The notes under the pieces: model-generated
The model's input: only the letters and a program-made list of their open reading frames with translations
What the model was told of the DNA's origin: nothing
Database searches by the model: none
NCBI RefSeq assembly: GCF_900188225.1
Contig: NZ_FZOC01000001.1
Location: forward strand, 310,596-374,595
Reading direction: 5' to 3'
Length of the DNA: 64,000 bases
DNA from: Humidesulfovibrio mexicanus
GTDB lineage: Bacteria; Desulfobacterota; Desulfovibrionia; Desulfovibrionales; Desulfovibrionaceae
Part shown: piece by piece, positions 1 to 64,000 of the stretch
How positions within the stretch are numbered: position 1 is the stretch's first letter
How the letters are laid out: every line of letters starts with the position of its first letter
Translations under genes and position numbers: made by a program

Positions 1-75
<75 letters not shown>

Positions 76-80
76 TCGTG

Positions 81-155
<75 letters not shown>

Positions 156-163
156 ATCTCTTT

Positions 164-238
<75 letters not shown>

Positions 239-252
239 TCAAAAGGGAGCCC

Positions 253-281
253 CTTTTACCTTTGCCCCCCACACCTGTCAA
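253..281 (-). promoter_or_regulatory. sigma-70 promoter of the tRNA cluster
   Basis: On the minus strand a perfect TTGACA (276-281) is followed after 17 bp by TAAAAG (253-258). A GC-rich stretch follows before the mature tRNA-Gly start at 238. A GC-rich discriminator is typical of stringently controlled stable-RNA promoters. Assignment is by motif and position only. Confidence 0.7.
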
Positions 282-526
282 GCAAGGATTTTCAACTTTC
301 CAGATTTTTTCAAAAAAACCTTTGTGGGCCAAGCCCCTCGCATGGGCGCACGAGCCGAAACCATGGCCCAAACACTCTGGGACGCCTCTGCCGCCCAAGC
401 CAGGCCGTCACTTTCCAGGGGCTTTACAACACCTCCGGTTTCGGTTTATCACGCGCATTCGTTTGTACCCGGAGGGGCCCGACGAAGACGTTACCCGAAC
501 CGCCCCTCCCATCCAGGAGATTGCCC

Positions 527-889
527 ATGGAAGCCAAAGACATCCAATTCTTCCGGGACATGCTCAACTCCATGCTGGAGGACATCCTCCAGAAGGGACA
601 GGCCACCATCGACGACATGACGGAAACCGTCGAGGTCTACGCCGATCCTGCCGACCGGGCCACAGCAGAGTCCGACAGGGCCTTCACCCTGAGATTGCGC
701 GACCGTGAACGCAAGCTGATCAAAAAAATCCAGCAGGCCCTCACCCGCATCGATGAAGGCGAGTTCGGCATCTGCGTCGAGTGCGGCGAGGAAATCGGCA
801 TCGCACGGCTCAAGGCCCGCCCCATGACTACCTTGTGCATCAACTGCAAGAGCAAACAGGAAGAAGACGAAATGGTCCGGGGCGACTAG
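527..889 (+). CDS. dksA: DksA/TraR-family RNA polymerase-binding regulator
   Basis: A 120-aa protein of the DksA family, which enters the RNA polymerase secondary channel and acts with ppGpp on stable-RNA and amino-acid promoters. The coiled-coil region carries the acidic tip DPADRA (Asp40 and Asp43), the residues DksA needs for activity. The C4 zinc finger is Cys83, Cys86, Cys104 and Cys107. The open frame extends far upstream through the tRNA region, but that part is antisense to the tRNAs. The ATG at 527 follows an AGGAG Shine-Dalgarno and gives the usual DksA start. Neighbours are a tRNA cluster on the other strand and an NFACT gene downstream. Confidence 0.93.
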   Translation: MEAKDIQFFRDMLNSMLEDILQKGQATIDDMTETVEVYADPADRATAESDRAFTLRLRDRERKLIKKIQQALTRIDEGEFGICVECGEEIGIARLKARPMTTLCINCKSKQEEDEMVRGD

Positions 890-1045
890 CCCGGACACGC
901 GTATGGCCGCAGACGGAAGCACCAGGCCGTCTGCGCGTCCATGCACAGCCCACCACCACGGCCTTCCCGACCGGACGGCCCGCCCAGAGTCGATGAACCG
1001 ACCGCACGTTCCCGTCGCCCCCCAAGCCCAGCACAAGGAGACCGG

Positions 1046-2641
1046 ATGGAGGCCAACTTCTTCCGCGTTCTGGCAGACGAGCTGACAGCGGAACTCATTG
1101 GCCTGCGCATCGAAAAGATCCACGCCCCGGCCGAGGACGTGCTTGTCCTCGCCCTGCATGGGCACGGCCGATCGCGGCGGCTCTGTTTTCGTCCAGGCAG
1201 AACAGGCGGCCTGCTCTTCCTCTCCGAACAGCGTCCGACCAATCCGGCGCAGGCGTCGGCGCGGGTCATGTGGCTGCGCAAACGGCTGGTCGGACGAAGA
1301 CTCCTTGCGTCCCAATCGGACTGGCCAGCGCTGCGCCTTGCCTTCGCGCTCACCCCGCGCGACCTGCCCCAGGCAGGCGGCTGGCTCGTGTTCGACCTGC
1401 GGGCCGGGCTCACCCTGGAAGAGGGGTTTCCCTGCCCCCCAGAGCCGCTGTGGCCAGATCTCGCCACAGCACTGGACGACGTCGAAGTCTGGCGCGCGTT
1501 CCCACAGCTCACCCCACCGCTGCGCCGACGCTTGGCTGCACTCGCAGCAGGCGACCCGATTGCGGCCAATGCCCTGCTTGAGCGACTGACCCAGGCACGA
1601 CCGGAAGGCTTCTTCCTCCCCGCCGAGGGCGAACCTTGCGTCTGGCCGGGCGAGCAATGCGGGCCAAGCTGCGCGACCGCTCTGGAGGCGGCCCGCATCC
1701 ACGGCGAGCGCACCCTGTTTTCGCAGCTTGCCCGCGCCGAAGAGAAGGACGGCCGGGAACTGGCCGCCCAGGCCAAGCGCCGCCTGGAACGCCAACTCGC
1801 CCAGCTTGAACAGGACCGCGCGCGCCATGCACGGCTTGCGGCCCTGGCCGTGGCGGCCGAGGCCCTGCAAATCGCCTTGTCCGGCCTGGAGGCCAGGCCA
1901 GGTTGCGAACGCGTCGAGCTCCCGCACCCCACCCAGGGACAGGTTGAGGTTCCCCTCGATGGGCGGCTTTCCCCGGCCGAAAACATGGCCCGGCTCTTCC
2001 GGCTGGCCGCCAAGGGACGCAGGGGGCTTGAGCATGTGGAGCGCCGCCGGGCCTTGCTGGTCTCCGGAGCCGGACTGGAGACATCGTCGACCAAGCCCAC
2101 GGGCGCCGGTTCGTCCTCCCCTTCCGTCGCCCCAGTGCTGCCCATGCGCTACAAGGGCCTTTCCGTGGCCTGCTTCCGCACCACGGACGGTTTTCTCGTC
2201 CTGCGCGGCAAAAGCAGCCAGGCCAACCACGAAATGCTCTCGCGGGCGGCCAGCCCGCACGACTACTGGCTGCACGCGGCAGGCGGCCCCAGCGCCCATG
2301 TGATTCTCCGGCGCGACTATCCGGACCAGGACGTGCCGGAACGCAGCCTCGCAGAAGCCGCGACCCTGTGCGCCCTCAAGAGCTGGCGCAAGGACGACGC
2401 CAAGGCCGAGGTGCTGCTGGCCAAGGTCAAGGACGTGCGCAAGGTCAAGGGGGCGGCCATGGGAAGCGTGGCGGTTGATCAGGTGGAACGCACTCTGCTT
2501 GTGCCGCTCGATCCGGCCCTGGAAGAGCGTCTGGCCGTGACGCTGCCGGTGCTGGAGGCCATCCATCCGGCTCCGTTCAGCTCTGGCGGGGCCGCAGTGG
2601 GCCGCGGCGCTTCGAAGCGCCAAAGAAAGGACAAACGCTGA
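1046..2641 (+). CDS. NFACT-family (RqcH/Tae2-like) RNA-binding protein
   Basis: A 531-aa protein with the layout of NFACT proteins: an N-terminal NFACT-N region, an Ala/Arg/Glu-rich helical middle (about residues 230-300) and an NFACT-R domain from about residue 366 (motif DYWLHA then HVILRR). Members bind tRNA and 50S subunits; RqcH adds alanine tails to stalled nascent chains. The ATG at 1046 is chosen because AAGGAG lies 5 bp upstream; an in-frame upstream extension is not supported. It may be cotranscribed with dksA 156 bp upstream. A true RqcH role is plausible but not proved, since the middle coiled coil is short. Confidence 0.8.
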   Translation: MEANFFRVLADELTAELIGLRIEKIHAPAEDVLVLALHGHGRSRRLCFRPGRTGGLLFLSEQRPTNPAQASARVMWLRKRLVGRRLLASQSDWPALRLAFALTPRDLPQAGGWLVFDLRAGLTLEEGFPCPPEPLWPDLATALDDVEVWRAFPQLTPPLRRRLAALAAGDPIAANALLERLTQARPEGFFLPAEGEPCVWPGEQCGPSCATALEAARIHGERTLFSQLARAEEKDGRELAAQAKRRLERQLAQLEQDRARHARLAALAVAAEALQIALSGLEARPGCERVELPHPTQGQVEVPLDGRLSPAENMARLFRLAAKGRRGLEHVERRRALLVSGAGLETSSTKPTGAGSSSPSVAPVLPMRYKGLSVACFRTTDGFLVLRGKSSQANHEMLSRAASPHDYWLHAAGGPSAHVILRRDYPDQDVPERSLAEAATLCALKSWRKDDAKAEVLLAKVKDVRKVKGAAMGSVAVDQVERTLLVPLDPALEERLAVTLPVLEAIHPAPFSSGGAAVGRGASKRQRKDKR

Positions 2642-2651
2642 GGCGAACGCC

Positions 2652-2673
2652 AAAAAGCCCGCAAGACGCGGGC
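2652..2673 (-). terminator. Rho-independent terminator of the gene at 2709-3722
   Basis: Inverted repeat GCCCGC (2657-2662)/GCGGGC (2668-2673) with a 5-nt loop. On the minus strand a run of five T follows, so it ends leftward transcription just after the 2709-3722 gene. Confidence 0.75.
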
Positions 2674-2708
2674 CGTTGGAAAATCCGACTTCCGGAAACG
2701 TCTGCGCT

Positions 2709-3722
2709 CTACACCACGCGGTTCATGCCCTGCCTGTCCAGCATGGCCAGCACAAGCTCTTTTTCCTGGCGCAAACGGCCACGCACACTGGCCCGGACGG
2801 CCTCCGTGCTGCCGCCGAACTGCCCCTGCCTGCGGGTGTACACCTCGCTCACCAGAGCTTGTTCCAATCCATTCGCCGCAAGATCCATTGGCCGCTGCAC
2901 GCCGCCTTTTCCCAGGAACTTGTCGATGGCCTGGTTGAAAATGCGCGCCGCGCCGCTGGGACCGTGCTGCACGGCGGTGCTGAACAGCGCCTCGCGCAGG
3001 GCAGGCTTGGTGTTCTCAATGTCCAGTCCTGTGCGCTCCAGAATCTTGTCCCGCGCAGGCTGGTAATGGTCCTTCTTGATGAACTCGGTCTGAAGGGCCT
3101 CGAAACGCTCGGGCATTTCCGTGGCGATCTTCATCCACTCGGCGGGCATCCGCCCCTGTGTGGAGCCGGTGTTGGCCGGGCCGGAGCGCCGCAAGCGTTC
3201 GGCGATGGCCGGATCACGCTCGGAAAGAAAACTCAAAAAGCGGTTCATGGTGCCTGCGCGGGAGGAAATCTGGAACTTTCCGTAACTGGTGCCGCCCGTG
3301 CGGTCATAGCCAATGGCCGCCACGCCCTTCTCGCCGGACTCGAACATGGCCGCGATGGCCCCAAGCCCGTCGCCGCCCACGGCATTCGGATTGCGCGTGA
3401 AGGCCTTTTCCGGGGCCTGGGCGTATACGGGCCGCTGCTGCGGCAGGCCCTGGCCGGTGAGCCGCGCGATCGTGGACAGGGCATCCAGCATCATGCTGTC
3501 CGAGGCCATGCTCAGATCCAAACCATAGGTCTCGGCAGACGCGCCGCTCTCCGCCACATCGCCCGTGCCGATGGCCTGCTGCGCCATGCGCATCTGCGCC
3601 TGAAAGGCGATGGTCTTCGGGTCGGGCTTGGCAGGCTGGACAAGGCTTCGCCCCGGCATTGGGCCGGACTCGGCGTCCTTCAGCACGCGAATGACTTCCG
3701 CGATATTGGTGTTGCCGGACAT
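2709..3722 (-). CDS. Lysozyme-like protein with VgrG3-C/endolysin-type domain
   Basis: A 337-aa protein without a signal peptide. The central region (about residues 125-290) has the pattern FESGEKG, GYDRTGGTSYGKFQISS and AGTMNRFLSFL, resembling the C-terminal peptidoglycan-degrading domain of VgrG3-type type VI effectors and phage endolysins. This is from memory of the motif style, not a search. The Glu in FESGEKG is a candidate catalytic acid. The start ATG at 3722 follows GGAGG; an upstream in-frame extension lacks a site. It stands alone, with its own terminator and no phage or T6SS genes next to it, and is convergent with the NFACT gene. The function is tentative. Confidence 0.6.
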   Translation of the reverse strand: MSGNTNIAEVIRVLKDAESGPMPGRSLVQPAKPDPKTIAFQAQMRMAQQAIGTGDVAESGASAETYGLDLSMASDSMMLDALSTIARLTGQGLPQQRPVYAQAPEKAFTRNPNAVGGDGLGAIAAMFESGEKGVAAIGYDRTGGTSYGKFQISSRAGTMNRFLSFLSERDPAIAERLRRSGPANTGSTQGRMPAEWMKIATEMPERFEALQTEFIKKDHYQPARDKILERTGLDIENTKPALREALFSTAVQHGPSGAARIFNQAIDKFLGKGGVQRPMDLAANGLEQALVSEVYTRRQGQFGGSTEAVRASVRGRLRQEKELVLAMLDRQGMNRVV

Positions 3723-3856
3723 GTCTTCCCTCCGGTGTCGGCCTGGGCGTGCGCTGCCGCGCATCGACGTTTGGGCCATGACACGATTCCGCCGACACTA
3801 AAGCATGTACCATGCCGGAGAGAAAATTCCACGCGATGACTGGCAGTTGAACACCA

Positions 3857-5011
3857 TCAATCCGCTGCGAGAAAGGCTTCCAGGCGCAGGTCCGTCAGAA
3901 GTTTGGCCACAAGCCGGGCGTGGCCCGAGGGGAAGGCATAGGCGCGCAAGTCATCCGGGGCGACAAAACGCGCCTCGTCGGCCTCGTTCAAGCGAAAAGC
4001 CTGTTCGGGATCCACCCCGTGCGCAGCCGAGCAGAAAAAGCCATGCAGGGTGATGCGGTAGCGGGTGTAGCTGCTGCGCACCACGGCGATGCGCCCGCCG
4101 GGCAGAACGTCGAGAGCGGTCTCCTCGCGCAGTTCACGCACAAGGGCGTCCTCCGGACGTTCGCCCTCCTCCAGCACGCCGCCGGGGAACTCCCACAGGC
4201 CAGGCCACACATCGTCGGCGCGGCGTTTCTGGATGAGGATCCTGCCCCGGCTGGCCAGCACCCCGCAGGCCATCTGGATGCGCACGGTCTCCGGACCGGG
4301 GCGGAGCACCGGCCGCCGGGCCACGACCCCACGTTGGAAGGCGAGACAGAATGCCGACACCGGGCAGGCTTGGCACTCTGCCTTGCGCGGTCGGCACACC
4401 AGCGCGCCAAGCTCCATGAGCGCCTGATTGAAGGCGCGCGGCTCTTCTGGATCCAAGAGCTGTGCCGCCTCGCTTTCCATGCTCCGCCGCGCCGCTGGCG
4501 TGTCCACGGGCTGGTCCAGGTCCAGCAACCGGGCGAAGACGCGCAGCACGTTGGCGTCCACGGCGGGCACGGGCTCGTTGTAGGCCACGCTGGCAATGGC
4601 CCCGGCCGTGTACGGCCCCACGCCGGGCAGGGCGCGGATGTCGGAAAGCTGTACAGGAAACACGCCGCGGTGGCGCTCCATGATCTGCCGGGCGGCGCGA
4701 CGCAGATTGCGCGCGCGCGAGTAGTAGCCAAGGCCTTCCCAGAGCTTGAGCACCTCGTCCTCGCCCGCGGCGTCCAGGCTCGCCACATCCGGGAATCGCT
4801 CCACAAAACGCTGAAAATAGCCCACGGCCCGGTCCATCTGCGTCTGTTGAAGCATGATTTCGGAAAGCCAGACATGATAGGGGACCAGCGTCCTGCGCCA
4901 CGGCAGATCCCGGGCGCTGGCGGAAAACCAGTCGAGCAACTTCCGGCGGAACGTGGCGATATCGAAGCTCCAGGCGCTTCCGGTCTGGGCGGGGAGAGAG
5001 GGTTTCGGCAC
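3857..5011 (-). CDS. mutY: A/G-specific adenine glycosylase MutY with intact Nudix box
   Basis: A 384-aa DNA glycosylase removing adenine mispaired with 8-oxoguanine. The catalytic Glu51 lies in SEIMLQQTQ. The helix-hairpin-helix is LPGVGPYTAGA, the catalytic Asp152 lies in AVDANVLRV, and the 4Fe-4S ligands are Cys206, Cys213, Cys216 and Cys222 (C-x6-C-x2-C-x5-C). The C-terminal 8-oxoG recognition domain starts near residue 243. Unlike many MutY proteins, it keeps a nearly full Nudix box (Gly278, Glu284, then REL and REE at 292-297). The start is taken as the GTG at 5011, 17 bp after the gpmA stop and with GGAG about 12 bp upstream. Longer frames only read through gpmA. It likely shares a transcript with gpmA. 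Confidence 0.9.
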   Translation of the reverse strand: MPKPSLPAQTGSAWSFDIATFRRKLLDWFSASARDLPWRRTLVPYHVWLSEIMLQQTQMDRAVGYFQRFVERFPDVASLDAAGEDEVLKLWEGLGYYSRARNLRRAARQIMERHRGVFPVQLSDIRALPGVGPYTAGAIASVAYNEPVPAVDANVLRVFARLLDLDQPVDTPAARRSMESEAAQLLDPEEPRAFNQALMELGALVCRPRKAECQACPVSAFCLAFQRGVVARRPVLRPGPETVRIQMACGVLASRGRILIQKRRADDVWPGLWEFPGGVLEEGERPEDALVRELREETALDVLPGGRIAVVRSSYTRYRITLHGFFCSAAHGVDPEQAFRLNEADEARFVAPDDLRAYAFPSGHARLVAKLLTDLRLEAFLAAD

Positions 5012-5028
5012 CGGCGCGTCCGTCTCCG

Positions 5029-5772
5029 CTATGCCTTGGCCTGTTCCGCCACGGCCCTGGCCGCGCGCTCCACGGCCTCCGGATCGCCCATGTAGCGGCG
5101 CCCCAGGGAACGCAAGTCCGCGTCCAGCGTATAGACCAGGGGCACGCCTGTGGGGATGTTCAGACCGGACACCTCGGCATCGCTCATGCCGTCGAGATAC
5201 TTGACCAGCCCGCGCAGGGAATTGCCATGCGCGGCAACGAGCAGCCGCTGCCCCGCCCGTATCTGCGGGGCCAACACCTGATGCCAGTACGGCATGACGC
5301 GGGCGATGGTGTCCTTCAGGCTTTCGCAGCGCGGCAGTTCGGCTGCCGCAAGTCCGGCGTAACGGGGATCGTGGCCGGGAAAGCGAGGATCTGCGGGGTC
5401 CAGCGGCGGGGGCGGCACATCGAAGCTCCGCCGCCACTGGAACACCTGCTCGTCGCTGTACTGGCGGGCGGTCTCGGCCTTGTTCAAGCCCTGCAGCGCG
5501 CCGTAATGCCGTTCGTTGAGCCGCCAGCTGGTCTCCACCGGCAGCCACATGAGGTCCATGCGCTCAAGCACGAGCCAAAGCGTCCGTATAGCCCGTTTGA
5601 GGTAGGAGGTGTGGCAGCGGTCGAAGAGGAACCCTCCCTCTTTCAAGAGCCGCGCCCCTTCCTGGGCCTCGGCCAGCCCCTGGTGCGAAAGATCGACATC
5701 GGTCCAGCCGGTGAAGCGGTTCTCCAGATTCCAGACGCTCTGTCCATGGCGGATGAGCACCAACGTATGCAT
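5029..5772 (-). CDS. gpmA: 2,3-bisphosphoglycerate-dependent phosphoglycerate mutase
   Basis: A 247-aa enzyme interconverting 3- and 2-phosphoglycerate in glycolysis and gluconeogenesis. The RHG motif at residues 8-10 supplies the phospho-accepting His9; the other active-site residues are Glu87 (RLNERHYG) and His182 (VAAHGNS). Length and motifs match GpmA. The ATG at 5772 has a strong GAGGAGG site; the open frame upstream belongs to the antisense tail of the neighbouring gene. mutY follows 17 bp downstream. Confidence 0.95.
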
Positions 5773-5812
5773 GACTGGCCTCCTCGGCTTGCCCTGGCCG
5801 GAACAGAAAGCG

Positions 5813-8629
5813 CTATTTCCCGCCGGAACGCTTGGCGCCGGGCTTGGGGGCGGGTTTGGCGGACTTGCTCCCGTCCCCTTTCTGCTTGGCGTTTTTTGAC
5901 TGGGCGCCCCCCTGCTTCGAGGCGGCCTCGCCCGCGTCCTTTGGCTTCCCCTCCGCACGCCCGGCCTGCTGCTTCGCGGAAGGCTTCGCCGTGGCTTTGC
6001 GCTGCCCGGCCCTGCGGTCGGCGTCGGCCTCGAAGAGATGACGTTTCTTCTTTTCAAAGGTCAAAACGCTCAACAGCGAGGCCAAACCCAGGGCGAACAG
6101 CGTCACCAGGAAGATGAGCCCCTTCTGGAAGGCCCATTTCTGGGCCAAAATGCCGTCAATGACCCAATTGCTTGCGATTTTAGTTGAATAATAGAGCAGG
6201 ACGGGAATGGTCAAGAGCGCCAAGGCCAGCCCCACCACCTCGATCCAGACGAAATTCTTGCCCATGAGCATGGCGAAAAGCGTGCTGTCGCGCACGATGC
6301 GCAACGAGACCAATCGCTTGGACAAGGACTGCAGATGGTCTTCGATCTCCGGCACGTGGCGGCGCGCGGTACGGAAATTGTCGGCCGTGCGCAGGGACTG
6401 CGTCATGATCCAGTTGATGCGCTGCACGCAATGGTTGAAGTCGCGGTTGAAGTCTCGCAGCAGTTTCGGAAAGGGGAACCAGCCCGCCTCATACTGCACC
6501 TCGCGCAGGCGCTGGGCGTAGGTGCCCACGCGTTCCTTGATGCGCTTGATCTCCTCGTCGATCTGCTTCTGCATCTCGACGGTGAAACCGTCCATGCCGC
6601 GCACCACCTCGCGGAAGGCGACATAATTCTCCGTATTGGCCAGGGCGTCCATGCGCTCAAGGTGCGCCTGGGCGGGTTTGCGGAAGGCGTGGTCCTCCTC
6701 GAACCATTGGGGCAGTTCCTTCAACAGGGACGTAACCTTGATTCCGATGTTTTTGGCCTTCACCTGGGCTTCAAGCCAGGGCTCCCAGAGGCCGGCAAGC
6801 ACATGCACGCGGCCGCGGTCGGTCTCAAGGTCCACCAGAATGCGGTTGAAGAACATGGGCTCGCGGTTCACCAAGTCCGCGAAGATGTCCAGGGACTGCC
6901 CGGTGAAGCCCATTTTGACCATGCACACGCCTTCCCTGTAGGTGGGCTCCAGCCACTTTGGGGATCCCATGAGCACCTGCCGATAGAGACCCAAGGCCTC
7001 GCGGTACTCCCCGACCACCTCGCGCAGGCGCGCCTGCAGAAACAGCACATAGCACTGCTGGATGTTGGTCTCGGCCAAGCGACCGGCCTCCTGCCAATAG
7101 AACTGGGCCATGTGGTGATCGTCGGCCTCCAGCGAAACAAAGCCCTCCAGGCAGGCGGCCTCGAAGCTGCGCCCGCTCTTGGCGCACACGGCACGCAGCA
7201 ATTCCTTGGATTTGTCCAATTCGCCCGAAAGCAGGGCAAAATGGGCCTCAGCCAAAGGCCATGGCTCCTCGGGGTTCAGCTGCTCGGGATCCAAAGGCCA
7301 TTCCCTGGCCTTGACGCGCGGCAGCACGGGCAGAAGTCCGGGCTGGTACGGGGTGCCGATGGAAAACACGGCCCGCACGAGGTCGGCCTCCATGCTCTGC
7401 GCAGAAAGCAGCGACCCGATCTTCCCCAAGAATTTGTCCGAGTCTCCGGCCTCGTCCAGGGCTTTGAATCCCAAGGCCATGTCGGACAGGTTGGCCCGCC
7501 CCAACGCGACCCAATTCTGCGCCCGGAAGGCGGGCATGGTCCTGGACGGACATTGGGCGGACGTGTGGTTCTTCAGTCCGCAGTAGAAGCACTCCTTCCC
7601 CGCCCCGGCAAGCCAGCGCCGTGGCAACGGCATCTCGATGGCCCCTTGGCCGCCCTGGCCATCGGCCTGCCGTCTGGTGACATTGCACCAGGAGTCGAGG
7701 GACTCCTGCTCGCCGCCATAGTTCACCTCGTTCACCTTGAAGGCATCATAGAGGGAGAACCCGTCGCGGTAGCGCATATGCAGAAAATCCGGGGTCAACC
7801 GGTTCCAGTCGAGCCCCATGCGGTGCGGCAGATCCATGGAAAAACTCATGCCCCGCTGCTCGGTGACGGCGAAGACGCAAGGCCAGTAGGCCCGCTGGGT
7901 GGCTTTCAATTCCGCCAGCAGGGTGGCGAGCTCCACGCAATACTGGCGCACCTGCCGGTAGCTTTCCAACGGAAAGATGACGAATCCCTTGGCGTCATCG
8001 GCCAGATACTTGATGTTCAGACGCTGGAACACGCCCTGGACCTCGGAGAAGAAGGCCCGCCAGCCGGCGATGGCCTCGCGCTCGCCCAGGCGGCCCAGAG
8101 GTCGGATGACGCCGTACCAGTTGGTCGGCGAGGAATAATCCAGGCCCTGATCGGCCACCAGCGGCGTCCAACCGAGGTTCGCCAAGCCCTGCATGGACAC
8201 GGCCTGCCCCAGCGACAGCCCATGGATGCCCCGCACCGCCTCCGCCAGCTTGGGGTGCAGCAGCACCTCCAGATCCTCCGCCACACCGGCCTGCTGGCGG
8301 GCGATCTCCCGCGGGACCGAGGCCGAGAGGCTCATGTCGTAGCCCACCAGCGCGGTGACGGGAAAGACCTGACAGAACAGAGGAAGCGGATTCAGCCTTG
8401 CCCATATCTGCAGCTTGGCCATGGCCCGGAAGACCTCTGGCGTGAAGGAAAGCCACAAGCTCTGGCAGGGATCCTCCACAAGCTGCACCAGCCCATGGTC
8501 GCGCAGGGTGTGGCCCACGGCGTTGTTGAACGATCCGGACCAGACCATCCACAACCCGTAGCCCGAGCTGATGAGCCGCGCCTGGGAGACGCCTTGAAGT
8601 CTTTCCAAGAGGGTCGAAAGGGTATACAT
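5813..8629 (-). CDS. Large membrane-anchored TPR-like protein with a CCHC zinc knuckle
   Basis: A 938-aa protein of unknown function. Residues 1-340 have no family I recognise. A retroviral-type zinc knuckle follows, with Cys347, Cys350, His355 and Cys360 (C-x2-C-x4-H-x4-C). A helical region with TPR-like repeats covers roughly 430-620, then a coiled-coil stretch. Two transmembrane segments (around 800-825 and 845-868) precede a Lys/Ala/Gly-rich basic tail of about 65 residues. The layout suggests a membrane-bound scaffold whose large N-terminal part may bind nucleic acid. No neighbour explains it: gpmA lies downstream on the same strand and moaE is divergent. The ATG at 8629 has GGAG nearby. 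Confidence 0.75.
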
Positions 8630-8665
8630 TTCTTCTCCAGTTCAACCCCATTCCGGAGGTTTCAC

Positions 8666-9028
8666 ATGGACATAAGCCAGGCCATCGCAGAACTCAAGAA
8701 GCAGCCGGGCTTCGCGGACAACGTGGGCATGGTGCTGGTGCACAACGGAACCGTGCGGGGCTGGTCGCGCACGGACCATTCCACAGTCACCGCCATCGAA
8801 ATCACGCCGGACCGCGAAAAGATGCTCGCCATCTGCCGGGAGATCGAACAGCGCCCCGGCATCTTCCGCGTTGTGGCCCACGCCAACGAGGGCCTCATGC
8901 ACCCCGGCGACGACGTGCTCTTCCTCATCGTGGCCGGAGACATCCGCGAAAACGTCAAGCCCGCCCTCTCCGATCTGCTCGACCGCATCAAGAGCGAGGC
9001 CGTCACCAAGCGGGAACTCTGTGACTAG
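8666..9028 (+). CDS. moaE: MoaE-family molybdopterin synthase large subunit, short form
   Basis: A 120-aa protein matching the core of MoaE, which with thiocarboxylated MoaD puts the dithiolene sulfurs on cyclic pyranopterin. Visible MoaE features are the strand GTVRGWSR, the segment HPGDDVLFLIVAGDIR and the C-terminal KREL, which holds the position of a catalytic Lys. It lacks the roughly 25-residue C-terminal extension of E. coli MoaE. GGAGG precedes the ATG at 8666. It is divergent from the TPR gene and has no MoaD next to it. Confidence 0.8.
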   Translation: MDISQAIAELKKQPGFADNVGMVLVHNGTVRGWSRTDHSTVTAIEITPDREKMLAICREIEQRPGIFRVVAHANEGLMHPGDDVLFLIVAGDIRENVKPALSDLLDRIKSEAVTKRELCD

Positions 9029-9088
9029 ACGGTCCTGCCCACGCACTTCTCATCGGCGCGCCAGCGCCGGAGCATAAGGCCCCCCAGC

Positions 9089-10192
9089 ATGGTCGTCGTA
9101 CAGGTCGTCAACGTCCGCTGGTTCAACGCAACCGCATGGTATGGTCTTTCCCTCGCCCGGCTGCTTCAAGAGGCCGGGCATACCGTGGTCGTGCTTACCC
9201 AGGGCGGCACGGAAAGCCACAAAAAGGCCCTGGAATGGGGCCTCGACGCCCGGCCCGCCGACCTCAACACGGCCAATCCCATGCGCCTGGCCGCAACCCT
9301 GTGGCGCCTGATTCTGCTGTTGCGCACGCTCAAGCCGCAGGTGGTGAACTGCCACCGGGGCGAAGGCTTCTTCCTTTGGGGGCTCTTGAAACCCTTCTTC
9401 GGCTTCCGGCTTGTGCGCACGCGCGGCGACCAGCGCCCCCCCAGGGCCAATGCCGTAAACCGCTTCCTGCACGCGAAGGTCTGCGATGCGGTGGTCGTCA
9501 CCAACTCGCGCATGGCCCGGCACTTTCTTTCGGTGATGCGCACCCCTGAGGACAAGGTTTGGCTGATCCACGGTGGAGTGGACACGGAGCGGTTCCGTTT
9601 CGATGCACCGGGTCGAGAGCGTGTGCGCGCCGAATTCGGCTTCGGCCCGAGGGAGACGGTCATCGCGCTGGTGGGCCGCTTCGACATGGTGAAAGGCCAA
9701 CGCGAGACCATTGAGGCCGTGTCCCGCCTGGTCCACGCCCAGGGGATGCGCCGCGTGCGGCTCATGCTGCTGGGCTTCAGCAGCGCCACAGGCGAAGACG
9801 AAGTACGCGGGTGGATACGGCAGTTCAAAATGGAGCGCTTCACCGTGGTCACAGGCAAGCGTGACGACATACCCGCATGTCTTTCCGCCGCGGATGTCGG
9901 CATCGTCTCCTCCCTGTGGTCGGAGACCATCGCCCGCGCAGCCTTGGAAATCATGGCCTGCGGCAGGCCGCTTTTTTCCTCCGATGTGGGGGTGATGCCC
10001 GACCTGTTGCCGCCGGAGGCCCTGTTCCCGGCTGGCGACGTGGACGCCATGACCCGTCTCCTTGCCAGCGCCATGGAAGACCCGGCGATGCTCCGCGAAA
10101 ACCTCCGGGCCTGCGGGCTCACCCTCTCGCAGCTCTCCGGGCGCGACTTCCTCCAGCGGACGCTCACCCTATACGAAGGCCTGGTGGACTAG
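9089..10192 (+). CDS. GT4-family glycosyltransferase
   Basis: A 367-aa GT-B fold transferase. The N-terminal domain has WFNATAWYGLSLARLLQEAG and HRGEGFFLWG. The C-terminal nucleotide-sugar domain has VGRFDMVKGQ, DIPACLSAADVGIVSS and the E-x7-E-like ALEIMACGRPLFSSDVG, the usual GT4 donor-binding features. It probably adds a sugar in lipopolysaccharide core or another surface glycan; the acceptor cannot be told. It follows moaE by 60 bp and converges on the transglycosylase gene. Confidence 0.85.
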   Translation: MVVVQVVNVRWFNATAWYGLSLARLLQEAGHTVVVLTQGGTESHKKALEWGLDARPADLNTANPMRLAATLWRLILLLRTLKPQVVNCHRGEGFFLWGLLKPFFGFRLVRTRGDQRPPRANAVNRFLHAKVCDAVVVTNSRMARHFLSVMRTPEDKVWLIHGGVDTERFRFDAPGRERVRAEFGFGPRETVIALVGRFDMVKGQRETIEAVSRLVHAQGMRRVRLMLLGFSSATGEDEVRGWIRQFKMERFTVVTGKRDDIPACLSAADVGIVSSLWSETIARAALEIMACGRPLFSSDVGVMPDLLPPEALFPAGDVDAMTRLLASAMEDPAMLRENLRACGLTLSQLSGRDFLQRTLTLYEGLVD

Positions 10193-10222
10193 CGCTCCAG
10201 GCCACCGCCGACCCCGCGGCCG

Positions 10223-11128
10223 CTACCACATGCCCAACGGCCCGGCTTCTCCCCGCAGGCGATCGGCGACGGCCATTATGGTGCGCGTGTAGGAATGGGA
10301 GTGGTTGTAGCGATAGATGACGACCAACTGCCTCTCGCGGGACAGGTTGGCCCGCCAGCCGTTGGCGGAAAGAAAGCGCGCGGTGCTCAAAATTGCGTCG
10401 CCAGGGTCGAAAAGGTCCACGCGGCCATCGCCGTCCAGATCCTCGCCATAGCGCACGGCGTTCGTGGGCATGAACTGGCACAGGCCTATTGCACCGTACA
10501 CCGAGCCAGGAATGCCAGCCGGGTCCACACCAGCGGCCTTGGCGTAGGCCAGCAGGGCCTTGAGCTCCTTGTAGGCCCAGGCGGCCTTTTGCGCCGTACG
10601 CCAGCGCAGCCACTCGGACATGTCGGGCGAGAGATCACGGCGCTCAATGTGCGGGGCCACCAGAGAGAAATCCACGGCCAGGGCCATGCTTGCCAGGGTG
10701 GACAGAGCGCTCTTGCCGCCCAGGTTGCTGCCAAGCTTCGTCTCCACCAGCAGCAGCGCCGTGAGAATTTCCTCTGGAACGCCGTACCGTTGCCGGGCTT
10801 CGCGCAGCGAAGCCTTGTGCGACTCCATGAAGGACCGCGCCTGCATGATAAGCAGCGGATTCAGATAGCGGACGTAAACCTCTGGAGGTTCGGTCTTTGC
10901 CTTCGCCTGGGAAAGCTTCACCTCCAGCAGGGCATTCATCTTCCGGGCCATGACGAGCGGGTCGAAGCGGACCTCGGGGCGGGCGAACAAGGCGTTCATG
11001 GCCGCAGGATCGAAGCCGTCACCGGTGAGCCTGCGGGTCAGCGGATCCCAGGTCGGCTGGGCGTATGCGCTCAGGGGGAAAAACGCCAGCACCAGAAGCA
11101 CAAGCGCGGCCCCGAAAGGCCGCGCCAT
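10223..11128 (-). CDS. MltB-type lytic murein transglycosylase
   Basis: A 301-aa periplasmic enzyme of family GH103 that cleaves peptidoglycan with formation of 1,6-anhydro ends. The Sec signal is FGAALVLLVLAFFPLSAYA. The catalytic Glu is in LLVETKLGSN. Further family motifs are YGAIGLCQFMPTNAVRYG and DLDGDGRVDLFDPGDAI, a calcium-loop-like stretch, then RYNHSHSYTR near the end. The ATG at 11128 gives a clean signal peptide; a GTG at 11158 is the alternative. It is the last gene of a leftward set with TolC and the small zinc-ribbon gene. Confidence 0.88.
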   Translation of the reverse strand: MARPFGAALVLLVLAFFPLSAYAQPTWDPLTRRLTGDGFDPAAMNALFARPEVRFDPLVMARKMNALLEVKLSQAKAKTEPPEVYVRYLNPLLIMQARSFMESHKASLREARQRYGVPEEILTALLLVETKLGSNLGGKSALSTLASMALAVDFSLVAPHIERRDLSPDMSEWLRWRTAQKAAWAYKELKALLAYAKAAGVDPAGIPGSVYGAIGLCQFMPTNAVRYGEDLDGDGRVDLFDPGDAILSTARFLSANGWRANLSRERQLVVIYRYNHSHSYTRTIMAVADRLRGEAGPLGMW

Positions 11129-11186
11129 GAGATTCCGCAGCCAAGCGGTCAGGGCCACAGGGCGGGGTTCGGCCTTGCAGGCATGG

Positions 11187-11408
11187 TCACAGCCTGTCCA
11201 TGGGCACAAAGCCCACCTCCTCCTCGAAATCGTCGTCCAACTGCGCCGCAAAAACCTGCAACCCGTAAGATGCGCCGCACACCGTGCAGCGCAGGGACAC
11301 TTCCCGTCAGGCCCGGTTGAGGACCACGCCCCCCCCGCAGGTCGGACACGCCAGCCCCGGCACGGCGCGGGGCTGCTGGCGCTTGCGAAAAGGGGACAGC
11401 AGGCTCAC
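11187..11408 (-). pseudogene. Small zinc-ribbon protein interrupted by an in-frame TGA
   Basis: A 74-codon frame from a GTG (AGGGA site 6 bp upstream, 10 bp past the TolC stop) to the TGA at 11187. It encodes CPTCGGG at codons 21-27 and CTVCGAS after the break, which together would make a four-Cys zinc ribbon, followed by an acidic tail DDDFEEE. Codon 34 (11307-11309) is TGA in frame. Either the gene is broken by a nonsense mutation or sequencing error, or TGA is read as selenocysteine. A 10-bp hairpin with loop GGT (11271-11293) starts 13 nt after the TGA. No family assignment is possible. Confidence 0.55.
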
Positions 11409-11417
11409 GCCATGTCC

Positions 11418-12821
11418 CTAGCGGATATCCAGAGGCGGATTCTTTTCGCCCATGGCCACATACAGGTTGGACAACGCGGTCTGGTAATCGGACAGCGCCT
11501 GGGACAGGGAGGCCTCGCTGCTGCTTACCTTTGCCTGGGCGTCAAGCACGTCGGTGTTGGTGCCCACCTGGGCCTGGTAGCGCGCAAGGGCCATACGGTA
11601 GCTCTCGCGCGCAGCCTCCACGGATTTGCGCGCCACGGTGATGCGGTCCGCGGCCTCGCGCTGGTTCAGCAGGTACTGTTTGACCTCGAACCCGGCGCCC
11701 AGCTTGGTGTTCTCCAGATCCGCGCGCATCTTGTTCACGTTCTCGCCGCCGCTCTTGTACTTGTTGTAGGTGCTGCCCCACTGGAAAAAGGTCCAGGAGG
11801 CGTTGGCGCCCACCGTCCAGTACTCCTTGGCGGAATTGGACAGATACTTGCTGTCGTTCAGGGAGGCGCTGTCGCCCTTCTTGTAATAGTTGTAGTCCGC
11901 GCTCACCTGCGGGTAGAAGGAACTGCCCGCGATGGTCTGCTCCTTCTCGGCGATGGCCACGCTCTTGACGCCGACCTGGATGTCCGGCCGGGCCTTGTAG
12001 GCGCGGTTCAGACACTCCGAGAGTTCGAGGCCGAAGGGAGTGTAGGTCAGCTCGCCCACATAGGTCACAGGCGCTTCCAGCGGCAGATTCAAAAGCGAGT
12101 TGAGCTTGGCGCGGGTGGTGTCCAGGGAGTTCTGCGCGGTGAGCAGATCCTGTTCGGCCTCGGCTTCGTCCACCTCGGCCTGCAGCACATCGAGCTTGGG
12201 CTTGAGCCCGACCTCGTAAAACGCGGTGGTGACCTTGAGCTGGGACTTGAGGCGCTCCACGGAGTCCTGCGCGCTCTTCACGTCCATCTTCGCCTTGAGG
12301 TGCGCAAGATAGTTGGTCTGGATGGCGCCGATGAGCGAGAGCTCGGCCTGGGTCATCTTGGCCTGGTTCTGTTCCTTGGCGAGCTTGGCCTTCTGGTAGC
12401 TGGACAGGAGCTGGAACCCGGTAAACACGGGCTGGTGCAGATTCAACTGGCCCGTCCAGACGGTCTGGTCCGCGCTGTTGACGCCGCCGGACTTGGGCTG
12501 GCGATCGTAGTTCAGCACACCGTAGTTGGCCGTGGCCGTGGGAAGAAAGTCGGCCAGCGCCGAGTTCTGGTCGTATTCGCTGCCCAAAAGCTGCGCACGG
12601 GCGGACACGATGGTGGGGTTGTTCGCCAGCCCGAACTCGACGGCCTGCTTCAAATCAAGGGCGGACGGAAGTCCCTGCGGCGGCTGGACCGCTCCGGCCG
12701 TGGCCGGGGGGGTGACGGGCGCGGGAGCGGCGGGGGCCGCATCCTGAGCCAGGGCTGGCGCGGCCAGGCACAGGGTCAGCGCAAGCGCGGCGAGGGTGCG
12801 GAACGGCGTTTTGCGAATCAT
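11418..12821 (-). CDS. TolC-family outer-membrane efflux protein
   Basis: A 467-aa outer-membrane factor with a Sec signal (LAALALTLCLAAPALA) and an Ala/Pro-rich linker to about residue 50. Two long helical-hairpin repeats follow, rich in Ala, Gln, Lys and Glu, as in TolC trimers forming a trans-periplasmic tunnel for type I secretion or RND efflux. The tail ends at PPLDIR. AAGGA precedes the ATG at 12821. No ABC/HlyD or RND partner lies next to it. The zinc-ribbon and transglycosylase genes follow on the same strand. Confidence 0.9.
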   Translation of the reverse strand: MIRKTPFRTLAALALTLCLAAPALAQDAAPAAPAPVTPPATAGAVQPPQGLPSALDLKQAVEFGLANNPTIVSARAQLLGSEYDQNSALADFLPTATANYGVLNYDRQPKSGGVNSADQTVWTGQLNLHQPVFTGFQLLSSYQKAKLAKEQNQAKMTQAELSLIGAIQTNYLAHLKAKMDVKSAQDSVERLKSQLKVTTAFYEVGLKPKLDVLQAEVDEAEAEQDLLTAQNSLDTTRAKLNSLLNLPLEAPVTYVGELTYTPFGLELSECLNRAYKARPDIQVGVKSVAIAEKEQTIAGSSFYPQVSADYNYYKKGDSASLNDSKYLSNSAKEYWTVGANASWTFFQWGSTYNKYKSGGENVNKMRADLENTKLGAGFEVKQYLLNQREAADRITVARKSVEAARESYRMALARYQAQVGTNTDVLDAQAKVSSSEASLSQALSDYQTALSNLYVAMGEKNPPLDIR

Positions 12822-12964
12822 GAGGTGTCCTTCTTGCTGCTCGGTTAGGGTAGCGGAGGAAGCCAGCCATTGTATCGGCAGCGTTTAAACACGTGTTTAT
12901 ACTCAACGCGCGCGCGGGACGCAAGGATCAAAAATGCTCAAATCAGCTGTGCGAATAGCGCACT

Positions 12965-13789
12965 TCATCCCGTGGCGCAGTCTGCCGGGTCGCCCTGCAG
13001 CTTCTCGATGGTGTGCGCAAGGGCGGGCAGCACAGCTCCCAGGCACTCGCGCACGGCCTTTGGGCTGCCAGGAAGATTCACTATGACCGCCCCGCCAAGG
13101 GTTCCGCACACTGCGCGCGACACCGCCCCGCGCGGGGTCTTGGCCAGGCTGACGGCGGTCATGGCGCGCTCGAAACCGGGCAGGCGCTTCTCTATGACGC
13201 GCAAGGTGGCCTCAGGGGTTACATCACGCGGGGCCACGCCCGTGCCGCCCGTGGTGCAGATCATGTCGAAGCCGTCCACCAGGGCCAGATGCGTCATAAG
13301 CGCCACGATGTCGCGCTCCTCGTCCGGCAGCACGAAGCCGCGCGCCAGGCACAGCTCCATCTCCGCACGCGCCAGCTCCTCGATGAGCGGGCCGGAGGCG
13401 TCGGCGCGCAGGCCCGCCGCGCCCTTGTCGCTCAGGGTGATCCAGGCCAGGGCAAAGCCCGCGCGGGACAGAGACAGGGTGCGGGTCTCGTCGGCCCCCG
13501 CAGGCGCGGGCAGCAAGGTCTCGGCCAGCCAGCAGGGCCTGCTTACGCCGCCCTCCAGCCCCGGCCACCAAACACGGCCCAGAACGCGGTGTTCCTCGCG
13601 CTCGCCGCGCAGCAGGTGCCCGGCCTTGAGGTCCGGCAGAGCCTCGGCCACGGCCAGCGGAATGCCCGTCGGCAACGGCGCGGGAGCGGCCCCGGCGAAG
13701 AGCAGGAAGCGCTCCCCGGCACATTGCCCGGTGCCCCCATCGCCATGGCGGAAGAAACGGATGTCCAAAGCGGCGGCGGATGCGTTCAC
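12965..13789 (-). CDS. MogA/MoaB-family molybdopterin adenylyltransferase with N-terminal extension
   Basis: A 274-aa protein. Its C-terminal half (about 110-270) is a MogA/MoaB domain: ITLSDKGA, SGPLIEE, the MPT-binding TTGGTGVAPRDVTPEAT, then NLPGSPKAVRECL. MogA adenylates molybdopterin before metal insertion. The first 105 residues have no motif I recognise beyond a possible small beta-barrel; a MOSC-like role is possible but unproved. The start is a GTG at 13789 with GGAGG. It follows the DUF1614 gene by 15 bp, so the pair is an operon. Confidence 0.85.
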   Translation of the reverse strand: MNASAAALDIRFFRHGDGGTGQCAGERFLLFAGAAPAPLPTGIPLAVAEALPDLKAGHLLRGEREEHRVLGRVWWPGLEGGVSRPCWLAETLLPAPAGADETRTLSLSRAGFALAWITLSDKGAAGLRADASGPLIEELARAEMELCLARGFVLPDEERDIVALMTHLALVDGFDMICTTGGTGVAPRDVTPEATLRVIEKRLPGFERAMTAVSLAKTPRGAVSRAVCGTLGGAVIVNLPGSPKAVRECLGAVLPALAHTIEKLQGDPADCATG

Positions 13790-13804
13790 GGGAGTCCTCC
13801 TAGG

Positions 13805-14584
13805 TCAGGCGAGCAGGACGGCGATGATGCCGGCCAGAAAGATGCCGTCAAAGGTGCCCGCACCGCCGATGGACAAAAGCGGCGCATCGAGCACGGCCAG
13901 GGTTCGGCGATTCAGCAGGTGCGCCAAGTCCGCGCCGATGAGCGTGCCCAGCGCGCCCGCCATGTAGGCCGCGCGCGGGGCAAGCGACTCGTGCCCCGGC
14001 ACAAGGCTGGCGTCCGGGGCGAGCAGAATGGCGGTAAGCGCCGCCACTGCCGGTGGCAGCAGCACCGGCACCCCGATGCCGATGCCCGGCATGGGCCGCG
14101 CCAGCAGGTAGCACGCCAGGGCCGAAATGAGCACGCACAGGGCCAGCCAGGCGCCCAGCACGCCCGCAATCTGCATGTGCCACACAAACCAGGCCGAGAG
14201 CAGGCAGGGCACCACGCAGCCGCCCACGTTCACGGCCACGGTCTGCTCGGAGAGCGTCAGCTCGTCGTCCTGCCCGAAGCCAAGCGGCCCACGGCCCAAA
14301 GGACCACGGCCGAAACGAAGGCGGCCCACCTGCCCGGAAAAGCCGAACAGGCGGCTTGCGGGCGCGGGCTGGCCGCGCACCAGGCGCGTGCTGCGGTAGA
14401 GGGGGATGTTGTACCTGCTGCCGATGATGGTGAGCAGGAACACGGCCAGCCCCTGCGCGCCGGTGAGGCCCAGCTTGCCGAAGGCGGCCGCCACAAGGCT
14501 CACCGGGAGCACGACAAAGAGCCCCACAAGCAGCAGAACCACAAAAGCCAGAAGAAGGAACGGCGGCCCGGCCTGATAAAACAT
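13805..14584 (-). CDS. DUF1614 family membrane protein
   Basis: A 259-aa integral membrane protein with about seven hydrophobic segments. Features include SRYNIPLYRS, NVGGCVVP, MPGIGIGVPVLLPP, IGADLAHL and GGAGTFDGIFLAGI, matching my recollection of DUF1614. The biochemical role is unknown. The ATG at 14584 has GGGAG 6 bp upstream. It is upstream of and cotranscribed with the MogA-type gene, hinting at a link to molybdenum or oxyanion metabolism, which is only an inference. Confidence 0.75.
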   Translation of the reverse strand: MFYQAGPPFLLLAFVVLLLVGLFVVLPVSLVAAAFGKLGLTGAQGLAVFLLTIIGSRYNIPLYRSTRLVRGQPAPASRLFGFSGQVGRLRFGRGPLGRGPLGFGQDDELTLSEQTVAVNVGGCVVPCLLSAWFVWHMQIAGVLGAWLALCVLISALACYLLARPMPGIGIGVPVLLPPAVAALTAILLAPDASLVPGHESLAPRAAYMAGALGTLIGADLAHLLNRRTLAVLDAPLLSIGGAGTFDGIFLAGIIAVLLA

Positions 14585-14727
14585 AACGCTCCCGCGACGA
14601 GGTGGCGGCCGCCCGCCGCGCGGCTTGGTGTTGCCAGGCGGGGGCCAAAGGGGGTATCTCCCCGGCGAGACTAGCAACCATGGCCCGCGTTGTAAACCGC
14701 GCGCGGCCCAATCACGCGGAGCAGCAC

Positions 14728-15594
14728 ATGAAGGGCATCATCCTGGCCGGAGGCTCCGGCACCCGGCTCCATCCCCTTACGCGAGTCATCAGCAAGCAGC
14801 TGCTGCCCGTGTACGACAAGCCCATGATCTACTACCCGCTCTCCACGCTCATGCTTGCGGGCATCCGCGACATCCTGGTCATCTCCACCCCGTCCGACCT
14901 GCCCCGCTTCGCAGACATGCTGGGCGACGGCTCCAGCCTGGGACTCACCTTCAGCTACGTGGCCCAGCCAAGCCCGGACGGCCTGGCCCAGGCCTTCCTC
15001 CTCGGCGCGGACTTCATCGGCCGAGACACCGTGAGCCTGGTGCTGGGCGACAACATCTTCCACGCCCAGGGCCTCTCGCATGTTCTGCAGCGCTGCGCGA
15101 AACTCGAAAAAGGCGGCATCGTGTTCGCCTACCCGGTCAAGGATCCGGAGCGCTTCGGCGTGGTGGAGTTCGACGAGGAGCAGAAGGTGCTGTCCATCGA
15201 GGAGAAGCCGCGCGTGCCCAAGTCGCGCTACGCGGTGACCGGTCTTTACTTCTACGACAACGATGTGGTGGACATCGCCCGTTCGCTCACCCCCTCGGCC
15301 CGGGGCGAGCTGGAGATCACCGACGTGAACAACGCCTACCTGAAGCGCGGCGACCTCTCCGTCGAGCTGTGCGGCCGCGGCTGGGCCTGGCTGGACATGG
15401 GCACCCACGAGTCGCTTTTGCGCGCGGCCAACTTCGTGCGCATGGTGCAGGACAACCAAAGCCTGCGCATCGCCTGCGTGGAGGAGATAGCGTACCGCAT
15501 GGGCTACATCGACGCCGCGCAGTTGGAGACCCTCGCCGGTTCAATGCTCAAGAACGAATACGGCCAATACCTCATGGAAGTGCTGCGCGGGTAG
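14728..15594 (+). CDS. rmlA: Glucose-1-phosphate thymidylyltransferase
   Basis: A 288-aa nucleotidyltransferase making dTDP-glucose, the first step to dTDP-rhamnose. The nucleotide-binding loop is [11 protein letters not shown]; Mg-binding [28 protein letters not shown] and [10 protein letters not shown] are all RmlA signatures. The length matches the family. The ATG at 14728 follows GGAG. rmlB, C and D are not adjacent; a small membrane protein follows 32 bp downstream. Confidence 0.95.
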
Positions 15595-15626
15595 CCGCTC
15601 AGAATTCGCCCCCCAAGGAAGGATGT

Positions 15627-16067
15627 ATGCAGGAGACCTACACGCCCGCCGCCTCGTTCGACGTGCGCATCATCAATCTGCGCAGCACGCTGCACGGCAT
15701 GACCGATGGCGACGTGGCGCGCCTGAACCGCCTGGTGCGGGGCCTGGGCGACGCGCAAGGGGAGGCGCCGCTGGCGAAGCTGCGCCAGGGGCTGAACCCG
15801 GCGGGCAAGACCGGGCGCGAGTTCGGCGGGCAGTGCGCCCAGGACCTGCTGGACCTGCTGGGCGAGCTTGAGACCGCGCACGGCCCGGCAAAATGCTTCG
15901 GCCTCTTCATGGACGAGCTGAACCGGCACAACGCCATGCGCAACGTGCCGGACACCCTCCAGAAGATTGAGCCCGAGCCCCTCTTCAACCCCAGCAAATG
16001 GATCGCCATCGCCATTCTCCTGGGGCTGGCGGTGTATTTCGTGCAGAAATACTTGAGCATGAAATAG
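15627..16067 (+). CDS. Small protein with a C-terminal membrane anchor
   Basis: A 146-aa protein of unknown function. The first 115 residues look soluble and helical. One C-terminal transmembrane helix (IAIAILLGLAVYFV, about 126-140) ends in YLSMK, so it is probably tail-anchored. A strong AAGGAAGG site precedes the ATG. It lies just after rmlA on the same strand and is probably cotranscribed. Confidence 0.75.
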   Translation: MQETYTPAASFDVRIINLRSTLHGMTDGDVARLNRLVRGLGDAQGEAPLAKLRQGLNPAGKTGREFGGQCAQDLLDLLGELETAHGPAKCFGLFMDELNRHNAMRNVPDTLQKIEPEPLFNPSKWIAIAILLGLAVYFVQKYLSMK

Positions 16068-16094
16068 GGGGGCTTACGCCCATGCAACCGTTCT

Positions 16095-16388
16095 CTACCG
16101 CCCCTCCCGGCACCGCACCAACTGCGCTTCGCAGTCGCGCAGGCAGTGCTTGAGGTACAGCATGTCCCCATTTTCGGCGTAGTCGTCCTTGCAGATGATG
16201 CGGCAGATGGCGAAGGCCTCCGCGCAGCAGTCGGGGTCGTCCGGGTCGCGGCCGGGGCGGCAATCGCCGCGGTAATTCTTGAGGGAAGGCGCATCGCTGC
16301 GCGGCCTGAGCGCGCCTTCGGCCGCGGCCGGGGTGGGATCGCACGCGGCCAGCGCGAGAACGGGAACAATCCACAGCCACACACGCAT
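16095..16388 (-). CDS. Cysteine-rich lipoprotein
   Basis: A 97-aa predicted lipoprotein. The signal ends in the lipobox LAAC with Cys16 as the lipidated residue. The mature part holds a further eight or nine Cys, including DCCAEAFAICRIICKD and CLRDCEAQLVRC, suggesting a disulfide-bonded or metal-binding periplasmic domain of two Cys-paired helices. No known family is recognised. It lies 29 bp after pdxA on the same strand. Confidence 0.75.
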   Translation of the reverse strand: MRVWLWIVPVLALAACDPTPAAAEGALRPRSDAPSLKNYRGDCRPGRDPDDPDCCAEAFAICRIICKDDYAENGDMLYLKHCLRDCEAQLVRCREGR

Positions 16389-16417
16389 ACGCCTCCCCCC
16401 TGCGAAATGTCAGTCCC

Positions 16418-17455
16418 CTACCCCGCCAGCCTGCGCGCCAAATCCAACGCGGCCTCGAAGCTGGTGGTTTTCGCCCTGCCCGTGCCCACCAGGTCGTAGC
16501 CGGTGCCGTGATCCGGGGATGTGCGGATGATGGGCAGGCCCAGGGTCACGTTCACCGCCTCGCCGAAGTGCAGAAGCTTCAAGGGGGCCAGCCCCTGGTC
16601 GTGATACATGGCCACCACGGCGGAGTAGCGCCCGCGCGCGGCGAAATGGAACAGCGTGTCCGCCGGAACCGGCCCCTCGACATTCAGCCCCGCCGCCCGC
16701 GCCTCGGCCACTGTCGGGCGCACCACGTCCTCGTCCTCGCGCCCGATGCGCCCGCTCTCCCCGGCGTGGGGATTGAGCCCGCACACGCCGATGGGGCCAA
16801 GCAAGCCCAGGCGCTCCGTGAACTCCGCCGTGTGTCGGATGGCCCGCAAAATGGCCTCCCGCGTCACAAGGCGCGGCACGTCGGCCAGCGGCGGGTGCGT
16901 GGTGACGAGGCTGACGCGCAGGGCCAGGGGGGGAGTCTGCCCCGGTTGCGCTGGTGGCGGCAACGGTCCGCACAGGTGCATGGTGACGTTCCGCGCGCCC
17001 ACGCCAAGCCCCTCGGCCAGGAACTCCGTGTGGCCGGGGAAGTCGAACCCGGCCTCCTGCAACATGGCCTTGTTCAGCGGGCAGGTGACCACCCCCTGCA
17101 CAACGCCGCGCCGCGCCAGGTCCACGGCAAGCCCCAGGCTTTTGCCCGCAGCCAGACCGCCCGCAGGCGTCGGGACTCCAGGCGGAAAGTCCAGCCCGGC
17201 CAGTCCCTCCGGCTCCACGAAGCAGATGCCCGGACCATGCCCGGCCAGCTCGGCGGCGAGGCCCGCACCTGCGCACAGCACATCGAAGAAGCGCGGACGC
17301 CCGGCCAATTCGCGCTCCAGCGCCGCCAGCGGGCCGATGAACAGCAGGGTTTCTCCGCGCCGCGCGCAGTCCGCCCCAGCCAGGGCCAGGCAGCGGACGA
17401 CAAGCTCCGGCCCAAGGCCGCAGGGGTCGCCCAGGGTGACGGCGAGGACGCTCAC
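16418..17455 (-). CDS. pdxA: 4-hydroxythreonine-4-phosphate dehydrogenase
   Basis: A 345-aa enzyme of pyridoxal phosphate synthesis that oxidises 4-phosphohydroxy-threonine with NAD. PdxA signatures are [18 protein letters not shown], the metal-binding His in [18 protein letters not shown], and MYHDQGLAP with [11 protein letters not shown]. The GTG start at 17455 overlaps the glgB stop by 4 bp (GTGA) and has a GGGGAGGGG site inside the glgB end. Longer in-frame starts fall in glgB. Coupling to glgB is unusual. Confidence 0.93.
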
Positions 17456-19356
17456 AGCCCCTCCCCTGCCCGACTGAAGGCCAGGGCGGCCAGCGGCGGC
17501 AGGGTCAGGGTCAGGAAGGAATCCGGCCCATGGGTCACAGCCTCCACGCCGCCGCCGTTGCCCGCATTGGAGCCGCCGTATATCTCGGCGTCGGTGTTGA
17601 GGATTTCCCGCCACCAGCCGGGGCCTGGGCAGCGCACGCCATAGTCATGCCGCACAACGGGGGTGAAATTGAACACAAACAGCACGGGCTCGCGTCCCGG
17701 AGCCTTGCGCGCAAAGCTGATCACCGAGTTGGACCAGTCGCGGAAATCCATCCACTCGAAGCCGTCCCAGCTGATGTCGGCTTCGTGCAGGGCCGGGCGG
17801 CTCTTGAGCAGATGGTTCAAGTCGCCCACCAGCCGGGCAATGCCCGTGTGCGCGGGGAAGCAATGCAGAATCCAGTCCAGCTCGCGCTTGCAGTTCCACT
17901 CGTTCCACTGGCCGAACTCCCCCCCCATGAACAGAAGCTTCTTGCCGGGGTGCGCCCACTGGTAGGCGAAGAGCAGGCGCAGGTTGGCCAGCTGCTGCCA
18001 CTGGTCGCCGGGCATCTTGGAGAGCAGCGCGCCCTTGCCGTGCACCACCTCGTCGTGGGACAGCGGCAGCACGAAGTTCTCGGTGAAGGCGTAGAGCATG
18101 GAGAAGGTGAGGCTGTTGTGGTGCCAGGCGCGGTGCACGGGCTCCTTGTGCATGTAGGAGAGGGTGTCGTTCATCCAGCCCATGTTCCACTTGAAGGTGA
18201 AGCCCAGGCCGCCGGTGTACGTGGGGCGCGAGACCCCAGGCCAGGCAGTGGACTCCTCGGCGATCATGGTTGCGCCGGGAAAATGGGAGTGCACCACCGT
18301 GTTCAGCCCCTTCAAGAGTTCGATGGCCTCCAGGTTCTCGCGCCCGCCGAAGTGGTTGGGGATCCACTCGCCCTGCTTGCGCGAGTAGTCCAGGTAGAGC
18401 ATGGAGGCCACCGCGTCGATGCGGATGCCGTCGATGTGGAACTCTTTGAACCAGTACAGGGCGTTGGCCAGCAGGAAGTTCCGCACCTCGTGGCGGCCGT
18501 AGTTGAAAATGTAGGTGCCCCAGTCCGGGTGCTCGCCCTTGCGCGGGTCCTCGTGCTCGTAGAGGGCGGTGCCGTCAAAACGGCCCAGGCACCAATCGTC
18601 CTTGGGAAAATGGCCGGGCACCCAGTCCAGAATGACCCCGATGCCCTCCTGATGGCAACGGTCGATGAACTGCCGCAGTTCGTCGGGCTCGCCGAAGCGC
18701 GAGGTGGGTGCGAAATAGTGGCTGGTCTGGTAGCCCCAGCTCTCGTCCAGCGGGTGCTCGGCCAAGGGCATGAACTCGATGTGCGTGAAGCCCAGCTCCT
18801 TGACGTAGGGAATCAGCTCGTCCGCCAGCTCGCGGTAGGTGAGGAAGCGGCCGTCGCGCAGGCGCCAGGACCCGGCGTGGACTTCGTACACGGACTGCGG
18901 ACGCGCCAGGGGCGGATTGTAGCGGGCGCGCTCCTCAAGCCAGGCGGCATCGTTCCACTGGTAGCCGTCGAGCGCGCAGGTGCGCGCAGCGTTGCCGGGC
19001 CGCATTTCGGCGAAAAAGGCGAAGGGGTCGGTCTTGAAGCTGGTACGGCCGTGGCAATCCTTTACCGCGAACTTGTACAGCACGCCGGACGCCAGACCGG
19101 GCACAAAGCCCGCCCATATTCCGGAAGACCCCACGGGATACAGCGGATGCGCCTTGCCCCACCAATCGTTGAACGGCCCCACCACGCTGACCTTGCGGGC
19201 GTTGGGCGCCCACACGGCGAAACGGTAGCCGGATTCGCCCCACTGCTCGTGCGGATGCGCGCCAAGAACCCGGTACAGGTCCCAGTGCTCGCCCTTGCCG
19301 AAAAGATACAGGTCAAAGGGCTCGATGAACACCGGCTGGGTGACGTGCTGGCTCAT
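17452..19356 (-). CDS. glgB: 1,4-alpha-glucan branching enzyme
   Basis: A 634-aa GH13 enzyme introducing alpha-1,6 branches into glycogen. The N-terminal CBM48 covers about 25-110 ([16 protein letters not shown]). The catalytic barrel has [17 protein letters not shown], the nucleophile Asp in [12 protein letters not shown], the acid Glu in IAEEST and the [11 protein letters not shown] motif. It is slightly shorter than the E. coli enzyme, which has an extra N-terminal domain. No other glg gene is adjacent. It overlaps pdxA by 4 bp. Confidence 0.95.
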
Positions 19357-19464
19357 GCAAAAGGCTCCTGGTTGCGGCGAAGCAGTGGGCGGGTGCGCCG
19401 AATTCGGGCCGCATAGCCTTCTCTACCCCACTTGCCCGCCGCAGACAATCGCCGCGCCAGCCGC

Positions 19465-20049
19465 CTACAATCCCAAAAGCCTCGCCAGCGGAGACCAGCC
19501 GCTCAGGAGTTCGGCCATGCGCTCATAGCCCGCCGCATCCGGGTGGATGCCGTCGGCGGCGAGGGACGCCATGTACGCGGGCTCTGCGGCAAGGGGCGCG
19601 TGCAGGTCGAAGGCGGGGACGCCCAGTTCCGCGCACAGGCCGCGCACCTGCGCGCCAAGCTGGCGGATGTGCCCGCTCCAGGCCGCATCAAAGGCCGGGG
19701 GAGGAGAGGCGTACAGGGTTTGCCCAAGGGCGGCCGCGCCTTCAAGCACCTGACGCGCCGCTGTGAGGCTCTCCTCGCCGGGCAGGTCGAACTTGCCATC
19801 GGCCGCGCCGAAGCTGAACACGAAGGCCATGTCTTCTCCCTGGCGGCGGCGGCGGTCGGTCTCCTCGCGCCAGCGGACGGCGATGCGGGTAGAAGTGTCG
19901 CTGCGCAGTCCCAGGTTGCACACCGTAAGGCTGCGAGAACGTGTGGGATCCTTGAGGTAGCTTTCCCTGGCCAGGCGGCCCACCCAGCCCAAGGCCAGTT
20001 CGTCGCCAATGCCCTGGGTGAGGGAATCGCCAATGAAGCAGACAACCAT
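19465..20049 (-). CDS. SGNH/GDSL-family hydrolase
   Basis: A 194-aa esterase-type hydrolase. Block I has the nucleophile in FIGDSLTQG (Ser9). Block III is GAADGKFD in place of GxND, and the catalytic dyad is DGIHPDAAGY near residue 168. There is no signal peptide, so it is cytoplasmic. It lies 13 bp after the split-barrel gene and 108 bp before glgB on the same strand. The substrate is unknown. Confidence 0.85.
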   Translation of the reverse strand: MVVCFIGDSLTQGIGDELALGWVGRLARESYLKDPTRSRSLTVCNLGLRSDTSTRIAVRWREETDRRRRQGEDMAFVFSFGAADGKFDLPGEESLTAARQVLEGAAALGQTLYASPPPAFDAAWSGHIRQLGAQVRGLCAELGVPAFDLHAPLAAEPAYMASLAADGIHPDAAGYERMAELLSGWSPLARLLGL

Positions 20050-20062
20050 GATTCCGTGCCCC

Positions 20063-20530
20063 CTAGGCCAGCTTGAGCCGCGCGGTGGCCTGGCCTACGC
20101 GCAGGGCCAGCACGGCGGTTTTGGTTAGAATGCCTTCGTCATAGGGGAAGTCGTCGCTCCCGGCGTACTTCGCCATGATGACGCCGAGTCCGGCGCGAGC
20201 CTCTGCCGGGTCCGACAGCTCACGCACGGTTCCGGAGCCCAGCACGCAACGGAAGGTGTAGCCCCACTGGCAGGCCTTGTCCCCGGTCTTCACCTTGAGG
20301 TCCGTGGCGGCGCTGAAGGCCACGGACGTTCCGGCCGCCTCGGCACGGCGCAGGGCCTCGATCTTCCGGCCCTTTTTGGCGGAATGAAAAAACAGCACGC
20401 CGTCCCGGCAGGCGAAGTTCACCGGCACGCAGTACAGCCCCTGCGCATCCTGCACGGCGAGACTCATGAACTCGGCCGCGCGCAGCACCTCGGCCACAAT
20501 GGCCGGATCGTCGGTCACGTCTTTGCGCAT
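20063..20530 (-). CDS. Pyridoxamine 5'-phosphate oxidase-like flavin split-barrel protein
   Basis: A 155-aa protein of the PNPOx-like/NimA-type split beta-barrel group, which bind FMN. Evidence is YCVPVNFACRDGVLFFHSAKKGRKIEALRR followed by VAFSAATD and CQWGYTFRCVLGSGTVREL, the usual strand order. Upstream GTG and ATG are in frame; the third candidate (ATG, 20530) sits 5 bp after GGAG and is preferred. It is cotranscribed with the SGNH hydrolase. Confidence 0.82.
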   Translation of the reverse strand: MRKDVTDDPAIVAEVLRAAEFMSLAVQDAQGLYCVPVNFACRDGVLFFHSAKKGRKIEALRRAEAAGTSVAFSAATDLKVKTGDKACQWGYTFRCVLGSGTVRELSDPAEARAGLGVIMAKYAGSDDFPYDEGILTKTAVLALRVGQATARLKLA

Positions 20531-20700
20531 CATCACTCCATACGTGTTCAGATTGCCACGACGAAGGCTTGTCTACGCCCAACTTTGGCGGGGTTCAAGA
20601 CACGCCTTCAGCCAGAAAATGGGCCTATGCGGGGATTGCCAGCGGACAGAACCGGATTTACCTTCAGCGCCTTCATCATCCATTGCCCCAGGAGCCGCCC

Positions 20701-21384
20701 ATGAAATCCGCCGTGATGCTCTTCGCCGACCACCCGCTTCCTGTACTCCAGGGCCTTGAGGCAGGGCAGGAGCCGGATCCGCTTGCCTTGGCCCTGCTTC
20801 GCGACACCCTGCGCACCCTGGCCGACGTGGCCGCGGACGTCTTCGTGTTCCTGGCTCCAAGCATGGACAAGGAACAGGCCAAGGCCCTCCTTGACCCCCA
20901 TGGCGTGGGCGGATTCAAGCTGGCCAGCTCGCTGGGCAAAAGCCTCCAGGCCAGGCGGCGCAACGCCTTCCGGCTGCTGTTCTCTCGCGGGTACGAGAAG
21001 GCCCTGCTGCTGGCCAACGCCCTGCCCGACCTCCCCTCCCACGCCGTGCAGACGGCGCTCGACTCCCTGGGCTGGAAGCGCTGCTGCCTCGGACCGATTC
21101 CGGGACCGGACGGCGAGCCGGACGGGGTGTATGCCATGGGCTTCGACTTCGAGGGCTACACTACGGACGCGCTGGACATGGTGGACCCCGACAAGCCCAA
21201 GCTGTTTGGCCGGATGGAGACCCTGCTGCTGTTCTACGAGCGCACGGTCACAGTCCTGGCCCCGCACAGCCCCGTGGACGGCCCGGAAGCTGTCCCGGCC
21301 CTTGTGGCCCGCTGCCGCGACACCCGCTTCACCCTGCTGCCCTCGCTGCGCCTGGCGTCGCGGCAAAGCCAGACCGGAGCGTGA
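20701..21384 (+). CDS. DUF2064 (TIGR04282-type) glycosyltransferase-like protein
   Basis: A 227-aa protein with a GT-A-like fold. Features are MLFADHP at the N-terminus, QARRRNAFRLLFSRGYEKALLLANALPDLP in the middle, and LGPIPGPDGEPDGVYAMG, the pattern of the DUF2064 family often found by glycosyltransferase genes. The usual acidic metal-binding motif is poorly kept (ANALPDLP where relatives have GSDxP). A GGAG site precedes the ATG at 20701. It converges on the MocR gene 9 bp away. Confidence 0.65.
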   Translation: MKSAVMLFADHPLPVLQGLEAGQEPDPLALALLRDTLRTLADVAADVFVFLAPSMDKEQAKALLDPHGVGGFKLASSLGKSLQARRRNAFRLLFSRGYEKALLLANALPDLPSHAVQTALDSLGWKRCCLGPIPGPDGEPDGVYAMGFDFEGYTTDALDMVDPDKPKLFGRMETLLLFYERTVTVLAPHSPVDGPEAVPALVARCRDTRFTLLPSLRLASRQSQTGA

Positions 21385-21393
21385 GACGCGCGC

Positions 21394-22770
21394 TTAGACG
21401 ATGGCGCGCACCGGGCGCGGCGTCTCGCCCACAAGCTGCGCCAGCACGGCCAGCCCGCGCTCCAATTCGTCCATGCCCCGTGCAGCGGAAAGCGATACCC
21501 GCACCGCCGCGGGCGCGGCCGTCTGGCCCACGGCAAAGGCGTCGGCCCCGATGACCGTCACCCCGCGCAAGCCAGCCGCGCGCTCAAAATCCGACGCCCG
21601 CCAGGGTTCGGGCAGACGCAGCCAAAGAAAGTAGCCCTGCCGCAGCCCGGTGCAGTCCAGGCCGCACAACAGCTTCCGCGCACACGCCATGCGCCGCGTG
21701 GCCTCGGCGCGCTTGCGGCGCAGCACCACCTCGGCCGTGCCGTCGGCCAGCCACCCGGAGGCGATCTCCACGCACAGGGGCGAGGCCATCCACGTGGTGC
21801 CGGTGATGCCCAATTCAAGGCGCTCCACCATGTCCGGCGGGGCGGCCACAAAGGCAACGCGCAAGCCGCCCGCCACGGCCTTGGACACGCTGGCGATGAA
21901 GGAAGTCCGCTCCGGAGCCAGGGCCGCCACGGTGGGCAGGGGCTCCTCGGCCGTCAGGGCGTAGGCCGCGTCCTCGATGATTTGCAAACCACGCGCCCGC
22001 GCCACCTGCGCCAGGCGTTCCTGCCGGTCGGCTGAAGGCGAGGCGCTGGTGGGATTGTGCGCGCCGGGCATCAGGTACACCCCGCGCACGGTATCGCGGG
22101 AACAGGCTTCATCCAGCGATTCCGGCACAACACCTTCGGCGTCGAGGGCCACAGGGACCAGCCGAAGGCCCAGCAGCCCGGCCGCGGAGAGCAAACCCGG
22201 ATAATTGAGGCAGCCCACGGCCACCCTGTCGCCGGGGCGAAAGAGCACGGAGAGCAACACCAGCAAACCGTGCTGGCCGCCCGCCGTCACCAGCACGCGC
22301 TCCGGCCCGGCCTGCACCCCGTACCGCGCGCACCAGCGCGACCCGGCCTCCCGGTGCCGGGCCATGCCGCCTGAGGGCTGGTAACGCAGCAATTCCTGCA
22401 CGTCCACGCGCCGGGGCAAATCCTGCAAGGCCGCGCCCAGGTCCGGGTCCAGGCCGTACATGCCCGTCACCAAACCCAGATCGATCCCGCCAGCCCCCTC
22501 GCCGCCCCACCACGGCCCGGAAGCCTGACCAGCCGGAGCAGCCACGGTGCCGCGCCCGACCTCGCCGCGCACGGCTCCGCGCCGCGCCGCCTCCGCATAG
22601 CCGCGCGTCACCGTGCCCACCGTCACGCCAAGGGCCTCGGCCAAATCGCGGTGCGTCGGCAACCGCTGGCCGGGCAAAAGTTCGCCGCGGCACAAGGCGG
22701 CATCGATGGAATCGGCCAGGGCCAGGTACTTCGGGCGGCCAGGCGCAAGAAGGGGCATCCACATTGTCAT
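21394..22770 (-). CDS. MocR/PdxR-type GntR regulator with aminotransferase domain
   Basis: A 458-aa regulator. The N-terminal GntR winged helix (about 10-75) has GQRLPTHRDLAEALGVTVG. The C-terminal class-I aminotransferase-like domain (about 95-450) has GGQHGLLVLLSVLFRPGD, GAHNPTSAS, EDAAYALTA and the PLP Lys in SVSKAVAGG. Such regulators sense PLP or an amino acid. It is divergent from a LysE exporter, which is the likely target. The ATG at 22770 has no clear Shine-Dalgarno and lies inside an inverted repeat, which suggests autoregulation. Confidence 0.88.
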   Translation of the reverse strand: MTMWMPLLAPGRPKYLALADSIDAALCRGELLPGQRLPTHRDLAEALGVTVGTVTRGYAEAARRGAVRGEVGRGTVAAPAGQASGPWWGGEGAGGIDLGLVTGMYGLDPDLGAALQDLPRRVDVQELLRYQPSGGMARHREAGSRWCARYGVQAGPERVLVTAGGQHGLLVLLSVLFRPGDRVAVGCLNYPGLLSAAGLLGLRLVPVALDAEGVVPESLDEACSRDTVRGVYLMPGAHNPTSASPSADRQERLAQVARARGLQIIEDAAYALTAEEPLPTVAALAPERTSFIASVSKAVAGGLRVAFVAAPPDMVERLELGITGTTWMASPLCVEIASGWLADGTAEVVLRRKRAEATRRMACARKLLCGLDCTGLRQGYFLWLRLPEPWRASDFERAAGLRGVTVIGADAFAVGQTAAPAAVRVSLSAARGMDELERGLAVLAQLVGETPRPVRAIV

Positions 22771-22888
22771 GGAGACAATAAATACATTGACCAGCGCAAA
22801 CCGTCAACATAGAAGCTGAGGCAAATCGCAATCCATATGTTTTCAAGATATTGTTGCACCATTCACAATAGAGACAATTGGAAATTGT
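22763..22888. promoter_or_regulatory. Candidate MocR operators between the regulator and lysE genes
   Basis: Two related sites lie in an AT-rich intergenic region. ATTGTC (22763-22768) and GACAAT (22774-22779) form an inverted repeat across the MocR start codon. ACAATT (22874-22879) and AATTGT (22883-22888) form a second. The octamer GAGACAAT occurs in both, at 22772 and 22871, 99 bp apart. Paired repeats of this kind are typical of MocR regulators. Confidence 0.5.
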
Positions 22889-22960
22889 ATCCATCGCAAC
22901 ACTTTCGGGGAGGGTGGCGTGCCCAAGGAACCATCCCGCTCCCTGACACAGGAGAAAACC

Positions 22961-23599
22961 ATGAGTCCGGAAATGCTGGCGTCCTTGTGCCTGTTCGCCT
23001 TCAGCACCTCCATCACGCCGGGGCCGAACAACGCCATGCTCTTCGCCTCCGGCGTGAACCACGGCGTGCGCCGCACCATGCCGCACCTGCTCGGCGTCAC
23101 CCTGGGCTTCACCTTCATGCAGCTCGCCGTGGGCCTGGGCGTGAGCGCCGCCTTCGAGGTCCTGCCCGGCCTGTACCCCGCCCTGCGCGCCTTCGGGCTG
23201 GCGTACATGCTGTACTTGGCCTGGCGCATCGCCACCTCTGCCCCGGCGGAGCAACAGTCCAAAGCGCACGCCACGGGCGAGCGCCCAGGCAGGCCCATGA
23301 CCTTTCTCGAAGCCTCGGCCTTCCAGTGGGTCAACCCCAAGGCGCTGATGATGTGCGTCACGGCGGCCAGCGCCTATGCGCCGCCGGACAGGCCGGTCAT
23401 GGGCGCCCTGGTGGTGACGGGCGTGTTCTTCGTGGCCGGAATGCCCTGCGTGGCCCTGTGGGTGCTGCTGGGGCGGCTTATGCGCTCCATGTTGCAGGAC
23501 CGGGCGCGCCTGGTGCTGTTCAACCGCGCCATGGCGCTGCTGCTGTTGGCGAGCATGGCCCCCATGGCGCAGGAAGCCCTGCGCGAAGGGCTGTTCTAG
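22961..23599 (+). CDS. LysE/RhtB-family amino-acid exporter
   Basis: A 212-aa membrane exporter with about six hydrophobic helices and the family hallmark SITPGPNNAMLFASGVNHG near the N-terminus. FQWVNPKALMM is the second LysE motif. The ATG at 22961 follows GGAGA; an upstream in-frame ATG is not supported. It is divergent from the MocR gene with shared operators, so export is probably induced when the regulator senses an amino acid. The substrate cannot be told. Confidence 0.9.
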   Translation: MSPEMLASLCLFAFSTSITPGPNNAMLFASGVNHGVRRTMPHLLGVTLGFTFMQLAVGLGVSAAFEVLPGLYPALRAFGLAYMLYLAWRIATSAPAEQQSKAHATGERPGRPMTFLEASAFQWVNPKALMMCVTAASAYAPPDRPVMGALVVTGVFFVAGMPCVALWVLLGRLMRSMLQDRARLVLFNRAMALLLLASMAPMAQEALREGLF

Positions 23600-23614
23600 A
23601 ATCGGGAGGGAGAC

Positions 23615-23806
23615 ATGGTTGCGCTCTTGTCGGAATTGTGGCGGCTGGCGGCGTACCTGCTGCGGCCGGAGGACCTGCGGGAAGGCGGGCGGACGGGCAG
23701 CTACGGACGGACGCAACGCGCGGCGTCCCTGGCCGGGCTGGCCAAGGCCGTGTTCTGGATGGCGCTCTCCGTGGCGGCCGGGCTGGCCCTTGCGCGACTG
23801 GGCTAG
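23615..23806 (+). CDS. Small single-pass membrane protein
   Basis: A 63-aa protein with an amphipathic N-terminus and one C-terminal hydrophobic helix (ALSVAAGLALARLG). A good GGGAGGGAG site precedes the ATG and it starts 15 bp after the LysE stop, so it is probably in that operon. No family is recognised. It ends 3 bp before the convergent lipoprotein gene. Confidence 0.55.
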   Translation: MVALLSELWRLAAYLLRPEDLREGGRTGSYGRTQRAASLAGLAKAVFWMALSVAAGLALARLG

Positions 23807-23809
23807 GGC

Positions 23810-24436
23810 TCAGCGTGCGGCGAGGGCCTGGCGCAGGTCGGCCTCCAGCTGTGCGAACAGGGCGGTCACGGCCTGGCGCTCGGCCCGGACCACCTCCTGC
23901 GGGGTCCGGGAGACTACGGGCGCCGTGGTGCGATACTGCCGGGTCAACAGCACGCGACGCTCGTCGGGCCCGCCGGAGAGCAGCAGGAACTGCCCCTCCG
24001 CCACGGCCTGCGGCGGGCTGGCGGCGAAGTCCGCATACAGGCCCGTGATGTTGCCTTCAAGGATGTGGCTGGGCGTGACGAGGCTGGACGGGTCCACCAC
24101 GTTGGCCCACAGGCCGGAGGCCGTGAGCCAGGCCCGCAGATCCTGCGTGAGCATGTCGGCCGGGGCGACGAAGAACACGTTGTAGTAGTCGGCGGTCCAG
24201 GCCGAGGGCGCGGTGCGGTACACCAGTTCGCGCCCGGCCAGACGGGACGAGGTGGTAAGCCTGCGCACCAGCAGCACGGCCGGGGACTGGGCCTTTGTCG
24301 CCGGAACCAGCGCGCCGGGGCGCACGGTCTCCAGGGCGTAAAACCGCTTCTCAATGGGCTGGCGTTCCAGCTTCACGCAGGACGCGGCCAGGGGCAGCGC
24401 CAGGCACAGGGCGATGAGCACGGCGAGTGCGCGCAT
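23810..24436 (-). CDS. ABC-transport auxiliary lipoprotein (PqiC/MlaD-associated type)
   Basis: A 208-aa lipoprotein with lipobox LAASC (Cys20). The rest fits the ABC-type transport auxiliary (DUF330/PqiC-like) family: FYALETVRPG, VRRLTTSSRLAGRELVYR, WTADYYNVFFVAPADMLTQDLRAWLTASG. PqiC-like lipoproteins sit in the outer membrane and dock MCE-protein bridges. It is the last gene of the mla-type operon, 15 bp after mlaD, which fits that role. Confidence 0.8.
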   Translation of the reverse strand: MRALAVLIALCLALPLAASCVKLERQPIEKRFYALETVRPGALVPATKAQSPAVLLVRRLTTSSRLAGRELVYRTAPSAWTADYYNVFFVAPADMLTQDLRAWLTASGLWANVVDPSSLVTPSHILEGNITGLYADFAASPPQAVAEGQFLLLSGGPDERRVLLTRQYRTTAPVVSRTPQEVVRAERQAVTALFAQLEADLRQALAAR

Positions 24437-24451
24437 GGGGCCTCCGATTTC

Positions 24452-25600
24452 CTACTGCCCGCCCAGGGGCGATTTGTCCGGCGGCGGGCCGAAGAGCACG
24501 CCTGCCGGGTAGCGCTTGGCCTCGCCGGTGAGCTCGCGCAGGTTGTCCACCAGCCCGCGGGCGCTCTCCAGAATGCCTTCCACGTTGGCCTGCTGCGCTG
24601 CGGTGAGCTGCTCCACGCGTCCCAGCACGGAGTTCAGGCGCTTTGCCGCGGAGCGCAGTTCGGTGACGGTCTCCCGCGCCTGCTGCATGGCGCCGGGCAT
24701 GGCGTCCAGTTGCTTGCGGGTCTCCGGGTCGGCCAGAAACTTTTCCAGGGACTTAGCCGACACCTTGAGGCTGGCTGCTGTCTCCCGTGCGTCGCGCACC
24801 AGCAGCACCGCGTCCGGCCCGGCCCCTTCCACCACTGTGCGCAGGCCCGCCACCGTGCGGGCGGCGTCCGGGACGATGGTCTCCGCAGCCGGGTTCGCAA
24901 GCAGATGGTTGATGCGCGAAAGCAGCCTGCGCGTCTCCTCTAGCGTGGCCGAAAGCCTGCCGCCCAGTTCCTTGGCGTCCGCGCCCTCAAGGAAGGTGCT
25001 GGCGCTGTCGGCGAAGCGCCGGAAGCTCTTCACCGCCTCGGGCAGCTGCGCTTCCTCAAGCCCGGTGAGGGTATTGCTGATGCCGAGCACGGCCTGCTCC
25101 ACCTGGGAGAGGGTGCTGGGGGCCGCAGGCACATAGATGCTGGCCGGCTCCCAGTCTATGGGCAGGGGCTGGTAGCGGCCGGGATCCACGTAGTCGAGCC
25201 CCAGGAACTGCTGGCCGGTGAGGCCCTGAGAGATGGTGCGCGCGCGCAGTCCGCGGGCCACTTCGGCGGCTGCCTGCTCTTTGGCCGAGCCCGCTCCCAT
25301 GGTGCCGAAAAGATCCTTGTCCAGGGTGCACAACACGTACACATACCGGTATCCATTGGCCTTCTGGCCGTACTTTTGGGCCACAAAGCCGATTTCGCTG
25401 ACGCTGCCCACGCGCACGCCCCGGAACTTGACCGCCGTGCCCACCTCCAGCCCGTTGACGGACTCGTTGAGGTAGGTCTCCATTTGATAGGTGCGCTGGA
25501 AAAGCTTGCCCGCGCCAAGGGCGAAGAGCACCACGAAAAGCAGCACCACACCGCCGATGACAAACAGTCCGAGCTTGAAGAAATCGCCGCCGCGGTTCAT
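24452..25600 (-). CDS. mlaD: MlaD/MCE-family phospholipid-binding protein
   Basis: A 382-aa periplasmic protein anchored by an N-terminal helix (FVIGGVVLLFVVLFALGAG). The MCE domain (about 38-120) has VGTAVKFRGVRVGSVSEIGF. A long helical, Leu/Ala-rich tail of about 230 residues follows, as in MCE proteins that build a needle between membranes. It works with the ATPase MlaF and permease MlaE to move phospholipids. Its ATG overlaps the mlaF stop by 4 bp (ATGA), showing coupling. Confidence 0.9.
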   Translation of the reverse strand: MNRGGDFFKLGLFVIGGVVLLFVVLFALGAGKLFQRTYQMETYLNESVNGLEVGTAVKFRGVRVGSVSEIGFVAQKYGQKANGYRYVYVLCTLDKDLFGTMGAGSAKEQAAAEVARGLRARTISQGLTGQQFLGLDYVDPGRYQPLPIDWEPASIYVPAAPSTLSQVEQAVLGISNTLTGLEEAQLPEAVKSFRRFADSASTFLEGADAKELGGRLSATLEETRRLLSRINHLLANPAAETIVPDAARTVAGLRTVVEGAGPDAVLLVRDARETAASLKVSAKSLEKFLADPETRKQLDAMPGAMQQARETVTELRSAAKRLNSVLGRVEQLTAAQQANVEGILESARGLVDNLRELTGEAKRYPAGVLFGPPPDKSPLGGQ

Positions 25601-26445
25601 GAGCGGGCCTCCGGGGCTGTGCCTGGCGCTGGTTGGAACACGTTGGGACGGTCGGACGAGGTCGCCTGCTCCGGCACCCTGGCCTCCCGGTCGAAGAAGC
25701 GGCGCACGCGCGGGTCCACGCTTGCGGCGTTGAGCTCGCGCGGGTCGCCCTCAGCCACGATGCCCTTGGCCTGCGGATCGAGCAGGATCACCCTGTCGGC
25801 TATGGACAGAATACTCGGCAGTTCGTGAGACACGATGACGAAGGTGATGCCCAGGTTCTGGGCCAGGCTGCGCACCACCCGGTCCAGTTCGGCGCTGGTC
25901 ACGGGGTCGAGCCCGGCGCTGGGTTCGTCCAGAAACAGAATGGCGGGATCGAGCGCCATGGCCCGGGCTATGGCCGCGCGCTTGACCATGCCGCCGGATA
26001 GCTCGGACGGCAGCACATGGCCGAACTGCTCCAGCCCCACCAGGGCGAGCTTGACCAGGCTCACCATCTCGATGGCCTCGGGCGGCAGGTCCGTATATTC
26101 CTCCAGCGGCAGGCCGACGTTCTGCAGAACGGTCATGGAGCCGAAGAGCGCGCCCATCTGATACATCACGCCAATGTCCTTCAATATTTCCAGCCGCTCG
26201 TCGCCGCCAGCGCCCACGATGTCGCGCCCGTTCAAAAGCACGCTGCCGCCCATGGGCTCAAGCAGGCCGATCATGTGCTTCAGAAGCGTGCTTTTGCCGC
26301 AGCCGGAGCCGCCGATGACGACAAAGACCTCTCCGCGCGCCACATCGAAGGACACATCGCGCAGCACCACACGTCTGCCGTACCCGCAGGTGAGGCCGCG
26401 CACGCTGATGATGGTGTCGCCGCTCTGGCTTGTGCTGGTTCCCAT
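25597..26445 (-). CDS. mlaF: ABC transporter ATP-binding protein (MlaF-type)
   Basis: A 282-aa ATPase with Walker A GGSGCGKST, Q-loop in GVMYQMGALFGSMTV, signature LSGGM and Walker B AILFLDEPSAGLDP, then the switch His in VSHEL. The YQMGALF segment is typical of MlaF. It has a C-terminal extension after VRRFFDRE of about 25 residues. The ATG at 26445 is preferred over an in-frame TTG at 26460. It lies between mlaE and mlaD in one operon. Confidence 0.93.
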   Translation of the reverse strand: MGTSTSQSGDTIISVRGLTCGYGRRVVLRDVSFDVARGEVFVVIGGSGCGKSTLLKHMIGLLEPMGGSVLLNGRDIVGAGGDERLEILKDIGVMYQMGALFGSMTVLQNVGLPLEEYTDLPPEAIEMVSLVKLALVGLEQFGHVLPSELSGGMVKRAAIARAMALDPAILFLDEPSAGLDPVTSAELDRVVRSLAQNLGITFVIVSHELPSILSIADRVILLDPQAKGIVAEGDPRELNAASVDPRVRRFFDREARVPEQATSSDRPNVFQPAPGTAPEARS

Positions 26446-26469
26446 GCCCTTGTCCCGCAACCACCCGTA

Positions 26470-27606
26470 TCAGAATTTAAAATAGTAGAACAGCACCGCG
26501 AACAGCCCGTCGGCCACGGTGATGAGGATGAGCCCGGCCACCACGGCCCCGGTGGTGGAGCGGCCCACCGCATCGGCCCCGCCGCCTGTGCGCAGCCCCT
26601 TCAGGCAGCTCACCCCGGTCACCAGCACGCTGAACACCAGAATCTTGATGAGGCTGCCGATGAGGTCCGTGGCCGTGACGTTGGCGAACACGCGCGAGGT
26701 GAAGGTCACCAGTGGAAAGCCGATGGAGACCATCACCAGCGCGCCCCCCACGAGGCTGGCGAAATTGAAGAACAACGTCATCACCGGCACCACGGCCAGC
26801 GACGACAGCAGCCTCGGCCCCACCAGGAAGCGCACCGGGCTTATGCCCATGGTGGAAAGCGCATCCAGTTCCTCGTTCACATGCATGGTGCCGATCTCCG
26901 CCGCGAAGGCGCTTCCCGAACGCGCCGCAAGCAAAATGGCGGTGACCAGCGGCCCCATCTCGCGGAACATCACCAGCCCCAGCATGTTGGGCACATAGAT
27001 TTCACCGCCGAAGCGCTGCAAGGTGATGACCGACTGGAAGCTCATGATCATGCCCATAAGAAAGCCGATCAAAAGCAGTATGGGCAGGCTTTCCACGCCA
27101 ACGGCCACGGCCTGGCGCAGCACGTCCTTCCAGCGCACCGTGCGCGGACGCCGCAAGGCGTTCCATACGACCAGCGCGCTTTCTCCCACAAAGCTGACGA
27201 GCAGGCGCAGGTCCGCGGCCAGATGCTCCAAAGCGGCACGGGTTCCGGGCTTTGGCTGGTCGTCCTCCCGCGCGGTCCCGGCGGTGCGGGCGCGCTGGGC
27301 CAGCTCCAGCAGGTGGCGATAGCGCTCCGGCAGTCCGGAAAGGGACACAGCAACTCCGGCCGCTTCGGCCTCGGCGCGCAGGGTGACCAGCAGCGCGAGG
27401 CCCGATCCGTCTATGTAGCGCACGTCGTCCAATTTCACCTGCAAGGACGTGAGGTCGCCCGCGCGAACGCGCGCCAGGGCGGGCTCCCACAGCCTGGCCA
27501 CAGTGGCGGCGCGCAACTCGCCAGAAAGGCGCACGGCCAGCGAACCTGGACCGTCCATGCTGGCTGCGAGGCCGGGTATCTCTATGGGCTGGGATGGAGG
27601 ACGCAT
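26470..27606 (-). CDS. mlaE: MlaE-type permease with fused STAS domain
   Basis: A 378-aa inner-membrane permease. An N-terminal STAS domain (about 15-100, VKLDDVRYIDGSGLALL) takes the place of a separate MlaB. The MlaE domain follows with about five helices and the family motifs LIGFLMGMIMSFQS, FREMGPLVTAILLAARSGSAFAAEIG and EELDALSTMGISPVRFLV. The ATG at 27606 follows AAGGG; an in-frame TTG 21 bp upstream is less likely. It is first in the operon mlaE-mlaF-mlaD-lipoprotein. Confidence 0.92.
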   Translation of the reverse strand: MRPPSQPIEIPGLAASMDGPGSLAVRLSGELRAATVARLWEPALARVRAGDLTSLQVKLDDVRYIDGSGLALLVTLRAEAEAAGVAVSLSGLPERYRHLLELAQRARTAGTAREDDQPKPGTRAALEHLAADLRLLVSFVGESALVVWNALRRPRTVRWKDVLRQAVAVGVESLPILLLIGFLMGMIMSFQSVITLQRFGGEIYVPNMLGLVMFREMGPLVTAILLAARSGSAFAAEIGTMHVNEELDALSTMGISPVRFLVGPRLLSSLAVVPVMTLFFNFASLVGGALVMVSIGFPLVTFTSRVFANVTATDLIGSLIKILVFSVLVTGVSCLKGLRTGGGADAVGRSTTGAVVAGLILITVADGLFAVLFYYFKF

Positions 27607-27786
27607 CGTGCCCTTGCGGTAGCGCAAAGTCGGGCGAAAGGCAAAGGGGGAACAGACGCACGCCGCGTTTGCGCGTTCAAGAACAGCAGGAACCGCCCTC
27701 TCAAAAGGCCCCTCATGCTCGGAATCTCGGCAAAGGGCGTACCGGGCGTTTCACCGCGAACCCACCCTCAGCACCGCACATCCTAC

Positions 27787-27816
27787 TTGACTTTTTTCGC
27801 AAAACAGAATTTTATT
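27787..27816 (+). promoter_or_regulatory. Candidate sigma-70 promoter of lrp-putA
   Basis: TTGACT (27787-27792) is followed after 18 bp by TTTATT (27811-27816), about 23 bp before the lrp-type start codon. The region is much more AT-rich than its surroundings. Confidence 0.5.
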
Positions 27817-27838
27817 CTTCAAACGGAAGGGTATCAGA

Positions 27839-28348
27839 ATGATCGACAAAATTGACATGACCATCCTGAGCATTCTTCAGGACCAGGGCCGCACCTCCAA
27901 CGCCGACATCGCACGGGCCGTGGGCATGGCCCCCTCGGCCGTGCTGGAGCGGATGCGCAAGTTGGAGCGCAAGGGCGTCATCCGCGGCTTCGAGGCCGTG
28001 CTCAGGCCCAAGGACGTGGGCTTCGCCCTCACGGCCTTCACCTTCGTCCGCGCCGATGAAGGCGTGGGCTCGACAGACATCGGCAAGGCGCTCTCCCGCG
28101 TGCCTGGCGTGCTGGAGACCCACTACACCGCGGGGCAGGACTCCTACCTGCTCAAGGTGCGCGCCCGCGACACCGAGCACCTCCAGCTCATCCTGCAGGA
28201 GTTCGGCGCCATACCCGGCGTGCGCGACACCCGCACCACCGTCGTGCTCACCACACTCAAGGAATCCCGCTCCCTGCCCCTGGCCGATGACGCCGCGACC
28301 GGCCGCCAGGAACAGCGGGGCACCACAAAAGAACAGAGCAAGGAGTAG
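27839..28348 (+). CDS. Lrp/AsnC-family transcriptional regulator
   Basis: A 169-aa regulator. The N-terminal AsnC-type helix-turn-helix (about 5-60) is LSILQDQGRTSNADIARAVG and VLERMRKLERKGVIRGF. The C-terminal RAM ligand-binding domain has the GVLETHYTAGQDSYLLKV strand. GGAAGG precedes the ATG at 27839. putA starts 4 bp downstream, so it probably controls proline degradation and responds to proline or glutamate. The last 20 residues form a polar tail. Confidence 0.88.
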   Translation: MIDKIDMTILSILQDQGRTSNADIARAVGMAPSAVLERMRKLERKGVIRGFEAVLRPKDVGFALTAFTFVRADEGVGSTDIGKALSRVPGVLETHYTAGQDSYLLKVRARDTEHLQLILQEFGAIPGVRDTRTTVVLTTLKESRSLPLADDAATGRQEQRGTTKEQSKE

Positions 28349-28351
28349 CCA

Positions 28352-31300
28352 ATGGCAGCCATCGACACCGCCGCCCTGGAGCCGAAGATCGTCGCACGGG
28401 GCAAGGAATTCTTCCAAAGCATCGCCGGAGAGGCCCCGTCCATCTTCAATAAGGGCTGGTGGACCGGCAAGGTTATGGACTGGGCCATGAAGAACGAGGA
28501 CTTCAAGGTCCAGATGTTCCGCTTCGTGGACGTGCTCCCCTACCTGACCACCAGCGAGTCCCTGTCCCGCCACATCGAGGAATACTTCGGCGACAAGGAC
28601 GCCAACATCCCGGATGTGCTCAAGTGGGGCGCGGGCAAGACCGGCTTCGGCGGCGGACTTGTGGCCATGGTGCTCAACAAGGCCATCCGCTCCAACATCG
28701 AGGGCATGGCCCGGCAGTTCATCATCGGCGAAAAGGCGTCCGAGGCGGTGAAAGGCATCCGCCAGCTGCGCAAGGACGGCTTCGCCTTCGTCATCGACCT
28801 CTTGGGCGAAGCGCCGCTGAACGAGAAGGAATGCGACGAGTATGCCGCAGGCTACATGGAGGTGCTGAACGGCATACAGGCCGAATACAAGAAGTGGGAC
28901 GGCCTGGATGTCGAGAAGGGCGCGGGCGGCGACCTGGACTGGGGACACGCTCCCAAGGTCAACGTAGCCGTGAAGCCCTCGGCCTTCTATTCCCAGGCCA
29001 AGCCCGTCGACGTGGCCGGAAGCGTGGAGGGCATGTACCGCCGCATTGAGCCCATCTACCGCAAGATCAAGGAAATGGGCGGGTTCATGTGCATCGACAT
29101 GGAGCAGCTCAAGTACAAGGAAATCACCATAGAGCTCTACAAGCGCCTGCGCAGCGCCCCGGAGCACCGCGATTACCCGCACTTGGGCATTGTGTTCCAG
29201 TGCTATCTCAAGTGCACCGAAGCCGATGTCTCCGGAATGATCGGCTGGGCGCGCAAGGAAAGCCTGCCCATCTCCATCCGCCTGGTGAAAGGCGCGTACT
29301 GGGATTCCGAAACCGTGCTCGCCAAGCAGAACGGCTGGGAGATCCCCGTGTGGACCATCAAGGCCGAGAGCGACATGGCCCACGAGCGCATTTCGCGCCT
29401 GATCCTGGAAAACCACGACATCTGCCATTTCGCCTGCGCTTCGCACAACATCCGCACCATCTCCAACGTCATCGAAACCGCCAAGGCCCTGAACGTGCCC
29501 GAGAGCCGCTATGAATTCCAGGTGCTTTACGGCATGGCCGAGCCCGTGCGCAAAGGCCTGCGCAACGTGGCCAAGCGGGTGCGCCTGTACTGCCCCTATG
29601 GCGACCTGATTCCCGGCATGGCCTACCTAGTGCGCCGCCTGCTGGAAAACACGGCCAACGAGAGCTTCCTGCGCCAGAGCTTCGCCGAGGGCGCGGAACT
29701 GGAGCGCCTGCTCGAAAACCCCGAAACGACCCGCGAACGCGAAGTGGCCGCGAAAAAGGCCGCGGTCGCGCCCAAGGCCGGTCCCGGCGGCTACCCTGCG
29801 TTCGCCAACCATCCAGGCGTGGACTTCACCATCCCGGCCGCCCGCGCGGGCATGGCCAACGCGCTGGCCACGGTCCGCAAGGACTTCGGCGCCACCTACC
29901 CGCTCCTCATCGGCGGCAAGGAGGTCAAGACCGCCGAGACGCTGGACTCCTACAACCCGGCCAAACCGTCGGAAATCATCGGCCGCGTGTGCCAGGCCGG
30001 AGTGAAGGAGACCCAGGACGCGTTGGCCGTGGCCAAGAAGGCCTACCTGGCCTGGCGGGACGTGGAGCCGCTGGAGCGCGCCAAGGTGCTCTTCAAGGCG
30101 GCGGACATCATGCGCCGCGACATCAACGAGCTTTCCGCCCTGCAGGTGCTTGAGGTGGGTAAGCAGTGGGACCAGGCCCATGCCGACGTGGCCGAGGCCA
30201 TCGACTTCCTGGAATACTACGGCCGGGAGATGATCCGCCTTGGCGCGCCCCGGCGCATGGGCAACGCCCCGGGCGAGGTGAACCAGTACTTCTACCAGGG
30301 CAAGGGCGTCACCGCCGTCATCGGGCCCTGGAACTTCCCGCTGGCCATCAGCGCGGGCATGGCCGCCGCGGCCATCGTGTGCGGCAACGCCGTGGTCTAC
30401 AAGCCCTCTGGCCTGTCCAGCGTGGTGGGCTACGGCATCGCCCGCATCTTCAAGGAGGCGGGTCTGCCCGACGGCGTGTTCAACTACCTGCCCGGCAAGG
30501 GCTCGGTCATGGGCGACGTGCTGGTGGAACATCCAGACGTGTCCGTCATCGCCTTCACGGGCTCCATGGAAGTGGGCCTGCGCATCCAGGAAAAGGCCGC
30601 CCGGGTGCAGCCCGGCCAAGTGCAGTGCAAGAAGGTCATCGCGGAGATGGGCGGCAAGAACGCCATCATCATCGACGACGACGCCGACCTGGACGAGGCC
30701 GTGACCGGCGTGCTGTACTCGGCCTTCGGCTTCCAGGGGCAGAAGTGCTCGGCCTGCTCGCGCGTCATCGTGCTGGACCCCATCTACGACCGCTTCGTGT
30801 CCCGCCTGGCGGAGGCCGCAAAGTCCATCAAGATCGGCCCCTCGGAGGATCCCTCCAACGCCATGGGCCCCGTGGTGGACACGGCCGCCCAGGCGAACAT
30901 CATCAAATACGTCGACATCGCCTGTTCCGAGGGCAAGGTGCTGGTGAAGCGCACCGACTTCCCGGCCGATGGCGGCTGCTACGTGCCGCTCACCATCGTC
31001 GAGGGCATCGACAAGAGCCACCGCATCGCCCAGGAGGAGGTCTTCGGCCCCGTGCTGGCCGTCATGCGCGCCAAGACCATCGACGAGGCCCTGGACATCG
31101 CGGGGTCCACCCGTTTCGCGCTGACCGGCGCCATCTACAGCCGCAGTCCCAAACACCTGGAAAAGGCGAGAAAAGAGTTCCGCGTGGGCAATCTGTACCT
31201 GAACAAGGGCAGCACCGGCGCCATGGTGGAGCGCCACGCCTTCGGCGGCTTCAACATGTCCGGCGTGGGCTCCAAGTCCGGCGGCCCGGACTACCTGCTC

Positions 31301-31387
31301 CAGTTCATGGACCCGCGCCTGGTTTCCGAGAACACCATCCGCCGCGGCTTCGCCCCGGTGGAGGAGGACGACGACTGGATCGCTTAG
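28352..31387 (+). CDS. putA: Bifunctional proline dehydrogenase / L-glutamate-gamma-semialdehyde dehydrogenase
   Basis: A 1,011-aa enzyme that oxidises proline to glutamate. The PRODH barrel fills about 70-460: KPSAFYSQAKP, CIDMEQLKYKE, IRLVKGAYWDSE and YEFQVLYGMAE are its strands. The aldehyde dehydrogenase fills about 500-1000: VIGPWNFPLAIS, VIAFTGSMEVG, the Glu in AEMGGKNA (about 765) and the Cys in GQKCSACSR (about 798). It lacks the N-terminal ribbon-helix-helix of E. coli PutA, so regulation falls to the Lrp-type gene 4 bp upstream. AAGGAG precedes the ATG. Confidence 0.95.
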   Translation: MAAIDTAALEPKIVARGKEFFQSIAGEAPSIFNKGWWTGKVMDWAMKNEDFKVQMFRFVDVLPYLTTSESLSRHIEEYFGDKDANIPDVLKWGAGKTGFGGGLVAMVLNKAIRSNIEGMARQFIIGEKASEAVKGIRQLRKDGFAFVIDLLGEAPLNEKECDEYAAGYMEVLNGIQAEYKKWDGLDVEKGAGGDLDWGHAPKVNVAVKPSAFYSQAKPVDVAGSVEGMYRRIEPIYRKIKEMGGFMCIDMEQLKYKEITIELYKRLRSAPEHRDYPHLGIVFQCYLKCTEADVSGMIGWARKESLPISIRLVKGAYWDSETVLAKQNGWEIPVWTIKAESDMAHERISRLILENHDICHFACASHNIRTISNVIETAKALNVPESRYEFQVLYGMAEPVRKGLRNVAKRVRLYCPYGDLIPGMAYLVRRLLENTANESFLRQSFAEGAELERLLENPETTREREVAAKKAAVAPKAGPGGYPAFANHPGVDFTIPAARAGMANALATVRKDFGATYPLLIGGKEVKTAETLDSYNPAKPSEIIGRVCQAGVKETQDALAVAKKAYLAWRDVEPLERAKVLFKAADIMRRDINELSALQVLEVGKQWDQAHADVAEAIDFLEYYGREMIRLGAPRRMGNAPGEVNQYFYQGKGVTAVIGPWNFPLAISAGMAAAAIVCGNAVVYKPSGLSSVVGYGIARIFKEAGLPDGVFNYLPGKGSVMGDVLVEHPDVSVIAFTGSMEVGLRIQEKAARVQPGQVQCKKVIAEMGGKNAIIIDDDADLDEAVTGVLYSAFGFQGQKCSACSRVIVLDPIYDRFVSRLAEAAKSIKIGPSEDPSNAMGPVVDTAAQANIIKYVDIACSEGKVLVKRTDFPADGGCYVPLTIVEGIDKSHRIAQEEVFGPVLAVMRAKTIDEALDIAGSTRFALTGAIYSRSPKHLEKARKEFRVGNLYLNKGSTGAMVERHAFGGFNMSGVGSKSGGPDYLLQFMDPRLVSENTIRRGFAPVEEDDDWIA

Positions 31388-31410
31388 CGCGGACGCAAAA
31401 CCGAACCGCA

Positions 31411-31441
31411 AGGCCGGGGGTGAAAACTCCCGGCCTTTTTT
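31411..31441 (+). terminator. Rho-independent terminator of lrp-putA
   Basis: AGGCCGGG (31411-31418) pairs with CCCGGCCT (31429-31436), followed by TTTTT. It lies 24 bp after the putA stop. Confidence 0.88.
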
Positions 31442-31571
31442 ACGCCTCCGGCCCGCCCCGCCAGGGCAAAGGCCGCCTTGACTTTGCCGCGCCATTGCTC
31501 AAAACTGCGCACAGAATGTGCTTTCCAGGCCTCAAAGGTCCGGACGCGAAACTCCAAACACCGGCGACACC

Positions 31572-34500
31572 ATGAACGACACGCAGCCACACAAGCGATC
31601 GGCTCTGGACAAAGGCAAGGCCCTCCTCGGCAGCCGCGCCCTGCGCATCACCCTGGCCAGCCTCGCCGCCCTGTTCCTGCTCTTCGGCGCGCTGGGCTAC
31701 TTCTGGCTTCCCGGTTTCGCCAAGGCCAAGCTGGAAACGCTGCTTACCGAGGAATTCGCCCGGCCCGTAAGCGTGGATAAAATCGAGATATCGCCGTACG
31801 CTCTCTCGCTCACGGTGCGCGGCTTCAGTGTGGGACAAAAAGGCGTCCAGCCCGGCCAGCACGCGGGCAAAGGTCCAGACGCCGAGCTCTTCGGCTTCGA
31901 CAGCCTGTTCGTGGATCTTTCCACGTCCAGCATGGCCCGCGGCATCCCCGTGGTGTCCAAGGTCGCCCTCGTCGGCCCCAGGCTGCACCTTGCCCGCACG
32001 AAGGACGGTCGCCTCAACGTCTCGGACCTGCTGGACAAATGGCTCGCCGGGCCGTCCTCGCCCACACCGGAATTCTCGGTTTCCGACATCACCATTCGCG
32101 GCGGCGCTGTCACCTTCAACGACACGCTGCTTGGCGCGCGCCATGAGCTGGCCGAGCTCAACCTGGGCATCCCGTTCATCGCCAACACCTCCGGCACGGT
32201 GGAAAGCAGCGTGGAGCCCACGTTCAGCGCAAAGGTCAACGGTTCGCCGCTGAACCTTGCTGGAGCGGTGAAGCCCTTCGCCCCAGGCAAGGACGCTAGT
32301 CTGGACATCGACATCAGCGATTTCGACTTGATGCGCGTCATGCGCTACGCTCCGTCCGACCTGCCCCTGGCCCTGGAGTCCGGCCGCATGGCCGCGCAGC
32401 TCAAGGTGTCGTTCGCCAAGCCCGAGGGCACAAACGCGGCCGTGCGTCTTTCCGGAACGGCGGAACTGGACGGTTTGGCCGCCAGGCTTCCCAGGGCTCA
32501 GGGCCAGCCTCTGCGCCTGCGCCTGGACAAGGCCGCGCTCAAGCTGGACGAGGCCACGCTGGCAGGGGTTCTGCGCTGCGGCCTTTCCCTGTCTGGCGCA
32601 AGCCTGTCCACGCCGACGGCCAAGGAGCCGCTCCTGGGCTTCGGCAGGCTCGATGTCTCCGGGATCAGCGTAACTTCGGCCGGGCGCAAGGCGGAGGTTG
32701 CGGAACTGCGTCTGGACAAGCCGTACGGCCGCGTACGCAGGCAGCAGGACAAAGGCTTGGACATCGTGGCCGCTCTGGAAGGTCTGGGCCAGGGCACAGC
32801 GCCCGCTCCAAAGGCCACTGCCAAGCCGACGCCCAAACCGGCTGGCAAGACAACGGCCAAGCCTACAGGCAAGACGCCCTCCCCGTGGGCCTGGAGCGTG
32901 GGGCGCGTGGTGGTCTCCGGCGGCGGCCTGCACTACGCCGACGACAGCCTCGGCCAGCGCATCCGCCCCCTGGAGGTGCGTGAACTAGCCATTTCCGTTG
33001 CGCCGCTTGCAAGCGCGGGCCAAACGCCCTCCACGGTCTCCGTTTCCGCACGCATCAACGACCGCGGCACCCTCAAGCTGGACGGCAACGTCCGGCGGGA
33101 ACCGCAAGTCAAGGCCGACCTCGCGCTCGACATGAGCCACGTGGACCTCGTCGCCTTGCAGGGGTTCGCGTCCACCGAGCTGCACGCCCTGCTCACCAGG
33201 GGCGAGGTGTCCCTCAAGGGTGCGCTTTCCGCCGATGGCCCCAAGGCCTCCTTCACGGGCGACGCGGCCCTTGTGGACTTCAGCGTGCTGGACAAGGTCA
33301 ACTCCGCCGACCTGCTGCGCTGGCGCAGCGTCACAGTCTCGCGCATCAACCTGGGCACGGAGCCCCTGCGCATAGACATCGGCGAAATCGCCGCCTCCAA
33401 CTTCTTCGTGCGGCTGCTGCTCACCTCGCAGGGCAGGCTCAACCTGAACGACGTGCTGCGCAAGGAGGAGGACGAACAGCGCCAGGCCCAGGCGACGGAA
33501 GCCACGTCCGGGGCCAAACCAGCCCCTGCGGTGGAAGCCGCGCCGCCCGCTGTCGCCACTGCCAAGCCGACGGCCAAGCCGACCGGCCCCGCCCCGCAAA
33601 TTCGCGTCGGCCGCATCGTGCTGGCCCACGGTGGCATCAATTTCACGGACCGCTTCGTCAAGCCCAACTACACGGCCAACCTTACCGACCTTTCGGGCCG
33701 CATCGGCGAGCTCAAGGCCGGGAGGCTCACAGACATCGCCCTGCGCGGCAAGGTGGACGGCACAGGACTGCTGGACATCTCCGGCAAGGCCGACCCCCTG
33801 GGCGAGCAACTGAACCTGGATCTGCACGCAAAGGCCACGGGCATCGAAATGGCGGGCTTCAGCCCCTACTCCGGCCGCTACGTGGGCTATGTCATCGAAA
33901 AGGGCAAGCTCTCCGTCGACCTGCGCTACCTGGTCAAGGACGGGCAGCTTGAGGCCCAAAACAACGTCTTCCTCGACCAGCTGACCTTCGGCAAGAAGGT
34001 GGAGAGCCCGGACGCCCTGTCCATCCCGGTGGGGCTTGTGGTGGCGCTGCTCAAGAACTCCAGAGGGGAAATCGACATCGATCTGCCCATCAAGGGCTCT
34101 CTCGACGATCCGGAATTCAGCGTCGGCGGCGTCATCGTCAAGGTGCTCATGAACCTCATCACCAAGGCCGTCACCTCGCCCTTCACGCTCCTGGCCTCGC
34201 TCTTCGGGGGCGGAGAGGAGTTGTCCTACGTGGCCTTCGAGCCCGGCCGCGACGACCTGACGCCGGAAGCGCAAAAACACCTGGAAACCCTGGCCAAGGC
34301 CCTGCGCGACCGCACGGGATTGAAGCTCGAAATCGCCGGCGCGGCCGATCCGGCCAGAGAAGAAGACGGACTCAAGCGGGCTCGCCTTGAGACGCGCGTA
34401 AAGACCCAGAAGGCCACGGAACTGGCTCGGCAAGGCAAAACCACCGGCGGCGTGGCGGACATCACCCTGACGCAGGAGGAATACGCGAAGTACCTGGAGC

Positions 34501-34781
34501 GCGTGTACAAGGCCTCCGATGTCAAGAAGCCGCGCAACATCGTGGGGTTGGCCAAGAGTATTCCGGTTGAGCAGATGGAAGCCCTGCTGCTGGCGGACAT
34601 GCAGACCCCGCAGGGAGCCATGGAGCGCCTGGCGCGCAACCGCTCCGTGGCGGTGCAGTCGTGGCTTGTGGAGACCGGCGGCGTGGAACAGGCCCGCGTG
34701 TTCCTGCTGGCCCCGCGCGTGGGCGTTGAACCGCCCAAGGGCGCGCCAGCCGGTGGGCGTGTCGACTTTTCCTTGCGCTGA
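31572..34781 (+). CDS. DUF748/AsmA-like inter-membrane protein
   Basis: A 1,069-aa protein with one N-terminal membrane helix (about 26-46), then FARPVSVDKIEISPYALSL, the start pattern of DUF748/AsmA-like proteins. Repeating beta-rich modules follow, split by Ala/Pro/Lys/Thr-rich linkers near residues 415-440 and 640-680. The C-terminal region has YVAFEPGRDDLTPEA, a feature of DUF748 ends. Such proteins are thought to bridge the envelope and carry lipids. The start is the ATG at 31572; the Shine-Dalgarno is weak. It lies alone after putA's terminator. Confidence 0.82.
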   Translation: MNDTQPHKRSALDKGKALLGSRALRITLASLAALFLLFGALGYFWLPGFAKAKLETLLTEEFARPVSVDKIEISPYALSLTVRGFSVGQKGVQPGQHAGKGPDAELFGFDSLFVDLSTSSMARGIPVVSKVALVGPRLHLARTKDGRLNVSDLLDKWLAGPSSPTPEFSVSDITIRGGAVTFNDTLLGARHELAELNLGIPFIANTSGTVESSVEPTFSAKVNGSPLNLAGAVKPFAPGKDASLDIDISDFDLMRVMRYAPSDLPLALESGRMAAQLKVSFAKPEGTNAAVRLSGTAELDGLAARLPRAQGQPLRLRLDKAALKLDEATLAGVLRCGLSLSGASLSTPTAKEPLLGFGRLDVSGISVTSAGRKAEVAELRLDKPYGRVRRQQDKGLDIVAALEGLGQGTAPAPKATAKPTPKPAGKTTAKPTGKTPSPWAWSVGRVVVSGGGLHYADDSLGQRIRPLEVRELAISVAPLASAGQTPSTVSVSARINDRGTLKLDGNVRREPQVKADLALDMSHVDLVALQGFASTELHALLTRGEVSLKGALSADGPKASFTGDAALVDFSVLDKVNSADLLRWRSVTVSRINLGTEPLRIDIGEIAASNFFVRLLLTSQGRLNLNDVLRKEEDEQRQAQATEATSGAKPAPAVEAAPPAVATAKPTAKPTGPAPQIRVGRIVLAHGGINFTDRFVKPNYTANLTDLSGRIGELKAGRLTDIALRGKVDGTGLLDISGKADPLGEQLNLDLHAKATGIEMAGFSPYSGRYVGYVIEKGKLSVDLRYLVKDGQLEAQNNVFLDQLTFGKKVESPDALSIPVGLVVALLKNSRGEIDIDLPIKGSLDDPEFSVGGVIVKVLMNLITKAVTSPFTLLASLFGGGEELSYVAFEPGRDDLTPEAQKHLETLAKALRDRTGLKLEIAGAADPAREEDGLKRARLETRVKTQKATELARQGKTTGGVADITLTQEEYAKYLERVYKASDVKKPRNIVGLAKSIPVEQMEALLLADMQTPQGAMERLARNRSVAVQSWLVETGGVEQARVFLLAPRVGVEPPKGAPAGGRVDFSLR

Positions 34782-34829
34782 CGCCACCCCACGGCGAGTC
34801 GGCTGAAACCCTCTGGATGCGGACGGCCA

Positions 34830-35564
34830 TCAGTCCCGCCGTACCCGCAAGCACAGGTCCCAGCCGCCCGGGGCCAGGTGCTCCTCGATCGCGCCGAAAC
34901 CGGCGTGCGCAAGCCGCTGCGTGAGCGCCCGCACCTCCTCCGGGTAGAACCCCGGCGTCTTGCGCACGCGGTCGGGCCACTGCAGGTGGATGGCGAACAC
35001 AACCACGCCCCCAGGCTGCACCATGCGATGCAGTTCGGCCAGACAGCGGCTTGCCGGGCGCCAGAACTGCACGTTGCTGACGCACAGCGCACGGTGGAAG
35101 CGCGCATCTGGCCAGCCGACTTCCGCCACGGAACACAGCGCCAAACGCATCCGCCCCTGGGCGATGGCCTGGGCGTTCCGCGCCGCCGCCCGCGAGAGCA
35201 TCAGCACGGAGCGCTCCACCCCGCACACCATGCCACGCTCCCCCACGGCCTCGGCCAGCATTGCCAGGGCCACGCCCGGCCCAAAGCCGATTTCCAGCAC
35301 GCTCTCCCCCTGCAAGGGCCAGAGCAGATCCACCGCAAAACGATTCAACGCCACATTCTTCCTGGCCATGACCAGCCCGGCAAGGCGGCCAAGTCCCCCT
35401 TCCGGCGCTGCGAAAGCGCGGAACAGCGGGTTGCCCTGGCGTTTCTCGAAAGCCCGCGCCACGATCACGTCCCCCTGTCCGCATTCCTCCAGGCTTGCGG
35501 TCTCGCAACGATGCGGAGCAAGGCCCTGGGCACTCTGTTCCGGGGAAACTTCACCTGTTTCCAT
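34830..35564 (-). CDS. Class I SAM-dependent methyltransferase
   Basis: A 244-aa methyltransferase. Motif I is VLEIGFGPGVAL, with the acidic post-I region GVERSVLMLSRA and a post-II segment FHRALCVSNVQFW. The small-molecule acceptor is unknown. The ATG at 35564 has GGAGG 7 bp upstream; an in-frame TTG further up is not supported. The MarR gene lies 57 bp upstream on the same strand, so it is probably under MarR control. Confidence 0.82.
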   Translation of the reverse strand: METGEVSPEQSAQGLAPHRCETASLEECGQGDVIVARAFEKRQGNPLFRAFAAPEGGLGRLAGLVMARKNVALNRFAVDLLWPLQGESVLEIGFGPGVALAMLAEAVGERGMVCGVERSVLMLSRAAARNAQAIAQGRMRLALCSVAEVGWPDARFHRALCVSNVQFWRPASRCLAELHRMVQPGGVVVFAIHLQWPDRVRKTPGFYPEEVRALTQRLAHAGFGAIEEHLAPGGWDLCLRVRRD

Positions 35565-35621
35565 AGCGGCATCCTCCGTCAGTGGAATTTTACGTTCATC
35601 GTAATAAATTTTCAAAAAAAA

Positions 35622-36056
35622 TTACCCCTGTTTCAATTCACGGGCCACGCGTTCCAGGGTGCGCATAAACAGGGCCCGCTGCTTCTCGTCTGGCAAAGCC
35701 TGGCAACACAGTTCGGCAAGACGTTGGTCCAGGGCGCGGTGCGCCTCCTCCACAGCAAGCCCCTTCTCCGTGACCACCAAGCCGTAGGATCGCCTGTCCT
35801 CGGCGTTGATGACCCGACGGACCAGCCCGCGCCGCTCCAGCCGATTCACCGCACTGGACAACGTGCTGTTGGGAATGTCCAGAATTCTGCGCACTTCGCC
35901 AACGGTTATGCCCGGGGTGCGTGACGAATGGTGGATAATGCCGACATCCAGCGCGGCGAGACCGTCCAGCCGGGCATCCCACTTGGCAAGGTTTTGCAGG
36001 CTGAAGGCGGCCACAAATCGATGCAGCGCTTCAGCCATAGGCATGTTGTCTTTCAT
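35622..36056 (-). CDS. MarR-family transcriptional regulator
   Basis: A 144-aa winged-helix regulator. The recognition region is ITVGEVRRILDIPNSTLSSAVNRLERRGLVRR and the wing is DRRSYGLVVTEKG. MarR proteins act as dimers and usually repress the adjacent gene until a ligand binds; here the likely target is its own operon with the methyltransferase. A TTCGAA palindrome with flanking CTTC(A)AAC repeats lies just upstream near 36070-36090 and is a candidate operator. Confidence 0.88.
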   Translation of the reverse strand: MKDNMPMAEALHRFVAAFSLQNLAKWDARLDGLAALDVGIIHHSSRTPGITVGEVRRILDIPNSTLSSAVNRLERRGLVRRVINAEDRRSYGLVVTEKGLAVEEAHRALDQRLAELCCQALPDEKQRALFMRTLERVARELKQG

Positions 36057-36440
36057 ATCCGCCTATTACGTCCTTCGAACTATCCTTCAACCGCAATACA
36101 CATCGCAACCCGGATCGTCAAGGGTTCATTCCGGTTCCGTCTCAGATGACGACACACTTCCTGGACAAGGACACGGGATTGCTGAAGTTGCCGGAACAAC
36201 GCAGAGCGGCGCAAAGCCGCAGCGGCGGCGTGGAGGCCGCATCCAGCAATACGATGGCGGAGGTTCTGGCGGTCTCCGAATGCAGCCCTTTCCACCCGCG
36301 CGCTGCTTGCGCATTCCCCATGGCGCGAAGCGCATCACCCGGGCATATCGTGCAGGGGCAATGCCGCTCTTGCCTCTTGCCACAGCGGCGAAAAGCAGGG
36401 AATATGCGTCCGCGCGCACAACACGCGCTCAAGGAGACCC
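36057..36440. other. Intergenic region without a convincing gene
   Basis: 384 bp between the divergent MarR and DarP genes. It holds both promoters and a possible MarR operator near 36070-36090. Short open frames on both strands lack ribosome sites and protein-like composition. I see no tRNA or terminator. Confidence 0.6.
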
Positions 36441-37025
36441 ATGCGCAAGCCCAAGCCCTACGACTACTCCGACCCCAGGCCACCCAGCCGCTCGCAAATG
36501 AAGCGCGACAGCTCCGCATTGCAGGTTCTGGGGGGCAAGCTGGCCGATCTCCCGGATTCGGCCCTCAAACGGCTCGCGCTGCCGCAGCGCCTTGATGAAG
36601 CCATCCGCGAATACAAGAAGCTCACGCGGCACGAAGCCAGACGCCGCCAACTCCAGTTCATCGGCGCGCTGATGCGCGAGACCGACACCGAGCCCCTTGC
36701 CCGGGCCGTGGAAGACATGGAGGCGGGCAACCGCACCCAGGCCCGCGAATTCCATGAGATCGAAGCCTGGCGCGCAGCCCTGCTCCTGGGCGACGAATCC
36801 GGCCTTGAAGAGATGCTCGCCCCTGTTCCGGAACAGGACCGGGCCGAACTGCGCAGCCGCATCCGCACCCTCGCCCGCAACGCCCGAACCGAGGCGGAGA
36901 AGGCAAAGCCCCCACGCGCCGCCAAAACGCTGTTCCGCCTGCTGCGCGAATTGCGCTCCGGAGTGCGGCCCCTGGGCGACGATACGGAGGCGGAAGAGGG
37001 CGGGACACCGGAAGCCGCACCATAG
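36441..37025 (+). CDS. darP: DarP/YjgA-family ribosome biogenesis factor
   Basis: A 194-aa basic, highly charged helical protein. The family pattern is SRSQMKRDSSALQVLG, LADLPDSALKRLALP, ALLLGDESGLEEML and AKTLFRLLRELRSG. DarP (YjgA, DUF615) associates with late 50S assembly intermediates. AAGGAG lies 6 bp before the ATG. The C-terminal 15 residues are an acidic tail. Confidence 0.85.
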   Translation: MRKPKPYDYSDPRPPSRSQMKRDSSALQVLGGKLADLPDSALKRLALPQRLDEAIREYKKLTRHEARRRQLQFIGALMRETDTEPLARAVEDMEAGNRTQAREFHEIEAWRAALLLGDESGLEEMLAPVPEQDRAELRSRIRTLARNARTEAEKAKPPRAAKTLFRLLRELRSGVRPLGDDTEAEEGGTPEAAP

Positions 37026-37126
37026 GAAGCCAGGCCTTCCCCGGAGCAGCGCCCTTGACGGCGGCCTTTGGCGACTTATTCTGCACCGCAGCGCCGCCGC
37101 ACCCATAGCACAGAAAGGAGCCCCCA

Positions 37127-37390
37127 GTGATCCACGAGTACGCAGGCATCGTCACCGAACTAGAAGACCGCGTGTGCCCCCACTGCCACAAACCCATGGA
37201 GGCATGGCTGGCGCCGCCGGACAGCGGCTGGGGAGTCATCGTCGTCTGCTTCAACAACGAATGCCCCCACTATGTCGGTTCGGACAAGGACATCGCAAAC
37301 AAGCGCGACGAGTCCCGCATGGGCTGCCGCTACGCCGAAAACCCGGAGAACAACTACGCGCCGTTCAACCTCGTCGCGGTCTGTTTCTAA
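37127..37390 (+). CDS. Small zinc-finger protein
   Basis: An 87-aa protein with CPHCHK (Cys17, Cys20) and CFNNECPHY (Cys41, Cys46), which can form one zinc ribbon, resembling the Ogr/Delta-type and other small ribbon families. The start is a GTG at 37127 with AAGGAG; there is a strong terminator 27 bp after the stop, so it is a single-gene unit. The function is unknown. Confidence 0.75.
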   Translation: MIHEYAGIVTELEDRVCPHCHKPMEAWLAPPDSGWGVIVVCFNNECPHYVGSDKDIANKRDESRMGCRYAENPENNYAPFNLVAVCF

Positions 37391-37416
37391 TCGCCCGCAC
37401 GCGCTGGCCACATGGA

Positions 37417-37447
37417 CGCCCCGGACCTTTCCGGGGCGTTTTTTTTT
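37417..37447 (+). terminator. Rho-independent terminator after the zinc-finger gene
   Basis: CGCCCCGG (37417-37424) pairs with CCGGGGCG (37431-37438) and is followed by nine T. Confidence 0.92.
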
Positions 37448-37531
37448 CGCTCGCGTCGCATTGTTCTTGCGAGACCCGCGCACTCTACGTATTTACATCC
37501 TGCAAACTAATCGAACCGTCCGGAGCGCGCT

Positions 37532-38470
37532 GTGGACCAAGACGACTACAAATGCATCCTCGACAACCTGTTCGACGGCGTCTACTTCGTGAACGCCAAG
37601 CGGGTCATCACCTACTGGAACCACGGCGCGGAACGCATCTCCGGCTTCAGCGCACAGGATGTCGTCGGCAAAGGATGCGCTGACGGCATCCTCCGGCACA
37701 TCACCGGCAGCGGCGAGGAACTGTGCACGCGTCTCTGCCCGCTGGCCAAGACCCTTGTGGACGGCGAACCGCGCGAGGACGAAGTGTTCCTGCACCACAA
37801 AAACGGGCACAGGGTTCCGGTATCGGTGCGCATCGCCCCGCTGCGAGACAAGGACGGCGCGATCATCGGCGCTGTGGAGGTTTTCTCCGACGCGACGCCA
37901 CAGCAACGCCTGCGGGAAGAGGTGAACGAATTGCGCAGCCTGGCCATGACCGACCAGCTCACCGGCCTGGGCAACCGCGCCGCCGCCGGGCGACAGTTCA
38001 AGCGTCGCATGAGCGAATGCAAACGCTTTGGCGTGCCGTTCGGATTGCTCTTCGCCGACATCGACCACTTCAAGAAAGTCAACGACACCTACGGGCACGA
38101 CACGGGCGATTGCGTGCTGGCGCAAATCGCCAAGACCCTCAAAAGCTCCCTGCGCGGGGTGGACGCCCTGTGCCGATGGGGGGGCGAGGAATTTGTCGCC
38201 CTGGTGCCCAAGGTCGACGAAAAGGCCTTCCACTCCATCGCCGAGCGTATGCGCCGCTTTGTGGAAGCCACATCCATTCCTTCTGGCTGCGGGCACCCTC
38301 CCCTCCGCTTCACCATCTCCGTCGGCGGCGCGCTGGCGCGGCCGGACGACACCTTGACCAGCCTCGCGGCCCGTGCGGACACCATGATGTATGAGGCCAA
38401 ACGCTCCGGCCGAAACTGCATCAGGCTGGATTGCAACTGCGAAGCAGCGGGCGAAGATTCTGCGGATTGA
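37532..38470 (+). CDS. PAS-GGDEF diguanylate cyclase
   Basis: A 312-aa signalling enzyme making c-di-GMP. The PAS domain (about 5-125) has LFDGVYFVNAKRVITYWN. The GGDEF domain (about 140-305) has TDQLTGLGNR, DIDHFKKVNDTYGHD, the active-site WGGEEF (near 215) and the inhibitory I-site RGVD five residues before it. LCTRLCP in the PAS domain holds two Cys, so redox or metal sensing is possible. It has no membrane segment. The GTG start at 37532 follows CGGAG. It is the last chromosomal gene before the island. Confidence 0.9.
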   Translation: MDQDDYKCILDNLFDGVYFVNAKRVITYWNHGAERISGFSAQDVVGKGCADGILRHITGSGEELCTRLCPLAKTLVDGEPREDEVFLHHKNGHRVPVSVRIAPLRDKDGAIIGAVEVFSDATPQQRLREEVNELRSLAMTDQLTGLGNRAAAGRQFKRRMSECKRFGVPFGLLFADIDHFKKVNDTYGHDTGDCVLAQIAKTLKSSLRGVDALCRWGGEEFVALVPKVDEKAFHSIAERMRRFVEATSIPSGCGHPPLRFTISVGGALARPDDTLTSLAARADTMMYEAKRSGRNCIRLDCNCEAAGEDSAD

Positions 38471-38703
38471 CGAGGGGAGAGTCCGGGGCACAGGTTCCGC
38501 CCCCAGGCCATGACGGCGGGTGCGTTGCGCCAGATGCGCGAACCCGTCCCTGCGGTGAGGCTCACGGCTCTGCCCGATGTGGGGTTCTGCGCGCAGCGCC
38601 GTGAGGGGGCGGAGAGACCCTAGGCGAGCCCATGTCCCCTCGTGTTCGTTAAAGGGTACAGGTCCGGGGTACGGATTTGACTTTTAAGGCCTGTTTCAGA
38701 CGC
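38471..38703. other. Intergenic region left of the island with one long-armed inverted repeat
   Basis: No gene is supported. CTCACGGC (38561-38568) and GCCGTGAG (38598-38605) form an inverted repeat with a 29-nt loop. A short stretch looks like the RNase P consensus near 38478, but the rest does not fit that RNA. Confidence 0.5.
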
Positions 38704-38736
38704 AAAAAAGGGGTTACGGCGAAACCGTAACCCCTT
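38704..38736 (-). terminator. Native tRNA-Ser terminator, now cut off from its gene
   Basis: A 12-bp perfect stem AAGGGGTTACGG (38708-38719)/CCGTAACCCCTT (38725-38736) with loop CGAAA. On the minus strand a run of six T follows. It lies 5 bp outside the left att repeat, where the terminator of the uninterrupted tRNA-Ser would have been. Confidence 0.75.
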
Positions 38737-38741
38737 GAAAA

Positions 38742-38760
38742 TGGCGGAGAGGGAGGGATT
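38742..38760. repeat. attL: 19-bp direct repeat of the tRNA-Ser 3' end
   Basis: TGGCGGAGAGGGAGGGATT matches exactly the last 19 nt of tRNA-Ser (62039-62057), including CCA. After it the sequences differ (CTCGTC here, TGAACC in the tRNA). It marks the left boundary of the integrated island. Confidence 0.9.
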
Positions 38761-38846
38761 CTCGTCGGGTGACAGGCGAATCCTTTTATTTCAGCCAGTT
38801 GCACTCACTGTTCCTGCACCAAATGTAACGCCCCACTGGAACAGTT

Positions 38847-39665
38847 TCAAGTCTTTTCCTCATCCTTCCGCCTGCGCCTGACCACCCAGCCTTTCGGATA
38901 GGGTCGAACCGCCGAGGTCCCAGGCACGCCCTGCTCACGCACGTAAGCCTGGACCTCCGCGAGGTGATGGTCCACCAGCAGCTCCACCGCCGACTCCAGG
39001 GCCTCGCCCAGGTGGCGGAGGACACGGCCACGGCTGCGGGGATACACGTGCAGTTCCTGGACCTGGGCCTGCTTCTGGCTCGGCCAGACAGGCGAAGGCA
39101 CTTCTCGCACCCAGCGGCGATGTGACCCGGAGGCCATGCGGTGAACCACCTTGGCCGCCTGGACGCGCTTGAACTCGACGCTGTGAACGGGCTGAGGATC
39201 ATCCAGAAGGATCAGCTCCACAGCCAACCACGCTGCGACCACCAGCCGGGGGTCGATGCCATGCTGCCTGAGCCTCGCCAGAGCCGCCTTGGCCCGCTCC
39301 TGGGGCGGCATACCTCGGAGCCGGAAGGCCTCGATGTACGGCCCGGCCTGCTGGTAGAGGCTCCGCACCCGCTGGACGGCGTTCTGCACCCAGCGGCTGT
39401 CCTCATGGGCCACAATCCACGCCAGGGCGGCCCTGCGGTACGGATTCAGCTCCCTGGCCGTGTACGACCCCTTGAGCGGGCTGCCGTGCCGCTGGTGGTG
39501 GTCGGCATGGGCGCGGCAGTACCGTTCGTCCAGGCCGTCCGAGGTTCCGGCCCTGGCAGGCCTGCCGCAGTGGATCACCCGGCAGTAGGCGTACATGTGA
39601 TTCGGGACGCTGGCGCGGTCCTTCACGTCCTGCTTGCGCTTCTGGCGCTGGCTCCAGTCGGTCAT
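38847..39665 (-). CDS. Hypothetical protein with N-terminal C3H-type zinc site
   Basis: A 272-aa basic protein. An N-terminal cluster CRVIHCG and RYCRAHADHH (about 28-57) could bind zinc. The rest is Arg-rich and helical, with tail PKGWVVRRRRKDEE. I do not recognise the family. It lies 61 bp after the PolA-like gene on the same strand, so the two may act together, for example in replication of the excised island; that is an inference. Confidence 0.6.
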   Translation of the reverse strand: MTDWSQRQKRKQDVKDRASVPNHMYAYCRVIHCGRPARAGTSDGLDERYCRAHADHHQRHGSPLKGSYTARELNPYRRAALAWIVAHEDSRWVQNAVQRVRSLYQQAGPYIEAFRLRGMPPQERAKAALARLRQHGIDPRLVVAAWLAVELILLDDPQPVHSVEFKRVQAAKVVHRMASGSHRRWVREVPSPVWPSQKQAQVQELHVYPRSRGRVLRHLGEALESAVELLVDHHLAEVQAYVREQGVPGTSAVRPYPKGWVVRRRRKDEEKT

Positions 39666-39726
39666 GGCTTACGGGTCCCACAAATGGAGAGTGGGTGGAT
39701 TCCCCTGTAGGTATGCTTGTTAATGT

Positions 39727-41040
39727 TCATCCTACCACCTCATCCACAAGACCCTGTACTCCCACCACCTTGAGGAAGCAGGAGAGCATGATCTCCTTGA
39801 CCTTGTCCTTGTTTGACTTGGCCACCAGCACGGAGTCATGGATGGGCAGGGCATGGATTTCCAGCTCACGGAGGGTGAGCAGGACCTCCACCATCACCTG
39901 GCTCTCGATGAACTGGGCCTCGTGACCCATCCCTTTGAAGAAGCTGTCCTTGATGGCCGGGTGTGCGTCCTCGATGGCCTGCATCACCTGCTCCACCCGG
40001 TGCTGTTCCTCAAACTCCTTGCGGACGCCCTTGGGCATCCTGGTCAGGCGCTTGGTGGCGAAGATCATGGAGTTCATGACCTTCTTCACCCCTGGACGGA
40101 ATCGCTGGTAGCCGGGGATGTCGTAGGCGTCGCAGTCGAGCGGCTGCGCCCCACAGAGACCGTAGAGGATGCGCGGGTTCATCTGGCCGTAGTCCAGCTC
40201 CACCACCTCCTCCCGGTTGATGGACAGGCCCTTCAGCCGGGTCTCCTTCTTCAGGTGCTGCCAGAAGCCCCCGTACAGCCTGCCCCCGCTGTCGAACCGT
40301 CCTTGGGTGAACACCCGCCGCAGACGCCGGTCCAAGGTGTCCACGGGCCTGCCATCGGGCCAGTAGCACTCGTCGAACTCGATCTCCGCCGCCTCCAGCC
40401 AGGCGTTGATGGCCCGGAGCTGCTCCCGGTAGGCGATGGTCTCCGGGGTGTCCTCGTACTCCTCCAGGCCGCCATCATCCCAGCCCCCCTGCTTGATCCG
40501 CTTGAGCTGGATCACCTCCTGGGTGTGGTCGAGGCCGAAGTCCTCTGGCTGGAGATCATGCTCCACCACACGCCGAATCAGACGCGGCCCTGCCCAGATC
40601 GTGGTCTCCTTGGCCCGCCCGAAGATGCCCTTGTGGCCCAAAACCATCACTACAAAGGCCATCTCAGGTGCCTTCAGGCAGTCCAGGATGGTCGGAAGGG
40701 ACTTGGTGAAGACGAGAGGGCTGTATCGGCTCCTGCTCCCCAAGTACCTGTTGGACCGCGTGATGCGAACTCCCTCACCATGTCCCATTACATGATGGTA
40801 GACGAGATTCGAGACGATGGCCGAAACAGCGGCCTCAAATCTCTCCTGGTCAGCCCGTCTGCGACGACGCTGTCGGAGATGATGATACTCCTCGTAGGCC
40901 TGGAGTTGTTGGATGACATCCAGAGTGACCGCCTTGGCCTTGTTCGTCTTGGGTATGCGCCACGGGTTAAAGAGACGGTCACGAAGTTGCTCTTCAAACT
41001 CCGTTTCCTCAGTGCAGTTCTCGAGCGGGTCCACGAACAT
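39727..41040 (-). CDS. Divergent family-A DNA polymerase-like palm protein
   Basis: A protein of about 437 aa whose C-terminal half keeps the family-A polymerase motifs. GRLYGGFWQHL leads to motif A VVELDYGQMNPRILYG (catalytic Asp near 283), a motif-B-like VKKVMNSMIFATKR and motif C LPIHDSVLV (His-Asp near 401-402). There is no 3'-5' exonuclease domain, and the N-terminal 200 residues match nothing I know. Similar orphan proteins with a DYSGLH-type motif A occur on proteobacterial elements (from memory). The start at 41040 follows AAGGAGAGG closely; a GTG at 41055 is the alternative. It is divergent from the HTH gene. Confidence 0.65.
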   Translation of the reverse strand: MFVDPLENCTEETEFEEQLRDRLFNPWRIPKTNKAKAVTLDVIQQLQAYEEYHHLRQRRRRRADQERFEAAVSAIVSNLVYHHVMGHGEGVRITRSNRYLGSRSRYSPLVFTKSLPTILDCLKAPEMAFVVMVLGHKGIFGRAKETTIWAGPRLIRRVVEHDLQPEDFGLDHTQEVIQLKRIKQGGWDDGGLEEYEDTPETIAYREQLRAINAWLEAAEIEFDECYWPDGRPVDTLDRRLRRVFTQGRFDSGGRLYGGFWQHLKKETRLKGLSINREEVVELDYGQMNPRILYGLCGAQPLDCDAYDIPGYQRFRPGVKKVMNSMIFATKRLTRMPKGVRKEFEEQHRVEQVMQAIEDAHPAIKDSFFKGMGHEAQFIESQVMVEVLLTLRELEIHALPIHDSVLVAKSNKDKVKEIMLSCFLKVVGVQGLVDEVVG

Positions 41041-41267
41041 CCTCTCCTTGCACACAAAATGACCACCCCGCCATTAGCCACCGAGGAGTCCGATAAACGA
41101 ATGAAGGCGGACTTGTCTAGAAACGGGTGCTAAACAAAATTAACCCTAACCATAGCAGACAGTTGAAGCTGAAAAGCACCTGAGATATACAGCCAACCCA
41201 GACCAGAACAATCTCCGAAGGCAGTAGGGTAACACTCTAACGACAAACACATTCTCAGGGCTTGGTC

Positions 41268-42254
41268 ATGACTTCGAAAAAGCTAGACATCGAAAGATTT
41301 TCAAAAGTTTACAATCTCATGAATTCAACGTGTTACGATGGAGAACGGGAAGCCGCCAGAGATAGAGCTGAGGCAATTGCCTGTGCAGCAGGCATGACCT
41401 TCGAAGAGGCCGTCGACGCGATCTCTCAGCTCGAAGCACCCACGCCAATGGCAACGGAATCATTTCGTAACCCCTTTGCAGGCTTTGCTGAATACATGGA
41501 GCAACGAGAACCAGGATATATGGCTCGGGCTGCTGAGGAGGCTCGGCAACGCGAAGAAGCACGCCTTAAAGAATGCGCCAAACTCATTGAGCAGTACGGC
41601 TCAGAAGAGGCCGTCATGGCCGCATGTGAAAGGGAAGTTTTACTAGAGAAGGCCTGCGCTCATTTGGCAGAAGTGGAAGAGGACGGCTACATATCCAATT
41701 TGGACGGATGGGGACCATTGTCGAAAGATGAAGACCTTCCGGTGTCAGTCCGTCAAGCGGTAGCCGACGCCTACATCTTGCCAAAAACAGTCGTCGAAGC
41801 TTGGGAAGAATGGCGTTACTGGAACCGACGTATGCTTGAACGAAGCACACTAGATCGATACATGGATTTTCATCCACTACCGGTGAATGCTCGTGTCGTA
41901 GTTTTAGAAGAACTGTTGTTTTCCCTGCCAGCAGCAACCGTAGGAGACGTTATAGCGCGAATCGACCGGTTCGAAGAACTTTGCAATCAGGGCTGGGATG
42001 TGAAGCAAGAGGATCAGGACAAATTTATTAAGCAACTCCGTAATGATGTAGACTTTCTATCCAACAGTGTCCAAGTTGGACGACAGACTCCATTTACCAA
42101 CGCCAAGAAGAGAGACGCCGTGCTGGAGTACCTCAAGTGTCCCGAGCGGTCACTGCTGTCAGACCGCGAGATTGCCCGTATCGTCGGGGTATCACCACAG
42201 ACCGTGAACAACTGGCGCAAGCGGCTCAACGTCCATTTTGGACACAACCGATAA
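41268..42254 (+). CDS. HTH-domain protein of the island
   Basis: A 328-aa acidic helical protein. A C-terminal helix-turn-helix (last 35 residues: LLSDREIARIVGVSPQTVNNWRKRL) is the only clear domain. The middle is Glu/Ala-rich and likely coiled. The ATG at 41268 follows AGGG; an in-frame TTG 6 bp upstream is weaker. Its codon use is more AT-rich than the chromosome. It could regulate island genes or act in replication initiation; neither is shown. Confidence 0.65.
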   Translation: MTSKKLDIERFSKVYNLMNSTCYDGEREAARDRAEAIACAAGMTFEEAVDAISQLEAPTPMATESFRNPFAGFAEYMEQREPGYMARAAEEARQREEARLKECAKLIEQYGSEEAVMAACEREVLLEKACAHLAEVEEDGYISNLDGWGPLSKDEDLPVSVRQAVADAYILPKTVVEAWEEWRYWNRRMLERSTLDRYMDFHPLPVNARVVVLEELLFSLPAATVGDVIARIDRFEELCNQGWDVKQEDQDKFIKQLRNDVDFLSNSVQVGRQTPFTNAKKRDAVLEYLKCPERSLLSDREIARIVGVSPQTVNNWRKRLNVHFGHNR

Positions 42255-42282
42255 AGCTACGACCTAGACGCAGGAGATTCGA

Positions 42283-42537
42283 ATGTACGAGATCGGATAC
42301 TGGGGCCGCCCTGGTCACCCGGATGGAGCACGGCACATAATCTTCACCGTGAATGGTGAGCGCGTGACTTACTGCGGAGCGCACAAGATGCTAGTCCCAG
42401 ACGTAGAGTTCACTCAGGCTGCCAGCGGGCTGGTCGAAGAAAAGGTGACCTGTGGTCACTGCAAGAGGATACTCAGCTCCCCTACGCTCCGATTGAAGCA
42501 CCTGGGCGAGGAGAAGTCGGACAGCGCCAAGGACTGA
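42283..42537 (+). CDS. Small hypothetical protein with Cys/His cluster
   Basis: An 84-aa protein with YCGAHKM (Cys31, His34) and CGHCKR (Cys57, Cys60), which could make one zinc site. CAGGAG precedes the ATG. Its stop overlaps the next start (TGATG), showing translational coupling. No family is recognised. Confidence 0.6.
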   Translation: MYEIGYWGRPGHPDGARHIIFTVNGERVTYCGAHKMLVPDVEFTQAASGLVEEKVTCGHCKRILSSPTLRLKHLGEEKSDSAKD

Positions 42538-42953
42538 TGGCTATGCTGACGCTGACTCCCAGAAAATGGTTTGGCTGGCAGATGCTCCCTGGCTATGGCA
42601 TGGCCCCCTATTTCTCGCCAATCAGGGTTGAGGAGATCACCGCCCTCAAGACGGGCCAGAGTATTCTCCGCCTCAGGTTCTTCAACGCGTTTTACGCCGC
42701 TGGTGTCCAGAACTTCGAGAAGACCCTGCGCGTACTCAGACGCCACCCCGAGTACATTGTCTGCGACATCATCCATGACGATGACGGACGAATGGCCATC
42801 ATCACGGCCTGTACTCCTGAGTTTCTGATCAAGCATGCCGATCCAGCATATGTAGAGCAAAACCGCACATTGTTACTTAATAGCGATCTACAAGCACTTC
42901 TGGACAGTGTGTATGGTTTTGACAACTCGCTCGGCGACAGAAAGGAAGGATAG
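42537..42953 (+). CDS. Hypothetical protein, translationally coupled
   Basis: A 138-aa soluble protein of unknown function that starts inside the stop codon of the preceding small gene. It has an IRVEEITALKTGQSILRL beta region and a DDDGRMAIITAC strand; the rest is mixed alpha/beta. It converges on the small gene at 42961-43311 with a gap of 7 bp. Confidence 0.6.
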   Translation: MAMLTLTPRKWFGWQMLPGYGMAPYFSPIRVEEITALKTGQSILRLRFFNAFYAAGVQNFEKTLRVLRRHPEYIVCDIIHDDDGRMAIITACTPEFLIKHADPAYVEQNRTLLLNSDLQALLDSVYGFDNSLGDRKEG

Positions 42954-42960
42954 CGAGAAG

Positions 42961-43311
42961 CTATTTAATCCCAAAAAGCAATTTGATAAGCCTGCCAACC
43001 TGATTAATCTCTCGTTTTTGGGGATCTAGATATCCAGGCCGACCATGGCTTGGCCCATAAGAAACGTAAGCCTCAATTTCGAGATCAGTCACACTAAACG
43101 ATTTATCGACATTGACGAAAACAGGTATGAAAACTGCCTCTCTATATTCAGACTGTAGCGTCACGCGATACGTGCCATCCTCTCTCACCCATTCGTTTCC
43201 ATACATGTCATCACCGTAAGCTTGAGAGTCTCCATCGCTTTCATGCCATGCGATGTTCTTGATGGATTCAGGCAGAGCCAAGCCAATAACCTTACTTTGC
43301 CATGTATTCAC
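42961..43311 (-). CDS. Hypothetical protein at the end of the defence operon
   Basis: A 116-aa protein of unknown function with a beta-rich middle (TYRVTLQSEYREAVFIPVFV). The start is taken as the GTG at 43311, which follows AAGGGGGG by 4 bp; the frame extends to 43374 without a better site. It lies 102 bp after the DUF262 gene on the same strand. It is AT-rich compared with the operon and may be separate. Confidence 0.5.
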   Translation of the reverse strand: MNTWQSKVIGLALPESIKNIAWHESDGDSQAYGDDMYGNEWVREDGTYRVTLQSEYREAVFIPVFVNVDKSFSVTDLEIEAYVSYGPSHGRPGYLDPQKREINQVGRLIKLLFGIK

Positions 43312-43413
43312 ACATCCCCCCTTGACTATACTCCATTCAACAAGCGAAACAGACTCAAAGAGGAAGAACCTCACCTTGGCAATGATGTTAAATCACCGCC
43401 CACCTGCTTCCCT

Positions 43414-45207
43414 CTACAACGTGTTGTAGTACGTCTTGATCTTCTGCGCCATCAGCTCTCGCCGCGCCTTGAGGAACTCCGCGTAATCCCCCTGCTCGAG
43501 ATCGAGCGATGCGCCGGGGATGCAGTTCTGGATCAGGTTATTCTCCAGCTCAACTCGGTCATTGATGCCTCCCAGCTTGAGCGGCCCGCCAGCGCACTGC
43601 TCCAGGGCCTCAGCGAAGTAGGCCTTGGGGGCCTTGTTGCCGATCCGGATGTTGATCTCCGACTGGGTGAACACGAAGTTGGCGATCTGATTGTAAGCTC
43701 CCTGCTTCATGCCAAACTTCTTGAGGTAGTCACGCGGGAAGATGTGGTGGATGTCGCCCTGGTGGGCGATGAGCTGCCCCACCGTGATGTCTCTCGAAAG
43801 GAATCCACGATCCTCAAGCTTCACCTGGGCGGCCCAGAACAGGTTCAGGTACGGACTGTTCGTGCTTGCTTTCTCCAGTTCCTGCACCAAGCCAAAGCTC
43901 CAGAACGAGTCAGACAGCACGGCCTGCTCCGTCTGGGCCAGAAACTCGCTGAAGTCCCCTTCCTTGGCACGTTTGATGTCCGAGTCGAACTGACTCTCGA
44001 AGGCTCCGGAATAGCGGGCGGTGAGCAGTGAGAGGACGAACCAGCGCCTTACAGTGCGTTCGATGACTGCCGGGTCATACTTGTCCCGGCGAAGTTTCAG
44101 GTACAATGCATAGGCAAAGTTCAACGCGTTCTGGGACCGGATGAGACCAGGGGCGATGAACCCGGCGGAGCGGATGATCATGAGGAAACGCTGGAAGTGC
44201 GTCTCCTTGATGAAGTCCATGATGCCCTCGCCCAGGCGTACGAACGACTCAGCGGCGATCTCGTCCTCATACTGGCGAGTCTCGAAGTTCCTGCCCGAGA
44301 GTAGGCTCACAAGGTCCGACAGTTTGCCACGCTCAAAGGCCGCGATGCAGGCCACGCGGAGCATGTCTGTATAGGACGGATCGTAGAGGTCATCGTTCTC
44401 GTCCTTGAGCCAGGCCATCTTCTTGAACCAATCCGTGGCGGCAAACTCCGGGTCGCGCTCGGCGATTTGCCCATAGAACTCTGGCGCCACAGCCATGTGG
44501 CAGAAGTAGTCGATGGCCTTGCGCAGCATCGGCCCGCCGTAGCTCTCGCTGGCGGCGATCTTGGACATGGCGAAGTCCGACTGGTTCAGCACCACGCCTT
44601 TGGAGTTGATGCGGATGAAGATGTCCGTAACCGTTTCGATGTCCAGGTCGTGCGCCAGCTCCACAAAGCCGATCAGGTTGTTCCGAATGGCCAGCAGGTC
44701 CGTGATGGACTGCATGACCTGCTCCTGGTCCACCGTTGGGTTCTGGGCGCAGTAGGCCTTAAACACTGTGAACGGGTTGGCCGCGTTCTTCATGGCCTCG
44801 GAGATGTCCGGAATCCACGTCACGTCCTTCTCGATGGCCGGGTTGAGAACCTCAAACTTTCGGCTCAGCGGGTTGAAGGCGATGCGGATGCGCGTGAGCT
44901 TGTATTCCTTGGTGAGGACCTGATAGCCCAGCACGGCGGCCATCAGGGCCGTCACGCGCTGCTGGCCGTCGATGAGGACCTTCTTGCCCTCGCTCAGGGA
45001 GCCGTCCCGCAGACGTACGCTGGGGTTACGCCACGCGATGAGGTAGCCCACCGGGTAGCCCTGGAACAGCGAGTCCAGCAGATCACGGACGTTGGTGGCA
45101 TCCCACACGAAAGGACGCTGAATCTCAGGGATGGCGATCTCCCCGGCCTTGACCCAGGACAGGATGGTTTCAACGGGATGACTGTTGACGGAATAGCATG
45201 GGGGCAT
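43414..45207 (-). CDS. DUF262/DUF1524 protein (GmrSD/BrxU-like)
   Basis: A 597-aa protein. The N-terminal DUF262 domain has EIQRPFVWD (28-36) and the nucleotide-site signature [12 protein letters not shown] (Asp80-Arg84). The C-terminal DUF1524 has the HNH-like [14 protein letters not shown] (near 487) and [13 protein letters not shown]. This layout matches the type IV restriction proteins GmrSD and BrxU, which cut phage DNA with modified cytosines and use NTP through DGQQR. It starts 9 bp after the C2HC-finger gene with AAGGA, so it belongs to the defence operon. Confidence 0.85.
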
Positions 45208-45216
45208 TAGCGGTCC

Positions 45217-46251
45217 TTAACCTTCAGATATTTTTGCACTAAGTGACGGACGTTTCGGACACCTATCAGACTGGTGGCTTGGGAGGGTCGCCTTATTCAT
45301 TCTCGTGTCGCACCATGGGCAAACGACCTCGTTTTTCCCCAACGGGCGCGGAATCGGATGTTGAGCAGGTGAAGCGGCTGCCACTGGTGCGGCCCTTTCC
45401 CGAGAGACTGGGGTTGAGCAGCCAGTGCAGGTCTTTGCCAGATGCGTTTTCAAATGCTCTGCCTTCACAGGTATCTGGCACCGTGGGCAGACCACAATCC
45501 CAGGTCCGAGCTTGGTAGTCAAAGTTGGCTTGACTGGAGGCTTAACCGCCTGCTTTGACACTTTGGGAGCAGCGACTGGCTTGACCTTGCCATGCAGTTT
45601 TGGACAGCGTTCACGCAAGTGGCTGTCCAAGTTGGACGCATTGACCCCTGCTTGGCAGTGCGGGCAGATAACTCGCCCAGGAATTAGGGGAACCTTGGCT
45701 TTGCCTTTGGTCCGTGGCGTTGTCGGTGTTGGTGTGGTTGGCCTGCGCTTCTGAAATGTGTGCAGTGCTGGGGTCTTCAGGTACCCGGCGATGCCACCCA
45801 CGAAGTCATTCACGTAGATGGCTTGCGCCCCAAAAATCAGCTTGCCCTTTGTGCCGTGGCCATAGCCGGAGTAGGTATCCCCACGATAATTGGCGACGGA
45901 GCCGCGCACAATGGAGGTCAACTCCCCGCCAAGTCGCTCCCATGACTTTACCGGCACCGGCAGAACCTGCTGCTGTTGAATCCATTGCCGGATGCACTGA
46001 CAGCAGTCGTGGACTGCTGCGGAGACCAGGAATGTGTTGGCCCCGAACTCGACAGACCAGTTTCTCTCGCCACCGTCGAGCCGGTCAGCATGCTTTGGCG
46101 CACGGACAGGCCCAGCAGGATGAGACTCCCACCACGCACTGCCCGCCACGAGGTTCTCGGCCACGTGGCGAGGCACTCTCCCGTCGCGGCTGCAAACCTC
46201 ATCGAGACGCCTCAGCAATTCGTCACGCCAGGGTTTCAGTTTCTCCGACAT
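45217..46251 (-). CDS. Protein with three tandem C2HC (UBZ4-like) zinc fingers
   Basis: A 344-aa protein. Residues 1-165 are a domain of unknown fold (NWSVEFGANTFLVSAAVHDCC, GDTYSGYGHGTKGK). Three fingers with identical spacing C-x2-C-x11-H-x4-C follow: Cys196/199/His211/Cys216, Cys255/258/His270/Cys275 and Cys311/314/His326/Cys331, joined by Pro/Lys/Ala-rich linkers. The spacing is that of Rad18-type UBZ4 and related C2HC fingers, which bind ubiquitin or nucleic acid. Bacteria lack ubiquitin, so DNA or a small beta-grasp protein is more likely. It lies 44 bp after the methylase gene and 9 bp before the DUF262 gene. Confidence 0.75.
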   Translation of the reverse strand: MSEKLKPWRDELLRRLDEVCSRDGRVPRHVAENLVAGSAWWESHPAGPVRAPKHADRLDGGERNWSVEFGANTFLVSAAVHDCCQCIRQWIQQQQVLPVPVKSWERLGGELTSIVRGSVANYRGDTYSGYGHGTKGKLIFGAQAIYVNDFVGGIAGYLKTPALHTFQKRRPTTPTPTTPRTKGKAKVPLIPGRVICPHCQAGVNASNLDSHLRERCPKLHGKVKPVAAPKVSKQAVKPPVKPTLTTKLGPGIVVCPRCQIPVKAEHLKTHLAKTCTGCSTPVSRERAAPVAAASPAQHPIPRPLGKNEVVCPWCDTRMNKATLPSHQSDRCPKRPSLSAKISEG

Positions 46252-46295
46252 GCCACAGACTCGCTCAGGTTTGAGTGCGTAAAGACCCCGTGCCG

Positions 46296-49200
46296 CTATG
46301 CGCTGTCTCTCATCGCTCCTGCCATCTCGTCATACTTCTCCAGAATCATCTCCTTGGTCCGGTAACAACCATGGGCCGCCTCGTCCTTGCGCCTCACGAT
46401 GGGGAAGGTGTCCATGATGTAGTCCACGTCCTCGCGGCTGATGCCGTAGAGGTGGAAAAACGCTGCGTCGAGTTCACAGCGGATGGCGAAACGCTCTTCA
46501 AGGCTACGCGGCTGGTACGTGATGTTCAGCAACTCTGACATCTGGTAGTCGGAGGCATAGAGCGCCCTCGCCCTTGCCTGAATCCAGTCCTGAAGTGGTT
46601 CGCGCAAAGTCCACGGAGCGGGAACATCGAATTGGTTCGGGGGAAGAACAGGAATCTGCTTGAACACATGGTACTTCAAGTGCGTTCCACCAACCTTCTG
46701 CCTCGCAGCATAGTCCAAGGCGAATGACGTCAAACTTGAGGCTAGTATCGGCGATTGTTCACGGGTATTCACGGCAGGGAACATGAGCAAAAAGGTATCG
46801 CCGAATGCCGCTGCCGGTGTGATGCCGGGAATCACCGTCCGCTCGTTCGTGGTGTTGGTTATATCCCTCCACCCCATGAACCACTTGGGCGTGCGGCTGA
46901 GGACCAAGTCGCGGCCCTGTTGGATGGTATCGCCAGTCAGGGCCTGCTTGACCTGCTCGGCCTCGTCCGGCGTCAGGGGGTATTCTTCCTCCATCGCCTG
47001 GACAGCCACCCCGCCCGTGGTGGAGGCAATGAGGCTTGCCGTGCGGGGCTGCGTTGCGGCCAGGAGCTTGTTGCCCAGTTCCTTGTCGCCGTGGTTCAGG
47101 TGGTAGCCCGCCAGCCACATGACCAAGGCGCTGGTCACGAGCTTGCGCTCCGCCTCTCCTGGGTCTCGCTCAGCAGCAGCCAGGGCCTTGATGACCGCAT
47201 CCGGGCAGCGGCTGGCCCGCTTGGCCACCTCCCACTCATGCACCCAGTAGCGGGGCATCACCACGAAATCCGAATCCTGCTTCTCCTCCAGAGTCACGTT
47301 CCTGGTGCTGCCATCCGGCTCGTAGGTGGCCCAGCGGTGGTCATAGTGGTGGATCATCTTGGCCTCATACAGAGGCAGGTGCGTTTCCTCGTCCTTCACG
47401 AAGTGGTTGCCGCGAAGCGTCCAGCCTGCCTGCTCAAGATCGCTCTTAAATTTGAACAAGGCGGAATCGTTAGCCATGTGAAACATCACCATAAAGCGCA
47501 GCCCCCAAGGATTGACTTCAGGCTCCTTCTCCGTGGCCTCGCGGATCAGCACCGGCACACGGCGGTAGATGCCCTTGGTGATCTCGGCATCGCGCTTGGA
47601 GCGGAAGATGGGGCAGGTGCGCGTATTCGGGTTGATGAGGGCGATATCCTCGGCAGTCAGCTTGAACCGGCGTTCCTCTTCACGAATCTCTGCCACGTCG
47701 TGCAGGAAGAAAGCGAACTCTGCTCCTCCCTTGGCCGGACGCTTTGCTCCCGTCAGCGTGAGCAGGCAGAACTTCATCCGGCTATCGACCGCAGGAAACA
47801 GGTTCTTATTCTCGAAGTCATACAGGGACACCAAGCTCTGCCGCTCAACGATGTCCTGAAAGAAGAACTTGGTCGTGTCGTCCGAGGCGATTCCCGAAGG
47901 CACAATGCAGCCCAGGCGGCCAATGGGCGACAGGACTGACCGCCCCAGCTCGGTGAAAATGGTGTAGGTATTGATGTCCCCGCGCCCGCACAGCGGATAG
48001 CGGCTGGAATTGCGCAACAGGTGGCTCTCGCCTTCGGCCTTGCGCTTGTCCTCGTTGAAGGCCTTGAGCAGGTCGGGATCGGTCTGGGCCAACTCACGGA
48101 TGAGCCGTTGCCGCTCGGCGGCATTGCGGGCGTTGGCAATGTCCGGTCTCTTGCCAGCGAACCACTCCTTTTCCTGAATCTTGATGCGCTCCCACGGCGG
48201 ATTGCCCAGCACCACGTCAAAGCCGCCGTCCCAGCCCGCCGGGGCATTCTCCGGTGCATTGCCCTTGCAGGGCAGGCGGAACACCTCGGGGAAGGCCAAG
48301 TGCCAGTGGAAGAACTGGTACTGCCGGGACAGCCGCTCGATCTCCTTCTGCATCCAGTCGGGGATGCTGAACGGATTCTTCTCGATGCGCCGGAACACGT
48401 CCTCGGTGATGGGATAGAACGCCTCGCCTGCCGGGGCCTTGATTTTCTTCCACACAAAAGCCGCGCACCAGGCATCAGCCCACATGCGACCAAAGCGGTA
48501 TCCGCTGCCACTGGCTAGGCTCTCCCACATGCGCTGGCGCTCGCGGACACCCTCGATGGTGGAATCGTCAACACGCATGAACGCCTGCACGGACTCGGCA
48601 AGATTGCCAAGCTGGATGAACGGCTCCTCGGCGTAGGGCATCAGGCCAGAGCGCTTCAGCCGGGCCGCGTGGTCCTTGCGCTGTTCCTTGTTGCTCTTCT
48701 TGGCGGCTTGGCAGCGTTCCTTCTCGTCGCCCTCAATGGGGCTGAAGGCCTCATCCGGGATGCCAGCTCGCAACAGCGCGGGCGTGGCCCCAAGCAGACT
48801 GTTGCCGCACTGGACATGGCTGTCCAAAAAGGACAGCGGCTTGCCAGGGTCCATGGACTCCAGCCAGAGGCTCACCTTGCACAGCTCCACGGCCATGGGG
48901 TTCAGGTCCACACCGTAGATGCAACGGCTGATGATGGCGCGCTTGGCATCGCGCACGGCCTCCGGCGCTGGCTCGTCCTCGCCCGTGCGGGCAGCGGCCA
49001 GGGCCTTGGCCATGCGGTTGGCGGCGGCCAGCAGGAAGTGGCCGCTGCCGCAGGCCGGGTCGCACACCTTGAGGTCCAGGATGGCCTGCTCGGGGTTCTC
49101 CGCCTTGCGGGCCTCGGCCAGGACCGGATCAAGGGCCGTGTCCAGCAGGCTCTGGATGAGGCTCTCCGGGGTGTAGTAGCTGCCCGTGGTCTTGCGCTCG

Positions 49201-50540
49201 TGGCCTGCGGCGGTCTCCAGCTTGAAGCCATCGTCCATGTTGGGGTGCAGTTCCAACAGGGACTCGTAAATGCTGCCCAGCTCCTCGGCCCCAAGGTTCT
49301 TGAAGTCCACCGGGCGCAGGCCCTCAGGCCCTGTAATGGTGGCCAGATGCCGCACTGCGGCAAGCAGCGACTCATTGCTGATCCGGCACGGCTCAATGTC
49401 GGGCATGGCGGACTTCGAGAACAGCATGCTCCCAAGCGGGGCCAAGCCAAGCTCTGGGCAGCCTTCATCGGTGCCAAGGCGTTGCATGATCAAACGCAGA
49501 CCTTCAAAAAGGTCATCGTGGCGGGTGCCTCGCAGGCTTGCGGCAAGAGTTCTCAGCCGGGCAGTGGAGTAGAACCTGAGGAACACCTCCGCCTGCCGGG
49601 AAGACGAATCCTTGAGCAGCAGACCGCGATCCTCGGAAACGAAAAGGAACAGCAACCGGTAGATCAGGCGGAGCAACTGGCGGAAGTAATCCTGCTTGTC
49701 CAAGGCTCCCGAAGCCAGCTTGGTTCGGATGTCCAAATTAGACGGATGTTTCAAGAAGCCCGTGCCGAGTTCGTTGATGGCGGACTCAACCCCGGTGCGG
49801 AGATGCTCAAGCACGCGGGAGCCGATGTCCCGAGCCGCCTTGGACCACTGCTCAAGGAAGCAGTCCTCTGGCCTAGCAGCTTCCACACGGGACTGATGGC
49901 ATACCAGCCACAGGAGGCGGAAGTCCGGATAGACCTGGCCTTCCATCATGGCCTCGAGGTCGAACTCGACAAAGGCCTGACGGGTGAAGCTGATGTTGTC
50001 GCGCAGGATGCGCAGCTTGAGGCCGTTGGTGACAAAGGCCCAGAGGTGGTCGTCCGAGCGGTTCAGGAGTTCCTGAACAAGCCCATGAGGCGCTGCGATT
50101 GTGGCGCCCTGGATGCCCCTGGTCTTCTTGTCCAGCGGCACATTGCAACCGAGCAGATGGATGGGCGTGCTGCCCCAGCCGTGAGAGATGGAGTAGGACT
50201 TCCCGCCCAGTTCAATGGCCTTGGCTCCCAGCAAGCGGCCATAGCCCAACTCGTTGAAGAGGGGCAGGAGCCACTTCTCGCGGGTCTCGGAGGTTCCGGG
50301 CTTGTCTCCAGGTATCGCCTCGCGGACAGTCTTGAAGCTACCCCAGGCGGCCAGCAATCTGTTCCAGGCACGGTTGGTGGCCTCAGAAAGCTTCTCCCCG
50401 CCTGTGAGGTGGTAGGCTTCAGGCGTCAGGCCGGGAAGTGCCTGATCCAGGTCCGCAACCCGCTGGAGGATGTCCGGCGGCAGGGCCGAACCTTCCGTGG
50501 TGACGGTGGCGAAGATGTCGCGGGACTTCTTGATGATCAT
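46296..50540 (-). CDS. N6-adenine DNA methylase (DrmMI/Eco57I-like)
   Basis: A 1,414-aa protein. The methylase domain has motif I DPACGSGHFLLAA (near 494), GVDLNPMAVELCKVSLW and the catalytic NPPW in VVLGNPPWERI (near 778), all of the gamma-type N6-adenine class. The N-terminal 450 residues and the C-terminal 500 match the recognition and scaffold parts seen in large Eco57I/DrmMI/PglX proteins. It should mark self DNA. The ATG at 50540 overlaps the SNF2 stop by 4 bp and has AGGAGG. Confidence 0.88.
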   Translation of the reverse strand: MIIKKSRDIFATVTTEGSALPPDILQRVADLDQALPGLTPEAYHLTGGEKLSEATNRAWNRLLAAWGSFKTVREAIPGDKPGTSETREKWLLPLFNELGYGRLLGAKAIELGGKSYSISHGWGSTPIHLLGCNVPLDKKTRGIQGATIAAPHGLVQELLNRSDDHLWAFVTNGLKLRILRDNISFTRQAFVEFDLEAMMEGQVYPDFRLLWLVCHQSRVEAARPEDCFLEQWSKAARDIGSRVLEHLRTGVESAINELGTGFLKHPSNLDIRTKLASGALDKQDYFRQLLRLIYRLLFLFVSEDRGLLLKDSSSRQAEVFLRFYSTARLRTLAASLRGTRHDDLFEGLRLIMQRLGTDEGCPELGLAPLGSMLFSKSAMPDIEPCRISNESLLAAVRHLATITGPEGLRPVDFKNLGAEELGSIYESLLELHPNMDDGFKLETAAGHERKTTGSYYTPESLIQSLLDTALDPVLAEARKAENPEQAILDLKVCDPACGSGHFLLAAANRMAKALAAARTGEDEPAPEAVRDAKRAIISRCIYGVDLNPMAVELCKVSLWLESMDPGKPLSFLDSHVQCGNSLLGATPALLRAGIPDEAFSPIEGDEKERCQAAKKSNKEQRKDHAARLKRSGLMPYAEEPFIQLGNLAESVQAFMRVDDSTIEGVRERQRMWESLASGSGYRFGRMWADAWCAAFVWKKIKAPAGEAFYPITEDVFRRIEKNPFSIPDWMQKEIERLSRQYQFFHWHLAFPEVFRLPCKGNAPENAPAGWDGGFDVVLGNPPWERIKIQEKEWFAGKRPDIANARNAAERQRLIRELAQTDPDLLKAFNEDKRKAEGESHLLRNSSRYPLCGRGDINTYTIFTELGRSVLSPIGRLGCIVPSGIASDDTTKFFFQDIVERQSLVSLYDFENKNLFPAVDSRMKFCLLTLTGAKRPAKGGAEFAFFLHDVAEIREEERRFKLTAEDIALINPNTRTCPIFRSKRDAEITKGIYRRVPVLIREATEKEPEVNPWGLRFMVMFHMANDSALFKFKSDLEQAGWTLRGNHFVKDEETHLPLYEAKMIHHYDHRWATYEPDGSTRNVTLEEKQDSDFVVMPRYWVHEWEVAKRASRCPDAVIKALAAAERDPGEAERKLVTSALVMWLAGYHLNHGDKELGNKLLAATQPRTASLIASTTGGVAVQAMEEEYPLTPDEAEQVKQALTGDTIQQGRDLVLSRTPKWFMGWRDITNTTNERTVIPGITPAAAFGDTFLLMFPAVNTREQSPILASSLTSFALDYAARQKVGGTHLKYHVFKQIPVLPPNQFDVPAPWTLREPLQDWIQARARALYASDYQMSELLNITYQPRSLEERFAIRCELDAAFFHLYGISREDVDYIMDTFPIVRRKDEAAHGCYRTKEMILEKYDEMAGAMRDSA

Positions 50541-53386
50541 GCGGCACCTCCTGCCTGCCGAGGAACCGGCATGAAGACGTAGAGGCCCAGCACGTCAGGG
50601 GGCAACTGTGGCTCTATGGCATAGGAGACGCCCTTGTGGCGGCTCTCCGTGCGAACTCGCCTGTGGGCCGCCAGCAACTCTTCCCCCCTGCTCCTGGCGA
50701 AAGTTTCCAGTTCAGGCCAAATGGCGTCGAAGCCTTGAATTATCGGGCTGAGGAAACTCCTGGCCATGTCAGGTGGCACGCTGGCATCAGGCATTGTCAG
50801 CAACAGCTTCTCAGCTTGCTCTTCTGGAATCCAGACCATTGCATCGGGAGACCCCTCAAACCCCAAAAGGCGGCAGTCCTCAGCCAAGAGCGGCGTCTCG
50901 ACCCCGTCCTTGCGCGTGATGATGTGGTAGCGAAACCGCACCATCAGGATCGTGGTGCGGGTCGTCACCGCCCTGGTGCGGATGGCACCACAGCGTTTGG
51001 CAATGCCTTCCTGGATGGGATCAAGGGCGGTATCCATGACGTAAGCGGCCAAGCTTTCGACGAAGTTATGCGTGCGGTGCAGGTATACCTCATCGTCCTG
51101 CACCGGCATGGCGAACCGAGCTTTGAGAGTATCGCTGATTGGGAGGGAATCTTTAAGCGCCTGAGGAGTCCCTCTCAGTTCGGCGCTCAAGCGCGGACCA
51201 GCCACAGAGACTGTGGCCCCCAGCGCCTGGAGGGCCTCGCGGGTGAACCGCTCCACCTCCACACCGGAACCGATGGCTGAACGCATGGCATCCAGTTCCT
51301 TGGCCACCTCGTCGGTCTTGATGGCTTCCTGGGCGAACATGGTGCGGGTGCGCTTCTCTCGCTTGGAGGCGTTCTCCCACTCGGCGTACAGGGCCTCGGC
51401 CTTGGGTTTGATGAGTTCCTCCATGCCCGGCAGGAAGAGGCTGCGCTGGCCCTGAGACTGAGCCGCGCCACCGCGCAGCAGCAAGCCCTCGAAGATGGCC
51501 TGGACCACAGCGTCGCTCTCCACGGGAACGGGAACGGAAATGCCGAGATCGTTCTTGATGGTCTTGTGCTTTTTGATGAGGATGTCGATGATGAAGCCGT
51601 CGATCTGATTGTCGATGCCGAAGTACGTCATTATGCGCACGACAGGCTTGGGCTGGCCAAAGCGGTCCACCCGGCCTTCCCGCTGCTCATGACGAGTCGG
51701 GTTCCACGACAGGTCATAGTGGATGACCGCATCAAAATGCTCTTGGAGGTTGATGCCCTCGCTAAGGCAGTCAGTGCAAACAAGAACGCGTTTGGGGGCT
51801 TTGGATAAGTCGTACACGCGCTCCTCGCGTTCCGCCGGGGGCAGCATGCCGGTGACCGAGTCGACGACAACGCCTGTGAGCTTCTTGCGCAGTTCCTCTG
51901 CAACATAATCCGCCGTTGGAATGAAACGGCAGAACACGATGGGGTGGAATCCTTCGTCCAGCAGCTTCTTCACCTCAGTCAGTATCGTCTTCAGCTTCTG
52001 GTCTTCGGCTCCCATAAGAGCTTCGGCCTCTCGTGCCATCTGCAAGAGCCGCCTGCGGACCTGGCTGTTCTCGTCTTCCACATAGACATCGCTGCCAGGG
52101 GCGACATCAAGTGCGTCTCCCCCCTCCTCGTCCAGCAGGTCCAGCACGGTCTGCCGTCCAAGCTGGTCAGCTTCCTCTGCGCTCTCCGTGTCCGCAACGC
52201 TGGCACGGCTGCGAAGCGTAGCAGCCGCAGCAGCCGGGCTGGAAGCCAGGGACCTCAACAGGCCCAGCACGGACCACCAGCGGACCCTCTGCCGATGCCT
52301 GCCTTCGTCCTGTCCAGCTTGGACGGTCTCCCGGGCGTACTCCAGCACCTTGTCAAAAAGCTTCTTATAGTTCGGAGACAGACGGTATTGGAGTTCCCGC
52401 TCTTCCCTGTCTGGGAAGGGGGTATCGGTGGAAAGGAAGTGCCGGATGTCCGCCCGCTTTCTCTGAACAAAATGGGCAGCCAGTTTACGTCTGTTCTGCT
52501 CCTGCTCAGGACCAGCCAAGTCCTCTGGCAGGTTGCTAAACTCGGGGTTGAGCAGCGACAAGAGCGAGCGGAACGCGGCGTCCTTGCCGCTATGCGGCGT
52601 AGCGGTCACCAAAACCATGTGTTGATCAGGCTTGGCGGCAAGATCCTTCACGAGGCGGTGCCGCTGATGGCGAACACCACGTCCGTCCTCGCCCCACGCG
52701 CAGGTATGAGCCTCATCGATGATGACCAACTCAGGGCAGGTTCGAATGAACTCATCGCGGCGGTGATCGGTTTTGATGTAGTCCAAGGACACAACGGAAT
52801 AAGGGTAGCGTTCGAACAGGGATTCCCCCGGCCTGCAATGACGCTCCAAGCTCCTTGCCGTGGAAGGCAGGATCAACACCGTTTCGATGTTGAACTTCTC
52901 GCGAAGCTCGCCTTGCCACTGTTCAGCAAGGTGTGGAGGGCAGAGGATTGCCAACCGCTGTATTTCGCCACGGTCCAGCAACTCGCGTGCGATGAGCGAA
53001 GCCTCTACGGTTTTGCCAATGCCCACGTCGTCGGACACGAGAATACGAACAGGATCAAGCTTGAGGGCCATGAGCAGCGGAACCAACTGGTAGGGCCGAG
53101 GTTCCACCGCAATCTTACCGAACGAACGGAAAGGCCCGGCACTGGACCGGAACCCAAGCCGGACGGCATCCCGCAGCAGACGCGACGTAATGAAGTCTCC
53201 GGGCTTTCCCGGATCTGGCAGGGCAAACTGGGCAGGTCCTACAGGCTCCAGAGCAGGCAAGACACCGGCAATCTCCTTATCCGTTCCACCAAGTGGACGT
53301 AGGACCAACAAATCATCCGAAGAGTCTGGGAGCACGACCCATTCCCGGTTCCTGGCCTTGACGAGTGAACCAACGGCGTAGCTCAT
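50537..53386 (-). CDS. SNF2-family helicase (DrmD-like)
   Basis: A 949-aa superfamily 2 translocase. Walker A is DDVGIGKT (119-126), Walker B DEAH (224-227), motif III VTATPHSG, and motif VI QREGRVDRFGQ (near 575). About 370 residues follow without a domain I recognise. SNF2 proteins next to a large adenine methylase are a mark of class 1 DISARM (DrmD) and some type III BREX. The start ATG at 53386 overlaps the upstream stop by 4 bp; a longer frame reaches into that gene. It is coupled to the methylase by another ATGA. Confidence 0.88.
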   Translation of the reverse strand: MSYAVGSLVKARNREWVVLPDSSDDLLVLRPLGGTDKEIAGVLPALEPVGPAQFALPDPGKPGDFITSRLLRDAVRLGFRSSAGPFRSFGKIAVEPRPYQLVPLLMALKLDPVRILVSDDVGIGKTVEASLIARELLDRGEIQRLAILCPPHLAEQWQGELREKFNIETVLILPSTARSLERHCRPGESLFERYPYSVVSLDYIKTDHRRDEFIRTCPELVIIDEAHTCAWGEDGRGVRHQRHRLVKDLAAKPDQHMVLVTATPHSGKDAAFRSLLSLLNPEFSNLPEDLAGPEQEQNRRKLAAHFVQRKRADIRHFLSTDTPFPDREERELQYRLSPNYKKLFDKVLEYARETVQAGQDEGRHRQRVRWWSVLGLLRSLASSPAAAAATLRSRASVADTESAEEADQLGRQTVLDLLDEEGGDALDVAPGSDVYVEDENSQVRRRLLQMAREAEALMGAEDQKLKTILTEVKKLLDEGFHPIVFCRFIPTADYVAEELRKKLTGVVVDSVTGMLPPAEREERVYDLSKAPKRVLVCTDCLSEGINLQEHFDAVIHYDLSWNPTRHEQREGRVDRFGQPKPVVRIMTYFGIDNQIDGFIIDILIKKHKTIKNDLGISVPVPVESDAVVQAIFEGLLLRGGAAQSQGQRSLFLPGMEELIKPKAEALYAEWENASKREKRTRTMFAQEAIKTDEVAKELDAMRSAIGSGVEVERFTREALQALGATVSVAGPRLSAELRGTPQALKDSLPISDTLKARFAMPVQDDEVYLHRTHNFVESLAAYVMDTALDPIQEGIAKRCGAIRTRAVTTRTTILMVRFRYHIITRKDGVETPLLAEDCRLLGFEGSPDAMVWIPEEQAEKLLLTMPDASVPPDMARSFLSPIIQGFDAIWPELETFARSRGEELLAAHRRVRTESRHKGVSYAIEPQLPPDVLGLYVFMPVPRQAGGAA

Positions 53387-56300
53387 TTGATCTTCCCAAA
53401 GATGGATTGGTGGTTGGAGATGATGCCTGTCCACGTGGACGAGTCGCCAGGGAACCGAATGACAAGGTATCCGGCGTTGGCAAGACAGGCCTCTTGCTTG
53501 GCGTCCTTGGCCTGAACGTCGGCATGGCTATGCGGATGGCCATCAATGTAGATCGCAGCCCCCTGCCCTTCATAGAAAAAGTCTGGCCGCGTGCTGCACT
53601 CCGGGACAAGAAATTGCGCATGGCTGGGCAGCCTAAGGCCTTTTCCCTCCAGGAACATGAGCCAATCCTTTTCGAGGGTGGAGCCTGACAACTTAAGGAG
53701 GTCATCCAGGTGAGACTGCCTGGGCTTCGGCCCAGGAGACGAGGAAACAGCAGCCTGGGCCATGTCCAGGAGGAATCCTTTGATCAACTGCCGGTCAAGC
53801 AGCCCGTGGTCTCGCTGGTTGGCGTAATTCAGCAAGCAATCGTAGCAGGCCGCCTCGCACTCCTCTATGGCGCCAGGAGGCAGCCGCCTATCTTCGCCCG
53901 TATCCGGGTCAAAATGGCAAATTTCAAGCGCCAGCCGGGCGACCTCAGCAAAATCCTGAGGCCCGTCAAGGAGCCTGCGAAGCACACCAGCCCCCCCTTC
54001 AGCGGATTCATAGAACAGGATGGTCCGCCTATCACGGCTGCTGGGCAGCGGCTCGGCGGCGAGTTCCATGCTTTCAAGCTGGTACTTGACCTCGATGGCT
54101 CTTTTTAGCGCAGACTGGAGAGTAGCCATGAACTCAATGCTCAGCTCTCGCTTTGGCTCAAGGATCAAGCTGTTACGCCTGTCCGCCACGTACGGAATGA
54201 CCCGCTGGGTGTTGCTGGTCATCGGATCGGTATCATCGTCATCTTCGTCTGCTTTATTCTTGGACCAAAGGCCCTTGTCCATGTCCAGAACAAAGCCATG
54301 TTCGTCCTTGTTCTTGCGCCTGCTCCAGCCCATATTGATCCGCCACAGCGTTGCACCGTGGCCATAGATCAGCCTAGCAACCTCACCCTTGTCACCGGCT
54401 ACGCTTCCATGCCTGAAGGTCGGGGTGCCATCCTGGTCGTCAAACCGGACAGTGGTGACCAAGTCGAACCCGTAGCGCATCCGCTCTTCTTCATCGGAGT
54501 TGATCTTGTCTCGCCTCCGGGTGGCAACGTTCTGCATACGGAAGAGCGGGCCAAGGGGAAGGTTCAAGGGATTCTCGCACTGTTCGCACAAGTCTGGCCC
54601 CCCGGTTTCCGGGCAATTGTGCAGGTATCCGCAAAGAGGACAGATTTTGGCCTTGGTCAGCAGTGGCTCGTCTTCACTGACCGGCATGATGACCTTGTGG
54701 ATCACGTACCTGGCACCTTCGTGATAGAGCACCGCCCTTGGCCCGAACTCCGAGATGGCAAGGAATCTCGGACGTGAGAGATACTCGTCCCGCTGCTTGG
54801 CCTTGCGTGCTGGGATGAAGGCTGAAAGAGGCAACCTGGGGAAATTGTAGCCAGGCAGGAAACCTTCGCTCGCAAAGTAGCGATAGCAGTAGAAATCCGA
54901 CTGCTGAATGTCATCAACGTCCGCCAGCAAGGCGAGTTGTGCTTCCGCCTCTTGCCGTTGGCGTTTAGCCCTCTGCTTCTCATCGTGCGATCGTGTTGGA
55001 TCGCGAATGATGTCATCTTGCTCGCCAGCCTGAGCCAATGCAGCACGATAAAGTCCGCGCCAACGATCACAAGCTTGGTCAAATCTCCGTGTGACATAGG
55101 CGAAGACACTGTCGAGCCATTTGTCATCATACCAATCCACCTGGCTCAGGTCGTCCTGAATGCTCGCAAGAACATGCCGCGCTCGAATGAGCGCCTGCTT
55201 CTTGGGTTCAAGGGCGTTCAGTTTCTCCAAAACGGAAGGCAGGAAGGGATACTGCTGCTGCCCACTGCTGAGGTCCAGGATATCCCTGAGCGACTTCTTG
55301 AGGTCGAGGTCGGACTCGGCAAGCCAAATCGCCTGCATGTGAGCGCGGACGAGGTCTTCATTCGTCAAGTCCAACCGGGGCGGAGTTACGCTTCCCGCCA
55401 CCATCCTTGTCGGGCGCTTGAAGAAATATTGGTCGTGGGAACTGCCGGTGGTGCAGTAGGTGAACACAAGCGCTGGCTGACCGCCTCTACCTGCACGGCC
55501 ACTGCGCTGCGCGTAGTTCGCTGGCGTGGGCGGAACATTCCGCAAGTTCACGACATTCAAGTCAGAAATATCGATGCCAAGCTCCATGGTCGGGGAACAA
55601 AACAAGATGGGGAGCCGAGCCTCGCGGAAAGCATTCTCCCGCTCCTGCCTGAGATAGTTTGGCACTTGAGCCGTATGCTCTCTGGCCAGGTATCCTTTCA
55701 GCCCGGACGCTACGATTCGATAGAAATCCACGAAGAATGGGTTTGTGCGGAGTCCAGAGTCCGAGGTACGTGGTACCCTGATTGGATCATGGTAGGCCTG
55801 GGTTCCGGCCCCAGCCTTCCAGACGAGGGCAGCGGCCCGAAGCTGGTAGCCAGGGACGTCATCCGGCTTTCGAGGTGGCCTGACAATCTCGAGCAAACCG
55901 CCTTCCGTCAAAATGCGGAGCAGCTCTGCAAATATTCCAGGCAATTCCTCCTGCTTAATACGCTCCGCGTACTCAGGAAATGTCTTTCTCCTCCCAAGGA
56001 ATTGACCAAAGCCACCTCGCGGGGAGAGGTAAACGTACCCCTGATACTCTTTGGGTCGAATCCCTCTTGGATATAAGACTGAGGCATGCTCCATCTTCTT
56101 TTGCTCAGCCTCATCAAGCCCCCATGGCTCAATCAAGTACTGAGAACTCTGCTGCTGGATGGATTCCTGGATGCCGCTGTCCAGGTAGTCCACCTTCACA
56201 GCCAGATTACGCCTGAAGTAGTCCAGTAGAACCTTGCAGATGTAGGTTTTGGTCGCGACATCCGCCGAAGACAACGCAGGATGGCACCCGCCCCAGGCGG

Positions 56301-58566
56301 CAGCGTTGGCGCAAATGGACGGCAGTGCCGGGTAGTCAATCTCAAGTAGGCCACACTGCTCAAGGTTCGGAGACGTCACGCGCCAACCGCGCTTGAGATC
56401 ATTGTAGAGACGATACCCCAGAACATTCCTCAACGCCTTGCCAGCGTTGAGCAACTGGATTTCAGAAGCATCTCGGGTCAGAGTCGAGTACTCTTCCGGA
56501 TCAAGCGCCAACGCCCTGAACACGCCGGAAGTCAAATTGTCATGGGAGATTCCCTCTGGCCCGGCATCCAAGGCCGCACGGTAGAGCGCCGAGCGAAGCA
56601 GGCTTACTTCGATAAAGTCGTTGAAATGACCGGCCTGAAGCGAAGCATCCTGTCTGTTATCGGTAAAGCTGAGGAGCTTCTTGGCCTCATCGTCCAACCC
56701 CTCTTCGGCACGCAAAAGCTTAACGGTGGATAGCCCAAGGACCGTTGTCGCTGTGCTACGGCCACCAGTGGCGAGCGAACTCAACTTGGAACTGTCAGCC
56801 CGCTGGCGAGCATCGTATGCCACGCCACATTGCAGGCAGAAGCGGAATGGTGCGGGGACGAATGCGGCATCCACACCATCCTTGCTGGCAACACCTGAGC
56901 CAGCGATTCTGATCGCTTCGGGGACCCGGTCTTTGACGGTACTCTTAAGCCGCCGCTTGCCATTCTTCTCCTCAACCCAATCCTCAGGGACACGCTCGAT
57001 GACCTCAGCAGCATCCACTGGCCAGGCATTGTCCTCGGATATAAACAGGAATCCTGGCAGGGATTCGTCATCCGTAAATTGGTCGGAGTAGTCGCGTGCT
57101 TCGAAGCATGTTTCACGCGTTTCTGCATTTTTAACTCTGCTGACGCTGTAGTACTCCTGGCCACATTCCCGGCAGAATACGACCGGAAACAAGACGCGGT
57201 CTCGGTTTCCTGGCACATACTTTTGCCCGTTCAGGGTAATATGGCGATCCGCAATGCCCTCAGGCGAGGCATATACTGCATCTCCCCTCGAGATGAACTG
57301 GTGGAGCCTGAAGGCGAACGGCTTGAAGCCAGTGACGGGATTCGGATCGCACTGAGTTCCGCCCAGTAGCGCCGCCTTGATCGCCATGGAACAGGTCTCG
57401 GCCCCAAGTCCGGTGAGATTGCTGAGAAGCGCGGCAGCCCCATCCTGTCCGTCAACGCTTTTGGGCGTGGCTCGAACGAGGCGGCCAGAGTCTGCCTCCT
57501 TATGGATGCCCAACGTGCTTTCAATCCAGCAGCACAGGGGATCGCGGACAAACTCATCATAGCGGACCGGAAAAGGCCGGGAAGGATCAGCAGCCCGCTC
57601 GGCCAAGTCCTTGACGAATGCGGGGTCCGCCTCATCCCGGTATGGAGTGGTCCGAAGCAAGGTCTCGCCGATAATATGCTCAGGGGCAACGTCGGCACCA
57701 AACAGTTTGGAGGCGACACCAGCCACCTCGACTCGCTGCTGCTCAAAAGTCCCAGCGCCGCCCAGCGTTGCCGAAGTGCCGACACATTGGAGGCCAGCAC
57801 CGGCAAGGCGGTCTCGGACTCGCCGGACAAGCATGGCGACGTCTGCTCCCTGCCGCCCCCGGTACGTGTGCAACTCATCAAGGACCAAGAACTTCAGCCC
57901 AACTGCGGCCTTTATGAGTTCTCGTTCGCGAGGCCTTGTGAGCATCAGCTCAAGCATGACGTAGTTGGTGAGGATGATATCCGGTGGGCTGGTGATTATC
58001 TCTTGCCGGTCTTTCTCGGACTCCTGCCCAGTGTAGCGCCTGAAGGTCACCGGGGCCTTCCCGTCCGGGTACCCCAGGCACAAAAACTTCTCGAGTTCTC
58101 CGTGCTGGCTGTTTGCCAATGCGTTCATCGGGTAGATGATTATGGCTTTGGTCCCTTTCCCCGAGCCGTTGCGAAGAACAAAATCCACGATTGGCAGGAT
58201 ATACGAGAGACTTTTGCCGGAGCCAGTGCCGGTAGTCAGGACGTAGTTATGGCCGCTCCTGGCCGTCCGGACCGCCTCTTCCTGGTGAGTGTACAGCCGA
58301 ACCGGCGTGCCTTCTCCCTTGTCCTTTCCCTTGCGGAAGATCTTTTCTGCCTCCGGGTGCAGAAGCTTTTCCGACACGAGGTCTGGAACAGACTTGCCTG
58401 GAGCATACGAGGGGTTGAGCTGAATCAGCGGATCAGGCCAGAGCCGTCCTTCGTTGATCTGTTCGGACACCTCTTGCCGAATGCGGGGATCACGGATCGT
58501 CAGAAAGCTCTTGATGTAGGTCGAGTAGTCAGCAATCAGGCGCTCTCGAAAATCGAAAATATTCAT
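53383..58566 (-). CDS. DEAD/H helicase-DUF1998-nuclease fusion (DrmA/DrmB/MrfA-like)
   Basis: A 1,727-aa protein. Walker A is TGTGSGKS (112-119), Walker B LVLDELH (227-233), then SATLGG and motif VI QRSGRAGRGGQ (near 1028). Cys pairs CRECG, FCLQCG and CPLC/CEQC suggest zinc sites. DUF1998 (about 1515-1590) has ESAEGGAGVLRRLL and CYDCLLNYANQRDH. The last 90 residues (RPDFFYEG, AIYIDGHPHSH, AGYLVIRF) look like a Vsr/DUF559-type PD-(D/E)XK nuclease, although the usual E-x-K is IYID. DISARM splits helicase (DrmA), DUF1998 (DrmB) and nuclease (DrmC, PLD type) into three genes; here one chain carries analogous parts. It is first in the operon. Confidence 0.85.
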   Translation of the reverse strand: MNIFDFRERLIADYSTYIKSFLTIRDPRIRQEVSEQINEGRLWPDPLIQLNPSYAPGKSVPDLVSEKLLHPEAEKIFRKGKDKGEGTPVRLYTHQEEAVRTARSGHNYVLTTGTGSGKSLSYILPIVDFVLRNGSGKGTKAIIIYPMNALANSQHGELEKFLCLGYPDGKAPVTFRRYTGQESEKDRQEIITSPPDIILTNYVMLELMLTRPRERELIKAAVGLKFLVLDELHTYRGRQGADVAMLVRRVRDRLAGAGLQCVGTSATLGGAGTFEQQRVEVAGVASKLFGADVAPEHIIGETLLRTTPYRDEADPAFVKDLAERAADPSRPFPVRYDEFVRDPLCCWIESTLGIHKEADSGRLVRATPKSVDGQDGAAALLSNLTGLGAETCSMAIKAALLGGTQCDPNPVTGFKPFAFRLHQFISRGDAVYASPEGIADRHITLNGQKYVPGNRDRVLFPVVFCRECGQEYYSVSRVKNAETRETCFEARDYSDQFTDDESLPGFLFISEDNAWPVDAAEVIERVPEDWVEEKNGKRRLKSTVKDRVPEAIRIAGSGVASKDGVDAAFVPAPFRFCLQCGVAYDARQRADSSKLSSLATGGRSTATTVLGLSTVKLLRAEEGLDDEAKKLLSFTDNRQDASLQAGHFNDFIEVSLLRSALYRAALDAGPEGISHDNLTSGVFRALALDPEEYSTLTRDASEIQLLNAGKALRNVLGYRLYNDLKRGWRVTSPNLEQCGLLEIDYPALPSICANAAAWGGCHPALSSADVATKTYICKVLLDYFRRNLAVKVDYLDSGIQESIQQQSSQYLIEPWGLDEAEQKKMEHASVLYPRGIRPKEYQGYVYLSPRGGFGQFLGRRKTFPEYAERIKQEELPGIFAELLRILTEGGLLEIVRPPRKPDDVPGYQLRAAALVWKAGAGTQAYHDPIRVPRTSDSGLRTNPFFVDFYRIVASGLKGYLAREHTAQVPNYLRQERENAFREARLPILFCSPTMELGIDISDLNVVNLRNVPPTPANYAQRSGRAGRGGQPALVFTYCTTGSSHDQYFFKRPTRMVAGSVTPPRLDLTNEDLVRAHMQAIWLAESDLDLKKSLRDILDLSSGQQQYPFLPSVLEKLNALEPKKQALIRARHVLASIQDDLSQVDWYDDKWLDSVFAYVTRRFDQACDRWRGLYRAALAQAGEQDDIIRDPTRSHDEKQRAKRQRQEAEAQLALLADVDDIQQSDFYCYRYFASEGFLPGYNFPRLPLSAFIPARKAKQRDEYLSRPRFLAISEFGPRAVLYHEGARYVIHKVIMPVSEDEPLLTKAKICPLCGYLHNCPETGGPDLCEQCENPLNLPLGPLFRMQNVATRRRDKINSDEEERMRYGFDLVTTVRFDDQDGTPTFRHGSVAGDKGEVARLIYGHGATLWRINMGWSRRKNKDEHGFVLDMDKGLWSKNKADEDDDDTDPMTSNTQRVIPYVADRRNSLILEPKRELSIEFMATLQSALKRAIEVKYQLESMELAAEPLPSSRDRRTILFYESAEGGAGVLRRLLDGPQDFAEVARLALEICHFDPDTGEDRRLPPGAIEECEAACYDCLLNYANQRDHGLLDRQLIKGFLLDMAQAAVSSSPGPKPRQSHLDDLLKLSGSTLEKDWLMFLEGKGLRLPSHAQFLVPECSTRPDFFYEGQGAAIYIDGHPHSHADVQAKDAKQEACLANAGYLVIRFPGDSSTWTGIISNHQSIFGKIK

Positions 58567-58676
58567 GATACCCCCAGAAGAACATCTTGATACTTCTGGG
58601 TCTATACATGGCTGACAGCCAGTTGAAAAGACAAAGATATCTCAGACGGAAAGAGGAGTGTTTGCTCACAAGGCCA

Positions 58677-59393
58677 TCAGCCAGCAATGGAAACTTGGGC
58701 AGGCGGAGAGTTGCCCGCAATCCGGCTGATCCGCAGCAGTAGATTGGAGACCGAGGACTTGTGCCAACGCCCGCCACGAGGTGTCAGCATTCCGCGTTCG
58801 TTGAGGGATCGAGCCAAGGCTCCGAGCGATGTAACCCCCTCAGCCTGAAGGGACGCGATGACAGGCGCGAGATCTGAGGCGTGGCGATCCGCACTCGCCT
58901 TGATGCTGTCAATGCTCTGCACGTTGCCCTTCCCTGCCCGCCGCAGGGCCGCTGCACCGTTGGGATTCCCCAGACGCACGCCACGCGCCTTGGCGGATGC
59001 CAGGGCCTCTCTGGTGCGCTTTGCGATGGCCTCACGCTCCTGCTGTGCGACCAGGGCCATAATGCCCACGGTCAAGTCGTTGGCCTCAGGCATGTCAGCA
59101 GCGACGAAACGAACCCCACTGTCTCGGAGCGCGAGCAAGAAGGCCGCATTACGTGAGAGTCTGTCCAACTTTGCGATGACCAGCGTTGCGCCGGTAACCT
59201 TGGCGAGATGAAGCGCCTTAGCCAACTCAGGGCGCCCATCGACCTTTCCGCTTTCGATCTCTGTAAAGGAACCGACGAGGGTGGCGTTTTTAGAACGGAC
59301 ATGCTCCTGGATGGCTCGATCCTGAGCTTCCAGCCCCAGGCCACTCCGGCCCTGGCGGGCTGTAGAAACACGTTGGTAGGCGACGATCTTCAC
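58677..59393 (-). CDS. Serine recombinase (resolvase/invertase family)
   Basis: A 238-aa small serine recombinase. The catalytic Ser is in YQRVSTARQG near the N-terminus; AKLDRLSRNAAF and QEREAIAKRTREAL are the other family blocks. A C-terminal HTH region (VTSLGALARSLNERG) follows a linker that is longer than usual. The GTG start at 59393 follows AAGGGG; an upstream TTG is weaker. It lies 110 bp upstream of the helicase gene on the same strand. A perfect inverted repeat sits just upstream. Confidence 0.88.
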   Translation of the reverse strand: MKIVAYQRVSTARQGRSGLGLEAQDRAIQEHVRSKNATLVGSFTEIESGKVDGRPELAKALHLAKVTGATLVIAKLDRLSRNAAFLLALRDSGVRFVAADMPEANDLTVGIMALVAQQEREAIAKRTREALASAKARGVRLGNPNGAAALRRAGKGNVQSIDSIKASADRHASDLAPVIASLQAEGVTSLGALARSLNERGMLTPRGGRWHKSSVSNLLLRISRIAGNSPPAQVSIAG

Positions 59394-59406
59394 AGGAGGC
59401 CCCCTT

Positions 59407-59446
59407 GGTACAAAACGGAGCAATGTGCGTTAGTCCATTTTGTACC
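59407..59446. repeat. Inverted repeat upstream of the serine recombinase
   Basis: GGTACAAAA (59407-59415) and TTTTGTACC (59438-59446) are perfect inverted copies. With flanks the match extends to 12 of 14 (TtGGTACAAAAcGG and TaGGTACAAAAtGG). This is the size and layout of a resolvase dimer site or the gene's own operator. Confidence 0.6.
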
Positions 59447-59458
59447 TAGCACCACTGG

Positions 59459-60160
59459 CTACTTGGTGGCAAGCACCTCGGCAAGCGGACGCCACTGAGG
59501 GAATCCCTGGACTCTCCCGATTAAGACTTGCGCTGCAGTAGCCTTTACGACACCACGAACCACCTGGCTACTTCCATCCTGTCTATAGCAGTCAGGCTCA
59601 AGGGCTAACCCGCATTTTGGGATTCTCAGAACGCATTGAGTCCGATGTCTCCCATTGCGAGGGCCACGTGTTGAATAGTGTGCGATATCTGCCCAGTTCA
59701 TGGCCCCTCTCCATGACTTGGTAAAAAATACGCCCGAGTTGCAGTGCGTCCTCGGTACAAGTTTCTCAGACCAGACAGGACGTTTGCCTGCTATCAAACC
59801 TTCCTGGGCAATCCCGGCAAGGTTTCCGCAAATAGTGCCATGGTATACATAGCGATCGGCCTCATCACCCAAAACATTTTCAAGTGCTTTTGCAAGCACA
59901 ACAGACTCGGCATTGCTATTTGCCATGTGCCATAGATGATTATACTTGAGCTGATTCAAAAAATGCTGAGCTACAGCATTTAGAAGATCCCTAACTTCGA
60001 TTGATCGTCCTTGATCAAGCGCTGCGACTTGGAGATGCCGAATATGCTCGCTGCGATGCTGGCCATCGTACGACTGGTGTCGCAACGCATCGACACACTC
60101 AATTAACAACTCATCGAACAAGACATGGGGTACGGGGGGAAGACGTGAATCGACCATCAT
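59459..60160 (-). CDS. ADP-ribosyltransferase-like fold protein (tentative)
   Basis: A 233-aa protein with a helical N-terminal region. The C-terminal half is ordered like KptA/PARP-type transferases: VYHGTICGNLAGIAQEGL (His107, 105-122), GVFFTKSWRGAMNWA (143-157), CVLRI (176-180) and VVRGVVKATAAQVLIG near the end. In such enzymes the H-x-T and the later aromatic/acidic residue bind NAD; the third catalytic residue is not certain here. The start ATG (60160) is one base after the integrase stop, with AGAGG inside the integrase gene, so it is coupled. RNA phosphotransferase (KptA-like) or toxin roles are both open. Confidence 0.5.
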   Translation of the reverse strand: MMVDSRLPPVPHVLFDELLIECVDALRHQSYDGQHRSEHIRHLQVAALDQGRSIEVRDLLNAVAQHFLNQLKYNHLWHMANSNAESVVLAKALENVLGDEADRYVYHGTICGNLAGIAQEGLIAGKRPVWSEKLVPRTHCNSGVFFTKSWRGAMNWADIAHYSTRGPRNGRHRTQCVLRIPKCGLALEPDCYRQDGSSQVVRGVVKATAAQVLIGRVQGFPQWRPLAEVLATK

Positions 60161-60161
60161 G

Positions 60162-61949
60162 CTACGGCCTCTCAGATTTTTGCACCAAAACATTGAGGTG
60201 CGAAAGATCGAGATCGCGGTATTTCAGTCGCCTCATCGCTTCATCAAGTTTCCTCAAGTAGTAGCCCCGCCCATAGCGCTCGGACATACCTTCCTGACCA
60301 TGCCCTTGAAGGGCGTCCATGATCTCCTTGGGAATTTCGGAGTCACGACAGGCGTCTTCGAAGCTGTGCCGGAAGCTATGAAAGGCATTCTTGCGACTCT
60401 TGATTCCAACGGCCTTGAGAAAACGGCTGAAGTGCTTGGAGAATGGCGTGGAATAATATCCATCTTCGCCCATGGCGAGATCGGGGAACAAGCGCTTATG
60501 CCCTTGACGACGGCAAAACTCCACATGGTCCATGAACCCCATGTCCAAGATGGACGCATGAATCGGAATCGAGCGCTTCGAATACGTCGTCTTGAGACGT
60601 TTATCATCACCGTTGTCGTTGATATCAAAGAATAAGATCCCGTCCTCTTCACGAACATCTTCAACATAGAGCTGTATGATCTCGCCCATCCTGGCACCCG
60701 AAAAAAGGCTGATCAGTGGGACCCAGAACATCCCTGAATTGCGAGGCACAAGGCTGCCAGGATCCTTCCAGGATCTTAAAGAAGCACACCCGGTGTAGAT
60801 TGGGGCATTGAAGATGGCCCGAAGCTCTTCAACGGAGAACGGGTCACGCTCGTCGCGCACTCGTTTCCGTTGCTTGATCTTGAGACCTCTAAACGGGTTT
60901 ACCGGGGCTTCATCATATTGGTCTGTGGCCCAAGTCCAAAACGAGCCGACGAACCCGAGCAACTTGTTCACGTTGCTCTCGCTCATTGGCTCAAGTCCAA
61001 GCTCTTGAGCTTTCTCCGCAGCCTTCGCGAAAGGCAAGCCTTGAAGCTCTCCATACTTGACCCAATTGGCCGGTAGTTTGAGCAGCATGGCTTTGTATGC
61101 TCGGGCATCTGACTTGGTGTAGGTATCTAGCGGGCGGTCTCCGATTGAATCGAGGAAGTACCCCATCCATGCGCAATGCTCGCGCTTTGTCTTTTCGACC
61201 CAGCTTGTCCTCGACTTTTCCTCAACCCACTGCTTCACGGCCTCTGAAAGCAGCGGGGAGTTCGACTCCGGCCTAATACCCGAGGTTTTAGGCGTTTCGA
61301 CCACCTCACCTTCATTCCTAGCACGAATGGCCTTTGCGGCCCTGATGGTCGCCGCCTGGAGTTCACGAGCCACTTTGCGCCAACTAGGGGAGGCAGGGTC
61401 TAAGTTCACGCTGATCTCTTCCCAGGTCAGAACCTCTTCGGCCTCGCCCATATAAAACGAGTTCACCTTGCCACGGGCATAGTCGTGGCGGGTCAACTCA
61501 TCAATTGCTTCACGGTCCTCGCCGTAGCTTTCGAAAGTTGGTGGTCGGAATCCATGGTTTTTAATGATTTCATCAACATCCGAATCTGCATCGAGGACGA
61601 TGGTGGAACGCTCCGAATCCGAGAACTGTTCGGAGCGAATGTTCTCATCCTCTTCAAGGAGATACGTGTAGTAGACTTCGCCGATGCGCTTAATCTCATG
61701 CTCGGACAGTTCCTTGAGCGGAGGCTTCGCCTTTTGGGCAAGCATCCTGCGATGAGCCTCGAACCTCCTATCGACCTCTGCGGCAGCGATCCGAACCCGC
61801 CTCACCGCTTCCTGATAGTCCTTTGTGTGCAGCGAGAAGGTTTCTTCGCGCTTCGGATAGGTGTCGGCTATGTCAGCGGGGATCGCAGCGCGGTGATAGT
61901 AGGTAGCACCACGACGAAATAGCCTAGGGTGTTTCGGCATCTGCTCCAT
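60162..61949 (-). CDS. Tyrosine integrase of the island
   Basis: A 595-aa phage-type integrase. The catalytic set is Arg420 (SGARMGE), the H-x-x-R pair His524 and Arg527 (HSFRHSF), His550 (LQGHGQEG) and Tyr559 (SERYGRGYY); a Lys in TTYSKR completes it. It has a long N-terminal arm-binding and helical region. It lies 89 bp from the tRNA-Ser 3' end, as expected for an island integrase. The ATG at 61940 (9 bp in) is an alternative start since GGAGG is too close to the first ATG. Confidence 0.93.
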   Translation of the reverse strand: MEQMPKHPRLFRRGATYYHRAAIPADIADTYPKREETFSLHTKDYQEAVRRVRIAAAEVDRRFEAHRRMLAQKAKPPLKELSEHEIKRIGEVYYTYLLEEDENIRSEQFSDSERSTIVLDADSDVDEIIKNHGFRPPTFESYGEDREAIDELTRHDYARGKVNSFYMGEAEEVLTWEEISVNLDPASPSWRKVARELQAATIRAAKAIRARNEGEVVETPKTSGIRPESNSPLLSEAVKQWVEEKSRTSWVEKTKREHCAWMGYFLDSIGDRPLDTYTKSDARAYKAMLLKLPANWVKYGELQGLPFAKAAEKAQELGLEPMSESNVNKLLGFVGSFWTWATDQYDEAPVNPFRGLKIKQRKRVRDERDPFSVEELRAIFNAPIYTGCASLRSWKDPGSLVPRNSGMFWVPLISLFSGARMGEIIQLYVEDVREEDGILFFDINDNGDDKRLKTTYSKRSIPIHASILDMGFMDHVEFCRRQGHKRLFPDLAMGEDGYYSTPFSKHFSRFLKAVGIKSRKNAFHSFRHSFEDACRDSEIPKEIMDALQGHGQEGMSERYGRGYYLRKLDEAMRRLKYRDLDLSHLNVLVQKSERP

Positions 61950-61980
61950 ACCTCCACTGTAACAAAGTACTGGAGCAGTG

Positions 61981-62031
61981 AAAAGAAAAAAGCCTTGTTC
62001 TCCGGCAACATACCGAGGAACAAGGCTTTTT
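61981..62031 (-). terminator. Bidirectional terminator replacing the tRNA-Ser terminator
   Basis: A 13-bp perfect stem AAAAGCCTTGTTC (61988-62000)/GAACAAGGCTTTT (62018-62030). It has an A-rich run on the left and a T-run on the right, so it works in both directions. It lies inside the island, 8 bp from the tRNA 3' end, and supplies the terminator the tRNA lost on integration. Confidence 0.85.
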
Positions 62032-62037
62032 AATTTA

Positions 62038-62132
<95 letters not shown>

Positions 62133-62163
62133 AATTCCGCGTCCCTTTCAGGCGCGGTCGAAC

Positions 62164-62193
62164 CCTTTACCTCCTCGCGGCTGGAAATGTCAA
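62164..62193 (-). promoter_or_regulatory. sigma-70 promoter of tRNA-Ser
   Basis: On the minus strand, TTGACA (62188-62193) and TAAAGG (62164-62169) are 18 bp apart, about 32 bp before the tRNA 5' end. The same TTGACA/TAAA(A/G)G style drives the tRNA-Gly cluster at the other end of the window. Confidence 0.6.
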
Positions 62194-62207
62194 GCCGCAA
62201 AGTAACG

Positions 62208-63728
62208 TCATCCCTTTCTGCGCGCGGCGGCCGTCTTCGCCCCTGCTGCGGCCTTGGACCCTGCCCGCGCCTTGCCCGAGGTGCGCGCCGGTTTCGGCTT
62301 GGCTGACTGATGGGGCTTGTCCTCCTTGGCAGCGGCCATGTCGCGCCGGTCCTTGCCAAGCCTGGGCGCGCGGTTGGTCAGCGGGCGCTCGGCCTCCTTC
62401 TTCTCGTGGCTGGAGCGGAACACCGCCGCCAGCGGCGCCTTGCGAATGCCCAGGAGCTTGCGCAACTGCCCCTCCAGGTACTTGCCGTACGCAGACGTCA
62501 CAAGCTCGGAGTCGTTGACGAAGAACACGAACATGGGCGGGTCCTCGTCCGCCTGGGTAAGGTAGTAGAACTTGGCGCGGCGGCGCTTGATGACCGGTGG
62601 CTGGTGCTTGGTGATGGCCTCGGCCATGGCGCGGTTGAGCTGGCCCGTGCCGATGCGGATGACGCACTCCCGGCGTATCTCCTCGGCCAGGGAGAGGATC
62701 TTCCCCGTGCCCGCGCCGGTGAGGGCGCTGACGTACAGCACCGGAACGTGCGCACAGATGCGCAGGGCCTCCTCGTAGGCGGCGCGCAATTCGTCCATGC
62801 GCGTCTTGTGGACCAAATCCACCTTGTTCACGGCGACCATGAACGGCGTGCGCTGCTCGGCCAGATAGGCGATGAGCCGCTTGTCCTGATGGCTCAGGCC
62901 CTGCACCGCGTCGAGCACCAGGATGGTCACGTCGGCCCGCTTGCTGGAAGAAAGGGCGCGGAACACCGAGAGCTTTTCCAGATGGTCGGTGATGACCGCC
63001 CGGCGGCGCACTCCGGCGGTGTCTACAAAAGTGTAGCGGCGGCCGTCCTTCTCGAAGCCGATGTCCACGGAGTCGCGGGTGGTGCCCGCGATGTCGCTGA
63101 CGATCTGCCTGGCCTCGCCCACAAGGGCGTTGACCAGCGAGGACTTGCCCGCGTTGGGACGCCCCAACATGCACAGCTTGAGGCCCAGCTCCGGGCCGTC
63201 GGCGGGCGCGGGCTGCACAAAGGGTCTGGCCAGTTCGGCCACGCGCAGGCGCAAGTCCGACAAGCCATACCCGTGCGCGGCGGAGACCGGGGCGATCTCG
63301 AAGCCCAGGGCGTGGAAGTCCGCAAGGGCCTTGGCCTCCTGTTCCGGCCCGTCCACCTTGTTCACCACCAGCAGCACCGGCTTGCCCGAAGCGCGGATCT
63401 TCTCGCTCACGGCCTGGTCAAGGCCGGTCATGCCGTCGCGGCCGTCCACAACGAAAAGCGCCACATCGGCCTCGTCCAGGGCCTCCACGGCCTGCTGAAA
63501 CACGCTTCTGTCCATCCCGCCGCCGTCATGCTCGGCCGCATCGGGCAGCATTCCGCCGGTGTCTATGACGGCGAAACGGACCTCGTCCTCCGTGGCCTCT
63601 CCGTAGATGCGGTCGCGGGTGACGCCGGGCAGGTCGTGGGTAATGGCCTTGTTCTGCCGCACCAGGCGGTTGAACAGGCTGCTTTTGCCCACGTTGGGGC
63701 GGCCAAGAAGAGCGATAATGGGCAGCAT
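62208..63728 (-). CDS. der: Ribosome biogenesis GTPase Der (EngA)
   Basis: A 506-aa protein with two tandem GTPase domains. G1 motifs are GRPNVGKSS (residues 9-17) and GRPNAGKSS (about 183-191). The first domain has DTGG, NKVD; the second has DTAG, NKVD. A C-terminal KH-like domain follows. The basic Lys/Ala-rich tail of about 60 residues is an extension. Der works in 50S subunit assembly. The ATG at 63728 follows GGAAA; longer frames overlap the thi4 gene. Confidence 0.95.
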   Translation of the reverse strand: MLPIIALLGRPNVGKSSLFNRLVRQNKAITHDLPGVTRDRIYGEATEDEVRFAVIDTGGMLPDAAEHDGGGMDRSVFQQAVEALDEADVALFVVDGRDGMTGLDQAVSEKIRASGKPVLLVVNKVDGPEQEAKALADFHALGFEIAPVSAAHGYGLSDLRLRVAELARPFVQPAPADGPELGLKLCMLGRPNAGKSSLVNALVGEARQIVSDIAGTTRDSVDIGFEKDGRRYTFVDTAGVRRRAVITDHLEKLSVFRALSSSKRADVTILVLDAVQGLSHQDKRLIAYLAEQRTPFMVAVNKVDLVHKTRMDELRAAYEEALRICAHVPVLYVSALTGAGTGKILSLAEEIRRECVIRIGTGQLNRAMAEAITKHQPPVIKRRRAKFYYLTQADEDPPMFVFFVNDSELVTSAYGKYLEGQLRKLLGIRKAPLAAVFRSSHEKKEAERPLTNRAPRLGKDRRDMAAAKEDKPHQSAKPKPARTSGKARAGSKAAAGAKTAAARRKG

Positions 63729-63796
63729 GGTCGTTTTCCAGATGCCCAGCCGCCCCCTCCCACAAGGAAGAGGCGGCCGGGACTTGGTGTTTTCGT

Positions 63797-64000
<204 letters not shown>

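Follow-up and report, generated by a model that had tools for sequence, protein, structure and literature searches.

Genes 1-3 of a five-gene cluster in Humidesulfovibrio mexicanus very probably form an ARMADA type I defense system, predicted to be active and carried as cargo by an element integrated at a tRNA-Ser gene, with gene 4 as a probable accessory and gene 5 as a probable second layer. The core is an already published kind of system and not an undescribed variant of DISARM. The window that we analyzed comprises 64,000 nt of contig NZ_FZOC01000001.1, and all coordinates are window positions. The five genes and the nuclease domain of gene 1 are located as follows.

53383-58566, reverse strand: gene 1, YprA-family helicase of 1727 aa with DEAD, Helicase_C, MZB/DUF1998 and a C-terminal Vsr-like nuclease
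53386-53799, reverse strand: C-terminal Vsr/DUF559-like nuclease domain of gene 1 (AF2, Foldseek, DUF559, conserved residues)
50537-53386, reverse strand: gene 2, BrxHII/RapA-like SNF2 helicase (949 aa from ATG 53386; 965 aa from GTG 53434)
46296-50540, reverse strand: gene 3, PglX/DrmMI-like adenine methylase of 1414 aa, with a variable C-terminal part at about residues 1000-1300
45217-46251, reverse strand: gene 4, putative accessory protein with a conserved N-terminal domain and C2HC fingers, fast-diverging
43414-45207, reverse strand: gene 5, DUF262/GmrSD_N protein, predicted modification-dependent nuclease (Pfam, PDB 7p9k, HHIFP motif)

An earlier annotation of this DNA (the sequence-only reading) had described five genes running leftward, with ATGA overlaps linking the first three. 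The open reading frames (1727, 965, 1414, 344 and 597 aa for genes 1-5, spanning 58566 to 43414) confirm this, with 4-bp overlaps at 53386-53383 (genes 1/2) and 50540-50537 (genes 2/3), and domain searches agree with the defense-type operon and gene set that it proposed. Because most homologues of gene 2 match only from about ATG 53386, this is most likely the true start. The gaps before genes 4 and 5 are 44 and 9 bp, which makes a single transcript for genes 1-5 plausible; promoter and terminator scans remained at chance level.

Genes 1-3 and ARMADA type I

ARMADA is defined by YprA, BrxHII-like and PglX-like proteins (Bell et al., September 2025 preprint, PMC12458937), and in type I a YprA with a C-terminal Vsr domain is followed by the BrxHII-like and then the PglX-like protein. 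According to that work, YprA helicases usually come as one chain, and DISARM is peculiar in dividing this chain into DrmA and DrmB (PMC12458937). Further marks of type I are a CxxC zinc-binding module within the RecA2 insert of YprA and a BrxA-like helical domain behind RecA1. The window core fits every ARMADA type I feature that was testable.

Gene 1 carries DEAD, Helicase_C and MZB (DUF1998) domains above the Pfam cut-offs in one chain, and its best PADLOC model is DruE3 (312 bits). Its last 138 aa form a confident AF2 fold (pLDDT 90.6). A Foldseek search of the PDB with this domain gave the Vsr-like homing endonuclease I-Bth0305I as the top match (E 0.02, probability 1.00), and nothing at E 0.001. 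DUF559 was detected in 29 of 30 homologous C-terminal domains at E 0.01, and in the window copy it lies barely above the cut-off (20.8 vs 20.6). Across 71 rows (the window plus 70 of the 91 loci L010-L100, the remaining loci having shorter open reading frames), conservation is 93% for E1632, 97% for D1662 and 89% each for D1675 and H1679; the latter two are absent from about 11%, and the window copy retains the acidic and His residues of the nuclease. The pairs C465xxC468 and C577xxC580, which may be the zinc-binding module of the RecA2 insert, occur in at least 97% of the rows. Gene 1 thus joins helicase, DUF1998 and Vsr-like nuclease in one 1,727-aa chain, as the sequence-only reading had held on this point and as Pfam domains and the AF2 fold agree, and the C-terminal domain is predicted to be an active Vsr-type nuclease, which fits ARMADA type I.

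Gene 2 contains SNF2-related and Helicase_C domains (Pfam), and its best solved relative is RapA. The PADLOC model PDLC02853, named DpdE, matched it almost end to end with 880 bits, compared with 187 bits for the curated NCBIfam DpdE model (cut-off 500). Judging by this contrast, PDLC02853 may have been built on ARMADA proteins.

Gene 3 contains Eco57I and N6_Mtase domains (Pfam); its top PADLOC models are DrmMI (228 bits) and type IIG, and PglX models are weak. DPACGSGH and NPPW, both methylase motifs, can be read in the sequence; their naming partly follows PMC12458937. The DrmMI, type IIG and weak PglX matches, together with homology to ArmB, suggest the likeness of gene 3 to PglX. With DruE, DpdE and DrmMI as its names for the three parts, the 2023 PADLOC library may cause ARMADA I loci to be miscalled by tools built on it.

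Pairwise comparisons used ARMADA II and Druantia III of E. coli ATCC 8739 and the class 1 DISARM of Nocardioides as references. Gene 1 scored 124 + 114 bits (238) with ArmC, 112 + 93 bits (205) with DruE and 31 bits with DrmA. For gene 2, ArmA gave 159 bits and DrmD, a 769-aa protein that may be incomplete, gave 71; for gene 3, ArmB gave 152 bits and the DISARM methylase 114.

The gene order was kept across genomes. A gene 2 profile from a nine-row alignment found relatives in at least 567 stretches, and 80 relatives were kept; they were picked by similarity to gene 2 and are therefore not a census. ARMADA type I is widespread. Among the 69 with at least 1.5 kb on each side, 66 have a YprA gene upstream and a methylase gene downstream on the same strand, the exceptions being L027, L077 and L094. 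An arrangement found in 66 of 69 testable relatives is not due to chance. Both gaps between the matches are below 150 bp in 45 of the 70 loci having both partners. According to record titles, the relatives' taxa include Chloroflexota, Planctomycetota, Desulfobacterales, Acidobacteria, Actinomycetota, Gracilibacillus and the archaeon Methanothrix, and plasmid-borne copies are found in Deinococcus, Nocardioides, Roseomonas, Acinetobacter and Rhodococcus. The sequence-only reading had ranked the locus as the best candidate for an undescribed system; genes 1-3 are already catalogued under the name ARMADA type I (PMC12458937), an outcome that this reading had itself listed as refuting its claim.

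For phylogenetic analysis, 21 of the 91 loci were chosen and 1, 3 and 3 were dropped for short open reading frames (genes 1, 2 and 3, respectively), giving maximum-likelihood trees of 28, 25 and 25 rows. In all three trees the window proteins stand among type I-like rows, apart from four ARMADA II loci, and the ARMADA II group has a support of 100/99 or 100/100. The type I-like group occupies one side of a branch for gene 2 (100/99) and gene 3 (96/98). The YprA tree does not place the type I-like set on one side of a branch (2 changes; 18% of bootstrap trees do so), the backbone is unresolved, and the DISARM and DruE branches are very long; the window row lies inside a 7-row type I-like set (100/99). 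The rows of Haloquadratum, DISARM and DruE sit on long branches, and their positions are unsure. The type I assignment rests on order, domains and trees with our own set of relatives in place of the published reference WP_108720193.1.

Two relatives showed further features. In Deinococcus radiodurans R1 (L010), the annotation breaks the ARMADA I methylase into two pieces (17823-19652 and 19752-21374), after which comes an IS630-like element; the parts of the literature reached by a gene-tag search gave no useful link to this copy. A Chlorohelix plasmid (L015, 13836-28365) has two extra genes inside ARMADA I, followed by EVE-domain and DUF2357 proteins.

The carrier element and variation among islands

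The locus lies within an integrated element with the following features.

38742-38760, forward strand: left 19-bp direct repeat (attachment site copy), a perfect copy of 62039-62057
38761-62038, no strand: integrated element body, 23.3 kb (repeats, low G+C, congener islands)
58677-59393, reverse strand: serine recombinase, resolvase/invertase (Pfam Resolvase 87 bits; start by G005/G219 homology)
60162-61949, reverse strand: tyrosine integrase, DUF6538 and Phage_integrase (Pfam, PHROGs)
62039-62132, reverse strand: tRNA-Ser (GCT), the integration target, whose 3' end at 62039-62057 is the right repeat (ARAGORN, repeat)

In 2-kb steps, G+C is 0.53-0.64 in the element and 0.62-0.69 elsewhere in the window. 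The same island, with the same tRNA-Ser and the same 19 bp, is present in the congeners G005 (23,125 bp) and G219 (22,958 bp), and measures 23,316 bp here; of 12 sampled genomes of the genus, 3 have gene 2 (E 1e-60). The integrase is 84% identical in G005. In G219 its reading frame is broken into two parts, and the island there may therefore be stuck. Carriers integrated at tRNA genes have been described for ARMADA II islands (PMC12458937), and the carrier in the window resembles them.

Other open reading frames of the element were also inspected. Beside the integrase, 59459-60193 (reverse strand) encodes 244 aa with an identity of 47-49% to the islands of the two congeners; of 10 other genes compared, 7 are above 80% in at least one of these islands. 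This protein was unmatched in Pfam, NCBIfam, PADLOC and PHROGs; its YHGT...GL...FF motifs look like an ADP-ribosyltransferase fold. A 442-aa protein (39727-41055, reverse strand) matches PHROG 4756, whose function is not known, over most of its length; DNA polymerase A-like motifs were seen by eye, and it may be the replication protein of the element. Two small orphan frames, 42537-42953 (forward strand) and 42961-43374 (reverse strand), lie where the island mostly fails to align with the congeners and had zero matches in family searches, Pfam and PHROGs among them.

The three islands differ in a mosaic manner. Between G005 and G219, DNA identity is 98.5% for gene 1, 96.7% for gene 2, 83.8% for gene 3 and 48% for gene 4, and the drop in gene 3 lies mostly at residues ~1000-1300 (42-82% per 50-residue window). 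Where islands have near-identical helicases, few regions vary more than gene 4 and the C-terminal part of gene 3; variation is also seen in P0007, next to the integrase (47-64%), and in P0010, on the left side (67-77%). Gene 4 and the methylase segment appear either to diverge or to be replaced. Over residues 1151-1300 of gene 3, the window is 90-96% identical to G219 and 42-62% to G005, whereas gene 4 of the window is 38% identical to G219 and 66% to G005. Because the sharing of the segment and the sharing of gene 4 disagree between pairs, co-variation of gene 4 with the methylase recognition part is not supported.

Gene 5 is 97-99% identical across all island pairs. At fourfold sites, its identity in pairs with the window (0.79-0.80) tops that of genes 1-3 (0.48-0.67), probably because gene 5 passed between the window lineage and the others at a later time than its neighbors. 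For G005 and G219, fourfold-site identity is 0.85 for gene 5 and 0.97, 0.90 and 0.68 for genes 1, 2 and 3.

Genes 4 and 5

Gene 5 matches GmrSD_N with 100.1 bits (Pfam cut-off 33.2) and, over 50 residues, a DUF262 protein of the PDB, 7p9k (BrxU; E 5.7e-10). No Pfam match to a C-terminal DUF1524 was obtained at E 0.001; an HHIFP motif, read by eye, may mark a DUF1524 HNH nuclease. Gene 5 probably encodes a GmrSD-like enzyme against modified DNA. Its relatives, with up to 60% identity, reside on plasmids beside type I, type ISP or EcoRI-like genes or without such neighbors; some relatives in further genomes of the order have type I genes nearby that could be recognized by eye. Judged by these relatives, gene 5 is a general restriction module.

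Gene 4 has an N-terminal domain of ~165 residues with WWE-HPSG and FGAN-FL motifs, followed by two or three C2HC fingers, the last ending in RCPKRP; the pattern CxxC...H...C can be read three times in the sequence. Strand-strand-helix elements at the fingers in a weak model (pLDDT 59.7) agree with this reading. With this pLDDT, a fold search of the PDB is uninformative, and it gave no match at E 0.001. Relatives were found in 5 of 297 genomes of the order (E 1e-6) and 3 of 395 genomes of the phylum (E 1e-8), two of the latter being already in the five and the third unconvincing; a match in G667, with an internal stop and an uninformative neighborhood, was set aside. Residues 22-163 were also matched in four plasmid records of Leptolyngbya boryana, where a cysteine-rich, zinc-ribbon-like stretch resembling NrdR precedes the domain at the N-terminus. 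No phage match was seen at E 0.1 and no relative in viral contigs. A narrow literature search found no paper on such a finger protein, which is weak evidence of absence.

Gene 4 is the only really new piece of the locus, and genes 4 and 5 both look like local additions to the ARMADA I core. We consider it unlikely that all five genes are one functional unit, that is, ARMADA I with two dedicated accessories. The common strand, the short gaps and a five-gene order in three species speak for such a unit. Moreover, in G127 a 75% identical gene 5 homologue comes directly after a C-terminal piece of the methylase that is 37% identical to gene 3 (residues 1213-1410); gene 4 is missing there, and the other parts of the ARMADA trio are on a different contig. 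However, Meiothermus, Priestia and Rhodococcus have relatives of gene 5 apart from ARMADA, beside other restriction genes. In 44 ARMADA I loci (those of the 91, L010-L100, whose methylase is complete and followed by at least 1.5 kb), the 5 kb downstream contain no such relative, as far as the loci extend. The sequence-only reading had placed the finger and DUF262 proteins in the same operon; their adjacency stands, but the two proteins are not part of the conserved system, given this 0/44 count for gene 5 and the lack of gene 4 relatives in loci L010-L100 (tblastn, E 1e-5). The two further relatives of gene 4 known from the order are neighbors of BREX and of type III genes.

The relative in G122 heads a run of genes leading away from it to BrxC (fourth gene, 1,316 bits), BREX being called by BrxC alone. 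In G168 the relative follows, at a distance of two genes, a type III-like Res (382 bits, below its cut-off of 564; ResIII and RE_endonuc) and Mod. A YagK/YfjJ-REP replication protein is encoded near both relatives, and an integrase near that of G122. One might speculate, with a rather low probability, that gene 4 founds a new accessory family of defense islands that plugs into unrelated methylation-based systems (ARMADA I, BREX and type III) via its conserved N-terminal domain, with the fast-changing fingers recognizing DNA or a phage protein.

Even less probable, and by a wide measure, is that genes 4 and 5 make up a two-gene system of their own, with the finger protein guiding or restraining the GmrSD-like nuclease. 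They are 9 bp apart, occur together in three species, and neither was found downstream of other ARMADA I loci; but G168 and G122 have gene 4 relatives without a gene 5 relative (E 1e-60), and gene 4 is missing (E 1e-6) from 13 of the 16 genomes that have a relative of gene 5.

Within 5 kb downstream of ARMADA I, as far as the loci extend, McrB-like proteins occur in 13 of the 44 loci and McrC-like proteins in 8, the McrB-like count coming from a one-round profile at E 1e-5 that may include other AAA ATPases. Upstream relatives of gene 5 are present in L034 (a 117-aa piece) and L066 (opposite strand). Pfam McrBC was found in 7 of the 91 downstream open reading frames scanned; among the best 25 families (PADLOC, Pfam), these 91 frames encode McrBC, AAA proteins and scattered defense and unrelated genes. 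A link with McrBC was noted before by the group that described ARMADA (PMC11090510). For an accessory role of gene 5, BREX with BrxU provides a tested precedent in which a modification-dependent enzyme and a methylation-based system act as complementary layers (PMC8565348). By analogy, gene 5 may have that complementary role here.

Proposed mechanism and comparison with known systems

We propose that the PglX-like enzyme would mark host DNA at an adenine in a target sequence that its variable C-terminal part would determine. Entering DNA without the mark would be engaged by the SNF2/RapA-like translocase and the YprA helicase; the latter would unwind the DNA under its OB-DUF1998 canopy and cut it with the C-terminal Vsr nuclease. 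The cell would survive, as expected for direct rather than abortive defense. Gene 5 may provide an independent second layer, GmrSD/BrxU-like, against phage DNA whose modified bases escape the first, and gene 4 would be an accessory zinc-finger protein, probably binding DNA or a partner protein. In published experiments, which concern type II only, ARMADA II protected E. coli against 13 of 80 phages, required all four genes and was non-abortive (PMC12458937). The window copy is intact by sequence, and G005 and G219, with near-identical helicases and a differing methylase C-terminal part and finger protein, offer a natural swap experiment for specificity.

The sequence-only reading had taken the locus for a compact class 1 DISARM in which one fusion replaces drmA, drmB and drmC. 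DISARM class 1 shares with the window an SNF2 helicase, an adenine methylase and a helicase with DUF1998, and the matches of gene 2 to DrmD (NCBIfam, 308.5 bits) and of gene 3 to DrmMI (PADLOC) bear out that relationship; but the fused-DISARM interpretation has next to no probability, with DrmD at half of its cut-off of 610, gene 1 nearer to ArmC and DruE (each above 200 bits in two segments) than to DrmA, lower DISARM scores for all three proteins, no separate drmA or drmB, no PLD nuclease (drmC) seen in the locus but a Vsr-like C-terminal domain instead, and a Nocardioides plasmid that carries class 1 DISARM near a separate ARMADA I. On this plasmid, pNOCA01 of Nocardioides sp. JS614 (L012, L149), DISARM (drmD, methylase, drmA, drmB) lies a few kb from the ARMADA I trio, which is followed by McrBC and a TcmP gene.

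Druantia III has, like the window, a single-chain YprA helicase ending in a nuclease, but with PLD nuclease domains and with DruH where the window has the SNF2 helicase and methylase. Druantia was rejected: no DruH, DruABCD or DruMFG partner was found among seven island proteins with PADLOC (best 25 families for genes 1-3). Dpd was rejected on the curated DpdE score of gene 2, despite the PADLOC match. BREX was also rejected, PglZ and BrxC being unmatched in ten island proteins (Pfam, NCBIfam), as the sequence-only reading had stated. BREX with BrxU on pEFER likewise places a methylation-based system beside a GmrSD-family type IV enzyme (PMC8565348); it differs in having BREX in place of ARMADA, and the phmmer match of gene 5 to 7p9k covers only 50 residues.

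ARMADA II of E. coli ATCC 8739 has homologues of all three window proteins, but its order, BrxHII-PglX-YprA-UvrD, differs, and no UvrD/GajB-like ArmD was found among the window proteins scanned. In comparison with ARMADA I, the finger and GmrSD-like genes are extra here, DUF262/GmrSD being absent from the main text of PMC12458937. Gene content, gene order, the one-chain YprA-DUF1998-Vsr protein, the BrxHII-like protein and the PglX-like methylase are all common to ARMADA I and the window.
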